Program-made: the position numbers and the translations under genes
Notes under the pieces: model-generated
Database searches by the model: none
Told to the model about the DNA's origin: nothing
Seen by the model: only the letters and a program-made list of their open reading frames with translations
Assembly (NCBI RefSeq): GCF_034531395.1
Contig: NZ_JARVCO010000012.1
Coordinates: 1,178,001 to 1,242,000 of the forward strand
Length of the DNA stretch: 64,000 bases
Source: Pontiella agarivorans
Lineage (GTDB): Bacteria > Verrucomicrobiota > Kiritimatiellia > Kiritimatiellales > Pontiellaceae
Direction: 5' to 3'
Shown here: one piece after another, positions 1 through 64,000 of the stretch
Layout: every line of letters starts with the position of its first letter
How positions within the stretch are numbered: the first letter of the stretch is position 1

Positions 1-1863
1 ACAACGAATGACTGGACGGGGACCGCTGTGGTAACCAACCTGGATACCGGAGTTGAAATTGGCGGCTTTACGGAAAGCGGACTGAGTTTTGATGCTTCTG
101 AGCTTTACGGTTCTATCGGAGTAGGACAAAGCGACAGTAATGCAGCTGTCACTAACCGTACGGTCCATTCTTTCTCGTTTAATACGTTTGTTCCCCCGGA
201 ACCTCCGCCGGTGATTGTGCAGTGGGGGAATATCGGCGGCGATGCGGGCATCGTTACCAATGATACTTCCAACGGAAAACCTTATCCCACGACGTACACC
301 GCAGGTGCTGTTCACAGCCCGACCAATGTGGCTTATTACACCAACAGCACAGACCGTACTCCGGATTACAATCTTGCGGTATCTGAAGCGTACGGAACGG
401 CTTTTGTGAAAAACGGAGGCGATTACATACAGCTGGGTAAAAATAAAGAGTTCTATGAAGGCATGGTGGTCTGGGAAAACTTTCTGACGAACAACACATT
501 CGTTAAAACGCTGGCCGCTGAGGTTCAGGGAACCGGCGCGGGCTTCATTGCAGAAAGTAATTCCACATACCGTTTCGTGATCCAGAAAGGAACCGGCGAA
601 TGGTACGCCAGTGAGCCGACCGTTTTTGATAAGGGATTCACTTCCGGTGCCGATGTGGAGGCGGATGCGCTGAGCTGGTATGATTTTACTCCGATTACCG
701 CAGGATCAGCAACCGTCGGTACGACGATTGAAGACATCGATATGACCGATGTTAAGGCTGTTGGTGTTTACGGTCTGATGGGTGGAATCACGAATGGCAA
801 GTTCCAGGCGTTCAATGTGCGCTACTTCAAAGCAACGGCGGTTCCGGGACCGACTTCAACGACGCTGCTGCAGTGGGGGGCACCGGGCGGAGAGCTCGAT
901 ATTGTTACGGCAAATGTCACCCTCGGCGAGGCGCCTTATCCGACAACTTATGTGGATGGCGAAACCAACAGTCCGGTCGTCGGTGCGGATTATTATCCCA
1001 ACAACACGGATCGTTCGCCGCTCTTTAACTATGCCTGCGGTGCGGCATATGGCGGGGCACAGGTCTATGATATTGAAGACGGTGATGCCATTCATTTCGG
1101 CAAAGGAGTGGAAGAATATGAAGCTATGGTGACCTGGGAAGACTTCCTGCAGGAACCGACGCTGGTTCAGAACCTCGAGCTGGATATCCGCACTCAGAAC
1201 AGTGCCACAAACGGTGCGGTACGCTTCCTGGTGAAAAGTGCCTCCAGCGGAAACTGGTATGCCAGTGAAGCTTTTGAGGTGGTTAAAGCATATGCCACGC
1301 TAAACGGATCGCTCTCCAGTCTGTCCTGGTATGAATTCACGCCGCACGATGGCGGAACGGCGTCCGTCGGTGCTGCTGCGGTAATTGATACGGAAGATAT
1401 TGCGGCGGTAGGTTATTACGCTGTTGTTCAGGGTTCTGGCGGATATCTGGCCGTACAGGTTCGTTCCTTCAAGGCGGTCGGAATTACCGGTTCGCTGCCG
1501 ACCGCGTACGATCTCTGGGCCGCAGGTCAGGGGGTTACGGGAGCTGATAGCGATGATGATGATGGAGACGGTCTCAGCAACTTCGGCGAATATGTATTCG
1601 GCGGCAATCCGGTTCTTCCGTCCGGAGCGAATGATCAGGGAGCACAGCCCGAATTCGATGCAGCGACCGGCGTATATACCGTCTCACTGGTAGGCGACAG
1701 CTCGATCGAAGCCTATGTTGTGTCGACTACGGATCTGCTTCTCGGAGAGTGGACGACCAATGAAACCATTACAGTAACGGTGGATGATGGTGAGCTGAGT
1801 GAATACACCACAAACCTCGGAACTGGAGAGAACAAGAAGTTTATTAAGCTCGAAGTAAAATAA
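1..1863 (+). CDS. Repeat-domain surface protein, 5' truncated by window edge
   Basis: The reading frame is open to base 1, so the true start lies outside the window; the first in-frame GTG at 28 has no reason to be the start. About 620 residues are visible. The end of an N-terminal beta-rich region is followed by two tandem copies of a ~210-residue domain, each opening with QWG, then YPTTY, then RTPDYN or RSPLFN, and closing with WYASE, LSWY[DE]FTP and a DI.A[VY]G strand. The C-terminal ~120 residues hold an Asp-rich Ca-binding-like loop (DSDDDDGDG), EYVFGGNP and a beta-sandwich ending KFIKLEVK. The same QWG domain occurs once in the protein at 5502-8840 and the same C-terminal module in the proteins at 5502-8840, 9071-12331 and 62294-64000. 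No catalytic motif is seen. It is probably an exported carbohydrate-binding or adhesive protein, which is inference. A terminator follows. Confidence 0.75.
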   Translation, partial: TTNDWTGTAVVTNLDTGVEIGGFTESGLSFDASELYGSIGVGQSDSNAAVTNRTVHSFSFNTFVPPEPPPVIVQWGNIGGDAGIVTNDTSNGKPYPTTYTAGAVHSPTNVAYYTNSTDRTPDYNLAVSEAYGTAFVKNGGDYIQLGKNKEFYEGMVVWENFLTNNTFVKTLAAEVQGTGAGFIAESNSTYRFVIQKGTGEWYASEPTVFDKGFTSGADVEADALSWYDFTPITAGSATVGTTIEDIDMTDVKAVGVYGLMGGITNGKFQAFNVRYFKATAVPGPTSTTLLQWGAPGGELDIVTANVTLGEAPYPTTYVDGETNSPVVGADYYPNNTDRSPLFNYACGAAYGGAQVYDIEDGDAIHFGKGVEEYEAMVTWEDFLQEPTLVQNLELDIRTQNSATNGAVRFLVKSASSGNWYASEAFEVVKAYATLNGSLSSLSWYEFTPHDGGTASVGAAAVIDTEDIAAVGYYAVVQGSGGYLAVQVRSFKAVGITGSLPTAYDLWAAGQGVTGADSDDDDGDGLSNFGEYVFGGNPVLPSGANDQGAQPEFDAATGVYTVSLVGDSSIEAYVVSTTDLLLGEWTTNETITVTVDDGELSEYTTNLGTGENKKFIKLEVK

Positions 1864-1884
1864 ACTATTAGTGGAGTGTATCGA

Positions 1885-1913
1885 AAAAGGCGTCCTTCGG
1901 GGCGCCTTTTTTT
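1885..1913 (+). terminator. Rho-independent terminator after the repeat-domain surface protein
   Basis: A GC-rich stem (AAGGCG.CC / GG.CGCCTT) with a TTCG tetraloop is followed directly by a run of seven T. It lies 22 bases after the stop codon and separates this gene from the GH27 gene. Confidence 0.85.
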
Positions 1914-1986
1914 ATGACGGAATAACGAATGTCTTTTACGGCAAACCATATAGTGTTATTGCTCTCAAAACCGCACCATAGACGAT

Positions 1987-3573
1987 ATGAATGGAACGGC
2001 AAAGTGTATGACTCAGGAGGGAGCGCGATGCGTTGCGACAGAATCGCTCCCGGTATATGATCCGGTGTGCGGAGGCGGGAAATATATTCTGACTCCACCG
2101 GCGCCGTCCCGGCCGATCATCAACGGACCTTCAATATACGGGGTTCGGCCCGGGGCTCCATTCCTCTACAAAATTCCGGTCACGGGAAACCGGCCGATGC
2201 GTCTGTCGGCGGAAAATCTTCCGGAAGGATTGAACTTGGATGAAGTCGACGGGGTGATCAGCGGAACGATTGCTGATTTAAAAACCGTTGATTATCCCGT
2301 TCTTCTGGTAGCGGAAAATGAGGCGGGGTGTGCGGAAAAACGCTTTACGATCAAAGTTGGAAAAACAATCTGTCTGACTCCGCCGCTGGGCTGGAATTCA
2401 TGGAACTGCTGGCGGACACGGGTGACGCAGCAGCACGTGCTCGACTCTGCCCGAGCCATGGTCGAGACCGGTCTGATCAATTACGGATGGAGCTATATCA
2501 ATATTGATGATGCCTGGCAGGGCCGCCGCGGCGGAGTACATAATGCCATTCAGCCGGATCCGGAACGTTTTCCGGACCTTGGAAAACTTTGCGCAGATGT
2601 TCATGCGCTTGGGCTGAAAATCGGCATTTATTCTTCGCCGTGGATGAGCACCTATGCCGGACGTATCGGCGGCTCCTCCGATTCTCCGGGCGGGGACTGG
2701 GAGCGTGATTTAGGGCCGGATGATATCGTCGAAAAGCGGGCACGTTTCCGAATCGGGAAATACTGTTTTGAGCAGGAGGATGCCCGCCAGTGGGCCGAAT
2801 GGGGATTCGATTATCTGAAATATGACTGGAAACCCAACGACCGTATCAGTACGCAGCGTATGGCCGATGCCCTGAAGGCGTGCGGGCGGGATATGGTTTT
2901 TTCGCTGTCGAATTCCGCTCCGGTTGAACATGCGGATCTGTTTGAGACAGAGGTGAGCTGCTGGCGCACAGCCGGTGATCTGAAGGATCTTTGGGATGGC
3001 GAATGCTATCACTTTAATCTGATTGAACAGTGGACTGCGCATCGCCGCTGGCTGGAGACTGGCGCACGCGGCGGTCCCGGTCATTTTCCGGATGCCGATA
3101 TGCTTGTGGTGGGAAATTTAACGACTGCGGAAGGGTGTAAGGGCGAGCCGGTACCGTCACGCTTGGGGGCTGATGAGCAGTATGCCCATATTTCGCTGTG
3201 GGCGCTTTGGTCGTGCCCGCTGCTGATCGGCTGTCCGATTGAAATGATGGATGATTTTACGCTCGGTTTGCTGACGAATTCCGAGGTGTTGGCCATTAAT
3301 CAGGATGAGCGGGGCATTCCTGGATATTCCATTGATCTCGCGGACGATATTGAAGTGGTGGTTAAAGAGCTGGCGGACGGCAGTCGGGCGTTCGGTATGT
3401 TCAACAAAGGCACCGTGAAACAGACTGTTTCGATTGATTGGAAGGCGGTGGGGCTGAATGGACCGCAACGGTTCCGGGATGTCTGGCGTCAGAAAGATAT
3501 CGGTACATTCGATCATCATTTTTCTGCTGCCGTGCGTCCACATGGGGTGGTGCTGATTCGTAGTGTTAGCTGA
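1987..3573 (+). CDS. GH27 alpha-galactosidase with N-terminal Ig-like domain
   Basis: Predicted to release terminal alpha-D-galactose from galactans. Residues ~35-125 form an Ig-like (He_PIG type) module (VYxVRPG-type start, ENLPEGLNLD). The GH27 barrel follows, with PPLGWNSWNCW (~132-142), YINIDDAWQG, LKIGIYSSPW, the nucleophile Asp280 in YLKYDWK, and the acid/base Asp within PDADML (~369-373). A short C-terminal beta domain ends the protein. Length (528 aa) suits the family. The N-terminus is odd: from the only plausible in-frame ATGs (1987, 2008) no signal peptide is encoded, although the neighbouring enzymes are exported. A different frame carries an ATG-initiated stretch at 1929-2060 just upstream, so a frameshift or mis-set start is possible. 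A sulfatase follows 47 bases downstream, and the two are probably co-transcribed. Confidence 0.85.
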   Translation: MNGTAKCMTQEGARCVATESLPVYDPVCGGGKYILTPPAPSRPIINGPSIYGVRPGAPFLYKIPVTGNRPMRLSAENLPEGLNLDEVDGVISGTIADLKTVDYPVLLVAENEAGCAEKRFTIKVGKTICLTPPLGWNSWNCWRTRVTQQHVLDSARAMVETGLINYGWSYINIDDAWQGRRGGVHNAIQPDPERFPDLGKLCADVHALGLKIGIYSSPWMSTYAGRIGGSSDSPGGDWERDLGPDDIVEKRARFRIGKYCFEQEDARQWAEWGFDYLKYDWKPNDRISTQRMADALKACGRDMVFSLSNSAPVEHADLFETEVSCWRTAGDLKDLWDGECYHFNLIEQWTAHRRWLETGARGGPGHFPDADMLVVGNLTTAEGCKGEPVPSRLGADEQYAHISLWALWSCPLLIGCPIEMMDDFTLGLLTNSEVLAINQDERGIPGYSIDLADDIEVVVKELADGSRAFGMFNKGTVKQTVSIDWKAVGLNGPQRFRDVWRQKDIGTFDHHFSAAVRPHGVVLIRSVS

Positions 3574-3620
3574 AACCTGAATTTTAAATAAAACCTGATT
3601 ATAAACTTTCGGAGGAAAAG

Positions 3621-5174
3621 GTGAAGAGTGCTCTGTTTTTAATGACCCTGCTCAGTGCAGGGATTTCGATTGCCGCGGGCCGGCAGCCGACGGATTTGTC
3701 GCGTCCCAATGTGGTTGTTATTTACGGCGACGACGTAGGGTTTGCGGATATCGGTGTAAACGGCGCAGAAATGATTCCGACGCCGAATATTGACCGGCTG
3801 GCTGCCGAGGGCATTAATTTCAGCGATGGCCACAGTTCGGCTGCCACGTGCACGCCTTCGCGCTTTTCCATGCTGACGGGCATTCATGCGTTTCGTTATA
3901 ATGCCCGCGTACTGCCGCCCGATGCCCCGCTGCTTATTCCGCTTGATAAACTGACGCTTCCGCAGCTGTTTAGCAGAGCCGGCTATCAGACTGCTGTCAT
4001 CGGGAAATGGCATCTGGGCATTGGAACACCCGGTAAAAAAGTGAACTGGAATGGCGATGTAAAGCCTGGGCCGATTGAAATCGGCTTTGATTATTCTTTT
4101 CTCCTGCCTTCCACGAACGACCGTGTACCTTGTGTTTTTCTGAAAAACCATCGTGTGCTGAATCTCGATCCCGCTGATCCGCTCTATGTGGGGAAAACTC
4201 TTGCCGATGTGCAGGTGCCGGGGTCAACCCCGTATCCGGATGGACAAACCAATCGCGAAGCGATGACTTATTATCAAAGCACTCACGGTCACGATAACAG
4301 TGTGATTAACGGCATCGGCCGTATCGGCTATCAGTCCGGCGGAAAAGCTGCGCTTTGGAATGATGAAACCATTTCTGATGTTTTTGTGGATGAAATGAAA
4401 GCGTATATCGCTGACCACAAAGACGCGCCGTTTTTCCTGTATTTTGCTTCGCAGGATGTTCATGTTCCGCGTGCACCGAATCCGCGGTTTAAAGGGGCTA
4501 CCAAACTGGGCTACCGCGGTGATGCCATGGTTCAGTTTGATTGGACGGTGGGCCAGATTCTTCAGACGTTGGAAGAGCACGGCCTTTCGGAGAATACAAT
4601 CGTGATTTTCTCCTCCGACAACGGACCGGTTTATGACGATGGTTATGATGATGGAACGACGCTGAAAACGTCTATTGGCGAAAATGACCGCGGCCACGAT
4701 GCTTCCGGAAAATGGAGTGGCGGAAAGTATCAGATCTACGAGGGAGGCACCCGTGTTCCGCTCATCATAAAATGGCCGGCGCGCATAAAGCCCGGCACCT
4801 CCGATGCCACGGTCAATCAGATCGATTTTATGGCTTCTTTTGCAGAGCTTCTTGGTGTGGAGCTGGACGATGACGAAGGCATCGACAGTCGCAATACTTT
4901 GGATGCCTTTATGGGACGTGATTCTGAGGGGCTTGAATATATGATTGAAGAGGCCACCGGTCTTGCTCTGCGGAACGGTGACTGGAAATATATCGAGCCG
5001 CAGAAGGTTAAATATCCCAAAGGTCTTGCTCCGTTCGACGCCACCTTGTTCAACCTTAAGGATGATCCGGCTGAAACCAAAAATCTTGCCGATCAGTATC
5101 CTGAGAAAGTTGAAGAGATGTCCAAGTTGCTGGAAAAAATGAAACAGCACAACGGCATCCGCGCGATCCTGTAG
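3621..5174 (+). CDS. Secreted type I (S1) sulfatase
   Basis: Formylglycine-dependent arylsulfatase-fold enzyme expected to remove ester sulfate from a galactan sugar. The GTG start at 3621 is chosen because GGAGG lies 5 bases upstream. A signal peptide covers ~1-20. Metal-binding Asp pair 37-38 (YGDDVG), C77-T-P-S-R as the formylglycine site (Cys type), GKWHLG and SSDNGP follow in the normal order. Length 517 aa is normal. It resembles the sulfatase at 18793-20352 closely, including a shared DRVPxVF[LI]KN insert, so the two probably belong to the same S1 subfamily. The subfamily and the position of the sulfate removed cannot be told by eye. The maturase is not in the window. Confidence 0.93.
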   Translation: MKSALFLMTLLSAGISIAAGRQPTDLSRPNVVVIYGDDVGFADIGVNGAEMIPTPNIDRLAAEGINFSDGHSSAATCTPSRFSMLTGIHAFRYNARVLPPDAPLLIPLDKLTLPQLFSRAGYQTAVIGKWHLGIGTPGKKVNWNGDVKPGPIEIGFDYSFLLPSTNDRVPCVFLKNHRVLNLDPADPLYVGKTLADVQVPGSTPYPDGQTNREAMTYYQSTHGHDNSVINGIGRIGYQSGGKAALWNDETISDVFVDEMKAYIADHKDAPFFLYFASQDVHVPRAPNPRFKGATKLGYRGDAMVQFDWTVGQILQTLEEHGLSENTIVIFSSDNGPVYDDGYDDGTTLKTSIGENDRGHDASGKWSGGKYQIYEGGTRVPLIIKWPARIKPGTSDATVNQIDFMASFAELLGVELDDDEGIDSRNTLDAFMGRDSEGLEYMIEEATGLALRNGDWKYIEPQKVKYPKGLAPFDATLFNLKDDPAETKNLADQYPEKVEEMSKLLEKMKQHNGIRAIL

Positions 5175-5201
5175 ATTCGGCGCTGTTTCCCGGTACTTCT
5201 A

Positions 5202-5237
5202 GAATCTCCGCATTCTGCCGATGCGGGGATTTTTTTA
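5202..5237 (+). terminator. Rho-independent terminator after sulfatase
   Basis: The stem AATC.CCGCAT / ATGCGG.GATT has a short loop and is followed by seven T. It begins 27 bases after the sulfatase stop codon and closes the GH27-sulfatase unit. Confidence 0.85.
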
Positions 5238-5501
5238 TATGTATAGGACTTGCGGAGGGCTTCAAAAAACATGGAAACGTAATTGTCCGGGCTTTGTTTT
5301 TTTCGTGTTTGTCAGCCGTTTGTTTTTTCGAGTTTCTCCACAGGCTTCATAGCGCTTCTGCCGATGAAGGCAACGGCAAAATTACATACATCTTTTGCTG
5401 GATTGCCTATAGCGTGTTTTCCCCGTTTACGAAACATTCGAAGCTGGTGGAAGGGTTCTGTATCTGCCGATCAACGTAGGTGAAAAGAAGAGGTAAACAC
5501 G
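5238..5501 (+). other. Intergenic leader upstream of the GH42/GH50-like gene
   Basis: No supported gene. Two short overlapping frames (5283-5483) are low-complexity Phe/Ser/Cys-rich translations without family resemblance. The stretch is T-rich at 5296-5330 and probably holds the promoter and leader for the gene at 5502, whose AGAAGAGG ribosome-binding site is at about 5484-5493. No clear operator or riboswitch was recognised. Confidence 0.4.
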
Positions 5502-8500
5502 ATGAAAAGCTCTAATCAGTGGACCGCATTATTGCTGTCCGGAATGACATTGGCGGCACAGGCTGGGCTGGAAGAGGATGCCCGGGCAAAAATGGCGGCG
5601 CTGTCGAATTTGGTGGTGCAGGCGGAGGGACAGGGTATTCATACGCTGCAGGAGCGGACGATGCTGCGTACTGCAGATATTTTTCTTTTCTATGCTGACT
5701 GGGATGAAGCGAATACATCGGTGAATTCCAATATTTTTTCCAAGTCAGGATCATTCAAAGATGATCCGGAGTATTGGGCGGAATATATGCCGGAGTTTGA
5801 GCGGCAGGATGTAATCCACATGCTGGACAAAAGTACGTCGAATTTGACCCGGTTGATTAATGGGGAAATTTCGCGTAAGCCGGCCCCGGAGATTGACTGG
5901 GCTCAAGTGACACATGACGGGGATCAGCTTACGTTTAACGGCCGGCCGGCCTTTGTGGCGGATTATACCTGGAAGCCGGGGGATGACTGGTTGACGGAGT
6001 ATCATGGCAATCAGGATGGGTTTTATTTTGATCCGAATAAGATTTCGAATGCTTCAGGGGATATTAATCAGTGGACGATGAATGATCTGACGAATAAATC
6101 GTCCGGCACACTGGGTTTTATCTTTCTGGGAAATAAAGCGGCACCGAACTGGGCGGAAGCCGAATACGGTCCGGGCTTTCAGATGCGGGAAGATACGTAT
6201 ACCGGGTATGATATCGATAATCCGGGAGCGCGGGAGATGCTGAGTTTTCTGTTCGATGCCTGCGTGCCTTTCATGAGCGGAAAAAAGTTTTCTGAACTGG
6301 GTTATATGCTCTGCAATGAACCGCATTTTTACACTACCAAGGAAAAAGATTCGATGGAGCCGGATGACTGGGGCTGGGCGCGCGGACCGGTTTCGGAATA
6401 TACGATGGATAAATTCCGGGTGTGGCTGCAGGATCGGCATGCAACAGTTGCCGACCTCAATGCACTATGGGGAACGTCGTTTGCAGATTTTGATGCGGTG
6501 GATCTGGACGTTCCGATTTATGAAGGACTGCAGGGTACGCCGCAGTGGTATGACTGGGTGCGGTTCAATCAGTGGCGGGTGACGGAGTGGTATACCTGGG
6601 TTAAAAGTGCAATTCGCGCGAATGATGCGGCGGCGAAAGTGCACCTGAAAGTTATGCCGAATCTGTGGAGTGAAAACGACCGTGGGCATGGGTTGGATAT
6701 GGAGGCATTGACCGAGCTGAGTGAAATCATCGGAAATGACGCCGGGGCGGATCACACCAACTGGTGGGGCAAGGCGCTGTGGTGGCAGGGGACCTATGCA
6801 TTTGATTGGCGGGAAATGTGTATGTCATACGATTTTTTCAAGTCGGTCAGTCCTGAAAAAATCACTTTTAATTCGGAGGCACACTATCTTTCCACCGGCG
6901 GTTCGCGGGATCTTTTTCTGGATCCGGCCTATGCGCGGGCGACCTGCTGGCTGGCGCATCTGCACGGGCTGACTGCGAGCCAGATCTGGTTCTGGGCACG
7001 GCAGAGTGATGGGTCGCCGCGTAAGGGGGTGAACGTGGGTACCGGATGGTGGGGATCGAATAATTTCCAGCCGCAGGTCGTGAATGAAGTCGCACAGACG
7101 ATGTTGGACCTGAATACCTTTTCGGAAGAGGTGATGGCCATGCAGCGCCAGCGTAAACCGATTCGTATTTTCTATTCCGAGACGTCGGCGATTAACAAGC
7201 CTGAATATATGGATGAAATATTTGAGCTTTATGAAAAACTCTATTTTGAAGGCGTTCCGGTCGGATTTGTGACAGAAAATATTCTGACGAAGCAGGGGCA
7301 CGACCTGTGGGATGTAGTGCTGGTGCATGAAACTGAATTTGCAACGACCAATCAGGTGGCGGCCCTGCAGGCATATCTCGACGGCGGGGGCTCGGTGGTG
7401 ATCGATTCTGACAGTCTTCGGAAGGATGAATACGGTCGGGGGATCGGTGGGCTGGCCCCTTCTGCCGGTACGCTCATTTCTGCGGTTTCGCTGGCTGATA
7501 TGAAAGAGCAGGCGCTGGCTCGGGTGGACCTGCCGCCGGTGGAGATTTCTGAAACCAATGGGATTGGAACTGAAGGTTGTGCGTGGAAATGTGTGACAAA
7601 TGAAGCGGGCAATGCGGTGGTTTCCATTGTGAATCTGGGTCATTCGGCGGCATCATTGTCTCTCGTTATGCGAAACGGGGAGGGGGCGGTTTGTACGGAC
7701 ATGCTGACCGGGGAGGCGCATTCGTCTTCTTTCGTGCTGGAACCTTTCGAGATGCGTCTGTTGGAGGTGGTTTCTCAGGATGTTGTGCCGCAACTTTCAA
7801 CGATTGTGCAGTGGGGGAAACCGGGCGGGGATGACGGTATTGTGACCAATACACAGAACTTTAACCCTTATCCGGCGTTCACTACATATACTTATGGAAA
7901 TACGGCTTCACCGCTGCCGGGACCGGATTATTATCCGGATAGCCGTGGTCGCTCTCCGGTGTTTAATCACGCATCGAAAAATGCATTTAATGTTAAGCAG
8001 ATTACTGATGGCGGTACGCTGGGCGATTATATTACTACGGCAAAAAATGATCCGGATTACGCGGCTATGGTGGTGTGGGAGAATTATCTTACCAATGCCT
8101 ATATTCTGAAGAGCCTTGAGATTGAAACCCGGGTGAATAATTCAGCCGATACCGATTCGCAGTTCCGCTGGCTGGTGCGTAAGATGGATGGCCAATGGTA
8201 TGCCAGTGATGCGGTGGATACGAGCGATACGTTTACACTTTTTGCTGAGGAAGATCCGGAAAGTCTGAGCTGGTTTGATTTTACGCCGCATGTCGGTGGT
8301 GTGGCGTCGGTGGGGGGAAGTGCCTCTATTACTCTGGAGGATATTAATGCGGTGGGTTATCTGGCCACTTTTCAACAATTATCGACCAATATAAAATACC
8401 GTGCCAGTGAAACCCGTTATTTTAAAGCTACGGCATTTACAGCACTTCCTCAGAACGGGTGGGATAATTTTGTTATTGCATATGGGCTGAGCGGGGATCC

Positions 8501-8840
8501 GAATGATGATGCGGATGCCAACGGGGTCAGTGATTTTGTGGAGTATGCCTTGGGGGGGAATCCTACGAATTCATCAGATCGCGGCATTGCGCCGGATGTT
8601 GAATATCAACTCGATGATTCGGTTCACTATTATCATGTTGCGCTGACCAATCCGAATTCAGGCGTTTCCTATAATGTGGAGTGGGCGACGAATCTGGTGG
8701 TTGGCGGATGGACCAACAGTTTTGAATCGATCACGAATCGCCCGTCGGGCTATGCCGGAATGGATAAATTGGATTATAAGCTGAATGGTGACGCTGAAAA
8801 GCAGCTCTTTTTCCGGCTTAAGGTAGAGGCGGCCCTGTAA
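5502..8840 (+). CDS. Secreted multidomain clan GH-A glycosidase (GH42/GH50-like) with QWG and C-terminal modules
   Basis: Signal peptide ~1-20. Residues ~130-600 look like a GH-A barrel of the beta-galactosidase GH42/GH50 type. The probable acid/base is Glu273 in the LCNEPHF segment and the probable nucleophile Glu459 in FNSEAHYL. A GATase/trimerisation-like Rossmann region follows (~590-690, VVLVHETEF, LDGGGSVVID), then a small beta domain. One QWG domain (~765-970) and the EYALGGNP...FFRLKV C-terminal module (~985-1112) complete it, as in the protein ending at 1863. Likely role: an exo- or endo-acting beta-galactosidase or agarase-like enzyme at the cell surface. The exact GH family was not resolved by eye, and agar-specific GH50 and beta-galactosidase GH42 remain open. 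Unusually long (1112 aa) because of the appended modules. It stands alone with its own leader. Confidence 0.7.
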   Translation: MKSSNQWTALLLSGMTLAAQAGLEEDARAKMAALSNLVVQAEGQGIHTLQERTMLRTADIFLFYADWDEANTSVNSNIFSKSGSFKDDPEYWAEYMPEFERQDVIHMLDKSTSNLTRLINGEISRKPAPEIDWAQVTHDGDQLTFNGRPAFVADYTWKPGDDWLTEYHGNQDGFYFDPNKISNASGDINQWTMNDLTNKSSGTLGFIFLGNKAAPNWAEAEYGPGFQMREDTYTGYDIDNPGAREMLSFLFDACVPFMSGKKFSELGYMLCNEPHFYTTKEKDSMEPDDWGWARGPVSEYTMDKFRVWLQDRHATVADLNALWGTSFADFDAVDLDVPIYEGLQGTPQWYDWVRFNQWRVTEWYTWVKSAIRANDAAAKVHLKVMPNLWSENDRGHGLDMEALTELSEIIGNDAGADHTNWWGKALWWQGTYAFDWREMCMSYDFFKSVSPEKITFNSEAHYLSTGGSRDLFLDPAYARATCWLAHLHGLTASQIWFWARQSDGSPRKGVNVGTGWWGSNNFQPQVVNEVAQTMLDLNTFSEEVMAMQRQRKPIRIFYSETSAINKPEYMDEIFELYEKLYFEGVPVGFVTENILTKQGHDLWDVVLVHETEFATTNQVAALQAYLDGGGSVVIDSDSLRKDEYGRGIGGLAPSAGTLISAVSLADMKEQALARVDLPPVEISETNGIGTEGCAWKCVTNEAGNAVVSIVNLGHSAASLSLVMRNGEGAVCTDMLTGEAHSSSFVLEPFEMRLLEVVSQDVVPQLSTIVQWGKPGGDDGIVTNTQNFNPYPAFTTYTYGNTASPLPGPDYYPDSRGRSPVFNHASKNAFNVKQITDGGTLGDYITTAKNDPDYAAMVVWENYLTNAYILKSLEIETRVNNSADTDSQFRWLVRKMDGQWYASDAVDTSDTFTLFAEEDPESLSWFDFTPHVGGVASVGGSASITLEDINAVGYLATFQQLSTNIKYRASETRYFKATAFTALPQNGWDNFVIAYGLSGDPNDDADANGVSDFVEYALGGNPTNSSDRGIAPDVEYQLDDSVHYYHVALTNPNSGVSYNVEWATNLVVGGWTNSFESITNRPSGYAGMDKLDYKLNGDAEKQLFFRLKVEAAL

Positions 8841-9070
8841 AATTTTCCCTCCGGATCTTCTGTTTTGTGTTTTTTAATCGGCGAAATTGTGCATGGCGGA
8901 AACACATATTTTTCATGCGCGAAGACATATAGAAAAACGTCAGCAATGTGATTTTATTCAACCATCAGACAAAGGCTTTCTGAAGCTTGAGTTTGATCGA
9001 GAGGAGGTGCGTGCCGGAATTTCCGGTGTGGACCACGGGATGAATCAACAAAACTAAAGGGAGTATCATA

Positions 9071-12000
9071 ATGAAGAGGAATACCTTGTTCATTGCTCTG
9101 CTTGCCGGCTCGGGGATGGTTTCCGCAGCGTTGGGGCAGAGTATCATTACCGACGATTTTTCGACCTATTCGGATGGAGATCTGGCGGGGCAGGGCGATT
9201 GGCTGGAAGTGGCGGCTTCCGGTGCTGGCGCCGGAGCATTCAACGTGACGAACAACATGGCGGTTTCTAACGGGGATGGCAGTTCGGGACTCGATTATTA
9301 TGTAAGTCTGGGAAATACGCCGTCGGGCAATGCGATGGATGATGAATGGGACGGCAGCATGGAGTGCTCGTTCAACTGGAGCGGAACCAAATGGCGCCAT
9401 GGGGCATTCTTTAAAATCGGTACTTCAACGACTGTGACCAATGGGCTCAGGAATGCCAGTTCCGATGATGTGCCGCTGATTATTGAAACCGGCTGGCCGG
9501 ATAAACTTTATATCGGTACGGCGGATGCAAGCGGAACGTTTGTAGAGTGTCTGGCTGTAACTGCAGATGATCTGGGGATGACGATCGGAAGTGAGCTGGA
9601 TTCGGACCCATTGGAAATCACGTGGAATGTGCGGAAAACGCGGGACAGCGGATTTTATACCATCACCGCTTCGCTGATGAATACGCTGACCGGTTCGAAT
9701 TATCCGGGTTCAACCGTTTCTGTGGAGAAGCCGGGGGCTTATGCGGCCAGTGACCCGTATTACATGATGGGGATGGCCAGGGGCTACAGCTGGTGGGATG
9801 AGGATGTTCAGTACTGGAAAGGGATTCAAATTGATTCGCTCAGTCTGATCAAATCAGCAGGCAATGCTCCGGTTCTGGTTGCTACAGCGGTTACTGCTAT
9901 GGGAGAAGATAGTGCGGTCAATCTGACCTGGGATCCGGTTACTGAAGCGGAATCGTATGATATTCTCCGGTCTGATACTGAAGTCGGCGGTTATACTGCT
10001 GTATCAGGAGGAAGTGGAATTACAACAAACCGTTTTACGGACAGCACGGCCATCAACGGCAATGTTTACTGGTATAAAGTGGTGTCTAAAGCTGCGGGTG
10101 CCGCGGATGTGGAATCTGAGCCGGTTTCGGGAACGCCACTGATGATTGTTTCCGGGACTTTTCTGGATACCACATTTGCAGCTTCAGATAATCCGTCATA
10201 TGTAGATGGCGATTTGGCCGGGCAGAATGGATGGGAACAACTTTCCGCATCGCTTCCGGGTGCGTTTGAAATTGATTCTTCCGGTGACGGCGTTGCTGAA
10301 ACATATGGACTTACAGCTACCGGCGGAGTTCATCAGGTGTATTATACCGCGCCCACCTCGAATGAGGTAACGGCCACTTGGAGCGGTACTGTGGTCTTCT
10401 CTCTCTCAACAGAAGCGGATGGGTTTAAGACGAATGTCACAGATGGTGTAACCAATGTGTATGAAGTTGCTCGGCTGGGTAATGGATACCAGACCTTCAT
10501 GTTCGGTCTTACATCGAATCCGGATACGGTTCTGGATCCGACTGATGGTGACAAGGAAGTCGGAGGCGATGATGATGTGCTGGTTTCAGCCCGCGTAGGA
10601 GGGGATGATGGACGCGTGGATATCAGTATCAACAACTTCAACTGGGCTGAAAATATCATGCTGGCTCTGAACCGCGAACAGCTGGGCTGGGACCCTGCCG
10701 GTATGGATATCAGTGCTACTAATGGAGCGGATTTTGCGACGGATACCATCACGCTGGACTATGTGATCCGTAAATCGACGGATAACCTTGCCTATATGGG
10801 GGTGTGTACGGCAACGGTTGCCGGAGTGACCTATGAAGGACAATGGCATACTACGGCCGATGATAATGAGTGGGGCAAGCCCACGGTTGTATGGGGTGAA
10901 CCGCTCGTTTATTTCGGTATGAGTCGGGGTGCACCGAGTGCCGAACAGCAGGTGGATGTGTCGGTTGATTCCCTTTCCGTAACCTATACCTCATCCAGTG
11001 ATCCCGTTATGCTTCCGCCATATAGTCTGGACAGTGCTCTGGGCAATCTTGAGATTACCGTGGACTGGAAAAATTTCGGTGAGGAGTTGAGCTATAATAT
11101 CTACCGTGCAGAAACGAATGGTGGACCGTATGTGTTGCTGAGCAGCGTGCCGGCCACCGATAAGTTTTTCCTGGACACCGGATTGACGGATCTTCGTTCG
11201 TATTTCTATAAAGTTTCTTCCGTTTATCCGGCGGGGGAAAGTGCATTGTCTGATCCATTGGTGGTTCGAGCGCTGGGCCGGACGCTTCATCTTGAGTGGG
11301 GCGGTGAAGTTGCATTGTCGGCGGGCAATCACTGGGCAACTGGACTAAGCGCACCCACGGTTTCCGGTGAGTTGAATTACTGGCAGGGTGAAGGAGTCGA
11401 GGCGTACTCAGTTATCGGGGCATCGGATTCATGGTATGCCAATCCGCCGCATCCGGATCTCAAAGCGGTGATTCAGGCTCCGACCAACAGTGCCTATGAG
11501 GCGAACCGGCCGAATGTGGAGTTGCGCTGGAATGGTGGGGCCCGCTTCCGTTTCGCGGAAGGTGCATCGGCCATGTATTGGGTGGAGTGTCCTTCGCTGG
11601 ATAATACAGTAAACGATCTTTCCGGAGAATGGGACAAATACCAGTGGTACTGTTTCCCTGCGGTTCGCAACGGTTCGACCTGGTATGTAGCCGAAAGTTC
11701 GTTGAATGCTGATCGGAGTCTGGATCTGGGCGATGAGCGATGGACGACGGTGACTCTGGCATCAGCTACAGATACCAACCTTATGGTGCGGGAAGGAACG
11801 TATGTCACCGGTGATGAAATCGGCTTTGATGATATCAATGCCTTCGGCTTTTTTGCTGAAAATGCAGCGGCCAGTAATGATGCCTGGGTGGATCACATGC
11901 GGTTGCTCTACGGCAGTTCACCATCTGTGTTCCAAAAGTGGTGCGATGAGCAGGGGATCTACAATGAGGATGCGGTGGAAAGTGCTGATCTGGACGGCGA

Positions 12001-12331
12001 TGGCGCTGATAACCTATACGAATGGGGCATGGGTGGCGACCCACTGGATGGGACGGATATCGGCATTACGCAACGCAGAATGTATATGGATGGAGATGAC
12101 TTTGTGTACATCTATCCGCGCCTGAAAGGGGTGGCTCCGACCTATACCCTCAAGGCGGCCGACAGCCTGGTGATTGGAGGCTTCGATGAGACGCTGGTGG
12201 AAGGGGTGGACTTTACCGAAGTTTCTGCCGGTGGTGACTGGGCGGGTTGGGCTCCCGAGTTTGAAGCGGTAACAAATGCCATTCCAACTGCGGGCCGTTC
12301 CATCCGTTTCTTCAAAACGGTTGTCGAATAG
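9071..12331 (+). CDS. Large secreted FnIII / jelly-roll-like protein of unknown function
   Basis: The ATG at 9071 follows AAAGGGAG. Signal peptide ~1-23. Two similar ~210-residue lectin-like blocks begin DDFSTYSDGDLAGQ (~28) and SYVDGDLAGQNGW (~375), each followed by a fibronectin type III-like domain (~278-360 and ~650-735). A divergent relative of the QWG domain lies at ~735-960 (LEWGGEV, TWYVAESS, DDINAFGFFAEN). The C-terminal module has DLDGDGADN and EWGMGGDP. No catalytic residues were recognised. Probable extracellular glycan-binding or scaffold protein (inference). The gene has a 230-base leader without a recognised signal and is closed by a terminator. Confidence 0.7.
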   Translation: MKRNTLFIALLAGSGMVSAALGQSIITDDFSTYSDGDLAGQGDWLEVAASGAGAGAFNVTNNMAVSNGDGSSGLDYYVSLGNTPSGNAMDDEWDGSMECSFNWSGTKWRHGAFFKIGTSTTVTNGLRNASSDDVPLIIETGWPDKLYIGTADASGTFVECLAVTADDLGMTIGSELDSDPLEITWNVRKTRDSGFYTITASLMNTLTGSNYPGSTVSVEKPGAYAASDPYYMMGMARGYSWWDEDVQYWKGIQIDSLSLIKSAGNAPVLVATAVTAMGEDSAVNLTWDPVTEAESYDILRSDTEVGGYTAVSGGSGITTNRFTDSTAINGNVYWYKVVSKAAGAADVESEPVSGTPLMIVSGTFLDTTFAASDNPSYVDGDLAGQNGWEQLSASLPGAFEIDSSGDGVAETYGLTATGGVHQVYYTAPTSNEVTATWSGTVVFSLSTEADGFKTNVTDGVTNVYEVARLGNGYQTFMFGLTSNPDTVLDPTDGDKEVGGDDDVLVSARVGGDDGRVDISINNFNWAENIMLALNREQLGWDPAGMDISATNGADFATDTITLDYVIRKSTDNLAYMGVCTATVAGVTYEGQWHTTADDNEWGKPTVVWGEPLVYFGMSRGAPSAEQQVDVSVDSLSVTYTSSSDPVMLPPYSLDSALGNLEITVDWKNFGEELSYNIYRAETNGGPYVLLSSVPATDKFFLDTGLTDLRSYFYKVSSVYPAGESALSDPLVVRALGRTLHLEWGGEVALSAGNHWATGLSAPTVSGELNYWQGEGVEAYSVIGASDSWYANPPHPDLKAVIQAPTNSAYEANRPNVELRWNGGARFRFAEGASAMYWVECPSLDNTVNDLSGEWDKYQWYCFPAVRNGSTWYVAESSLNADRSLDLGDERWTTVTLASATDTNLMVREGTYVTGDEIGFDDINAFGFFAENAAASNDAWVDHMRLLYGSSPSVFQKWCDEQGIYNEDAVESADLDGDGADNLYEWGMGGDPLDGTDIGITQRRMYMDGDDFVYIYPRLKGVAPTYTLKAADSLVIGGFDETLVEGVDFTEVSAGGDWAGWAPEFEAVTNAIPTAGRSIRFFKTVVE

Positions 12332-12377
12332 CCATAATACAATCCACTGCGTCCCGCCTCCGGGATGCGATGGTAAG

Positions 12378-12407
12378 CACCCGCCGTTTCCCGGCGGGTG
12401 TTTTTTT
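12378..12407. terminator. Terminator between convergent genes
   Basis: A perfect CACCCGCCG / CGGCGGGTG stem with a TTTCC-type loop is followed by seven T on the plus strand. It ends the 9071-12331 gene and faces the convergent regulator at 12440-13585. Confidence 0.88.
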
Positions 12408-12439
12408 GGGGAGGAGAGACGAATTCCAGTCTTTGGAAG

Positions 12440-13585
12440 TCACACGCGCATACGTTTGCGGTATGTGCTGGGGCTGCAGCCTGTGACCTGTTTGAAAACC
12501 TGAGCAAGGTAGTTGTAGGTGGTGTAACCGCATTCTTCAGCAATAATTTGAAGCGGTTTGTCGGTTTCAACGAGCAGTTTGCGGGCATGATTGATGCGGA
12601 TCTGTCTGATTTCATCGAACGGTGTTCGACCGAAGGCTTTCTGGAAGCGGCGCTCAAGTGTACGTCGGCTCATGGGGATGGATTTGAGAATATCGTCCAT
12701 GGTGAGGGGTTCAAAGGCGTGGGCTTTAAGATAATTTACAAGGGGGACCAGTGCAGGGTCATCGACTGCGAGGGTGTCGGTGGAGAGGTGTTCCCTGATG
12801 CCAAGAGGGGGTAGGAATGTCGTTTTGTGTGGGACATCTTCACCAAGCATCATCCGGTGCAGCAGTTTTGCGGCTTTATAGCCTATCTGTTCTGTGGGAA
12901 GCAGAATGCCGGAAAGCGGCGGATTGCAAGCGTAGCACATCAGTTCATCATAGCTTCCACTCAGTACGGCGACGTCGTGCGGGACTTTTACGCCGGCGGT
13001 GCGGCAGGCTTCGATGATTTGGCGGCCGATGCCCTCGGCATAGGCGAGGATGCCGACCGGTTTCGGGAGTTCTGCGAGCCAGTGAGTCAATTTTTCCTGA
13101 AGATTACGTTCATGACGTGTGCTGAAAAAGCCGGGGCATTGGAATCCGCGTGTGTGAAGAACCCGGCGGTATTCTTCTGCATACCAGGATACGTTGGCCA
13201 GATAGTCCGGTGCGGCAAACGCCAGATTTTTAAAACCGCGTTCAATGAAGAAATCGGCGGCCATGGCAGTGGAAATGGAGTCATCGGTCCTGACATAAGG
13301 GAAGGTGTAGCCCTCTAGATAGCTGTCCTCGACACTCACGGCCGGGATCTTCCGCTGTTTGAGTTCCTCGGCCAAAGAGGGGGAGATGATTCTGCCAATG
13401 ACGCCGTGCCCTTCCCAGTCGGCAGGAAGCTGTTTAATTTCAACCGGTGCCGTGGGGCGGATCCATACATCCCAGAAACCCGCTTCGCTGGCATAGGATA
13501 GAATGCCTTTAAGAATTTTTCGGGCCCAGTCGTTAGGCGTCCCCATCATGATGGCAATACGCGGCGTCTCATTTGAGTGTAACAT
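12440..13585 (-). CDS. XylR-type AraC-family transcription regulator
   Basis: 381 aa from the ATG at 13585-13583, chosen because LacI-type sensor homology begins immediately there (RIAIMMGTPNDWARK); the frame is open further upstream but encodes no recognisable domain. The N-terminal ~270 residues form a periplasmic-binding-protein-like sugar sensor (VRTDDSISTAMAADFF, VLSGSYDELMCYA, GYKAAKLL). The C-terminal ~100 residues are a double-helix AraC DNA-binding domain (MSRRTLERRFQKAFG, IAEECGYTTYNYLAQVF). It is transcribed away from the 13850-20352 gene set, which is the usual arrangement for a local activator. Repeated sequence elements lie between the two (see 13615-13780). Inferred role: induction of the adjacent set by a galactan-derived sugar. 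Confidence 0.88.
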   Translation of the reverse strand: MLHSNETPRIAIMMGTPNDWARKILKGILSYASEAGFWDVWIRPTAPVEIKQLPADWEGHGVIGRIISPSLAEELKQRKIPAVSVEDSYLEGYTFPYVRTDDSISTAMAADFFIERGFKNLAFAAPDYLANVSWYAEEYRRVLHTRGFQCPGFFSTRHERNLQEKLTHWLAELPKPVGILAYAEGIGRQIIEACRTAGVKVPHDVAVLSGSYDELMCYACNPPLSGILLPTEQIGYKAAKLLHRMMLGEDVPHKTTFLPPLGIREHLSTDTLAVDDPALVPLVNYLKAHAFEPLTMDDILKSIPMSRRTLERRFQKAFGRTPFDEIRQIRINHARKLLVETDKPLQIIAEECGYTTYNYLAQVFKQVTGCSPSTYRKRMRV

Positions 13586-13614
13586 GTGGCAATATATCGC
13601 ATGTATATTCGTGA

Positions 13615-13752
13615 TTACGCAAATAGTTTTCAACGTACGGTGTCGAAACATGTGCGAAATTCGGATGTAAAAAAATGCGTTCCGATTCCGAGGTAGTGAA
13701 GATTTCGCAGTTTTTGATAGGTACCGATTTCGTATGTTTATTGCGCAAATAG
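13615..13752 (+). promoter_or_regulatory. Candidate operator: repeated ATTRCGCAAATAG in the divergent intergenic region
   Basis: A 13-base element ATTACGCAAATAG (13614-13626) recurs as ATTGCGCAAATAG (13740-13752). One copy lies about 30 bases upstream of the regulator start and the other about 100 bases upstream of the TonB-like gene. Direct repeats of this kind suit AraC/XylR regulators. Function is inferred from position and repetition. Confidence 0.45.
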
Positions 13753-13764
13753 CTATATTCCCCA

Positions 13765-13780
13765 TACGCAACAGTGCGTA
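13765..13780. promoter_or_regulatory. Perfect inverted repeat TACGCA-N4-TGCGTA
   Basis: A 6-base perfect palindrome with a 4-base spacer lies 13 bases beyond the second ATTRCGCAAATAG copy and 70 bases upstream of the 13850 start. The half-site ACGCA is shared with that repeat, so it may be a further regulator contact or part of the promoter region. Confidence 0.4.
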
Positions 13781-13849
13781 AAACTTATAGTGTAAAAAAA
13801 GAGAAAAGGTTGCACCTGCGGTGTTGATTATTTGATTTGGGGAATGATG

Positions 13850-15733
13850 ATGAAAAAGAAAATGCGTTCAAAAAAAGTGAATAAGGGAGCTCCAAGCGGC
13901 TTCATTATCAGTATTGCTATTCATGCGGCGGCTTTCGCGCTCGCCGGGATGCTGGTGGTTTTTAATGTCGTTCAAAAGGAAGAGAAAAAATTTGTTCCGC
14001 CCAAACCGGTTGATCGGCCGAAAATGAAATTGAAGAAGCCGAAGGTGAAGGTCAAAAAATCGGTAAAACCGAGATCGACTACGCGCATCGTTACCAAGGT
14101 GCAACGTGCTTCCATGCCGGATATCCAGCTTCCGGAAATGTCGGGTATGGCGGATGGTCTCATTGGTGATGTCGGCGGATTTGATTTGGGCTCATTGGAT
14201 GTTGCGCCATCAGTGCTCGGTGATGATGTGTCAGCAGGTAATGACCTGGTTGGTACATTCTATACAATAATGCGTGATCGGACCGGAAGACCCATTACCT
14301 ATAGCGGTGATATTTTAAAAGACCTTGTTCACCGCTTTTATAAGAGCGGATGGAAAACATCGACGCTGTCGCGTTATTACCGTTCTCCCAAAAAACTATA
14401 CGGCTCTATGGTTGTGGTTCCTGAAATGTTCTCCAACGTTGCTCCGTTGTCATTTGGCGAAAGCGACCGTGACAGTCAGTACTGGATAGTGCACTACAAA
14501 GGACAGATTGTGTATCCGGAAGATATTACGTTCCGTTTTGTCTGTCAGGCCGATATGACCATTGGCGTGAAAGTCGATAACGAGATGGTGCTCGGCGGCT
14601 GGTGGAAGGGCACCGAAGAAGAGTATATGGGCGATGTCTGGCGCTCTTCTTCAGCGGATAACCGGAAATGGTGGATGGGCAACTGGACAGCGGTGGTTGG
14701 CGATTGGGTGACGCTGAAGGCCAATGAGCCGCAGGATATCGAAATTCTGATTTCGGATGCCGGTGGCCTGTGCTGTCTGATGCTGGCCATCCAGGAAGAA
14801 GGGGTGGACTATGAAACGCGGCCGGGGGGGGGGCCGCGTTTGCCTGCGTTCAAAACAGCATATCCTTCACATGATTTGCAGGATATGATCATGCGGGACA
14901 TGGTTCCGGGTGAAATTTCACTCACCAACGGTCCGGTATTTAATGATTTTGCAAGCAATGCGTCGGAGCAGAATGAGGCCTCCCCGCTGTCAGATGATTC
15001 AACGGTTGAGATGGTGTCCGCAGAAACGGTTGAACCGGCTATTCCTGAAAAAATATCAAAGCTGAGAAGTTGGAGTACGAGCGGTGGCGGGGTGCTTGAA
15101 GCGGAATATGTTACCCGGATGGGCGATAAAGTGGTGCTGAAAGATGCAAAAGGTAAACAGCGTAAAATCGCACTGAGCATGCTCTCTGCAGAGGACCTGA
15201 ACTATATTGAACTCTGCAATCCCCCGGATCTGCAGGTGTCGGTCAGCAACAAAGAGGATCCTGTATTCGCTTACAGTGATGGCGTTAAGGATGAAGTGGT
15301 TGGATATGATGCGGTTTACACGGGAAAAATCCGGAAGAAGAGTCCGAAGGCCTATCCTCATGAATTGACCGCAGAATTTTATGCCATCGGCGTGCAGAAT
15401 TATGCGGATACCTATCTGCTGTTGGATCGTCAGGAATCAACCTTTGTGCTGGATGAAAATCAAAAGGAGTACAATTTTTCAGGGAACACGGTTCATTTGC
15501 GCAAGATTGAGCCGCGGGAATGGGAGTCAGCTGATTTTACCGTGCGTGGAGAAAAAGATTACGGCTATCTTATTGTGGTGAAGGATAAACGCGGTGAGAT
15601 CATTGCGAAAAAAGCAACTGCTGGCTGGATTGAAGACGCCTATGAAAAACTTAAGGATTTCCCGGTAGGGCGTTATTTGAATGAGCAGGGTGAGCGCGTC
15701 TTTCCTGAGGGGCCGCCACGGGCCCGGTACTGA
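13850..15733 (+). CDS. TonB-like membrane-anchored protein with PA14-like and SHD1-like domains
   Basis: 627 aa from the third of three consecutive ATGs, 7 bases after GGGG (TTG at 13832 is less likely). A basic N-terminus is followed by one transmembrane helix (~17-41) holding S21-x-x-x-H25, as in the TonB anchor. Next comes a periplasmic Pro/Lys segment (FVPPKPVDRPKMKLKKPK) and a short SMPDIQLPEMSG linker. Residues ~130-315 look PA14-like (WIVHYKGQIVYPEDITFRF, VDNEMVLGG). Residues ~400-455 look like an SHD1 (SLA1 homology 1) domain (LEAEYV, VVLKDAKGK, LSAEDLNYIE). The final ~150-residue domain ends GERVFP. No TonB C-terminal domain is present. A paralogue lies at 31909-33786. The first ~95 residues of the pair are nearly identical, while the rest has diverged. 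Function unknown; an ExbBD-coupled envelope role is inference. Confidence 0.75.
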   Translation: MKKKMRSKKVNKGAPSGFIISIAIHAAAFALAGMLVVFNVVQKEEKKFVPPKPVDRPKMKLKKPKVKVKKSVKPRSTTRIVTKVQRASMPDIQLPEMSGMADGLIGDVGGFDLGSLDVAPSVLGDDVSAGNDLVGTFYTIMRDRTGRPITYSGDILKDLVHRFYKSGWKTSTLSRYYRSPKKLYGSMVVVPEMFSNVAPLSFGESDRDSQYWIVHYKGQIVYPEDITFRFVCQADMTIGVKVDNEMVLGGWWKGTEEEYMGDVWRSSSADNRKWWMGNWTAVVGDWVTLKANEPQDIEILISDAGGLCCLMLAIQEEGVDYETRPGGGPRLPAFKTAYPSHDLQDMIMRDMVPGEISLTNGPVFNDFASNASEQNEASPLSDDSTVEMVSAETVEPAIPEKISKLRSWSTSGGGVLEAEYVTRMGDKVVLKDAKGKQRKIALSMLSAEDLNYIELCNPPDLQVSVSNKEDPVFAYSDGVKDEVVGYDAVYTGKIRKKSPKAYPHELTAEFYAIGVQNYADTYLLLDRQESTFVLDENQKEYNFSGNTVHLRKIEPREWESADFTVRGEKDYGYLIVVKDKRGEIIAKKATAGWIEDAYEKLKDFPVGRYLNEQGERVFPEGPPRARY

Positions 15734-15762
15734 GTTATCGGTCTTTGTAAAATGTTGATTGA

Positions 15763-15790
15763 AGCCCGTGCCGAATGGCGCGGGTTTTTT
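15763..15790 (+). terminator. Rho-independent terminator after the TonB-like gene
   Basis: The stem GCCCG.GCC / GGC.CGGG with a GAAT loop is followed by six T, 30 bases after the stop. It suggests that the downstream GH110 gene has its own promoter or is reached by read-through. Confidence 0.8.
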
Positions 15791-15899
15791 CGGTTAATGA
15801 TTTTCTTGGCGGTTTTTTATATGATTTTGGCAAGATCGTTTGTGTTCAACTTGTAAATCCGCCGTATACTGTTTGGCTTTAAATGAAAAAGGATATTCT

Positions 15900-17696
15900 A
15901 TGAACTACAGAAGAGTAAAAACGGCGGTGGCCTTGTTTCTGGCCATCGGACCGTTATGTGTTCAGGCTTTGGAAGTGATTCGTTTTGAACCGACGAAGGG
16001 TGATCGTATGCCCGAGTTGCGTGCAGCCTTGGAACAGGTGAAGGATCGTGATGTCAAACTGGTATTTGCAGCGGGGGAATACCGCTTTCGGCCGGATTTT
16101 GCACTTCATCGGTATTGCTATATCACCAACCATGATAACGGGTTGAAAAATATTGCTTTTCTGTTCGATGGTTTCGATTCCGTTGAAATCGAGGGAAATG
16201 GTTCCGAGTTTATTTTCCATGGACAGATGTTTCCGTTCCGCTTTGAAAACTGCAGCCGTGTTACGGTTAAAGATGTGGTTGTAGATTGGGATATTCCGTT
16301 CTGTTTTCAGGGAGAAGTGGTCGCCGTTAACGAAGAGGAAGGCTGGCGCGAGATCAAACCGGCAACGGATGGATTCAGCTGGACGATCCGGAATAATCAT
16401 TTGCGCTTTCCGGATATTGACGGCTTTTCCTATAATCTCGTTGGATCAACCCTGGCTTTTAACAAAGAGACGAAAGAGGTTGCATACGGGGCCTGGGACT
16501 TTACCAGCCAGCCCGAAAAAGTTCAGAAACTGAAAAATGGAAATCTGCGTTTTTACGAAAAGCTTAAGCATTGGCCGAAGGTGGGACAGATCCTTAATTC
16601 CAAAGGAAAGAAAAACCGTTATGCGCCGGCTTTTCAGGGAATCTCCTCTTCAAATCTGCTGTTTGAAAATGTGGTGATTCATCATGCGCTGGGCATGGGA
16701 TTTCTGCTGGAACGTTGCGACACCGGAACGATCCGGGGCGGCGGGGTCTATGTCCGGGAAGGTTCCGAACGTGTGGTTTCGATCATCGCCGATGGAACGC
16801 ACTTTGCGAACTGCAAAGGGGAAATTCTGGTGGAAAATGCTCGTTTCAAAGGCATGCTTGATGATTCCACTAACGTGCATGGAACCTATGTTGAAGTGGA
16901 TAAGGTCCTTGATCAGCACAGCGTGCGCGTCAGACTGATGCATTTTCAGCAGCTCGGTTTTGAATTTGCCGGAGTCGGCGACGAATGCTGGTTTATTCAT
17001 CACCCTGATCCGTCCCGCGGTGAAGTGAATACGGTATCCAGAGTCAAAGTGCTGAATGACCGATTCATTGAACTGACGTTTACAAATCCGGTTCCCGGAA
17101 AACTGAAGAAAGGCGATGTGCTGGAAAATAAGACCTGGAATCCGACGTTCACCATGCGCGGAAACCATTTTGAAAAGCACCGCGCCCGGAATGTGGTGAT
17201 TAAAACGCCGCGGCCGATTCTGATTGAGAACAATGATTTTTCGTCACACATGTCGGCCGTTTTTCTGCGTGGTGAAACATTCCACTGGTTTGAATCCGGT
17301 GCCGTTGAGGATGTGCTGATTCAGCATAACCGATTTAAAGACTGTGCTTCGAGCGGGATGGAGCATGCGGTGCTCAATGTGACGCCCCGGCTTGGAAAAA
17401 CTTTTGATGATACGATTCCTTATGATCGGAATATTCGTTTTATCAATAATACTATTGAAACATTTGATAACCGGATTGTCTGGCTCGACCGGGTGGACGG
17501 ATTTGTTTTTAAAGGTAATACCATCAAACAGACCGATACTTTCAAGCCGATGCGTGATGCCTATCTGTTTGACCTGAAGAACTGCCGTCATGTGGAAATC
17601 TCCGGAAATACCTATATCGGAAAAAACAAAAAAGGGGTGCTTGCTGATGGGGCCACGAAGCCGACACTGTCTGTGAAAGATAACAGGGGATTCTAA
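15900..17696 (+). CDS. Secreted GH110 alpha-galactosidase
   Basis: Right-handed parallel beta-helix glycosidase of family GH110, whose members remove alpha-1,3-linked D-galactose; marine members have been linked to algal galactans. The ATG at 15900 is chosen for the AAAAGGA site just upstream and the signal peptide (~1-23); the frame extends to 15840 without a start context. Family hallmarks are VEIEGNGSEFIFHG in the first helix turns, the paired acidic motif DDSTNVHG (residues 321-328), and repeated N-x-[FT] rungs (NNDFSSHMSAV, GNTIKQT). 598 aa is the usual size. It is followed 6 bases later by an aldose 1-epimerase and then a sulfatase, so this is a small operon for releasing and handling alpha-galactose. 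Confidence 0.85.
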   Translation: MNYRRVKTAVALFLAIGPLCVQALEVIRFEPTKGDRMPELRAALEQVKDRDVKLVFAAGEYRFRPDFALHRYCYITNHDNGLKNIAFLFDGFDSVEIEGNGSEFIFHGQMFPFRFENCSRVTVKDVVVDWDIPFCFQGEVVAVNEEEGWREIKPATDGFSWTIRNNHLRFPDIDGFSYNLVGSTLAFNKETKEVAYGAWDFTSQPEKVQKLKNGNLRFYEKLKHWPKVGQILNSKGKKNRYAPAFQGISSSNLLFENVVIHHALGMGFLLERCDTGTIRGGGVYVREGSERVVSIIADGTHFANCKGEILVENARFKGMLDDSTNVHGTYVEVDKVLDQHSVRVRLMHFQQLGFEFAGVGDECWFIHHPDPSRGEVNTVSRVKVLNDRFIELTFTNPVPGKLKKGDVLENKTWNPTFTMRGNHFEKHRARNVVIKTPRPILIENNDFSSHMSAVFLRGETFHWFESGAVEDVLIQHNRFKDCASSGMEHAVLNVTPRLGKTFDDTIPYDRNIRFINNTIETFDNRIVWLDRVDGFVFKGNTIKQTDTFKPMRDAYLFDLKNCRHVEISGNTYIGKNKKGVLADGATKPTLSVKDNRGF

Positions 17697-17702
17697 ATCA
17701 TT

Positions 17703-18773
17703 ATGGTGAAGGAGTGTACAGTGCTCGGTTTTGCGGTGTTGCTGTCCGGTTGTGTTTCTCACAAAACGGTTGAGCACAGACCCGGGCACTATACCCTCAG
17801 AAACTCCGGTGGGATGGAGGTTCAACTGGCCTCCTATGGCGCGCGTATCACTTCCATAAACGTGCCGGATCGCGATGGCAGCATGGCTGATGTTGTGCTG
17901 GGTTATGAGGATATCAATGCCTATAAAACCGCGCAAAAGAAACCCTATTTCGGCTGTGTTGTCGGGCGGTATGCCGGGCGGATTGCCAATGGAAAATTTG
18001 CCCTCGATGGCCGGGAATATGAATTGGCAGCAAATAACGGTCCGAACCATCTGCACGGCGGCATGGTTGGGTTTGACAAAGTCGAATGGACCGGCGCTTC
18101 CACGCATAACAGCGTCAGCTTCAGCTATGTTTCAAGAGATGGGGAAGAGGGATATCCCGGCACCCTGCAGGTTCAGGTTATATATACGCTGACCGATGCT
18201 GATGAGTTGATCATTCAGTATCGGGCTGCGACGGATAAAGCGACACCGATCAATCTGACGAATCATACCTATTTCAATCTGGCGGGCGAGGGGGCGTCGA
18301 CGGTGCTGAATCATGCGTTGCGAATCGATGCAGACTGTATTCTTGAAACCGATGAGTTTTCGATTCCAACCGGCAGAAAACTTCCCGTGTCCGGAACTCC
18401 GTTTGATTTTCTCCGGGCAAAGGCAGTCGGTCGCGATATAGATGCCGAACATCCTCAGCTGCAGATCGGGATGGGGTATGATCATACTTTTGTTCTTTCG
18501 GATGGCCCGGTTTCCGCCGAGCTGTATGATCCGGAATCCGGAAGATGTATGGAGGTCATTACCACGGAGCCCGGCATTCAACTTTATACCGCAAATTATC
18601 TGAGCGGTGATCTGGTGGGAAAGTCGGGTGAGCGTTACCGGAAGCGCAGTGCGCTGTGTCTGGAAACCCAGCATTTCCCGGACAGCCCGAATAAACCTGA
18701 ATTCCCGAATACCATTCTCCGGCCCGGAGAACATTTTGAATCGAAGACCATTTATCGTTTTTCTGTTCGTTAA
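17703..18773 (+). CDS. galM: Aldose 1-epimerase, lipoprotein
   Basis: Interconverts alpha and beta anomers of galactose or glucose. The N-terminus carries a lipobox (LLSGC), so it is predicted to be membrane-anchored outside the cytoplasm. Start choice is ambiguous: ATG 17703 gives a longer leader, while GTG 17721 has AAGGAG at the right distance but leaves only about 11 residues to the lipobox. Catalytic features are seen: His in NHLHGG, His in NHTYFNL, and the C-terminal Glu in CLETQHFPDSP. About 355 aa, normal for the family. Located between GH110 and a sulfatase, it likely acts on galactose freed outside the cytoplasmic membrane. Confidence 0.9.
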   Translation: MVKECTVLGFAVLLSGCVSHKTVEHRPGHYTLRNSGGMEVQLASYGARITSINVPDRDGSMADVVLGYEDINAYKTAQKKPYFGCVVGRYAGRIANGKFALDGREYELAANNGPNHLHGGMVGFDKVEWTGASTHNSVSFSYVSRDGEEGYPGTLQVQVIYTLTDADELIIQYRAATDKATPINLTNHTYFNLAGEGASTVLNHALRIDADCILETDEFSIPTGRKLPVSGTPFDFLRAKAVGRDIDAEHPQLQIGMGYDHTFVLSDGPVSAELYDPESGRCMEVITTEPGIQLYTANYLSGDLVGKSGERYRKRSALCLETQHFPDSPNKPEFPNTILRPGEHFESKTIYRFSVR

Positions 18774-18792
18774 GATAACAAGGAGAGATCCC

Positions 18793-20352
18793 ATGAAATT
18801 CAAATTCATTCTGTCGGCCTTGACGGCCGTCACGTTTTCCGCCGTTGCGGAAAAACCCAACATCGTTTTCATTTACGGCGATGATATCGGTTACGGTGAT
18901 TTCAGCTGCTATGGCGGAGAGGTCGATACGGCGGCCATAGACACGCTGGCGGAAGAGGGGGTTCGTTTCACCGGCGGCTACTGCACGGCGGCCACCTGTA
19001 CGCCATCACGTTATTCGATGCTGACCGGCGAATATGCCTTCCGGAATAAAGCCGCAAAAATTCTGCCGGGCAATGCGCCGCTGATCATCGATCCGTCGCG
19101 CCCGACCATTGCACAGTTTCTGGCAGATAACGGGTATAAAACCATGCTGTCCGGAAAATGGCATCTGGGCCTCGGTTCCCCGGATAAGCCGCTCGACTGG
19201 AACGGTGAAATTGCGCCGGGTCCCAGAGAAGTCGGCTTCCAGGAATCCTTCCACATGGCGGCAACGGCTGACCGTGTACCGTCGGTTTTCATTAAAAACG
19301 GCCGGGTTGTCGGGCTGGATCCCTCGGATCCGATTGAGGTTAATTATCAGAAACCGGTTGGAAATGATCCGACCGGCATCACGCATCCGCATCTGCTGAA
19401 ACTGCAGGCCGATGAACAGCATGGTAAAACCATTGTGAACGGGGTCAGTCGTATCGGTTGGATGAGCGGAGGAAACAGTGCCCGTTTTAAAGATGAGGAT
19501 ATGGCTGACACGTATCTTCGTAAGGCGCAGGCGTTTATTCGTGAAAACAAAGAAAATCCCTTTTTCCTCTATTATGCATTGAACGAAAATCATGTGCCGC
19601 GCGTGGTGCATCCTCGGTTCCAGGGCTCTACCAGTCTCGGGGCGCGCGGCGATGCGCTGGCGGTTTTTGACTGGTGTGTCGGCCGGATTGTTCAGACGCT
19701 GAAGGAAACCGGGCAGTATGAGAATACGCTGATTGTGGTGACCTCTGATAACGGTCCGGTTCTGTTCGACGGCTACTGGGAAGCGGGCATTGAGCGGCAG
19801 GGAACGCACGATGCTTCCGGCCCGTGGCGCGGCGGAAAATACAGCCGCTGGGAAGGCGGAACGCGTATTCCGTTCATCGTTACCTGGCCCGGAAAATCCA
19901 AACCGGGAATTTCCGATGCGATTGTGAGCCAGGTCGACCTTTATGCGTCCATTGCTGAGCTGATTGGAAAACCGATGCCGAAAAACGCGGGGCAGGACGG
20001 ACAGCCGCTGCTTTCCACATTTCTCGGGGAAAAGCTGGAAGGGCGGGAATATGTAATTCAGGAAGCCCTGACTCAGATTGCTGTGCGTAAAGGAAACTGG
20101 AAATATATTCCGCCGGGCAGCGTCACCGAACGCCTCGGCATCATGACCTGGAAAGCCGGAAGCGGGTGGAAAGAAACCACCGTTCCGGAACCGGGTCTGC
20201 TGTTCCATCTTACGGAAGATCCGGCCGAGGAACATAACCTCGCCGAAATCTATCCCAACCGCGTGAAAGAGATGAAAGCCATCATCGCCGAAGTGGCTCC
20301 CGAAAAAGCCGTTGGCGAAAAAGGGCTGAATAAAAAACAGCTCGGTTTCTGA
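18793..20352 (+). CDS. Secreted type I (S1) sulfatase
   Basis: 519 aa from the ATG at 18793, preceded by AAGGAGAG; the upstream extension to 18607 overlaps galM and is discarded. Signal peptide ~1-19. YGDDIG (metal Asp), C69-T-P-S-R formylglycine site, GKWHLG and TSDNGP are in place. It is the closest relative in the window of the sulfatase at 3621-5174, and both sit beside an alpha-galactosidase (GH27 there, GH110 here). That suggests the same or a related sulfated galactose, possibly desulfated before or after alpha-galactose removal (inference). Last gene of the GH110-galM-sulfatase unit. Confidence 0.93.
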   Translation: MKFKFILSALTAVTFSAVAEKPNIVFIYGDDIGYGDFSCYGGEVDTAAIDTLAEEGVRFTGGYCTAATCTPSRYSMLTGEYAFRNKAAKILPGNAPLIIDPSRPTIAQFLADNGYKTMLSGKWHLGLGSPDKPLDWNGEIAPGPREVGFQESFHMAATADRVPSVFIKNGRVVGLDPSDPIEVNYQKPVGNDPTGITHPHLLKLQADEQHGKTIVNGVSRIGWMSGGNSARFKDEDMADTYLRKAQAFIRENKENPFFLYYALNENHVPRVVHPRFQGSTSLGARGDALAVFDWCVGRIVQTLKETGQYENTLIVVTSDNGPVLFDGYWEAGIERQGTHDASGPWRGGKYSRWEGGTRIPFIVTWPGKSKPGISDAIVSQVDLYASIAELIGKPMPKNAGQDGQPLLSTFLGEKLEGREYVIQEALTQIAVRKGNWKYIPPGSVTERLGIMTWKAGSGWKETTVPEPGLLFHLTEDPAEEHNLAEIYPNRVKEMKAIIAEVAPEKAVGEKGLNKKQLGF

Positions 20353-20381
20353 TTTCCAATCATTGGAAATTTACAAAGTTT

Positions 20382-20411
20382 GAAAAGCCGTCCTGCAGGG
20401 CGGCTTTTTTT
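20382..20411. terminator. Terminator between convergent sulfatase and regulator
   Basis: The perfect AAAAGCCG.CCTG / CAGG.CGGCTTTTTTT hairpin has A- and T-runs on both sides, so it can act in both directions. It overlaps the stop codon of the regulator at 20410-21516. Confidence 0.85.
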
Positions 20412-21516
20412 ATCGGGATTTCCGATAAGTCTGGGGGCTTTGTCCGAAATGTTTTCTGAAGCTGTTACTGAGGTGGGAGGCGTGGGTGAAGCCGGTTTCG
20501 GCGGCAATACGCTCGATGGTCCAGTTGGTGTAGAGCAGCAGTTCGGCGGCTTTGTTGAGGCGCATTTTCATGAGGGTCTGGTGGAGGGTGGTTTGTGTTG
20601 ATTCCCGGAAGCGTCGGTTCAGCAGACTGCGTGAAATGCCGAGTTCTGCGGCAACTTCGGGGGTGCCTATTTTTGCGGGGAGGTTCTGCTGGAGATAGAG
20701 AATGGCGCGGCGGATCAGTTCGTCGGCCATAACAAAGGCATCGGAGCTGGCGCGGGTGATTACCCCTTTGGGTTGGATAAATACGGTTTCGGGTACAATG
20801 GGGCGTCCGTCCATGGCGGCCTGCAGCAGTGCAGCGCCTTGCTGGACCATGCCGGCGGTGTCGCGGTCGATGCTGGAAATCGGTACGGCCTGTACTTCAC
20901 AGACCAGCGGGTTGTTGTCGACACCCAGAATGGAAAAATCGAGCGGAACCTGAAATCCGGCTTCCAGACAGAGGGCGGAAATCCAGGCGGCGTCGGCATC
21001 GTTGGCGGTAAAGATGGCGCAGGGGCGGGGCAGGTTCTGTAAACGGCCGGCCATGGTGCTGTAATTGAGGCTGCCGGTTCCATCGAGGCGGATTACCGTT
21101 TTTCCGCTTTTCTGCAGTTCAGCGCTGAAAGCCGTCAGGCGGGCTTCGCCGAACGGGGTCGGTGTGCTGGCGTACCAGGCAAAGTGGCGGTGGTCGTAGG
21201 AGAGAAAGTGACGTGCGGCAATCCGGCCGATGGCCGTGTTGTCGGCGGCGACGCGCGGCCGTTGAATATCGTTCCGCCAGGAGGAAAGATCGACACAGGG
21301 AATTTCCGGGTGCTGAAGGACAAAACCGGCCGTGCGCGGATTGTCGGTGAGCGAACTCAGAATGCCGTCACCGCGCCATCGGTTAATCATACCGGTCGGA
21401 GTGAGCAGATTGGCATCGAGGTGCCAGTTAAATTTCCGGGCGGCTTCAACGGCCGCCTGATGCGTCGGCTGGTCGTAGGCGTTCAGGAGCAGGAGGACTC
21501 GTCGTTTATTCAGCAT
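20410..21516 (-). CDS. XylR-type AraC-family transcription regulator
   Basis: 368 aa. A LacI-type sugar-binding domain (~1-260; VLLLLNAYDQPTH at the start, DFSILGVDNNPLVCE, SSIDRDTAGMVQQGA) is followed by an AraC DNA-binding domain (ISRSLLNRRFRES; IAAETGFTHASHLSNSFRKHFG). It diverges from the uxaB-uxaA-GH2-sulfatase-GH2 operon at 21656 and is its likely regulator. It is similar throughout to the regulator at 41680-42786, including the context SxILGVDNN and the use of TGCAATA repeats in the promoter region. Confidence 0.9.
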   Translation of the reverse strand: MLNKRRVLLLLNAYDQPTHQAAVEAARKFNWHLDANLLTPTGMINRWRGDGILSSLTDNPRTAGFVLQHPEIPCVDLSSWRNDIQRPRVAADNTAIGRIAARHFLSYDHRHFAWYASTPTPFGEARLTAFSAELQKSGKTVIRLDGTGSLNYSTMAGRLQNLPRPCAIFTANDADAAWISALCLEAGFQVPLDFSILGVDNNPLVCEVQAVPISSIDRDTAGMVQQGAALLQAAMDGRPIVPETVFIQPKGVITRASSDAFVMADELIRRAILYLQQNLPAKIGTPEVAAELGISRSLLNRRFRESTQTTLHQTLMKMRLNKAAELLLYTNWTIERIAAETGFTHASHLSNSFRKHFGQSPQTYRKSR

Positions 21517-21546
21517 TTCCGGATCAAAGGCTCATCTGGCGTATTT

Positions 21547-21575
21547 TGCAATAATAAATAATAAACCATGCAATA
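21547..21575 (+). promoter_or_regulatory. Candidate operator: TGCAATA direct repeat, 22-base period
   Basis: TGCAATA at 21547-21553 recurs at 21569-21575 (two helical turns apart) in an A/T-rich segment, 30-60 bases upstream of the regulator start and about 80-110 bases upstream of uxaB. The same heptamer pair lies upstream of the related regulator at 42786. Inferred regulator-binding site. Confidence 0.5.
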
Positions 21576-21655
21576 CCAATTATGTCCGCGTCCGCGTAAC
21601 GTATTCGTTTGTTGAATATTCCAAGGTCTGGAAAAAGGGGGACAAGGACGTGAAG

Positions 21656-23089
21656 ATGGAACGAATTGAGCAAAAGAGGATGACGGCTTCATTGCCGCCG
21701 GAACGGGTACTGCAGTTTGGGGAAGGTAATTTTCTGCGGGCGTTTATCGACTGGATGTTCCACCGCATGAACGAGAGCGGGGTGTTCGGAGGCAGTGCTG
21801 TGGTGGTTCAGCCGCTGGAAAACGGGCAGGTGGATTTGCTGAATGAACAGCAGGGTCTTTATACACTTTATCTGCGGGGAATTCAGAATGGTGAACAGGT
21901 GGACGATCATGAAGTGATCCGTTCAATCAGCCGGGGAATCAATCCTTATTCCGACTGGGAAGGTTTTCTGGAAACAGCGGCCAATCCGGATATGCGTTTT
22001 GTGGTTTCGAATACGACGGAGGCGGGTATTGCCTATCAGCGTGTGGAACCGCCGGATTCCTGTCCCGCAACCTTTCCGGCAAAACTGACCGCCTGGCTCG
22101 TCCGGCGTTTTGAACAGCTTGGGGGCTCCGCAGATTCCGCGATGATTTTTCTGCCGTGCGAACTGATCAACTATAACGGCCGCAAATTGAAGGAGTGCAT
22201 TCTGAAGCATTCTGCGGACTGGAAACTGGGCGGGGATTTTGAGGCCTGGATTGAAAACGACTGTATTTTTCTCAGTACGCTGGTGGACCGTATTGTGCCG
22301 GGTTATCCGCACGATGAAGCTGAGGCGATGCAGCGCGAACTTGGGTATACGGATCATCTGATCTGTACGGGCGAGATTTTTCATCTGCTGGTGATTGAAG
22401 GGCCTGAAGAGCTGAAAGCCGAGCTGCCGTTTCATAAGGCGGGACTGAATGTGGTTTGGACGGACGATATGCAGCCGTACCGGAATCTGAAGGTCAGTAT
22501 TCTGAACGGTGCTCATACATCAAGTGTGCTGGCGGCTTATCTGGGCGGTCTGGATATTGTACGTGAGATGGTAGAGGACGGGCTTTTCGGAAGGTACGTG
22601 CAGGCGGTTCTGTTTAATGAGATTATTCCGACACTGGATGTGGAACGGGAAGAAGCGGAGGTCTATGCAGGGGCGGTACTGGAACGGTTTAGGAATCCGT
22701 TCATTCGGCATGAGCTGCTTTCCATCAGTCTGAATTCGGTTTCAAAATGGAAGGTACGGGTGTTGCCCTCGGTGAAAAATTATATGGCTGAATTCGGCAA
22801 AGTCCCTTCGTTGCTTGCCTTTTCAATGGCGGCACTGATTGCCTTTTATAAAGGAGATCTGCGGGACAGTTATGAACCGAAGGATGATCCGGCGGTTCTC
22901 GAATTCTTCCGAACGGCCTGGTCGGGGTCTGAGGTGGTTGCGCGGGTACTGGAACATACGGATTTCTGGGGCGAGGATCTTACGGCTCTGCCGGGATTCG
23001 AGCTGGAAGTTTCAAAAGCGCTGGGTCGGATTCTGCATGGAGGAATGCGTGAAGCGGTAAAAGACTGGTTGGATCATGAAGACGCTTAA
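21656..23089 (+). CDS. uxaB: Tagaturonate reductase (altronate oxidoreductase)
   Basis: NAD-dependent interconversion of D-tagaturonate and D-altronate in the cytoplasm. The ATG at 21656 is preferred because AAGGA ends 7 bases before it; the GTG at 21650 is too close to that site. The N-terminal Rossmann domain starts VLQFGEGNFLRAF, and VVSNTTEAGI is typical of UxaB. The long-chain mannitol-dehydrogenase active-site signature is K279...N284-x-x-H287 (KVSILNGAH). 477 aa, full length, no signal peptide. It overlaps uxaA by 14 bases and is the first gene of a six-gene operon. No uronate isomerase is encoded nearby, so the tagaturonate may come from L-galactonate instead of galacturonate (inference). 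Confidence 0.93.
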   Translation: MERIEQKRMTASLPPERVLQFGEGNFLRAFIDWMFHRMNESGVFGGSAVVVQPLENGQVDLLNEQQGLYTLYLRGIQNGEQVDDHEVIRSISRGINPYSDWEGFLETAANPDMRFVVSNTTEAGIAYQRVEPPDSCPATFPAKLTAWLVRRFEQLGGSADSAMIFLPCELINYNGRKLKECILKHSADWKLGGDFEAWIENDCIFLSTLVDRIVPGYPHDEAEAMQRELGYTDHLICTGEIFHLLVIEGPEELKAELPFHKAGLNVVWTDDMQPYRNLKVSILNGAHTSSVLAAYLGGLDIVREMVEDGLFGRYVQAVLFNEIIPTLDVEREEAEVYAGAVLERFRNPFIRHELLSISLNSVSKWKVRVLPSVKNYMAEFGKVPSLLAFSMAALIAFYKGDLRDSYEPKDDPAVLEFFRTAWSGSEVVARVLEHTDFWGEDLTALPGFELEVSKALGRILHGGMREAVKDWLDHEDA

Positions 23090-24515
23090 AATCAATGAAC
23101 GCGATAACGTCGCCGTCGTTATCTCCGACGATTCGGATAAAATTCCAAGAGGGCATAAAACAGCCCTGGTTCCGATTGAAAAAGGAGAGGCGGTCATTAA
23201 ATACGGTTTTCCGATCGGCTATGCGACCGAGACGATCGAAGCCGGTGACTGGGTGCATGACCATAATGTGAAGACGGGGTTGTCCGGGGTGCAGGAATAT
23301 CCGTATGAACCGGACTTCCGGCTGCCGGGACGTATTGCGGATGGAAAAACCTTTATGGGGTATCCTCGGGCCAATGGGGATGTCGGGATACGCAATGAAC
23401 TCTGGATTGTTCCGACGGTCGGATGTGTGAACGGGCTGGCGGAAAAGGCGGCGGCGCGGCTTTGTGCGGAAGGTTTGCCGGATAATGTGGATGATGTGGT
23501 TGTTCTGGCACATCCGTACGGCTGTTCCCAGCTGGGGGATGATCATGAAGCTTCGCGGACGATTCTCTCGGCATTGGTGAAGCATCCGAATGCCGGAGGT
23601 GTGCTGGTGGTTGGTCTGGGGTGTGAAAACAACACCATGAAAGAGTTCCGGGAGCTGGTCGGGGAAGTGGATGGGGACCGGGTTAAATTTCTGGTGACAC
23701 AGGCGGTGGAGGACGAGCTGGAAGCATGCGGGAGATTGCTGCATGAACTGTGCGAAACGGCGGCAAAAGACCGGCGCGGGCCGGTGCCGGTTTCCAAACT
23801 TCGGATCGGTCTGAAGTGCGGCGGGTCGGATGCTTTTTCGGGGCTGACAGCCAATGCGCTGGTCGGCGCGGTTTCGGACCGTTTGATTGCTCGCGGTGGT
23901 TCGGCCGTGCTGACCGAGATTCCTGAAGCATTCGGTGCGGAAACGATACTGTTCAACCGGTGCGTATCAAAAGCCGTGTTCGATGAGGCGGTGAATGTGG
24001 TGAACGATTTCAAGGAATATTTTTTATCCCACGGTGAACCGGTGGGAGAAAATCCGTCGCCGGGCAATAAGGCCGGCGGGATTACGACGCTGGAAGATAA
24101 ATCGCTCGGTTGTGTGCAGAAGGGCGGAACCGCGCCGTTGAACGATGTGCTGCGTTACGGTGCGCGGGTTCGGAAAAACGGGCTGACTCTGCTGGAGGGT
24201 CCCGGTAATGACATTGTGGCTGTCACTGCGCTGGCGGCGGCGGGCTGTCATATGGTGCTGTTTACCACCGGGCGGGGCACGCCGTTGGGCGGACCGGTTC
24301 CGGTGGTGAAAATTGCTTCCAATTCGGCGTTGGCCGAGCGGAAGAAAAACTGGATTGATTTCAATGCAGGTGTGCTGATGGAAGGCCGGACGATGGATGG
24401 TCTGGGGGATGCGTTTTTTGACGATCTGGTCGATGTGGCCTCAGGACGTAAAACGCGGTCGGAAGAAAACGGATATCGGGATTTTGCCATTTGGAAACAG
24501 GGAGTGACATTGTGA
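23076..24515 (+). CDS. uxaA: Altronate dehydratase, full-length
   Basis: Dehydrates D-altronate to 2-keto-3-deoxy-D-gluconate. The N-terminal SAF-like domain (~1-85; NVAVVISD, GDWVHDHNVKTGL) and the large catalytic domain (IRNELWIVPTVGCVNGLAEK, ALVKHPNAGGVLVVGLGCENN, GLKCGGSDAFSGLTANALVG, LLEGPGNDIVAVTALAAAG) are contiguous as in classical UxaA. 479 aa. No signal peptide. It overlaps the end of uxaB by 14 bases and its TGA shares a base with the ATG of the next GH2 gene (TGATG), so translation is probably coupled through all three. Confidence 0.95.
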   Translation: MKTLKINERDNVAVVISDDSDKIPRGHKTALVPIEKGEAVIKYGFPIGYATETIEAGDWVHDHNVKTGLSGVQEYPYEPDFRLPGRIADGKTFMGYPRANGDVGIRNELWIVPTVGCVNGLAEKAAARLCAEGLPDNVDDVVVLAHPYGCSQLGDDHEASRTILSALVKHPNAGGVLVVGLGCENNTMKEFRELVGEVDGDRVKFLVTQAVEDELEACGRLLHELCETAAKDRRGPVPVSKLRIGLKCGGSDAFSGLTANALVGAVSDRLIARGGSAVLTEIPEAFGAETILFNRCVSKAVFDEAVNVVNDFKEYFLSHGEPVGENPSPGNKAGGITTLEDKSLGCVQKGGTAPLNDVLRYGARVRKNGLTLLEGPGNDIVAVTALAAAGCHMVLFTTGRGTPLGGPVPVVKIASNSALAERKKNWIDFNAGVLMEGRTMDGLGDAFFDDLVDVASGRKTRSEENGYRDFAIWKQGVTL

Positions 24516-34169: not shown

Positions 34170-35747
34170 ATGAAAAAAAGTATGTTATTTGTTGTCCTTG
34201 CGCTGTTAACAGGAATTGATCCGGCTTTTTCAGCTTCGGATCGGCCGAATATTGTTGTGATTCTGGCGGATGATGTAGGTTCCGGGGATATCAGTTTTTA
34301 CCGCAATAAATTTATGGATGGGAAACCGGTTTTTGAAACGCCGAATATTGATGCACTGGCGGAAAACGGCATGTGGTTTACGGATGGCCATTCCTCCACC
34401 TCGCTCTGCGCACCGACGCGCTACGCGATTATGAGTGGAAAAAACAACTACCGTTCCTTTGCGCCCTGGGGCGTTTGGAATTCGTTTCATGAAGGGGCCA
34501 TAAAAAAAGGCGACACCACGCTTGGCACTGTGGCGCGCGACGGCGGGTATGCCACCGGGTTTATCGGGAAATGGCACCTGGGCCTGAATTTCAAAAAACG
34601 GAACGGCGAAGGCTTTTATCGGGGCAGTGATAAAGACGATAAAGTTGTGAATGCCGATATGACGCAGGTGGCTTACGGCGGCCCGATCGATATGGGATTC
34701 GAGTATAGTTATGCGCTGCCGACCGGAGTTCAGGGGCCGCTTTATCTCGCCTATGAAAATGAGAAATGGGCTCCGTTTGAAGAGGGCGTTTCAGAAATCA
34801 TCTGCTTCAACGAAGAGAACGGTTGGGATCCTGAAACGGTGACTGAAGCGGATAAAAAGGGCGTTGGAGCAAAAGGGGTTCTTACGATCTCGGACAAAGG
34901 GCCGGGGATGGGGGATTCCCGCTGGGATACCTCGCGCATTCCCGATATTATTTCGAGCAAAGCGGTGGGTTTCATCAATCAGCATGCCAATAAAAAACCG
35001 TTCTTTCTCTACTACTGCAGTCCCGAAGCGCACCGCCCGCATATTCCGCCGGCCGAGATGGACGGCGTGAAAATTCGCGGAACACTGGCGTCGCGTCATA
35101 TGGAATGCATCAAGGTGCTGGACCTTGAAGTGAAGCGTATTGTGGATGCACTGAAGGCCAACGGAGTATTTGAAAATACGCTGATCTTTTTTATGACCGA
35201 TAACGGTGGTTTGACCTGGAACGTTCCGGGAACCATGGAGTCCGGACACCGTCCGAGCGGCAACTATCGCGGAGCGAAAAGTGCACCGCATGAAGGGGGA
35301 CACCGGGTTCCGTTTGTTGCGCATTGGCCGAAATATATCAAGCCCGGGCAGCTTTCCGGGGAGCTGGTGGTTACGCACGATCTGATGGCTACGGTAGCCC
35401 GGATTGTCGGAACAGAGCTGCGCGATGAGGATACGCTGGATTCCACTAATATTCTGCCGCTTCTGCTGGGTCAGGCGTTTAAACCACGCGATTTTCTGGC
35501 CTGGCAGTCGGGGGCCACGTTTGAAGTGATGTATCGGGAAGGCCCATGGAAACTGATTATCCAGAGCAATCATGAGCTGAGCAAATGGGATCCGATCGAA
35601 CTGTATAATCTGGAGTCCAATCCGAATGAAAGTCCGAAAAAAAATCTGATCAACCATCCGGAATACAAAGCGCGTGCAGAGAAAATGTTTGAAAAGTATG
35701 TGAAAATTCGAAAGAGCGGCGTGCGCACAGCACCGGTTAATTTTTAA
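34170..35747 (+). CDS. Secreted type I (S1) sulfatase, CxPTR type
   Basis: 525 aa from the ATG at 34170 (a TTG at 34167 also exists), after GGGAAG. Signal peptide ~1-22. LADDVGSGD metal site, formylglycine site C80-A-P-T-R (Thr in place of Ser, tolerated in the family), GKWHLG, MTDNGG. Residues ~145-260 form an enlarged insert (KKRNGEGFYRGSD, EEGVSEIICFNEENGWD) between the substrate-binding loops. First of five closely spaced genes (gaps 11-22 bases) ending with GH16 at 41661. Confidence 0.92.
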   Translation: MKKSMLFVVLALLTGIDPAFSASDRPNIVVILADDVGSGDISFYRNKFMDGKPVFETPNIDALAENGMWFTDGHSSTSLCAPTRYAIMSGKNNYRSFAPWGVWNSFHEGAIKKGDTTLGTVARDGGYATGFIGKWHLGLNFKKRNGEGFYRGSDKDDKVVNADMTQVAYGGPIDMGFEYSYALPTGVQGPLYLAYENEKWAPFEEGVSEIICFNEENGWDPETVTEADKKGVGAKGVLTISDKGPGMGDSRWDTSRIPDIISSKAVGFINQHANKKPFFLYYCSPEAHRPHIPPAEMDGVKIRGTLASRHMECIKVLDLEVKRIVDALKANGVFENTLIFFMTDNGGLTWNVPGTMESGHRPSGNYRGAKSAPHEGGHRVPFVAHWPKYIKPGQLSGELVVTHDLMATVARIVGTELRDEDTLDSTNILPLLLGQAFKPRDFLAWQSGATFEVMYREGPWKLIIQSNHELSKWDPIELYNLESNPNESPKKNLINHPEYKARAEKMFEKYVKIRKSGVRTAPVNF

Positions 35748-35758
35748 GGAATACTGTC

Positions 35759-37405
35759 ATGAAAAAATGGATAATTCTTTTTCTGGTTGTTTCGGGCGCG
35801 GTTCTTTCGGGAAGTGCGGCTAAACGAAAACCCAACGTGGTTATCTTCTACACCGATGATCAGCCGATGGATTCATTCGGGTTCATTAACGGGAAAGCGC
35901 ATACCCCGAATATTGATCAGCTGGCGCAGAGCGGGACGTATTTTTCGCGAGCGTATGCCACCAGCAGTGTGTGTTCCCCGAGTCGTTATTCGGCTTTGAC
36001 GGGCCAGTATGCCAGCCGTTGTCAGTCTCCGCAGTTCCGAAAGGAAATCAGTACTGAAGGGGTAACAAAAGTGCTGTGGAATATGGGAATGGAAGAAGGG
36101 CAGTGGAACTTTCCGCGGGTCATGCAGGCTAATGGTTATAAGACCGGTATGGTTGGAAAATGGCATGTCGGATCCAGCGGAAAACATGGTTATCGCAAAT
36201 CGGTTCCGAATAATGATCCGAAAGATCCGGCAGTTATTGAGGTGCTGAAATATAATCAGGAATACTACTGCAAAGACATTGCCGAATTCGGGTTTGATTA
36301 TGTCGGTGCGGCGTTTCACGGAAATCCAAACGATGATCCGAACCTGGTGAAAACCGGGTGTAATGTGCATGTGCCGGAGTGGCAGACCATGCATGCACTG
36401 AACTTTATCGAGGAAAATAAGGATGAGCCGTTTGTCCTCTACTATGCCTCCACCCTGCTGCACGTTCCGGATTGTACGGCCGATCTGAAAAAAGATCCGC
36501 GTCTGACGCCGCTGGGCTGGATGGATGAGCCGATTGCTCCGGGAGTTCTGCCGCCGCGTGAAGATGTGCTGCGTCGGGCCCGTGAAGCCGGTGTTCCGGA
36601 AAGCGAGAACGGAAAGCTGATTGCCGCCACCTGGCTGGATGATGTGGTCGGAGCCGTGCAGCATAAGCTGAAAGAGCTGGGGCTGGATGATAATACGCTG
36701 GTGATTTACTTTAACGACAATAGTACGGATGACCAGGGCAAAGGATCCTGTTACCAGGGGGGCGCACATGTGCCGATGATGGTGAATCTGCCCGGTGTTG
36801 TAAAACCGGGAGAACGAAAAGAGCTGGTGGCTAATATTGATATTGCGCCGACGATTTTTGATTTCTGCGGCGTTACTCCGCCGGAAGATATGGTGCTGGA
36901 CGGTGCGAGCCTGATGCCGCTTTGCCGGGGTGAAAATGTAAGCGACTGGCGGGACGCCATGTTCCTGGAAATCGGAATTACCCGTGCGGTGGTAACCGAC
37001 GACAATTTCAAGTATCTTGCATTCCGCGTTCCGGAGAGCTACACGAATCGACCGAAGGAAGAGATTCTGAAAGAACATCGGGAGTCTCTGGCGAACATTC
37101 ATAAGATGTTTCCCTGGACGAAGAAAATGTGGCATGAGGAAGAAAATCCAAGATACATGCACATGGGCATGGCCCCGGGCGGCCACCATATGGAACGTTT
37201 TCAGCTCTATCTGAACCATCCGCCGTTTGAAAAAAATTATTTTGATCCGGATCAGCTTTACGACCTTAACCGCGATCCACGTGAAACCACGAATCTGGCG
37301 GAAAATCCGGAATATCAGGCCAAGCTCCAGAAAATGCAGAAGAAACTCAGCCGACTGCTGGCTGATGTTCCGGGAACATTTGCGGAGCTGAAACCGGAAG
37401 AATAA
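35759..37405 (+). CDS. Secreted type I (S1) sulfatase
   Basis: 548 aa, signal peptide ~1-20, ATG after AAGGAATACTGTC. YTDDQPMDSFG replaces the usual DDxGxxD: Asp33-Asp34 are kept and the third acidic residue is shifted. C72-S-P-S-R formylglycine site, GKWHVG, FNDNST in place of the common SDNG motif. The C-terminal region is long (YMHMGMAPGGHHMERF). It is a divergent subfamily compared with the other sulfatases here. Placed 11 bases after the preceding sulfatase. Confidence 0.9.
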   Translation: MKKWIILFLVVSGAVLSGSAAKRKPNVVIFYTDDQPMDSFGFINGKAHTPNIDQLAQSGTYFSRAYATSSVCSPSRYSALTGQYASRCQSPQFRKEISTEGVTKVLWNMGMEEGQWNFPRVMQANGYKTGMVGKWHVGSSGKHGYRKSVPNNDPKDPAVIEVLKYNQEYYCKDIAEFGFDYVGAAFHGNPNDDPNLVKTGCNVHVPEWQTMHALNFIEENKDEPFVLYYASTLLHVPDCTADLKKDPRLTPLGWMDEPIAPGVLPPREDVLRRAREAGVPESENGKLIAATWLDDVVGAVQHKLKELGLDDNTLVIYFNDNSTDDQGKGSCYQGGAHVPMMVNLPGVVKPGERKELVANIDIAPTIFDFCGVTPPEDMVLDGASLMPLCRGENVSDWRDAMFLEIGITRAVVTDDNFKYLAFRVPESYTNRPKEEILKEHRESLANIHKMFPWTKKMWHEEENPRYMHMGMAPGGHHMERFQLYLNHPPFEKNYFDPDQLYDLNRDPRETTNLAENPEYQAKLQKMQKKLSRLLADVPGTFAELKPEE

Positions 37406-37427
37406 GTCAACCGCTGGGATTTCGGAG

Positions 37428-38858
37428 ATGAGAAGGGATCTATTCCTGAGCGTGCTGCTGCTTGCAGGCATCGGTGTGAGCAATGCGGAGGAGTCGCCGT
37501 GGACGACGGCGAACCGGATTGCGATCAGTGCGGACGGCAATCCGGACGCGGATGCGGACGATGTCGGTGCCTCGCCGATCTCGCTGGCGATGCTCGCAAA
37601 AGCGGGCCTGCAGGAAAATCTGGTGCATTATGACTTTAATAATTTCCTGAATTATAAACGGATTGATCCGGGAAATAATCGGATGTGGCAAGGGGCGATG
37701 GGCGGACAGGCCCGGTGGGGATTTGATAAAAACCGCTTTTTCGATGCGGCTGTTGATCCGCAGGGTGCCGTGGCGCATCTGACTGAAGAGATCAATAAAT
37801 CCACGGCTGCTGATCCGTTGTATCTGATCGTGGCGGGGCCGATGGAGCTGATTTTCCAGGCGTTGGAAGCGGCGGAACCTGAGGCGCGGAAAAGGGTGAT
37901 TCTGGTTTCGCACCATAATTACAATGAATATTTCAAGGCGCGTCTATGGCATCGGAACTGGAACGACGTGCAGGCACTGGTTCCGGAAATTGGATATTTG
38001 AGAATTAAAGATCAGAACGGTTGGGACGGAAGCGGGCTGAAAGGGAAAGGCTATGCGGACTTTTACTGGCTACGTGATCATGCGGATCCCAACCTCAACT
38101 GGGTTTATGAGCGCATCAGGGCCGGGAAGCCGGATGTTTCGGATGCGGGGATGCTGGCCTGGCTGATGGGGATCAGTGGCGATGACGAAATGGTGACGAT
38201 TCAGGAAATGCGGCAGTGGTTTGGGCCGGATTTGGTTCCGGCGCCGGGCGGCGTTCCGGAAACACCGGCTGCGCCGGCGGGGGTGGAGCCTGAGGTCATT
38301 CCTCCGGCTGCTGATCAGGTATTTCTTGAAGTGGACGGAAAACTGGTGATCGAAGCGGAATCGGTTCCGCTTTCCAGAGGTTGGAAAAACGACGGAACCG
38401 GGGCCATTCGCTGGGAACCGCCGGAAGGCAAAGGCGTCAGCCACCAGCATCAGGGCGAGCTGATGTATACGATACGGATTTCCAATCCCGGGAAGTACCG
38501 TATGGCGCTGAAGTCTGCACATGACGGTGCCGGGTTAAAGGATGATTGGAGCAGTTGTTATACGCTGATGGGGCTCAATCCGGTCAGTCCCTATGGCAAT
38601 ACGCGGAAAACCGGTTTTCCGGCGAATGAAAATTCCGGATTCACGTGGGATACGGCTCATAAGAACTATGGCGCGGTCCGGTCGAAAGAGGGCAGAGTGT
38701 CGGAACCGGTTTATGATTTATCAGCAGGCGATCACTGTTTCTGGATCTGTGGACGGTCGAGTGGATTCCGCATCGATAAAATTCATTTTTTCAAAACCGG
38801 AATTGCCGGGTTCAAAAGTGACTCGGAAGCGGCAACGCTGTTTGTTACGGGGAATTAA
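37428..38858 (+). CDS. Exported nucleoside-hydrolase-like domain plus carbohydrate-binding-like domain
   Basis: 476 aa with signal peptide ~1-20. The N-terminal ~260 residues open with an acidic cluster ([15 protein letters not shown]) at the place where nucleoside hydrolases hold their Ca-binding Asp residues, followed by [20 protein letters not shown] and [10 protein letters not shown], as in exported nucleoside-hydrolase-like proteins of marine PVC bacteria and Bacteroidetes. A Pro/Ala linker (~268-290) leads to a ~180-residue beta-sandwich ([35 protein letters not shown]) like a carbohydrate-binding module. Nucleosides are an unlikely substrate in a sulfated-galactan operon; an unrecognised N- or O-glycosidase or a binding protein is possible. 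The family call is tentative. Confidence 0.6.
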
Positions 38859-38878
38859 TCAAACGTATGGGTGTAGTG

Positions 38879-40735
38879 ATGAAGAAAAAAATCAGTGTAT
38901 TGCTTTTCAGTGGAATATGTATTGCGGCGGCTTATGCCGCGGAGAAAAGACCGAATGTGCTGTGGATTGTGACGGATGACCAGCGGCCCGATTCGCTGGC
39001 CTGTTTTAACCGGGCGGTCTATGGAACCGATGAAAGTCCGCTGGGCTATGTGGAGTCGCCGAATGTGGATGCGCTGGCTGACGAAGGGGTGCTGTTTACA
39101 CGCGCCATCTGCAACTCGCCGGCCTGCGGTCCGTCGCGCGGTTCCATGCACAGCGGGCGCTATCCATTCCGCAACGGGCATTATCAGTTTGAACTGACGC
39201 ATCAGTTTCCGGATTTTGTGAAACCGATCATTCATCAGACGCTGCGCAAGAACGGCTACAGCACGGCGGTATTCGGTAAGTCGGATTCCTACATTTACAC
39301 CGAAGTCGGTAAATATGTGACGGCCGGACTGTTCGGGACTAAAGTTCATTTTAAACACGATCTGCAGGCAAACGGTTTCGGCGATATTTATGCCGGAGGA
39401 TATAGCCCGGACGGAACCACGGAAAAAGTAATGTATCCCGATGGCAGTATTCGGGAATATTTCCTTAAACGGAATTCGGGCGCGCTGACCGAAGAGGATA
39501 TTGCGGAGCGCAGAAAGACGGATAAGGAATTTGATATTCTCCGCGCTGATACGGAAGGGTTTTACAGCAAAAAGCTGATCTATGGCGGGGTTAATCCGCA
39601 ACCGGATGATAAGACGATTGACGCCTATATTGTTAAGGAATTCAAAAGCTATCTGGATCATGCCGATACGGAATACTCCACCTGTTTCGGCCGGAAACAG
39701 CAAGGCGTTCCAACGGCAAAGCCGGCGATGACGGAAATCGGTTTCCGCCTGCCGCATACGCCGGTGCTTCCGCCGAAATCCTTCCGCGATCGTTTTCAGA
39801 AAAAGAGTTATCGGGTACCGGAATTCAGTAATGATGAAGTTGAAAAACTTCCGCCGCAACTGCAGCAGCTTTCGCGGGGCATGAAGGTGCTGGGGACTCC
39901 GGAGGATATTTCAGCGAACCGGGCTTATACCCCCGAAAAATTCCAGCAGGCCGTGCAGGACTATTATGCATTCTGTGCGCATGGAGATCAATTGATCGGA
40001 GAGGCCGTAAAAGAGTTCAAAAAATACTGTGCTGAAAATAAAAGGGATTACCTGATTATTTATACGGTCGGGGACCACGGCTGGCAGCTGGGCGAACAGG
40101 GGATTGAGACCAAGTTCAGCCCGTGGCGTGAATCGGTTCATAACGCGGCGATTGTGGTGTCGTCCGATAAAACCAAATTTCCGGCGGGCAAGGTGTATGA
40201 CGGTATCGTGGAATATGTCGATTTCATGCCGACTATCCTCGCGGCTGCCGGCGTGGATATCCACGATCCGCAGTATGATTATATGGATGGTTACGATCTG
40301 GCGGAAGTGCTGTCGGGGAAAGCCGTTAAACGTGAATATGCACTGGGCGAAATGAACCTGATTTATGGGCCGCGTGCTTATATGCGGTCGGAGGATTTTG
40401 CATTTTCGATGCGTACCCGTCCGAATAACGGCAAGCCGCAGGAAGGGAATCTGAACAAAGATATCAAATGGGCTCTGGAGTGTCCGGTGGAGAAAGCCGA
40501 GCTGGCACTGTACGATCTGCGCAGGGATCCGCTGGAACGCAACAACGTGGCGAATGATCCGCACTATCGTGAGCTTGCGGCCTGGTTCCGTCAGAAACTG
40601 GGAAATATTGTGCTGGGCGACGGCCGGGTGGAATGCGACTGGAATCAGAAAAACAGTTATAAAATCAGCACCTTTGCGAAAGGCGCGGATGATAAAAAAC
40701 TCGATATTCCGGCCGAAATTGTGCCTGCACTTTAA
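38879..40735 (+). CDS. Secreted type I (S1) sulfatase, CGPSR type
   Basis: 618 aa from the ATG at 38879 (ATG 38867 is also possible; neither has a strong ribosome-binding site). Signal peptide ~1-20. [11 protein letters not shown]83-G-P-S-R formylglycine site, FGKSDSY in place of [17 protein letters not shown]. The missing GKWH and the GDHGWQLGE motif match the iduronate-2-sulfatase-like group of S1 enzymes and not the arylsulfatase A-like group. Substrate unknown. Located between the nucleoside-hydrolase-like gene (20-base gap) and GH16 (11-base gap). Confidence 0.9.
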
Positions 40736-40746
40736 AGGAGATGGAA

Positions 40747-41661
40747 ATGGATTACCGAAAACCACATCCGATTTTAAACCTGGGCGGCTGTCTGCTGTTG
40801 CCTCTTTTGCTGGTTTCCTGTCAGTCGGGTGCATTCCGGGATGCTCCGGCGGGCCCGACGATTACCGATGAAAACAGCGCCTTGCCGGAAGGAATGAAGT
40901 GGAAGCTGGTTGACGGCATGTCGGACGAATTTAACGGCCGGAAAGTAAACTTGAAAAAATGGCAGGTGGATCCTGTCGGAAACAGTTTTACCTGGGAAGG
41001 GCGTCCGCCGGGGCTGTTCCGTGCAGATAATATCTGGGTGAAGGACGGCAACCTGCGGGTCAAAGTGGATGTGCTGGATGAGCCGTATGAGGGCGTGGAG
41101 GGAACCTACACGTATTCGGGGGGAATTGTTCGGTCGATTATGCCGGGACAGGTGGGATGGTATTACGAATGCCGGATGAAAGCCAATGCCACCGAGATGT
41201 CTTCCACCTTCTGGATGCTGACTATCGGCGGTCCCGATGAAGCGTTGGAACTCGATATTCAGGAGTGCGTCGGCCGTACGACCGATTTAACCCATAAATG
41301 GGCGAAGAACTGGAACCGAATTTTTCATTCCAACGCGATTCACTGGCGTTATTTCAGCGAACCGAAAGAGACGAAAGCGCAGGGCTGGGAATATCTGGAG
41401 GAAAAGAATTCCAGCCGTTATTTTGTGTACGGCGCATGGTGGAAATCGCCGGAGGAAATCCGTTTTTATCTGGATGGGGAATATAAATATTCCATTAATC
41501 CGGAAACGCACTGGGACTGGCCGGCCTATCTGCACATGGCGATCGAAACCTATGACTGGAATCCGATTCCGGAAGACGGCGGACTGGTGGCTTCGGGAAC
41601 GCTCGACGAGCGCACCACCAAATATGACTGGATCCGCACCTGGAAGCCGGCTGAGAAATAA
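40747..41661 (+). CDS. GH16 galactanase lipoprotein (agarase/porphyranase/carrageenase type)
   Basis: 304 aa from the ATG at 40747, 6 bases after AAAGGAG; ATG 40741 directly abuts that site. Lipobox LLVSC, Cys25, predicts a surface or periplasmic lipoprotein. The GH16 retaining active site is E168-L-D-I-Q-E173 (nucleophile Glu168, acid/base Glu173), embedded in WMLTIGG...ELDIQECVG. ADNIWVKDGNLRVKV and YYECRMKAN are typical beta-jelly-roll strands. Endo-acting on beta-1,4 bonds of a red-algal galactan is the expected role; which galactan cannot be told without subfamily assignment. Final gene of the sulfatase run. Confidence 0.88.
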   Translation: MDYRKPHPILNLGGCLLLPLLLVSCQSGAFRDAPAGPTITDENSALPEGMKWKLVDGMSDEFNGRKVNLKKWQVDPVGNSFTWEGRPPGLFRADNIWVKDGNLRVKVDVLDEPYEGVEGTYTYSGGIVRSIMPGQVGWYYECRMKANATEMSSTFWMLTIGGPDEALELDIQECVGRTTDLTHKWAKNWNRIFHSNAIHWRYFSEPKETKAQGWEYLEEKNSSRYFVYGAWWKSPEEIRFYLDGEYKYSINPETHWDWPAYLHMAIETYDWNPIPEDGGLVASGTLDERTTKYDWIRTWKPAEK

Positions 41662-41665
41662 GCGT

Positions 41666-41690
41666 ACACGCGCCTGTCGTCAGGGCGTGT
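41666..41690. terminator. Hairpin between convergent GH16 and regulator genes
   Basis: ACACGC.CCTG / CAGG.GCGTGT with a TCGT loop overlaps the regulator stop codon. There is no clear T-run on either strand, so it is at best a weak or Rho-assisted terminator. Confidence 0.4.
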
Positions 41691-42786
41691 TGGCTTTGCG
41701 GTAGGCGAGCGGGGGAAGGCCGTATTCTTTTTTGAACACCCGGCTGAGGTGGGGGGCGTGACAGAAGCCGCAGAGCGCGGCAATTTCCTCGACGCTGTGC
41801 TGGCTGGTGCAGAGCAGGTTTTCGGCTTTTTTAAGACGCTGTTCGGTCAGCTTGCGGTGAATGCTGCTGCCGAGTGTTGCGCGGAAACGTTGTTCCAGCG
41901 TACGACGTGAGACGCCCAGCTCAGCGGCGATTTCCGGGGTTCCGATGGCGTGACGCAGGTTTTCGATGAGATAACTCATGGCCTGCCGGACCAGGGGATC
42001 GTTGGTCGCGAGTGCATTGGTGCTGGCGCGCTGGGTGATTCCGGCGGGTTCGATATAGATGATGCCCTGTTTGGGCGGGATGCCGTTCATGATCTGTGCA
42101 AGCAGTTGGGCGCCTTCGTAGCCGATACGTTCGTGATCGTGGTTGATACTGGAAAGCGGAACGGGCTGGTGTTCGCAGATCAGCAGATTGTTGTCGACTC
42201 CGAGAATGGCAAAATCTTCAGGTACGCGGTAGCCGGCTTCCATGCAGTTGCTCAACAGCCATGCGGCGTCCACGTCGTTATAGGCGAGGATGGAGCTCGG
42301 TTTGGCCAGGGTGTCAAGCCACTGCATAATTTCGTCCTGGGAGTGGCGGCCGACCAATCGGGACGGCGCGGCAATTCCGTTTTCGATGAGCTCTTTTTTA
42401 AAGCCCTGATAGCGTGCTTCAGAAACGGGATGCTGCCGATAGCTGATGTAGGCGAACGAATGGTGGCCGAAGGCCCGGAAGTGTTCGGCCGCCATCTGAC
42501 CGATACGTTTGTTATCGGCCGAAACCCGCGGTAGGTGAAGATCGGACCGCCATTCAGAGAGATCCACGCAGGGCAGACCGGCATTTCGGATAAATTCCTC
42601 GAGCTGTCTGTTGTTATCCATTGAACAGATAATGCCGTCGCCTTTCCAGTGTTTCGGAATCTGGAATGCATTCATCATGCTGACATTAAGGTGCCATCCA
42701 AGTTCCTGTGCCGCCCGCGCGATTCCCTTATGGGTTTCGGTGTCGTAATTACTCTGGATCATCATCACTTTTTTAATGGAAGGCAT
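41680..42786 (-). CDS. XylR-type AraC-family transcription regulator
   Basis: 368 aa from the ATG at 42786, chosen because MPSIKKVMMIQSNYD aligns with the start of the paralogue at 21516; ATG 42795 would lie almost on the TGCAATA repeat. A LacI-like sensor (SMDNNRQLEEFIRNAG, DFAILGVDNNLLICEHQ, GYEGAQLLAQI) and an AraC DNA-binding domain (VSRRTLEQRFRATLG, IAALCGFCHAPHLSRVFKKEYG). It diverges from the GH43-like/GH2/symporter operon at 42924 and is its probable regulator. Confidence 0.9.
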   Translation of the reverse strand: MPSIKKVMMIQSNYDTETHKGIARAAQELGWHLNVSMMNAFQIPKHWKGDGIICSMDNNRQLEEFIRNAGLPCVDLSEWRSDLHLPRVSADNKRIGQMAAEHFRAFGHHSFAYISYRQHPVSEARYQGFKKELIENGIAAPSRLVGRHSQDEIMQWLDTLAKPSSILAYNDVDAAWLLSNCMEAGYRVPEDFAILGVDNNLLICEHQPVPLSSINHDHERIGYEGAQLLAQIMNGIPPKQGIIYIEPAGITQRASTNALATNDPLVRQAMSYLIENLRHAIGTPEIAAELGVSRRTLEQRFRATLGSSIHRKLTEQRLKKAENLLCTSQHSVEEIAALCGFCHAPHLSRVFKKEYGLPPLAYRKANTP

Positions 42787-42798
42787 GATGCGCATTTA

Positions 42799-42824
42799 TG
42801 CAATAAATATAAAATAATGCAATA
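42799..42824 (+). promoter_or_regulatory. Candidate operator: TGCAATA direct repeat, 19-base period
   Basis: TGCAATA at 42799-42805 and 42818-42824 in an A/T-rich segment, 13-38 bases upstream of the regulator start. The same heptamer is paired upstream of the related regulator at 21516 (22-base period). Inferred binding site for autoregulation and for control of the divergent operon. Confidence 0.5.
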
Positions 42825-42923
42825 TGTGTTTATCTCAGATCCATCCTATCTTCTCCGCTGAATCCTGAGGTACAGCCGGTGCGCCGGGGGTTGGGAAGGT
42901 AGTGGTGAGCGGAGATGAACAAC

Positions 42924-43946
42924 ATGATTGAAGAGACCTTTTCAGATTTCAGTAAGCGTCTGTGCGGCATCGGGCGTATTCTGGATGATCCGGATTATAA
43001 TGTCTGGGGCTGTTCGCCGATTTACGGGCCGGACGGAAAGGTGCACGTATTTTATTCGCGTTGGAAAAACGAAGCGGCGCATCAGGGCTGGATCAGCTGC
43101 AGTGAGATTGCCCATGCGGTTGCGGATCATCCGGCCGGGCCCTATAAAACCGTGGATGTTGCCGTGACGGGGCGCGGCGGTGACTGGTGGGATGCCATGA
43201 CCTGTCACAATCCGACCGTTCATGAAGTCGACGGAAAATATGTGCTGTTTTATATGGGGAATTCGGATGGAACGGCGGCCACGAAACGCGTCGGGATGGC
43301 GACGTCTGATTCGCTGGACGGTCCGTGGAAACGGTCGGATCAACCGATTATTGAGCCGGACCCGGATCCCGGGGCCTGGAATTCCATGATCACATCCAAT
43401 CCGGCTTTTCTACGCCATCCGAACGGCCAGTATTGGCTGTATTATAAATCGTGGTGTGTAACCGACCGGGAAAAGGATATCCGGGAAAATGACTGGCGCA
43501 ACACCTATCGCCGGTATGGACTGGCTATCGCCAAAAGTCTTGACGGTCCTTGGGAAAAACAGGGCGGTCCGATTCTTGATCTTCGCCGTGTGGTTGAAGA
43601 TGCCCAGAGCGAGGATGCCTATGTCTGGTATGAAGACGGAATGTTTAAAATGCTGATGCGTGATATGGGGTACTGGAATCACCAGTATGGACTCTATTTT
43701 GAATCGGCTGACGGGATCCGCTGGGGCGAACCGCAGGTCGGTTATCTGCAGGCGCATCACTATCTGAAAGAACCGCCGACGGGCAACAGACTGGATGATC
43801 GCTTTGAGCGCCCGCAGTTACTGATGCGCCATGGAAAACCGGAATATCTTTTCGCAGCCATTCGCGGGGGAAAATACAGAACATCGTCGGCTGCAGTTTT
43901 AAAGGTCGGTACGGATAGATCAACTTCAACGGGGTATATTCAATGA
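42924..43946 (+). CDS. Cytoplasmic GH43/GH117-like five-bladed propeller glycosidase
   Basis: 340 aa from the ATG at 42924, 9 bases after GGAG (ATG 42915 abuts it). No signal peptide. Repeated propeller strand motifs are visible: [58 protein letters not shown]. Acidic residues that could be catalytic lie in [17 protein letters not shown] and [12 protein letters not shown]. Belongs to the GH43/62/117 type of fold, but the exact family was not recognised. First gene of the third operon, overlapping the GH2 gene by 4 bases (ATGA). It likely cleaves a terminal alpha-linked sugar from imported oligosaccharides (inference). Confidence 0.65.
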
Positions 43947-46327
43947 GCAGTAGAAAAAAGGTATCACTGAACGGAGCTTGGAAATTTGTAAAACAGGGGT
44001 TTGCCGGAGGAGCGGCGATTGAGCTGGACGAGTCTGACGAGCGTGTGGCATGGCGCACGGTGCAGGTGCCGCATGACTGGAGCGTGGAATCGCCGTTCAG
44101 TCAGGATTTCGACGGGGCCACCGGCTGGCTTCCCGGTGGAGAAGGCTGGTACCGGAAAACGTTTCAAGCGCTGAAAACCGACGTGACCTATCTGCATTTT
44201 GACGGAATTTACAACAATGCGACGGTGTATGTGAACGGGCAGAAGATCGGTTTTCATCCCTATGGATATTCACCGTTCTATTATGATATTTCAGAGCAGG
44301 TGGTTGAGGGGGAGAATCTGATTGCGGTGCGGGTGGATCATTCGCGTTACTGCGACAGCCGCTGGTACACCGGGTCGGGCATCTACCGCAATGTGGAACT
44401 GGTCGGCACTTCAAAAATACATATTCCGGTATGGGGCACCTTTGTGACGACGCCGGAGATTTCCGACGAGAAGGCTGCGGTCCAGATACAGGTTGAGGTG
44501 CTCAATCCGGAAGGAGCGGTGTTGACGACTTCCATTTTTGACCCGAATGGAAACCAGGTTGCCGAAGGTGCAATAGAAGCATCAGCAGAAACATTCCAGA
44601 CCTTGGAAGTTTTGAAGCCGCGGCGTTGGGATGTTGATGCGCCGAATCTGTACAAAGCGATCACGGCGATTTCCAGGGAGGGGAAAACGGTCGATGAATA
44701 CACTACGGTTTTCGGCATTCGCACATTCCGCTTTGATGTGAACGAAGGTTTTTTTCTGAACGGGCGGAATCTGAAAATCAAGGGGGTCTGTCTTCATCAT
44801 GATGCGGGATGTGTCGGTGCAGCCGTACCGAAGGATGTCTGGCGCAGGCGCTTTGAAATTCTGAAAAAGGGCGGATGTAACGCGGTCCGAATTGCTCACA
44901 ATCCGGGTTCCGAAGAGTTTATTTCGCTGTGTGATGAAATGGGGCTGCTGGTTCAGGAGGAGTTTTTCGATGAATGGGATTATCCGAAAGACAAGCGGCT
45001 GAATCAGAATGAACGGCATGATGATTATATTACGCGCGGTTACACGGAACATTTTCAGGAGTGGGCGGAGCGGGATCTGAACGATGTGATCCGTGCGCAC
45101 CGGAACCATCCTTCGATTATTCAGTGGAGTATCGGTAATGAGATTGAATGGACATATCCGCGTAATGCCGAAGCGACCGGTTTTTTCGGAATGAAGGCAA
45201 CGGGCAATTATTTCTGGACCACGCCGCCGAATAGCCCGGAGGAGATTGATCATGAGCTGGCGACACTGCCGCGCGGAAAATATGACATCGGTGAAACGGC
45301 GCTGAAGCTCTCAAAATGGACGAAGGAAATGGATACCACGCGTCCGGTGATTGCCAACTGCATTCTGCCGTCGGCCAGCTACCGTTCCGGCTATGCGGAT
45401 GCGCTGAATATCATCGGGTTCAGCTACCGCCGGGTAATGTATGATTATGGGCATGAAAATTATCCGGACCTTCCATTGATGGGCTGCGAAAATCTGGGGC
45501 AGTGGCATGAATGGAAAGCCGTTATGGAACGCCCGTTTGTGGCCGGGACGTTTCTGTGGATCGGGATTGATTATCTGGGAGAATGTGCCGGTCGCTGGCC
45601 GATGCGTTCCAAGCGGTCGGGACTGCTCAACAGCGCCGGTTTTGAAAAGGGATCGTATCACATGATGAAAACGCTGTGGTGCGATGAGCCGCATGTACAC
45701 CTGACAACCCAGACGCTGGAAAAATCACCTTATATTTTTGATGCAGCGACCGGGTTTATCGGGGAAGAGGATTCCGAGGCCTGGAAAACCAAAACCTGGT
45801 TCTGGCACGACGTCAACACGCATTGGAACTATGCCGACGGTGAGATGATTGCGGTGGAGGTGTATTCCAACTGTGCGTCGGTGGAATTGTTTCTGAACGG
45901 GGAATCGCTCGGTGTTAAACACCTGAAGGATTTTGATGACCGTATCTATAAGTGGGCGGTGCCGTATACCGCCGGAACGCTGGAGGCCCGTGCGGCCGAT
46001 GCATCGGATCGTTTGAAAACCGCCGGAGCACCTTCGGCGGTTATACTGGAGGTCGACGGCTGTCATGTAATTGCCCGGCTGGTGGATGCGCAGGGTATTC
46101 CGGTTAAAGCGGAGGAGTACGAAATCCGTTTCGAGGTCAATGGAGGCGGTCGCATTCTGGGAATTGATAACGGGTCCTGTTACAGCACGCAGCCCTTTCA
46201 GTCGGATCGTGTGGTTACGGATCAGGGGCGATGTCTGCTGGTGGTTGAAGGGACCGTGAGCGTCAGGGCTCTGGTGGATGAATTAAACCTTTCAGCCGGA
46301 CCGGTTGAAGTCAATGCAGTGCAATAA
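43943..46327 (+). CDS. Cytoplasmic GH2 beta-galactosidase
   Basis: 794 aa, no signal peptide, translationally coupled to the preceding gene. Jelly-roll domain ([38 protein letters not shown]), Ig-like domain, TIM barrel ([18 protein letters not shown]), acid/base Glu400 in SIGNEIEW, nucleophile Glu516 in GCENLGQW, and a C-terminal Ig-like galactosidase domain ([20 protein letters not shown]). This layout is that of the GH2 group common in Bacteroidetes and PVC polysaccharide loci. Probable role: removing non-reducing beta-D-galactose from agar- or porphyran-derived oligosaccharides after import. Confidence 0.9.
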
Positions 46328-46338
46328 GGGAGTTCGCC

Positions 46339-48051
46339 ATGTCGGAAAAACCGGAACATGAAAAAAAACAGGGTAGGGAAGCTTCGATCCAATCGGAAGA
46401 CCGGGTGCTGCTGCATCAGAAAGTTGCATATGGTCTGGGGGTTGTTTCCGACCATTTTGCGAACGTTTCGATTGTCTATCTGTTTTTTCTGCCCTTCTTT
46501 AATGATTTTCTGAAGGTGCCGGCAAGTATTGTGACCGGGGCTCTGGCCCTGGCCCGTTTGTGGGACGCAATCAGTGATCCGCTGGTGGGATCCATATCTG
46601 ATAAGTGGACGTCTAAATTCGGCCGACGGAAACCGTTTGTTATTACCGGGGCGATACTGACCGGTCTGTTTTATCCCGTCATCTGGCTGGCTTCCCCCGA
46701 CTGGAACCAGAGTGTGGTTGTGGCCTATCTGGTGGGAGCTCTGCTGCTGTTTTTTACGTTTTATTCTGTTTTTTCGGTGCCGTATGAATCGCTGGGTACG
46801 GAGCTGACGGCCGACTATAATGAGCGCACCAATATTTTTGTGGTTCGTTCCTACATGAATCAGTTCGGCAATATCGGCCTGAGCTGGCTTTTCCCGCTGG
46901 CCACCTGGCTGGCTCTGCAGCCTTGGGTCGGCGGTGATATCAACGGCGTGCGGCTGGTCAGCATTCTGGTTGCCGTCATCGTTATCAGCACCGGAGTGCT
47001 GCCCGGCATCTTCTGTAAAGAGCGCTACCGTAAAATTGCACAGGAGGAACAGAAGAAGAAAAAAGCCAGCTTCAAGGAAGGGTTTATGGACCTGCTCAAA
47101 AATACCCAGCTGATGATCGTGATCGGGATCATCTGCACCTATCTGCTGGCGATTATGTCGGCCGGTGCGTTGGGGTATTATGTGAACGTTTATTATATTT
47201 TTGACGGTGACCGGTTTGCGGGAACCGTACTCGGCGGGGTAGAGGGTACGCTTCGCGTTGTGTATTCCCTGTTTGCGGCCTATGCGATCAAACGCATGGC
47301 GGATAAATTTGATAAACATCGCCTGATGAGCTGGTGTGTGATCACGATGCTGATTTCGCTGGTGGGCCTGTATTTCTCCCTGATTCCGGGGCGTCCGCTG
47401 CTGGCTCTGGTCACCAGGCCGCTCTGGGCGATCGGCGAGGTCGGATTCTGGATTCTGATTATTTCCATGCGGGCTGATGTGTGTGACTGGGATGAATACC
47501 GGACCGGCCGCCGGCGGGAGGGGATTATTTCGGCAACGACCAACTGGTTTACAAAATCCGCCATGACCCTTGCAGCAGTATTGAGTGGACTCCTGATTCA
47601 GTTTGCGGTCGGGCTGGACAATAAAATTGAAGACGAGACGGTACTTACCCGGATTGAGGAAAAAGCACAGGAACAGTTTGAAGCCATGTCTGAAGGGGAG
47701 CGTGCCGGACAGAAGGCGGAGCACAATGTTTTTGTCCGCATGTTTAAAGCTTTTCCGGATGACGGAAGCGGTCGAAGTCTGGAAATGCGGGTGACCGATG
47801 CCATGTTCTATGAGGGGGATGTTCCGGAAGTAACCGTGCATCTGCTCAGAAGTCAGATGGAGCAGGAGGTCATTATGGAACAGCAGGATGAGGGCATGCT
47901 TTTCCGGATGCGGTTTTTCTTTGTGCTGCCGAAGTTTATCGCGCTGGCTATCGCATACCTGCTTTTGCAGAAGTACAAGCTGTCGCATGAAAAGATGATG
48001 GAGATCCGCGCAGAGCTGGAAGAGCGCCGCGGGAAAGCGGTGGCTTCCTGA
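46339..48051 (+). CDS. GPH-family sugar:cation symporter (MFS) with long C-proximal insert
   Basis: Glycoside-pentoside-hexuronide:cation symporter of the MelB type, 570 aa, ATG 7 bases after GGGAG. Family features include the N-terminal YGLGVVSDHF, the cation-site region WDAISDPLVGSISDKW, FGRRKP and DVCDWDEYRTGRRREG. About 12 membrane segments. Between the last two helices lies a ~100-residue hydrophilic Glu-rich insert (~425-525, EEKAQEQFEAMSEGERAG) not found in MelB. It is the only transporter in the window and sits among signal-less glycosidases, so it is the predicted importer of the galactan oligosaccharides. Confidence 0.9.
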   Translation: MSEKPEHEKKQGREASIQSEDRVLLHQKVAYGLGVVSDHFANVSIVYLFFLPFFNDFLKVPASIVTGALALARLWDAISDPLVGSISDKWTSKFGRRKPFVITGAILTGLFYPVIWLASPDWNQSVVVAYLVGALLLFFTFYSVFSVPYESLGTELTADYNERTNIFVVRSYMNQFGNIGLSWLFPLATWLALQPWVGGDINGVRLVSILVAVIVISTGVLPGIFCKERYRKIAQEEQKKKKASFKEGFMDLLKNTQLMIVIGIICTYLLAIMSAGALGYYVNVYYIFDGDRFAGTVLGGVEGTLRVVYSLFAAYAIKRMADKFDKHRLMSWCVITMLISLVGLYFSLIPGRPLLALVTRPLWAIGEVGFWILIISMRADVCDWDEYRTGRRREGIISATTNWFTKSAMTLAAVLSGLLIQFAVGLDNKIEDETVLTRIEEKAQEQFEAMSEGERAGQKAEHNVFVRMFKAFPDDGSGRSLEMRVTDAMFYEGDVPEVTVHLLRSQMEQEVIMEQQDEGMLFRMRFFFVLPKFIALAIAYLLLQKYKLSHEKMMEIRAELEERRGKAVAS

Positions 48052-48081
48052 TTAAACGGTTCCGGGAGAAACTGGAGAACG

Positions 48082-50583
48082 ATGATGAAAAGTGTGATGA
48101 ATGATAAGCAGGTGATGACGGAGGAAAATGCGGTATCCCGCTCCGGACACGCCGGAGGAAGGCTGAAGCATGATCTGAGCGGTTTTCTGTGGAAGCTGGA
48201 AGGGTGTCTGCCGGGCCGGGGTATGGAGCAGAAGTTTCCGGAAATCAACCATGATCATATGGGCGATATGCTGGACTGGTCGCATGCGCATGTTCCGGGT
48301 GATGTTTTTACCGATCTGTGGCGCATCGGCCGTATTGAGGATCCGCATTATGCCCGGAACAGTCTTAAAGCCAAATGGGTGAATGAATATGAATGGTGGT
48401 ATATGCGCCATTTTAACGTTCCGCCGGAAATGGAAGGGAAGCGGATTGAGGTGACCTTTGAAGGGGTCGACTATGCCTGTGACGTGTTTGTGAATGGAAC
48501 GCCGATGGGTTCGCATGAAGGGATGTTCACCGCCTTTTCATTTGATATTACGGATCTCGTGAGTTTTGAACAGCTTGCCCGCGGTCGTAACCTTCTGGCG
48601 GTCCGGCTGCATCCGGCGCCCCGGCGTTACAGCCGGGTGGCCGGCAGAAAGCCTGCCTGGCATGGGGATTACTGGACGAGCGTGGTGCCGTCCGGGATCT
48701 GGAAACCGGTTTATCTGGAGGCCTATGACGAAGCCCGGATTGAAGATATTTATGTAAAGACCTCTGTGCAGGATGACGGGTCTGCTGATGTTGTTCTTGA
48801 GATTGAAGTTCTGCATCACGGAAAAACGGAGCGTACGGTTGATGTTGTAGTTGCGGTTCAGGGCGAAAATGTCCGGACGGAGGAAGTTGAAATTTCCGTA
48901 CAGCAGACGCTGCAGTCCGGCCGCAATATGTTCCGCATTTCGGTTCGGATTGAGGATGCGAAACTCTGGTATCCCTGGGATCTGGGGGAGCAGAACCTGT
49001 ATACAGCGAGCGTCTGCCTGAAAGAATACGGTAAACCGCTCGATGCCCGGGAGCAGCTGTTCGGTATTCGCGAATTGGAAATGAAAATGAATCCGGGCTT
49101 TACGGAGGATGAGGTTGAATATCCGTGGACGTTGATGATCAACGGCAAACGTCATTTTATCCGTTCCGGAACCTGGGGCGGCCCGCCGGATATCTTTTTC
49201 GGCCGTGCAACGGATGAAAAGTATGAGGAGCTGATTCGGCTGGCGAAAGCGGCCAATATGAACAACCTGCGGATTTTCGGGTGGCACCCGACGGAAATAC
49301 CGTATTTCTATGAGTTGTGTAATCGCGAAGGAATCACCGTCTGGCAGGATATTCTGCCGATAGCGAGTCTGTCGCTGCCGGAAGAAGAGGCCTATAAAGA
49401 GGCGATTTTCTCGGATGCGGTTGATGTGGTGAAACAGCTTCGGAATCATCCGTGCATGGTGATCATTGAAGGCGGTGAGGAGATTCTGATGAGTGCCTCC
49501 GATCCGGCTCACAACCTGCAGCTGATGAATGAACTGGGTGAAGTCGTTAAACCCTACACGGATCTGCATTATATTCCGGTTTCGCCGTTGAGTGATGATG
49601 TCGGGGTTTCGCTGGGGTTTAAACCGAAAGAAAGTGTGCATGCCAACGGACTGTTTTACGGCGAAGGACGGAACACCATTGAACGGTATTACCGTAAGCT
49701 GGATTTTGCGGCGGTTCCTGAGCTGGCGATTTCCTCGTGCCCGAATGTGGAGAGTATTAAAAAGTTTATTCCGGAAGAAGAACTGTGGCCGCCCGGACCG
49801 AGCTGGGGGCATCACTGGACCGACTTTGATGTTTTCCGGACACTGAACTTTGAAGTGCTCGGTACCCAGGCAACGGGGGGACTGCAGGAGTTTGTGGAGG
49901 CCACACAGATTACGCAGGGGGTTCACTTTCAGTATGCCCTTGAATTTTTCCGGCGGAGAAAACCGAAAACCAGTGCACTCTGCATCTGTCACTACATTAC
50001 CTTCGCTCCGGATATGAAGTGGGGTGTGGTTGATTATTATCAGCAGCCGAAGCGGTCGTATGAATATCTGCGTCTGGCCTATCAGCCGCTGCTGATTTCG
50101 CTGGATTATGAGAAACGGCGCTGGCTGCCCGGGGAGGATTTCGAAGGTCGGCTGTGGGTGGTGAATGACCGCTATGAACCGTTCCACGGATGTAAAGCGA
50201 AAGTCTGCTTCCGTTCATCAGGCTGTGAAGATGTGTTTGTGGAAGAGGTCGAACTCGGCGAAATTAAACCGGACAGCTCGGCAGAATTTGCAACGGTGAG
50301 GTGTAAGGTTCCGGGAAAGCTGGGCGACCGTTTTCATATCGAAGTTGAAATGACGGATGCCGCAGGTGCGGTCGTTTCGGAAAATAAATATCTGCTGCTG
50401 GTTGCTGATGAGCGCGTTGATCTTCCAAGACTGAAGGAGATCGGTGCAGAGGCGATTACACGGAAAGTGAAATTCGGCAATTGCAACTATCTTCGTTATT
50501 TCGACGGTCTGAATCATACGCCGGGCGTAGAAACCGCCGATGAAAAAATGCCGACGGTAAAGGAATTTGTTTATGAAAAGTGA
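48082..50583 (+). CDS. Cytoplasmic GH2 enzyme of beta-mannosidase-like type
   Basis: 833 aa, no signal peptide. An N-terminal galactose-binding-like domain ([49 protein letters not shown]) and Ig-like domains lead into the barrel ([23 protein letters not shown]-like region). The usual GN[ND]E acid/base motif reads IEGGEE (Glu467), and the nucleophile segment [17 protein letters not shown] keeps Glu547 when aligned with SEFGFQS.PS.E. Both catalytic residues therefore appear present. The clade is that of mannosidase/exo-glucosaminidase-like GH2, but the substrate here is unknown. The 3' end overlaps the GH29 gene by 11 bases. Confidence 0.8.
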
Positions 50584-52003
50584 TCAACGGTTCAAATCGG
50601 ACTGGGAGTCGCTGTCGGCCTATCAATGTCCGGAATGGTTTCACGATGCCAAGTTCGGCATCTATGCGCACTGGGGGGTCTATTCTGCAACCAGAGCGCC
50701 GGAGAATACGGACTGGTATGGGTGCGGCATGTATGAAGAGGGACACCCGAATAATGTGTTCCATCGCGAAACCTACGGACCGGTGGATCAGTTCGGCTAC
50801 AAGGATTTTGTGCCGCGTTTTACAGGGGAACATTTCAATGCTGAAGCCTGGGCGGACCTGTTTGAGGAAGCCGGGGCCCAGTTTGCCGGACCGGTCGGTG
50901 AACACGCAGATGGTTTTGCCATGTGGGATTCAACCGTAAATCCCTGGAACGCCGCGAAAAAGGGGCCGTGCCGCGATGTGGTGGCCGAAATGGAACAGGC
51001 GGTCCGGAGCCGGGGGATGAAGTTTATGGTGAGTATGCATCATTCCTGGCTGTGGGGCTGGTTCCCGACCTGGCTGGAGAATACGGACTGTGCAGATCCG
51101 GCGAATGCCTCGCTGTACGGACCCCGGCTGCCGAAAACGGCACGCCATATTGAAGGTATTCAAACGAAGTCGTGTGATCCGATGCCGAGTCCGGACTTTG
51201 AACGGATCTGGCTGGAGAAAGTGAAGGAAGTGGTCGAGGGTTATTCGCCGGATCTGCTCTGGTTTGACAACCGGGTGGAGATTCTTTCAGAAACCGTCCG
51301 GAAACAGATGCTGGCCCATTATTATAATCATGCGGCAGAGCGGAACCAGGATGTGGTGATGACCTTCAAGCGGCCGGATTTTCCGCTGGGTGTCGGTACC
51401 GTTGATCTGGAACGGGCGCGGATGCCGGAGATTTATCCGGAACCCTGGCTGACGGATACATCGATCTCGCGAACTTCGTGGAGTTGGGCGCTGAATCTGG
51501 AGTGCTATGACGAAAACCGGCTCATCGGCGATCTTGTGGATATTGTCAGTAAGAACGGCTGTCTGCTGCTCAATCTTGCTCCTCACCCGGATGGAACGAT
51601 TCCGGAAGAACAGCAACAGCGCCTGAAGAATATGGGCCGGTGGCTGAAGCTGAATGGTGAGGCGATCTATAGAACCCGCCCCTGGATCATCTATGGTGAA
51701 GGACCTTCAAAAGCCCGGGAGGGGCATCTGGCGGATATGACGTTTGATGGGTATACGGATCGTGATATCCGTTATACCACCCGTGACGGACAGCTTTATG
51801 CGATTGCGCTGAGCTGGCCGGAATCCGGCGTGCTGTCGATCCGTTCACTGGGCAGCCATCATTACAACGGCCGTATTTCCGAAGTTGAACTGATCGGCCA
51901 TGAAGGGCCGTTGAAATGGGGGCAGGAAGGCGCTGGCCTCGAGATTATCCTGCCGGAATATAAACCGTGTGAGTATGCTTATGTCTTCAGAATATACCGA
52001 TGA
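50573..52003 (+). CDS. Cytoplasmic GH29 alpha-L-fucosidase/alpha-L-galactosidase
   Basis: 476 aa from the ATG at 50573, which lies inside the end of the preceding gene; AAGGAA upstream. No signal peptide. GH29 barrel: [36 protein letters not shown], nucleophile Asp232 in [22 protein letters not shown] small C-terminal beta domain follows. GH29 enzymes of porphyran-using gut bacteria act on alpha-L-galactose, so alpha-L-galactosidase activity is plausible here (inference from neighbours). A second, exported GH29 lies at 60537-62036. Confidence 0.88.
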
Positions 52004-53105
52004 AAGATCGGAACGTCTGGGAATCACCAACCCGGACTGTTTAAGTGCCGCCTCGAAACGGGCGCTGGCCTGGCCGGAGCGCAGCAACAACTGGTACGGA
52101 ACCTTTTCTGTCAGCGACCTGAAGGGGGATCTGGCTTATGAGAAAGGCGTCACGCGTCGCGACCCGAGTTCCGTTCTTTTTGAGGATGGAGTGTATCATG
52201 TCTGGTACACGAAGTCGGAGGGGCCGAGTGTGGGTTTTACCGATAATTTCGATGATAAAGTGTGGCCCTGGGATTATGCCGAAATCTGGCATGCGACGTC
52301 GGAGGACGGCATTACGTGGAACGAGGATCAACGTGCAGTGGGTCGGGGAGAAGCCGGAGCTTTTGATGATCGCTCCGTGTTTACCCCGGAGGTGTTAAAC
52401 CATGAAGGAACCTACTATCTGGTTTACCAGACGGTAAAATCGCCCTACATCCAGCGTGCAAAAGAGCAGATCGGAATTGCGTCGGCCGCATCGCCGTATG
52501 GCCCCTGGATAAAGCATCCTGAACCGATTCTGAGTCCTGCGGACAACGGCATATGGAAGGGGAATGATCCGCACGACCGGTTCAGTGTGATTAAAAAAGG
52601 CGATTTCGACAGCCATAAGGTACATGATCCTTATCTCACATTTTATAACGGCAGGTTTCATCTGTATTACAAAGGGGAACAGATGGGCTGGGAGATCAAC
52701 TTCGGCGGGCGTGAGATCCGGCACGGTGTTGCGATGTCTGATTCGCCGTTCGGGCCTTATGAAAAATCACCGTTCAATCCGATTTCCAACAGCGGACATG
52801 AAGTGGCGGTCTGGCATTATAACGGCGGTATCGGGTCGCTGATTACCACCGACGGACCGGAGCGCAATACGATTCAGTGGGCGCCTGACGGCATCAATTT
52901 TGAAATTCTGGCGTATATACAGAATGCACCGCATGCCATGGGGCTGCTGCGTAAAAATGATGATTCAGCGATTCCTTTCACCATTTTCGAATGGGGGCTG
53001 ACACATGAATATATGAACAGCAATGATCAGTATATCCGCCGGTTCGACGGGCATCAGCATGAGCGGATTTTCACCTCCAGTACGTATAAATCTATCGAGG
53101 GATAA
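51981..53105 (+). CDS. Cytoplasmic GH117 alpha-1,3-(3,6-anhydro)-L-galactosidase-like enzyme
   Basis: About 374 aa; possible starts are GTG 51969, ATG 51975 and ATG 51981, all overlapping the end of the GH29 gene. No signal peptide. Five-bladed propeller with GH117 signatures: [61 protein letters not shown] and [15 protein letters not shown]. The family releases 3,6-anhydro-L-galactose from the non-reducing end of neoagaro-oligosaccharides. It has the same core as the exported GH117 at 57285-58571 but lacks that protein's long loops (GMARARE, PPKPQPGWRS), so specificity may differ. Overlap suggests coupling with GH29. Confidence 0.85.
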
Positions 53106-53109
53106 GCGA

Positions 53110-55020
53110 ATGCAAATAATCAGTGGCAAAACCGTTGTTTTGAGTGTGCTGTTTATGGGGCTGATGAGTCACGCCCGAACAACCGTCGATATTCAGCTTA
53201 ATATGAAATATTCAGTGGGCGGGATTTCATCCTTTGACCGCCATAAGTATATCAATGCACATTCACATCTCTCGGAACCTGACTGGGTGGGTGAGGATGA
53301 ACTGCTGGATATATTGGTCTCGGATCTGAATGTTTCTTTCGGGCGCGATAACGGAACAATGATTGAATACCTGCGGCAGGCTCCGGAAGATCCGGACCGG
53401 CCGGGTTATGTGGATCCGGAATATCTGAAAAACGCCGGGCGGATTCATCGTAAAATCATCTATGGAAGTCACAAAGCCTATCTGCATAAATATGACGCTG
53501 TTAACGATGTTATGATCGGCGGACAGCCCCATGCGTTTCTGCCGAGCCCCGGGGAAGAGAAAACGAAGTGGGAGCTGGGCGGTGCTGACGCTGTCGGTGA
53601 ATATATGGGTCGTTTTCTGCAGGAGTTTTACCGGAACCCGGGTGAGCCTCCGACGGCGGGACAGTCGCGTCCCGGGTTTATCGAAATTCTGAATGAACCG
53701 CTGTATCATTTTATCGACGGCCGTCGCGGAGATATCCGTAGCGCAAAATCCATTTTCGAATTTCATAACGGCGCGGCGAAGGCGATTCGCCGGTTTGATC
53801 CCGATGTACTGATTGGCGGTCCGACGATGGCGTTTCCGATTTTTGAAGAACGGGATTTCGCACGGTGGGATGAGCGGATGAAACTGTTTATCGATACCTG
53901 TGGCGAGCAGATGGATTTTTATTCGCTTCATTTCTATGACTTCAACAACCGGGGGGATCGCGCGCGTGATGATTATAAAGGGTCCCGTCTGGAAGCTACG
54001 CTGGATATGATCGAACAGTACAGTCTGATCCGGCTGGGGGAGGTTAAGCCGTTTATTATTTCGGAATATGGCGGACGGGATCATAAACTGGAAAACCGGG
54101 TCTGGACCGCGTTGCGTGACTGGCATTTTCTTAAGGCTGCAACGCCGTTAACACTGCAGTTGCTGGATCGACCGAATATGATTCTTAAATCGATTCCTTT
54201 TATTACCGCCAAGGCGGAATGGGGCCGCAAAAACGGGGTGCCGTATAACCGTCGTCTGATGCATCAGATGAAAGAGCGTCCGGGCCGGTTCGGCGAGGAC
54301 TGGATCTTCACGGATCTGGTGTTGTTTTATGAACTGTGGTCGGATGTGAACGGAACGCGGGTGAAGAGTGCTTCCGATAATCCTGATGTGCTGCTCGACA
54401 GCTATGTGGATGGTAAAAAAGCCTATGTGATTCTGAGTAACCTGAATCCGGTGGAGGAGACGGTTGATCTGAATCTTTCCAGCGGAATGGAATCCGCACG
54501 GATTAAGCATCTGTACCGCGTGGCAGACGGTCCGCTGCTGGAGGAGAAAACGGTTATGAAGGAATTGAAGTCGTTTACCTTAAAACCGGAGGCCAGTGCT
54601 GTTATTGCGTGTTCGTTTGCCGATTCCATTGCCATTACTGAAACGGTTGAGGAACATAAGTTTTATGCGTCGGATTATAACCGCCCGATTACAGCCGGGC
54701 GCCCGGTTGAGTTTGCGCTGAATGAGGTTCAGCCGCTAACGTCGGGTGAGGCCGTGCTGCGTGTCGGATTCGGGAGAGAACCGGATCGTTCCCGTCGGCC
54801 TGAAGTCGTTTTCAACGGAACCGCGCTGGAGGTTCCGGATCATTACAGCGGCAGTGACCAGCCGACGCGTCCGGCCTTTTTCGGCCTGCTTGAAATTCCG
54901 GTTCCTATTGAACGGATTAAAAAGAACAATAGTGTGGAGATCATGTTTCCGGATAGTGGCGGCCGGATCAGTAGTGTGACCCTGCAGACGGTTGACGCCG
55001 GATTAAACGGTCGGAAGTGA
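53110..55020 (+). CDS. Exported GH86 beta-agarase/beta-porphyranase (copy 1)
   Basis: 636 aa; the ATG at 53110 lies 4 bases after the preceding stop, and the longer frame from 53023 is overlap only. Signal peptide ~1-21. GH86 pattern: MKYSVGGISSFDRHKYINAH at the start of the barrel, DVMIGGQPHAF, acid/base Glu196 in EILNEPLYHF, SLHFYDFNN, nucleophile Glu319 in IISEYGG. C-terminal beta-sandwich domains follow (~430-636). Endo-hydrolysis of beta-1,4 bonds in agarose or porphyran is the known family activity. A second GH86 follows at 55264, separated only by a small gene. Confidence 0.92.
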   Translation: MQIISGKTVVLSVLFMGLMSHARTTVDIQLNMKYSVGGISSFDRHKYINAHSHLSEPDWVGEDELLDILVSDLNVSFGRDNGTMIEYLRQAPEDPDRPGYVDPEYLKNAGRIHRKIIYGSHKAYLHKYDAVNDVMIGGQPHAFLPSPGEEKTKWELGGADAVGEYMGRFLQEFYRNPGEPPTAGQSRPGFIEILNEPLYHFIDGRRGDIRSAKSIFEFHNGAAKAIRRFDPDVLIGGPTMAFPIFEERDFARWDERMKLFIDTCGEQMDFYSLHFYDFNNRGDRARDDYKGSRLEATLDMIEQYSLIRLGEVKPFIISEYGGRDHKLENRVWTALRDWHFLKAATPLTLQLLDRPNMILKSIPFITAKAEWGRKNGVPYNRRLMHQMKERPGRFGEDWIFTDLVLFYELWSDVNGTRVKSASDNPDVLLDSYVDGKKAYVILSNLNPVEETVDLNLSSGMESARIKHLYRVADGPLLEEKTVMKELKSFTLKPEASAVIACSFADSIAITETVEEHKFYASDYNRPITAGRPVEFALNEVQPLTSGEAVLRVGFGREPDRSRRPEVVFNGTALEVPDHYSGSDQPTRPAFFGLLEIPVPIERIKKNNSVEIMFPDSGGRISSVTLQTVDAGLNGRK

Positions 55021-55031
55021 CCGGAGGAATC

Positions 55032-55247
55032 ATGACGATTAAACGGGTTTTACTATCGGCCGGCATGCTTGCTCTCACGCCCGACGGTTCGGGGAACGGG
55101 AAACCGGCCATCATGGAAATCCGGGAGAATGTCCGGCATGAAGTCGCCAGAGCCCGGACTCCGGAAGAATGGGGGAATGAGGTTGCATTAAATCTGTTTA
55201 TGGAAGCGGTCATTACTGAGGGGTGGAATCAGCTGCATGTTAAATAA
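55032..55247 (+). CDS. Small protein of unknown function (71 aa)
   Basis: Supported by a good GGAGG site 4 bases before the ATG and by fitting tightly between the two GH86 genes (11-base and 16-base gaps) in the same direction. The N-terminus is weakly hydrophobic (TIKRVLLSAGMLALT) and the rest is charged (EIRENVRHEVARARTPEEWG). No family recognised. It may be a genuine small exported or membrane-associated protein or a remnant of a larger gene. Confidence 0.5.
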   Translation: MTIKRVLLSAGMLALTPDGSGNGKPAIMEIRENVRHEVARARTPEEWGNEVALNLFMEAVITEGWNQLHVK

Positions 55248-55263
55248 AAATACGGAGTTAATG

Positions 55264-57180
55264 ATGAAGATGAAGTGGATCGGTCTTTTTGCGGCGGTTA
55301 TTACGGCGAATCAAAACGGGATAGCGGAAGAACAGCCGGTTTCGGTGACGGTCAACCTGAACGTCCGGCATTCTGTCGGCGGGGTGGATGCTTTCGATCG
55401 TGAAAAATGGATGGTGCTGCATGCGCGGGCGACCGAGCATGACTGGGATTCCGAGGAACAGCGGGAAACGTTTCTAAATGAATACGATGTTTATCTGGGG
55501 CGCGACTGCGGGGCTTTGCCGGAGGCGCTGTCGTGGACCTCGGAGGATCCGGATAAACCGGGCTGGTGTGATCATGCCTGTATTGAGCAGCTCGGAAAGC
55601 GGGAGCGGGAACGGTATGCGCAGAACACTGCGGTCCATGCGCTGGAATACCGCAGTAAAAAAATGACCATCGGCGGCCAACCGAAAATGTTCCCGGACGG
55701 CAGTACAAACGCGAATGGATTTGCGATCGGAAGTTATGATGCGCTGGCCGACTTTTATGAGCAGTATCTGACGCATTTTACCGGTAGCGGAGGAACGGAC
55801 GGTCCGCCGAAACCGGCGATGCTTGAAGTGGTGAATGAACCCTTTGTTCATGCCCGTGAGCATAACACAACCTATGCGGAAATTTCCGAATTTCACAACA
55901 AGGTGGCAGAGCGTGTTAAGCGGTTGCATCCTGATCTTCTGATCGGCGGATATACCGCTGCGCATCCGGGGTTTGAAGATCATGATTTTGGACACTGGGA
56001 TAAAAACTGGCGGCAGTTTATTGATATTGCCGGCGGGAATATGGATTTCTTTTCTCTGCATCTCTATGACAATCCGCTCAAAAACAAGGATCCGCAGAAC
56101 AGTATCTACCGCAGCGGAAGCAATGTGGAAGCCATTCTGGATATGGTGGAGCACTACAGCTTCCTTAAACTGGGAGAGGTGAAACCGCTCAATATTTCGG
56201 AATACGGTTGTCTGCGTGTGGGCAACGGATTTCCCTACAGTCCGGACGAGGCATGGCGCTGCACCCGATCCTACAATACGATTCTGATGCAGCTGCTGGA
56301 ACGTCCGGATCGGATTATCCAGGCTATCCCGTTTATGGTTCTGAAAGCGGAGTGGGGGCGTAAAGACGGGTATCCGTATCCGAAACGGCTCTTGTATGAT
56401 GTGGATGAACTGAAAGGCCGCCCGAAGGATAATGACGGTCCCTGGGCCTATACACCGCGTCTTAATTTCTGGGAGCTGTGGAAAGGGGTTAAGGGAACAC
56501 GTGTTGATACCATCGCCTCTGACCCGGATATTCAGGTTGATGCCTATGTGAACGGTGCCGATGTGTTTGCGGTTGTCAGCAGTCTGGATCATACGGGACC
56601 GCAAACGGTGGAACTCAGTATGCTGGGAGCTGCTGAAGATCTGTTGAGGGTCGAGGTTAAGCATGCGCATGCGGATGAAAATCTTGAGCCGGTAATCGAT
56701 GAATTTGAGCGCGCTTCGCTGGAACGGATCACGCTGGGGGCCTCTGCAACTGCGATGCTGAAATTCTCTTATCGGGCCCCGCTTAAAACGGATGAAGTCT
56801 CTGTGGAAAAGAAATATTACGCAACGACCTATCTGCAACCGATAAAGGCTGATGAGCCGGTTCGTTTCAGGATTGAGGGGGTGAGGCGGGCTTCTTCTTA
56901 CGGTGAGGCGGTTTTGCGCCTGGGTATGGGCCGGGAGCACGGGCGTTCGCTCCATCCCGTCGTTCGGGTGAACGGAACGTCGGTTGAGGTTCCGACCGAT
57001 TGGCGGGGCTATGATCAGGCGACCCGAAATCAGTTTTTCGGCGTTGTGGAGATTCCGGTTGAGTATGACCTGTTGGAGAAGAACAACACGGTTGAAGTGA
57101 TCTTTCCTGATGATGGCGGTCATGTATCTAGTTTGGCCATGCAGGTGTTTGAATTCAGCGCTGACATTCGTCCTGATTAG
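55264..57180 (+). CDS. Exported GH86 beta-agarase/beta-porphyranase (copy 2)
   Basis: 638 aa from the ATG at 55264, 6 bases after GGAG (ATG 55261 and 55270 are neighbours). Signal peptide ~1-23. LNVRHSVGGVDAFDREKW, MTIGGQPKMF, acid/base Glu192 in EVVNEPFVHA, SLHLYDNPL, nucleophile Glu313 in NISEYGC. C-terminal beta domains as in copy 1 (VEVIFPDDGGHVSSLAMQV). The two copies align over their full length but have clearly diverged, for example around the acid/base loop (YHFIDGRRGD versus VHAREHNTTYAE). That is compatible with one acting on agarose blocks and one on porphyran blocks (inference). Confidence 0.92.
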   Translation: MKMKWIGLFAAVITANQNGIAEEQPVSVTVNLNVRHSVGGVDAFDREKWMVLHARATEHDWDSEEQRETFLNEYDVYLGRDCGALPEALSWTSEDPDKPGWCDHACIEQLGKRERERYAQNTAVHALEYRSKKMTIGGQPKMFPDGSTNANGFAIGSYDALADFYEQYLTHFTGSGGTDGPPKPAMLEVVNEPFVHAREHNTTYAEISEFHNKVAERVKRLHPDLLIGGYTAAHPGFEDHDFGHWDKNWRQFIDIAGGNMDFFSLHLYDNPLKNKDPQNSIYRSGSNVEAILDMVEHYSFLKLGEVKPLNISEYGCLRVGNGFPYSPDEAWRCTRSYNTILMQLLERPDRIIQAIPFMVLKAEWGRKDGYPYPKRLLYDVDELKGRPKDNDGPWAYTPRLNFWELWKGVKGTRVDTIASDPDIQVDAYVNGADVFAVVSSLDHTGPQTVELSMLGAAEDLLRVEVKHAHADENLEPVIDEFERASLERITLGASATAMLKFSYRAPLKTDEVSVEKKYYATTYLQPIKADEPVRFRIEGVRRASSYGEAVLRLGMGREHGRSLHPVVRVNGTSVEVPTDWRGYDQATRNQFFGVVEIPVEYDLLEKNNTVEVIFPDDGGHVSSLAMQVFEFSADIRPD

Positions 57181-57284
57181 AAAGTATCGGGAGGCGGTAC
57201 AGTTTTCATTCAATCCGGGAATTCATCCCGGACGTATAAAACAGAGCGCAATTCCTCCGGACAGGAAGGTATAAGGACTCAATT

Positions 57285-58571
57285 ATGACGTTGAAAAATG
57301 ATGTTGGATTATTAGGTATGCTGCTGCTTCTGTCGGCAGGTTGTGCGGCGGAAACTGCAGATCAGATGAATGCTTTCCCTTTTCTTATTCCGGAGGAAAA
57401 ACCGGAACGGCCGTTAAGTGCGGCTGTGGAACGGGGTTATAATGAATACGGAGGGTTCCGCCCGGAAGCGCAGGAGCTCTATACTCAGTTTAAGTATACC
57501 GAACTGAAGGGCTTTGATTACAACGGTGGCGACGGGACAGTATCCCGCCGCGATCCTTCCAAGGTGATTTTTGCCAATGGGAAATACTATGTCTGGTATA
57601 CGCGCCGCGCAACGGGTCACAGACCTGTGGGCATGGCGCGGGCGCGGGAGGCCACGGAGGTTATTCCATCGGCCGACTGGGATCTGGCGGATATTTATTA
57701 TGCCGTTTCGGAGGATGGTTTTGTCTGGGAGGAGCAGGGGGTAGCTGTGCCGCGGCCGCCGAAACCGCAACCCGGCTGGCGGTCAGTCACGACGACCGAT
57801 ATTCTCGAATGGGAAGGAAAATATTATCTCTATTATCAGGCCTTTATGGAGGCGAGTGGAACCCGTGGCGATTTCTGCCCCGTCGCGGTATCCTGGGCTG
57901 ATTCGCCGGATGGACCCTGGACGCCGTATGGCAAGGTGGTGATCCCGAACGGAGCCGAGGGGGAGTGGGATCAGTTTTCCATTCACGATCCCTATCCGCT
58001 GGTGCATGACGGAAAAATTTATCTGTATTACAAAAGCGATTTCGATAAGCGTTCTGAGTTTTTCCCATCCAAAGTGCGCATGCAGGGGCTGGCAATTGCA
58101 GAGCATCCACTGGGACCGTTTAAAAAACATCCGCGGAATCCGGTGATCAATTCGGGGCATGAAACGACGCTGTTTCCCTTTAAGGAAGGCGTTGCCGCGC
58201 TGGTGATTAAAGACGGCATGGAGCGGAATACCATTCAATATGCTGAGGACTGGGTGAATTTCAAGGTGGTTGCACATGTGGAAATGATGCCGGTGGCGGC
58301 CGGACCGTTTGTGCCGGATGCGTTTACCGATACGCAGGATGGTCGCGGGATTACATGGGGGCTTTCTCATTTCACTTATGCCGGGGGGTACAACGGAAAC
58401 AACCATTCCGTGTTGGTCCGTTTTGATTGCGACCTAAGCCGGGATATTCATGATCCGGAAATGAAGGACCATTTTGTTAAATTTACACCGGAGGAACACT
58501 ATAGGCATGGGCTTTCCTCACAGCAGCTTGAGCGGATACATAAAGAAAACGGTCGGCTTTCCAATCCCTGA
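57285..58571 (+). CDS. GH117 alpha-1,3-(3,6-anhydro)-L-galactosidase, lipoprotein
   Basis: 428 aa. The N-terminus has a lipobox (LLSAGC), predicting a lipid-anchored protein outside the cytoplasm. Classical GH117: SRRDPSKVIFANGKYYVWYT, SADWDLADIYYAVSEDGFVW, EWEGKYYLYYQAF, IHDPYPLVHDGKIYLYYKS, NSGHET, ERNTIQYAEDWVNF. It releases 3,6-anhydro-L-galactose from neoagaro-oligosaccharides. Located 104 bases after the second GH86, whose products are its expected substrates. Complements the cytoplasmic GH117 at 51981. Confidence 0.93.
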   Translation: MTLKNDVGLLGMLLLLSAGCAAETADQMNAFPFLIPEEKPERPLSAAVERGYNEYGGFRPEAQELYTQFKYTELKGFDYNGGDGTVSRRDPSKVIFANGKYYVWYTRRATGHRPVGMARAREATEVIPSADWDLADIYYAVSEDGFVWEEQGVAVPRPPKPQPGWRSVTTTDILEWEGKYYLYYQAFMEASGTRGDFCPVAVSWADSPDGPWTPYGKVVIPNGAEGEWDQFSIHDPYPLVHDGKIYLYYKSDFDKRSEFFPSKVRMQGLAIAEHPLGPFKKHPRNPVINSGHETTLFPFKEGVAALVIKDGMERNTIQYAEDWVNFKVVAHVEMMPVAAGPFVPDAFTDTQDGRGITWGLSHFTYAGGYNGNNHSVLVRFDCDLSRDIHDPEMKDHFVKFTPEEHYRHGLSSQQLERIHKENGRLSNP

Positions 58572-58834
58572 AATCGGAAGGTTTTGAAGGGATCTGTTTC
58601 CAGACGTTTTTTCCGTCGGTCCGGAGGGTTGAAGGGGGGACGGATGCTGATCAATGGGACAGGGGACAAGGCCAGGCGCGGCTGGTACATTTTGATGGTC
58701 GAGGCATTCTGTCTTTTCGAGAACAGATACCGGGCGCGGTGTCAAGTTGGATGATCGGTTCATTGAACCCCGGACGTTCTTCGTAAATGATGTGCGATGG
58801 ATACAACAGGAATTTGATCAAAGGAGTAATGAGT

Positions 58835-60514
58835 ATGAAAACAAGGTTATTGCTGATGTTGTCGCTGCTGTTCAGCTGGAGTGTATTGGCTGCGGATACG
58901 CGACCGAATATTGTGGTGATTATGAGCGATGATTCCGGGTACACGGATCTTGGATGTTTCGGCGGCGAAATTGATACGCCCAATATTGATAAACTGGCCG
59001 AGTCCGGAATACGACTGAGTAATTTTTATTCGAATGGACGCTGCAGTCCGACCCGGGCTTCTCTGCTTTCGGGGCTCGACTGTGCCAAGGTTGGTTTCGG
59101 CGGCGGTGTGGTCGGAGACTGGGTGCGGGAAATGCCGTATGCGGCGCACCGCGGTCGTCTGCCGTATGATACGCCACTGCTGCCGGAACTGTTGAAAGAG
59201 GCGGGATATCGTACGCTGATGTCGGGTAAATGGCATATGGGCGGGAGCCTGATGAAAACCCGCCCGGGCCGGCGCGAAGTCTGGAAACAGTATCACGAAG
59301 GCTGGGAGCTTACCGACGAAGAGATTGAGCAGGATTTTCTGGGACTTCCGCTGCAGCGTGGATTCGATGAATATTTCGGGCTCTATGGGGCGCAGGACAG
59401 CTCCTTTTTCGTGCCGGGTCAGTATCATCCGATTATGGAAGGGAACGAAAATGCGAAACTGAACTATGATCGTGAATATACCATGCACTGTTTTTCGAAA
59501 CGCAAGGATCTGCCCTATACGGTGAATCATGGAAAAACCGGAAAGGCATGGTATGCCACGGACGGCGTGACCGACCGCGCCATCGAAATGATTTCGGACG
59601 CTTCGGGAAAAGAGAAGGCTCCCTTTTTCCTCTATCTGGCCTATCGCGCTCCGCATAAACCGCTCCAGGCTCCGGAAGAGCTGGTACAGAAATATCTGAA
59701 GAAATATGAAGACATCCGCGCCATAGAAGCCGCACGTGCTGAAGGGCTCAAAGCGCAGGGCCTGTGCGATCCGGACCTGGATTACAAGCCGGCCTGGTTT
59801 GATGTGAAAAAGTCCGATGAATTCCGGCTTCAAATGGCCATTCACGCCGCGATGATTGAGAAAGTGGATGAAAACGTCGGCCGTCTGGTTGAATCGCTCA
59901 GGAAAAAGGGTGAATTGAACAACACGCTGATTCTTTATTTTTCCGATAACGGAAATGCGGCGCATCTGGACAGCATCTTCAACACGCCGTATCGCGGCGT
60001 GAAAGCCCTGCTATGGGAGGGCGGCTGCAAAACACACTTTATCGCCTCCTGGCCGGGGCACATTAAACCCGGAACGATTTCGCACGAGCAGGTCTGGGTG
60101 GGGGATGTATTGCCGACGTGTCTCGAACTCGCCGGTACAGAATATCCGGAAACCTTCCGTGGAAAGAAAACTGAACCACTGCCCAGCCGCAGCATGCTGC
60201 CGGTACTGGAAGGTAAAAAACGCAAACCGGCTGAATATCTGTTCTTTAACGATAAAGGGCAGCAGAGTGTCATCTGGCAGGGAAAATGGAAACTCCTGAT
60301 TGAGCCCGGATGGTTTACCATGACCCAGGAAAAACCGGGTATTCAGTATGAACTGTATGATCTCGAAAATGATCCCTCCGAGCTGAAAAACGTAGCGGAC
60401 GTAAAACCGGAAATTGTGAAAATGCTGGAGGAAAAATGCAATACCTGGATCAAAGAGCAGGGTATTGTTGAGTATGGAAAACTGTTGGAACTGCGGCCTG
60501 GGGACAACACATAA
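58835..60514 (+). CDS. Secreted type I (S1) sulfatase, CSPTR type
   Basis: 559 aa from the ATG at 58835, 8 bases after AAGGAG (ATG 58829 is only 2 bases from it). Signal peptide ~1-20. MSDDSGYTD metal site, C70-S-P-T-R formylglycine site, GKWHMGG, FSDNGN. Long insertion at ~130-200 ([28 protein letters not shown]). A 263-base gap without recognised signals separates it from GH117. It sits 22 bases before the exported GH29. That pairing suggests removal of the 6-sulfate from alpha-L-galactose before GH29 cleavage, as in known porphyran pathways (inference). Confidence 0.93.
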
Positions 60515-60536
60515 TCAATCTTTCACAGAAGATTTC

Positions 60537-62036
60537 ATGAAAAAAAATATATTGATTCTGCTGGGATTGTTTTCCGCCTCAGTCATGGCGACAACGTATC
60601 AGCCGGTACGCGAGTCGCTTGCCGGTCACACCGCGGCTCCGGAATGGTTCCAGGATGCCAAGCTGGGCATTTATTTCCACTGGGGGCCGTATTCGGTGGC
60701 GGCCTACGGCAGTGCCTGGTATCCGAGCGCGATCTATCGCCCGGGCAGTCCGGAAAACAAATATCACACGAAAAAATTCGGTCCGGTTGAAACGTTTGGA
60801 TACGAAAAAATGATTCCGCTTTTCACGGCGGAACATTTTGATCCGGCAGAATGGGCGGAGCTGTTTAAAAAAACAGGGGCAAAATTTGCCGGGCCGGTTG
60901 CCGAGCATCATGACGGGTTTGCTATGTGGGACAGCGAGGTCAATCCCTGGAACGCAGCCGATATGGGGCCGAAACGAGATGTGCTCGGTGATTTGTTTGA
61001 TGAGCTGAAAAAGTGCGATATGAAAACCATCGCCACGTTTCACCATGCACGCAACGGACAGCGCAACCGTAATAAACCGGAGCGGTGGGCCCCCGACCAC
61101 GTGCATAAAAGTTTTAACAGTCACTACCCGTATCATCCGGATTATCCCACGGCCACAACCGATCCGAAACTCCGCAAACTGTTCGGCAACTTTGAAACGA
61201 TGGATGAATTCAATCAATACTGGCTGGATCAGTTGAAAGAGGTGATCGATGCCTATTCCCCGGATATTGTCTGGTTTGATTCGTGGATGAATATGGTGCC
61301 GGAAGAATACCGTCTGAACTATGCCGCCTACTATTTCAACCATGCTGAAAAAACAGGGCAGCAGGTGGTGACCTGTCATAAGCATAATGATATGCCGATG
61401 AGTTTCAGTGTGCTTGATTTTGAGCAGGGCGGACGTCGGGAAATTCATCCGATGCCGTGGATGACCGATATCACCCTGGGTGAAAACCGCTGGATGTATG
61501 TGGAAGGGCACAGCTATAAAGATGCCGCACTCGTGGTGCGCAACATGATCGATGTCTGGAGTAAAAACGGCATTGTGCTGCTGAATGTGGCGCCGCGTGC
61601 CGACGGAGTGATTGATGATGAACAACGTGCCATTCTGGCGAAAATCGGAAATTGGCTTAGCTGTTACGGGGAGGCCGTCTATGGAACGCGGCCCTTCGAT
61701 ATCTATGGAACCGGAACGGCCAGCAGCAGTGACAGCTCCCACGACGGCCAGTCCGCCACGGTGAAATATACCGCCGAAGATATACGCTTCACGGTCTCCA
61801 AGGATGATAAATTCATGTATATCTTTTTTCTGGGCCGGCCGGAGCCCGGAGCCGAAGTGAAAATCAAAGCTCTCGGCCGTCACCGTTACACGCCGCGTTC
61901 AGCCATCAAACGTGTAACCCTGCTGGGCAGCGGCGAAGAGGTCGCTTGGAACGATGATACCTACTCTCTGAATTTCAAGCTTCCGGATGTGGAAATGAAC
62001 GAAATTTCCACCGTTCTTAAACTTGAGCTGGAATAG
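60537..62036 (+). CDS. Exported GH29 alpha-L-fucosidase/alpha-L-galactosidase
   Basis: 499 aa from the ATG at 60537; the earlier frame from 60465 only overlaps the sulfatase. Signal peptide ~1-18. [37 protein letters not shown], nucleophile Asp248 in IVWFDSWMN, NGIVLLNVAPRADG, C-terminal beta domain. Same family as the cytoplasmic enzyme at 50573, but with a different loop before the nucleophile (HHARNGQRNRNKPERW) and with export. Substrate is alpha-L-fucoside or, more likely from context, alpha-L-galactoside. Confidence 0.9.
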   Translation: MKKNILILLGLFSASVMATTYQPVRESLAGHTAAPEWFQDAKLGIYFHWGPYSVAAYGSAWYPSAIYRPGSPENKYHTKKFGPVETFGYEKMIPLFTAEHFDPAEWAELFKKTGAKFAGPVAEHHDGFAMWDSEVNPWNAADMGPKRDVLGDLFDELKKCDMKTIATFHHARNGQRNRNKPERWAPDHVHKSFNSHYPYHPDYPTATTDPKLRKLFGNFETMDEFNQYWLDQLKEVIDAYSPDIVWFDSWMNMVPEEYRLNYAAYYFNHAEKTGQQVVTCHKHNDMPMSFSVLDFEQGGRREIHPMPWMTDITLGENRWMYVEGHSYKDAALVVRNMIDVWSKNGIVLLNVAPRADGVIDDEQRAILAKIGNWLSCYGEAVYGTRPFDIYGTGTASSSDSSHDGQSATVKYTAEDIRFTVSKDDKFMYIFFLGRPEPGAEVKIKALGRHRYTPRSAIKRVTLLGSGEEVAWNDDTYSLNFKLPDVEMNEISTVLKLELE

Positions 62037-62293
62037 TTTTTTTCGGTTCCATTATGAAATGCTGCTTTCGATTTGAGAAAGGGCCTGTTGCTGATATTAA
62101 TTTTTGAAGATCGCTTAGACTGCTGAATTTCAGTCTGACTGGTGCGGTCGAAGCGAAATTTGATTTAGGGCAGTGATCTGATTCAGCGGACTTTTCAGCT
62201 GATTGCTGCATTTGGTGAGGGCATATTGATTCTCTGTCGCAACATTGGTGAAATCATGGTGAACCTTCAAAATACGATTTTGATATTTGTTTT
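62037..62293. other. Convergent intergenic region
   Basis: 257 bases between the stops of the GH29 gene and the convergent gene. It holds one short hairpin (AGACTG / CAGTCT at 62117-62136) without a T-run, and T-rich stretches at both ends. No gene was recognised. Confidence 0.4.
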
Positions 62294-64000
62294 TTAGGGT
62301 TGCGTGATCTTAAGCCGGAAAAACAGATAATCGTTGGTTGAACCAGTGAGCTGATATTGTGTTTGCGTGTAGTCCGCATTGCCCATGGAAAAATTCGTAA
62401 TCATGTTCCATGAGCTGTTCCAATGGTTGGAAACCAAGGAGGTGCTCCATTCGGTTACATAGGTAATGCCGGGATTGGTGTGATTCAGCTGGTGGGTAAA
62501 GAGACTTACGTTGTTATGCTGAAATACCATTGATGGTTTGGATCCGACTATAGCCGGGTTGGTTGGATTTCCGGCCCAGGCGTATTCATGAATATCCAGT
62601 TCGCCATCGTTATCCTGATCCGCTTTCGGATTTCCGGTAAGGCCGTGTTCACTTGCATAGTCGCCCCATCCGTTTTCAGGAAAAAAGGGAGAGGCGAGTT
62701 CGATATCGATGAAGCGGAACAGCCCGAGCGGAACATCGATTTTGACTGTTGAAGCCGGGGAATAGGTTGTGCCGTCGAGCAGATCGGTGATGCCGACTGG
62801 AGTTACGGTATTGAAGTGCACCGTTGCGATACGAGCTTTGGGGTTAATGTAGCCGCTGTCGATGAGCGTCAGGCGTAAGTGAGTGGGGGACGTCTGAGCA
62901 CAAACCCAGGCCACATCGCCGGAAACTGTCAGCGGCAGTTTACTTGCGGCACTGGCGATGGCATTCGATACGGTGGTGTAGTAGGTTTCCGCGGCGTTCG
63001 TTGTAGTTCCATCAGACGAAATATAGTTGCGTCCGTCGGTGATAAATTCCTGCATAATATTTTTATAGAGCGGGTGCAGGCGATCAGCCATTTTTCCGCG
63101 TACCGCATTTGTATCAGCAAATACGCCATGTTGCGGCGGGGTAATCATGACCATTCCGTTTTGATAGGGTGGCAGAAATTCGAGGCGGCGTTCTTTGACG
63201 CCGGAGGCATAGCGCGAGAAATCCCAGTCCGTAAGCGGAGCACCGGGCCATGTGCCGTTCATTCGGTTGAAGACCATTTTGTTGGAATCTTCCCATGCTT
63301 CATCCCAGTAGGTGGTCCATTTGCTATTCTCAGCATGTTCAACAAATTCGTGATCCGGTTCAGTCATGCTGAGATGGACCGGATTGAAACTGACGATTTC
63401 ATGCGGTTTGGGAACAAAGAGTGCGCCCTTGGCCAACAGTTCCCAAAAGATGCTGATGTATTCCTGATCCACCGCATAGTTATTCAGATACTGCGCACCG
63501 CTGGAAAGGTGATAAACGAGCATCCGCAGAAAGTGGTTGGGCAGGCGCTGAGTGGAAAACTGACGCAGGCGATCGTAACTTGCGTTGTCCGGCACCGCAC
63601 GGGTGCCCCAGCTGTCGACAGCTCCACTGGCCCATATGCCGATTCGTCCGGCAATGGTCATGTCCTGTGTTTTATCGCTGGTTTCCTCCATAGAAGGCAC
63701 GAATACATCGGAAAATTCACCCGATACCATACGTTGCCATGCGGGCAGGTAGACCGATGCCAGCCAGAACAGGTTTTTGTTGCGCACATAAATATTGGCA
63801 TTCCGGGGCGATGCATAGTCAGCTAGGGGATAGAATAGGTTATCCATCACATAGGTGAAATTGGTGTCTGAACCATTCATCTCAGGCCAGACCAGAACGG
63901 TTTTTTTGAATCCGCCGGTTACGCTGTTCGTGGCGCCGTCAATCGTGGCGCGTAAGGTGGACGGTTCGTAAAAGTAGGGGTCATTCCCATGACCGCCCCA
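62294..64000 (-). CDS. Secreted-type protein with C-terminal EYxxGGNP module, 5' end beyond window
   Basis: The frame runs open to base 64000, so the N-terminus and any signal peptide lie outside; 568 residues are visible. The N-terminal ~430 residues show no family I can name (WGGHGNDPYFYEPSTLR, VRNKNLFWLASVYLPAWQRM, MVMITPPQHGVFADTN); a small beta domain follows (HLRLTLIDSGYINPKARIA). The last ~130 residues are the same module as in the proteins at 1, 5502 and 9071: WGDYASEHGLTGNPKADQDN, EYAWAGNP, YLFFRLKITQP. A polysaccharide-active enzyme is plausible, including a carrageenase-type large protein, but nothing in the visible part proves it. Confidence 0.6.
   Translation of the reverse strand, partial: WGGHGNDPYFYEPSTLRATIDGATNSVTGGFKKTVLVWPEMNGSDTNFTYVMDNLFYPLADYASPRNANIYVRNKNLFWLASVYLPAWQRMVSGEFSDVFVPSMEETSDKTQDMTIAGRIGIWASGAVDSWGTRAVPDNASYDRLRQFSTQRLPNHFLRMLVYHLSSGAQYLNNYAVDQEYISIFWELLAKGALFVPKPHEIVSFNPVHLSMTEPDHEFVEHAENSKWTTYWDEAWEDSNKMVFNRMNGTWPGAPLTDWDFSRYASGVKERRLEFLPPYQNGMVMITPPQHGVFADTNAVRGKMADRLHPLYKNIMQEFITDGRNYISSDGTTTNAAETYYTTVSNAIASAASKLPLTVSGDVAWVCAQTSPTHLRLTLIDSGYINPKARIATVHFNTVTPVGITDLLDGTTYSPASTVKIDVPLGLFRFIDIELASPFFPENGWGDYASEHGLTGNPKADQDNDGELDIHEYAWAGNPTNPAIVGSKPSMVFQHNNVSLFTHQLNHTNPGITYVTEWSTSLVSNHWNSSWNMITNFSMGNADYTQTQYQLTGSTNDYLFFRLKITQP

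Follow-up and report, generated by a model that had tools for sequence, protein, structure and literature searches.

The protein encoded at positions 13850-15733 of the stretch of DNA analysed here comes from Pontiella agarivorans NLcol2, a marine anaerobe that grows on agar and carrageenan (PMC10880615). Its N-terminal anchor resembles that of TonB, and its remaining domains do not, which raises the question of whether such a protein is driven by an ExbBD-type motor and, if so, what its head pulls on. The preliminary description of this DNA had proposed an undescribed envelope system in which force is transmitted to a glycan-binding PA14 head, possibly as a replacement for SusCD–TonB uptake. 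We considered the protein in its 64-kb stretch (G000:C12:1178001-1242000, hereafter the window), in the whole genome (4,436,865 bases, 12 contigs), and among its homologues.

Domain architecture and the anchor motif

The gene and the parts of its product are as follows.

13838..13842, + strand: plausible ribosome-binding site GGGGA (by eye)
13850..15733, + strand: predicted PA14/SHD1-headed ExbBD-type force transducer, 627 aa (ORF open from the ATG at 13850)
13901..13972, + strand: anchor transmembrane helix, about residues 18-41 (sequence and alignments)
13910..13924, + strand: S-x-x-x-H, putative motor-binding motif, codons S21 to H25 (invariant in the 19-sequence alignment)
13976..14194, + strand: Pro/Lys-rich linker, residues 43-115 (sequence; paralogue comparison)
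14204..14965, + strand: PA14-fold domain, residues about 119-372 (AlphaFold2, Foldseek; Pfam sub-threshold)
15053..15214, + strand: SHD1 domain, residues 402-455 (Pfam; profile and structure match to Sla1 SHD1)
15224..15730, + strand: C-terminal beta-rich domain, residues 459-627 (AlphaFold2; without clear known family)

As the preliminary description had stated, the N-terminus carries a single strong hydrophobic segment, approximately residues 18-41, which holds S21 and H25 and is followed by the Pro/Lys-rich stretch. The SHD1-like domain named there lies above the Pfam cut-off (PF03983, 24.6 bits vs. 23.7, E 2.2e-5, residues 402-455), matches the yeast Sla1 SHD1 domain (2hbp) both by profile (E 5e-7) and by structure (1.5 A over 56 columns), and is matched at E <= 0.1 in 51 of 66 homologues. 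The search for TonB_C (PF03544) in the 627-aa protein gave no Pfam match, again in agreement with the earlier reading. SHD1 and the C-terminal domain were modelled by AlphaFold2 at pLDDT 93.2; past SHD1, Foldseek yielded weak matches and no convincing known relative. The best PDB match of the model of both domains together (window positions 15038-15730) is Amuc_1102 (MUL2A of Akkermansia), a weak one (E 1.9e-4, TM 0.25-0.29) that we regard as a lead only.

For the PA14 part, the Pfam score falls under the gathering cut-off (PF07691, 12.8-14.4 bits vs. 24), a match at E <= 0.1 is seen in five out of 70 homologues, and a sequence-profile search for a structural relative of this part found none. 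Nevertheless, the AlphaFold2 model of residues 115-374, built on 70 homologues, has the PA14 beta-sandwich fold at pLDDT 93.4, and a Foldseek search of the PDB ranks sugar-binding PA14 domains and adhesin domains of the flocculin/Epa kind first (E 9.4e-8). Since the model is confident and its top matches are PA14/flocculin lectins, we consider the PA14 assignment to be right, despite the sub-threshold Pfam score.

Glycan-binding PA14 members have an Asp-Asp (DcisD) calcium/sugar motif, which we placed on the present sequences by means of the alignment. At this putative site Asp-Asp is found in 41 of 70 homologues, and the window copy reads Asp-Met, the second Asp being replaced by Met; hence, glycan binding by this particular copy is uncertain. 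The protein is thus like the PA14/flocculin lectins, such as the MpAFP PA14 domain and the Epa adhesins, in its predicted fold (Foldseek E about 1e-7), and unlike them in its sequence score below the Pfam cut-off, its Asp-Met motif, and a location that is periplasmic by topology rather than at the cell surface.

Residues S21 and H25 are invariant across 19 diverse homologue N-halves (alignment A3), and the SxxxH pattern is kept in 116 anchor homologues among those scored, compared with two out of 80 unrelated N-terminal hydrophobic segments; therefore, the motif is not a chance occurrence. In E. coli TonB, Ser16 and His20 contact Ser34 and Trp38 of ExbB according to cryo-EM data, and the full motif is Ser-X3-His-X6-Leu-X3-Ser, of which the Leu and the second Ser are less conserved in Ton (PMC12215075). 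By eye, both are absent from the window protein (A32 at +7 and V36 at +11 from the His), and the ExbB proteins of the motor operons described below have V or F at the position of Trp38. Overall, the window protein is like E. coli TonB and TolA in topology and in the S-x-x-x-H of the anchor helix, and unlike them in having neither TonB_C nor the TolA C-terminal domain, in lying away from TonB-dependent receptors, and in lacking the Leu and second Ser of the SHLS motif.

Some anchored homologues depart from the pattern, with G/T-xxx-H in L088/L115, L150, and L228, and no His in L103, in the Akkermansia-type protein, and in a few other distant proteins. None of the His-less homologues (Akkermansia-type and others) was seen beside ExbB-ExbD-ExbD. 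One of them, L103:2624-3844, is a Pontiellaceae PA14 homologue beside sulfatases whose anchor has no Ser/His motif, possibly a motor-independent derivative. The Akkermansia mucin utilisation loci were considered as direct homologues and rejected, as the Akkermansia relative (G145) has lost the His and did not turn up in any motor operon.

Motor operons of the homologues

The proposed drive presupposes an ExbBD motor, and the profile search found 14 ExbD and 14 ExbB/MotA-family matches in the Pontiella genome; within the 64-kb window there is no ExbBD gene. The link to a motor comes from the homologues. Sixteen loci, spread over the sister family, Pontiellaceae, and other Verrucomicrobiota families, contain a tight TPR-x-ExbB-ExbD-ExbD operon whose last gene or genes encode the homologue. 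These homologues are either fused like the window protein or split into an anchor-PA14 protein and a secreted SHD1 protein. In the sister family and some Pontiellaceae, the order is TPR, small TPR/SHD-like, ExbB-ExbD-ExbD, with the anchor-PA14 gene last, or penultimate before an SHD1 gene. The full fused form is the last operon gene in L112, L115, L120, and L181, and more distant Verrucomicrobiota have the same operon order (L215, L218, L225, L228). Fourteen of the 16 loci have -4 to +14 nt between the second ExbD gene and the anchor gene; the gap is wider in L218 (17 nt) and L228 (43 nt).

A related class is already known: in the PVC group, vWA-headed transducers whose genes follow TPR-tolQ-tolR-tolR were published in 2025 (Mol Biol Evol, PMC12204202). 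The window protein shares with them one anchor helix with the Ser/His motif, the proline-rich linker, and a globular head without TonB_C; the shared operon order holds for the homologues in the 16 loci and not for the window copy itself. It differs in the head, which consists of the PA14 fold, SHD1, and the beta-rich domain and half of which may be a separate secreted protein, and in the multiplication of the PA14/SHD1-headed family to about a dozen or more dispersed copies. PA14 is not mentioned in the main text of that paper (PMC12204202), and no report of the PA14/SHD1-headed branch was found in the literature searched, subscription papers and supplements aside. The system called undescribed in the preliminary description is therefore new with respect to this branch, and not with respect to the vWA-headed one. 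An analogy in gene content only is offered by Fibrobacter succinogenes FSU_2397-2403, a single numbered run of genes for TPR/ExbB/ExbD/ExbD/TonB-family proteins that are more abundant on cellulose (PMC6851124).

Both heads occur together in L225, where ExbB-ExbD-ExbD is followed in tandem by a vWA-headed transducer and then a PA14-headed one. The two are identical at 135 of 145 residues over the helix and linker, and the vWA head carries DISGSM. The evidence that one and the same motor can carry PA14 in place of another head is most direct at this locus. The L225 pair (L225:6229-9241) also has an extra N-terminal domain, SAM-like by eye.

In the Pontiella genome, an anchor homologue with a vWA-like head (L019) directly follows ExbB-ExbD-ExbD. 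Four operons of the ExbB-ExbD-ExbD type, with TPR genes upstream, are located at G000:C12:235k, 703k, and 823k and at C7:16k; each has two unlike ExbDs, and the motors may be hetero-dimeric. At L058:4537-6033 (G000:C7, about 18 kb), the gene right after ExbD encodes an S-x-x-x-H anchor with a squalene-hopene-cyclase/pectate-lyase-like alpha-alpha domain (Pfam E 4e-14), possibly a third type of head on such motors.

Taken together, the motif, the operon order, and the swap of heads make coupling of the PA14-headed transducer to an ExbBD-type motor very likely, and the conservation of SxxxH and the direct operon linkage of homologues thus bear out the drive that had been suggested. As the window has no ExbBD gene and the Pontiella motor operons lie 22-480 kb from the nearest sulfatase, the pairing of the window copy with its motor would be in trans and is assumed here.

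Paralogues and catabolic neighbours

The genome has eight fused full-length copies and four split ones, in which the anchor-PA14 gene precedes a gene for an SHD1 protein with a signal peptide. These copies are dispersed and far from the motor operons. The genome also has at least four further anchor proteins with vWA-like heads (L017, L018, L019, L022), of which L017 alone has a sub-threshold Pfam vWA match. Identity among the fused copies falls from 79% in the linker and 63% in the helix region to 45% in PA14 and about 34-35% in SHD1 and the C-terminus, which points to a common base with diverging heads. The linker, as the most conserved segment among these paralogues, is a candidate motor box, following the D-box idea (PMC10907165). 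A stand-alone secreted SHD1 protein with a transducer-like C-terminal region is encoded at L020:273-902 (G000:C12:273-902), and no anchor gene adjoins it in the stretch seen. Fusion as a single event was rejected, as a quick tree of the fused and split forms, in which some of the "split" labels are truncated contigs, requires at least 10 state changes.

Two of the copies lie in the window, among the following genes.

1987..3573, + strand: alpha-galactosidase (Melibiase_2; Pfam)
3621..5174, + strand: sulfatase (Pfam)
5502..8840, + strand: GH42-like protein (Pfam)
9071..12331, + strand: large protein without clear family (Pfam; orthologue comparison)
12440..13771, - strand: XylR/AraC-type sugar regulator, divergent from the transducer (Pfam; 78 bp, longest ORF to ATG)
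15840..17696, + strand: GLAA-B-like beta-helix protein (alpha-1,3-galactosidase type), downstream neighbour of the transducer (Pfam)
18607..20352, + strand: sulfatase (Pfam)
29070..31880, + strand: GH2 enzyme directly upstream of the second transducer (Pfam)
31909..33786, + strand: second transducer of the same architecture, 46% identity (sequence comparison)
34167..35747, + strand: sulfatase directly downstream of the second transducer (G000:C12:1212245-1213411)

Across the genome, neighbours of the copies include GH2, agarase-CBM/GH42, and GLAA-B-like proteins, a histidine kinase, and AraC/XylR regulators. In a test with hand-entered coordinates and an assumed size for one small contig, a sulfatase (Pfam) lay within 10 kb at eight out of 11 transducer loci, compared with 29% of random positions (P 0.003), and the median distance to a sulfatase was 7.9 kb vs. 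32 kb (P 0.04). The ExbBD loci show no such proximity. Thus, the paralogues are scattered in a way that retains a catabolic link, being nearer to sulfatases than expected by chance.

A catabolic-locus gene of the window is kept near the orthologue of its transducer in three out of five species, an approximate count, as L108 and L083 possibly represent one species. These are the alpha-galactosidase orthologue directly downstream of the transducer in L082, the orthologues of the regulator and of the large neighbour (9071..12331) in L107, and the GLAA-B-like orthologue at 4 kb in L108; L106 keeps none of the window's catabolic genes, and L083 has only a distant sulfatase-type neighbour. Other copies occupy non-catabolic or housekeeping loci (L002, beside homoserine dehydrogenase, L012, and L104). 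The position beside the homoserine dehydrogenase gene is shared by two species (L002 and L104), with one copy fused and the other split.

The partial correlation between copy number and sulfatase number is 0.33 over 39 genomes, and 0.16, not significant, within the genus. The number of sulfatases was rejected as the driver of copy number across genomes, as genome size mostly accounts for the relation between the two.

Possible function of the PA14-headed transducers

On balance, we favour the interpretation that the protein is a PMF-driven force transducer whose PA14 head acts on glycans during polysaccharide use. It would belong with TonB and TolA among the inner-membrane force transducers, but carry a head of a new kind. 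Judging from the motif and the operons, S21 and H25 would dock the N-terminal helix on the ExbB pentamer, and the conserved linker, stretched over an estimated ~25 nm, would carry the push or pull of ExbB-ExbD-ExbD to the PA14 head with its SHD1 and C-terminal domains. In Pontiella, many exchangeable transducers may draw in trans on one set of TPR-ExbB-ExbD-ExbD motors; they would have been relocated to separate positions in the genome, frequently within sulfatase and glycosidase clusters. The likeliest job of the head would be to take hold of and shift either glycans themselves or an envelope partner loaded with them, while polysaccharide passes through the outer membrane or is kept in the periplasm.

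This has a bearing on a recognised gap. SusCD has been reported absent from Verrucomicrobiota (PMC8857213, PMC11980603), the passage of large polysaccharides through the outer membrane of such bacteria has been named as a question (PMC8857213), and periplasmic accumulation of polysaccharide has been reported (PMC13174399). In the Pontiella genome, a search for SusD/RagB (PF07980) gave no match, with a positive control in Bacteroides, and TonB-dependent receptors are few (four Plug matches above the cut-off). The absence of SusD is only consistent with the suggested replacement of SusCD–TonB uptake. There are four PF03544 matches in other proteins, with three TonB_C proteins above the cut-off; these canonical TonBs were rejected as partners, as the three sit in their own ExbBD/receptor clusters.

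A fairly unlikely alternative is that the same motor drives the transducer for envelope upkeep, that is, Tol-Pal-like tethering of the outer membrane or peptidoglycan, with the PA14 head binding an envelope glycan or protein. It would agree with the match of the motor-operon TPR protein to the YbgF/CpoB model TIGR02795 (91.4 bits vs. a cut-off of 90.1), with the copies beside housekeeping genes (L002, L012, L104), and with the many copies kept in the sulfatase-poor genomes G004, G002, and G015; as the genome has a separate Tol cluster, envelope roles would be additional. On the other hand, 12 or more copies, their dispersal, and the divergence of their heads are unlike an envelope-maintenance gene, and the proximity of sulfatases and the regulators and glycosidases as direct neighbours point elsewhere.

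Motor-driven adhesion, gliding, or surface display, in which the head pulls surface adhesins or exported enzymes, seems improbable. PA14/flocculin folds are those of adhesins, an AglZ-like gliding role has been suggested for the vWA branch (PMC12204202), and a PEP-CTERM protein adjoins one copy; however, because of the inner-membrane anchor and of the split partner that is merely secreted by a signal peptide, the head should be periplasmic, and the neighbourhoods of the copies showed no recognisable gliding or pilus genes. Finally, a purely passive role, as a periplasmic glycan-binding protein or sensor tethered to the membrane, with SxxxH as a relic devoid of energy coupling, would fit the motor-free window locus, the divergent sugar regulator adjoining its transducer, and the His-less relatives (L103, Akkermansia-type), but is very doubtful given the invariance of the motif where the family has expanded, the linker as the most conserved segment, and the homologues in motor operons.

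The glycan-directed force transducer can be taken further. It is conceivable, though speculative and on present evidence rather unlikely, that SusCD-less Verrucomicrobiota possess a shared proton-driven ExbB-ExbD-ExbD motor with interchangeable lectin-headed transducers, one per glycan locus, which reel polysaccharides into the periplasm; if true, this would be a polysaccharide-uptake engine working without TonB-dependent receptors. The family offers a concrete energised candidate for polysaccharide passage in SusCD-less bacteria: its residues (S21/H25) and motor operons are defined, and the fold predicted for its head is of a sugar-binding kind. It would also add a lectin fold, multiplied in the genomes of marine polysaccharide degraders, to the heads of motor-driven transducers known from TonB, TolA, and the vWA class.

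Follow-up and report, generated by a model that had tools for sequence, protein, structure and literature searches.

A secreted protein of predicted nucleoside-hydrolase fold with a conserved acidic site in a porphyran/agar locus of Pontiella agarivorans

Described nucleoside-hydrolase folds and the porphyran/agar locus

Proteins of nucleoside-hydrolase (NH) fold that are tied to carbohydrates are already known in kind. The solved member of PF07632 (Sde182_NH-like), 2yhg from Saccharophagus degradans, was solved in 2011 and bears in the PDB the namings 'cellulose-binding protein' and 'nucleoside hydrolase-related hypothetical protein'. It has in common with the protein described here the NH fold, the context of a carbohydrate degrader and a D...DD loop, and is the best structural match of our full-length model (Z 12.9), whereas our protein lacks a PF07632 match (E ≤ 1), carries a different C-terminal domain and displays SH...N, DQN and D-x-SD-x-GM motifs without the EGDTP motif. 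The inosine-uridine NHs (PF01156; 2mas and RihA, 3g5i) also have the fold in common (Z 9-12), and our protein has acidic residues at D10/D14/D15/D242-like positions in what we take to be their numbering. It nevertheless differs from them by an identity of only ~8-17%, by the lack of a profile match, by a longer loop separating D36 from the DD pair, by a Ser where the catalytic His presumably stands, and by being secreted with a CBM-like domain and encoded in a sulfated-galactan operon. The C-terminal domain is similar in fold to the GH115 C-terminal domain (PF17829) and to CBM6/CBM35 but has no Pfam match. Finally, known porphyran/agar utilisation loci, with their GH16, GH86, GH29, GH117 and S1 sulfatases, resemble our locus in gene content, to which the latter adds an unnamed NH-fold protein. 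Our literature searches turned up no publication about an NH-fold protein encoded in a polysaccharide locus.

The window analysed is a 64,000-nucleotide stretch of the P. agarivorans genome (contig NZ_JARVCO010000012.1, positions 1,178,001 to 1,242,000), in which the whole gene of interest occupies positions 37428..38858 on the + strand and encodes 476 residues. The following features lie on the same strand. The upstream part of the cluster (24491..33786) comprises a GH2, a sulfatase, a second GH2 and a protein with a TonB-like N-terminus, and is followed by a sulfatase of the same apparent operon (34167..35747; PF00884, E 1.2e-39) and by the sulfatase directly upstream of the NH-fold gene (35759..37405; PF00884, E 2.8e-39), from which it is separated by 22 bp. 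Directly downstream lies another sulfatase (38867..40735; Pfam Sulfatase, E 2.4e-28), whose PDB matches include an exo-L-galactose-6-sulfatase and which starts after 8 bp if its first ATG (38867) is used or after 20 bp with the ATG at 38879; next to it is a β-porphyranase-like GH16 enzyme (40741..41661; best PDB match porphyranase B, 3juu, E 4.3e-60). A further group (50567..62036) encodes a GH29, a GH43/GH117-like enzyme, two GH86 that both carry a β-porphyranase C-terminal domain (BPA_C), a GH117 (57285-58571; PDB matches include anhydro-L-galactosidases, 4u6d E 3e-192), a sulfatase and a GH29.

The window as a whole contains a GH16 porphyranase, two GH86, a GH117 with a second, weaker GH117-like gene, two GH29, four GH2 and many sulfatases, so that GH16 and GH86 porphyranases are clustered with exo-enzymes and sulfatases, as in a porphyran/agar locus. 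Carrageenan, which the original prediction had listed among the substrates to screen, was rejected as the main assignment of the locus in view of the porphyranase-type GH16 match together with GH86 and GH117. The original prediction had placed the gene between two sulfatases at gaps of about 20 bases, in a sulfatase/GH16 operon, and had inferred that the protein may serve as a glycosidase or binding protein for sulfated galactan; the arrangement is as described and the galactan can be narrowed to porphyran/agar. PMC10880615 describes P. agarivorans NLcol2T as an anaerobe growing on agarose, agar, a carrageenan and dried Porphyra.

The same window encodes a GLAA-B/GH110-like enzyme of exo-α-galactosidase type with GLAA-B β-barrel domains (15840-17696). 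It also encodes two related proteins (31909-33786 and 13832-15733) whose N-terminus is TonB-like and rich in Lys and Pro, with an SHD1 match in the second. Homologues of these TonB-like proteins adjoin the family loci L016, L071 and L076 and are also present in the Pontiella control stretches L088 and L104; they are possibly a recurrent surface component of such loci.

Domains of the protein and its acidic site

The protein begins with an apparent signal peptide recognised by eye (residues 1-21; 37428..37490, + strand), in agreement with the predicted secretion, and a Pro-rich linker joins its N-terminal domain (residues 24-270; 37497..38237, +) to a C-terminal β-sandwich (residues 295-465; 38310..38822, +). 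The open reading frame is not a chance one, because it has orthologues of 51-75% identity in Planctomycetota and Verrucomicrobiota (Pontiella relatives, Rhodopirellula, an Opitutales, an Akkermansiaceae and Roseibacillus). A promoter and terminator scan was uninformative, with counts near or below shuffled expectation. The full-length protein matched nothing in Pfam (E ≤ 1), NCBIfam (E ≤ 10) or PADLOC (E ≤ 1), nor any PDB sequence by phmmer (E ≤ 1) or by profile (E ≤ 10). Specifically, neither IU_nuc_hydro (PF01156) nor Sde182_NH-like (PF07632) matched it at E ≤ 1, although the PF01156 model does detect true NHs in related genomes; a PF07632 match was likewise absent from 10 of 10 relatives. 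No CAZyme model in Pfam matched the protein, its relatives or its C-terminal domain, which yielded no family, GH115_C (PF17829) included, when searched alone; one relative (L026) matched PF17829, at E 0.015 only.

Assignment of the N-terminal domain to the NH fold comes from structural comparison with VIA-align, a second look taken after plain Foldseek searches had given no significant NH. Two independent AlphaFold2 models were compared, one of the full-length protein (9 sequences, mean pLDDT 55.6) and one of the N-terminal domain alone (10 sequences, mean pLDDT 67.3). With the full-length model, VIA-align placed 2yhg first (200 aligned residues, 3.3 Å), followed, among the matches listed, by 43 entries of the NH superfamily (Z 10.5-12.0), while the N-terminal model gave NHs or 2yhg, without exception, as its best 27 matches (Z 9.0-11.2), ahead of an unrelated entry at Z 6.0. 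The best 50 Foldseek matches of the full-length model were carbohydrate-binding or GH115 domains and unrelated proteins, with no NH among them; for the N-terminal model Foldseek returned nothing at E ≤ 0.001; G6PDH ranked first and an NH, at E 0.033, ranked third. On these models, whose confidence is modest, an NH fold of the N-terminal domain is well supported. Most of the Asp loop has a pLDDT below 50 in both models, and the geometry of a Ca site therefore cannot be read from them.

Kinship with NHs is weakly backed by profile-profile comparison also. A set of 29 distinct domains was assembled after removal of duplicates, short pieces and four fragments, and two broken copies (L014 and L023) were left out of the alignments. 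Compared by hhalign with an IU_nuc_hydro-type profile, the 29-domain profile gave a probability of 72% (score 41.6), pairing R-I-A-I-S-A-D36...D44-D45 with the D-x-D...D-D motif of NHs; reversed and unrelated control profiles gave ≤ 1.4%. A second NH-like branch (L118, L119 and a tandem domain of Catenovulum L037) matched the family at 95-97%, and the two combined matched NHs at 76% and the Sde182 type at 74%, a comparison in which the 29-domain family alone had reached 4.6%. The second branch alone gave 0.5-1.3% with NHs, removal of the tandem domain from the 29-domain family lowered its NH match to 37%, and all of the NH and Sde182 probabilities stay below 80%. A PF07632-type protein of the same genome (L040), whose DDSDSATFW motif resembles ours, was tried as a bridge and discarded (hhalign 0.6-9%).

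The Asp-rich stretch noticed originally is present at residues 36-45, where the motif D36-G-N-P-D-A-D42-A-D44-D45 (37533..37562, +), a candidate metal site, pairs with the NH DD motif. Loss of this cluster in homologues, which had been proposed as a refutation, was looked for, and the cluster is kept in 28-29 of 29 domains: D36, G37 and N38 occur in 28, the 29th having a truncated envelope, and D42, D44, D45 and A48 in all. G137 is equally invariant, as are H162 and N166 of the S161-H162...N166 motif (37908..37925, +), which would supply an acid and sugar-binding residues, H162 being a candidate acid from its conservation. In the D195-Q196-N197 motif (38010..38018, +), D195 is kept in 27/29, Q196 in 28/29 and N197 in 29/29 domains. 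A second acidic motif, DVSD (236-239), opens D236-V-S238-D239-A-G241-M242 (38133..38153, +), with D236, S238 and D239 in 29/29 domains and G241 in 28/29. We take D36, D44, D45 and D239 to stand for D10, D14, D15 and D242 of the Crithidia NH. The NH catalytic His, H241, which lies beside D242, would then presumably correspond to S238, so that every one of the 29 domains has S238-D239 with a Ser in the place of that His.

The C-terminal domain is CBM-like, in line with the binding-like domain initially proposed: in VIA-align it matches GH115 C-terminal domains at Z 9.5-10.4 (7pxq, Z 10.4), and Foldseek likewise places carbohydrate-binding and GH115 matches on the full-length model. Ricin-type lectin and LamG modules are attached in relatives, in which inspection by eye also detected a CBM-like domain, preceding or following the NH-like one, and a second sandwich domain that recurs. 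One Catenovulum plasmid protein (L037:10627-12759) combines an N-terminal sandwich domain with a tandem of two NH-like domains, each from a different branch. The second branch (L118:695-1555 and L119:2131-5001) has no NH Pfam match and displays the motifs D..D.DD, QH.dWNE and DFSD; in L119 the NH-like domain is followed by CBM-like and PKD domains.

A CBM- or GH115_C-like domain and further binding-type modules would also suit a protein without catalysis, whose NH fold and C-terminal sandwich would only trap sulfated galactan on the cell surface or display it there. Such a role in binding alone is the chief alternative to an enzymatic one, and both the 'cellulose-binding' naming of 2yhg and the existence of NH-fold proteins without an assigned nucleosidase role (XopQ with ADP-ribose is among the VIA-align matches listed) speak for it. 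We nevertheless consider it rather unlikely, as the putative site, H162, N166 and N197 included, is invariant across clades sharing only ~30-40% identity, which fits catalysis more than binding.

Distribution and genomic neighbours of the family

The whole protein was matched in 12 of 387 Verrucomicrobiota genomes, two of which (G186 and G235) match its C-terminal domain only; a profile search with the N-terminal domain found 11 of the 387, one of them weakly (G032, E 1.8e-5), and the close subfamily is present in 7. Divergent relatives are plasmid-borne in Persicobacter, Catenovulum and Alteromonas (6 of 72,556 records), and a scan of viral_contigs gave 163 pattern matches with no relative among them. 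Where annotated, members of the family are labelled 'hypothetical protein', and the family, whose hosts are degraders of algal polysaccharides from four phyla, has no name in the libraries that we searched.

Presence of the close subfamily coincides with that of GH86. PF18040 (GH86) was detected in 12 of the 387 genomes, including all seven that encode the subfamily (hypergeometric p 3e-12, a statistic that ignores relatedness). Of the 10 genomes from within the genus, 4 encode both and 6 neither; outside the genus, GH86 is present in 3 of 3 subfamily genomes (p 6e-6). In six of the seven the PF18040 match has an E-value of 6.8e-27 or better (4.5e-7 in the seventh, G240), and the other five PF18040 genomes, which lack the subfamily, have one match each, none better than E 4.8e-10. 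As a control, the alginate lyase model PF08787 was found in 14 of 387 genomes and in 2 of the 7. Three genomes with divergent N-terminal domains only (G157, G277 and G339) are devoid of PF18040.

Sulfatases are frequent neighbours as well. A sulfatase-like gene was found in the flank of 19 out of 27 family loci, the window's own included, as compared to 2 out of 20 control stretches (Fisher p 7e-5), flank lengths differing among the 27 loci and the controls being taken from three genomes at round-number positions; the flank examined held no sulfatase at the remaining 8. In this count L072, L075, L076 and L078 stand in for the same places as L006, L009, L010 and L013, and L085, L086 and the short loci L001-L005 and L017-L034 were left out. 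The order of the genes itself is kept in L071 (G380), with a GH2, a TonB-like gene, two sulfatases, the NH-fold gene, two sulfatases and a GH16, and largely kept in L072 also.

A true secreted nucleosidase, or a nucleotide-sugar or ADP-ribose hydrolase, that lies in the operon by chance and scavenges nucleosides from algal debris would account for the NH fold. We regard such an activity as most unlikely in view of the linkage to sulfatases and the exact co-occurrence with GH86, to which are added the missing PF01156 match despite the ability of that model to find true NHs in related genomes, the replacement of the NH catalytic His by Ser and the attached carbohydrate-binding modules.

A tree of 28 of the 29 domains (L037_3_199 was left out) contains a clade of porphyran type with 14 rows (100/99) and a pair formed by Persicobacter and Catenovulum; two other clades include, respectively, the four paralogues of the present genome and the pAlt76 member. 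The deep joins of the tree, where long branches meet, are unsure. The four divergent paralogues occupy a second stretch with sulfatases (L015 and L016, G000:C10:808-859 kb), three of them carrying a ricin-type lectin, and BPA_C matches lie near this stretch on the same contig. Two genes of the family are damaged. In L014:7920-11056, a close homologue, the N-terminal piece ends after ~130 residues and the C-terminal domain is in another frame, which makes it a broken or deleted copy. The divergent copy L023 (G157:C122:19133-19906) has two in-frame stops and adjoins a PF07632 gene (L039); it is a decayed NH-like gene beside an Sde182-type gene.

The pAlt76 member, of a divergent clade, sits between a GH43 and a sulfatase on a replicon that PMC6431674 presents as the ulvan plasmid of Alteromonas 76-1, and further relatives lie near GH88, GH86 or GH2. 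Such a range would be explained if the enzyme removed a decoration rather than cutting the backbone, such as a minor side-chain sugar or another substituent common to several algal polysaccharides, as relatives would then be expected at ulvan as well as agar-type loci. Against this explanation, the tree leaves room for divergent clades that have simply switched substrate, and our data name no decoration; we judge it distinctly unlikely.

A possible route from nucleoside to galactan cleavage

From the conserved site we infer catalysis, and from the locus its substrate. At about even confidence, we propose a secreted hydrolase of the NH superfamily, probably dependent on Ca2+, that would act on agar- or porphyran-type oligosaccharides or polymer, held there by its CBM-like C-terminal domain. 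A metal ion would be bound by D44/D45 and D239 (D14/D15 and D242 in NHs), together with D36 (D10), and would chelate a vicinal diol of the sugar at the cleavage site, as with the 2',3'-hydroxyls of ribose in NHs; D36 would activate water, and H162 or a neighbour may protonate the leaving O-glycosidic oxygen. In porphyran a free 2,3-diol is present on the 4-linked L-galactose(-6-sulfate) unit, and the L-galactosyl linkage is therefore the first candidate substrate; its cleavage could precede or follow the action of the neighbouring sulfatases. No gap in the pathway demands a new glycosidase, because the locus already encodes recognised agar/porphyran enzymes.

More tentatively, the protein may be the first of a family of glycoside hydrolases built on the NH fold. 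It would then be an O-glycosidase that depends on a metal, chelating the 2,3-diol of L-galactose(-6-sulfate), and tied to agar/porphyran use in Planctomycetota and Verrucomicrobiota, with sister clades on ulvan and other algal polysaccharides. The original suggestion of a possible new enzyme family is reasonable on this point, because neither Pfam nor NCBIfam has a match, but the accompanying idea of a recruited fold is not wholly new, because a carbohydrate-linked relative, 2yhg, was solved in 2011.

Most glycosidases use two carboxylates. If the protein is an enzyme, a metal-dependent mechanism borrowed from nucleoside cleavage would thus join polysaccharide breakdown. Since the family is unnamed in degraders of four phyla, one characterised member would annotate several loci. 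Owing to the close association with GH86 in Verrucomicrobiota, the substrate can be tested directly in an anaerobe that is in culture and uses agar and Porphyra for growth.
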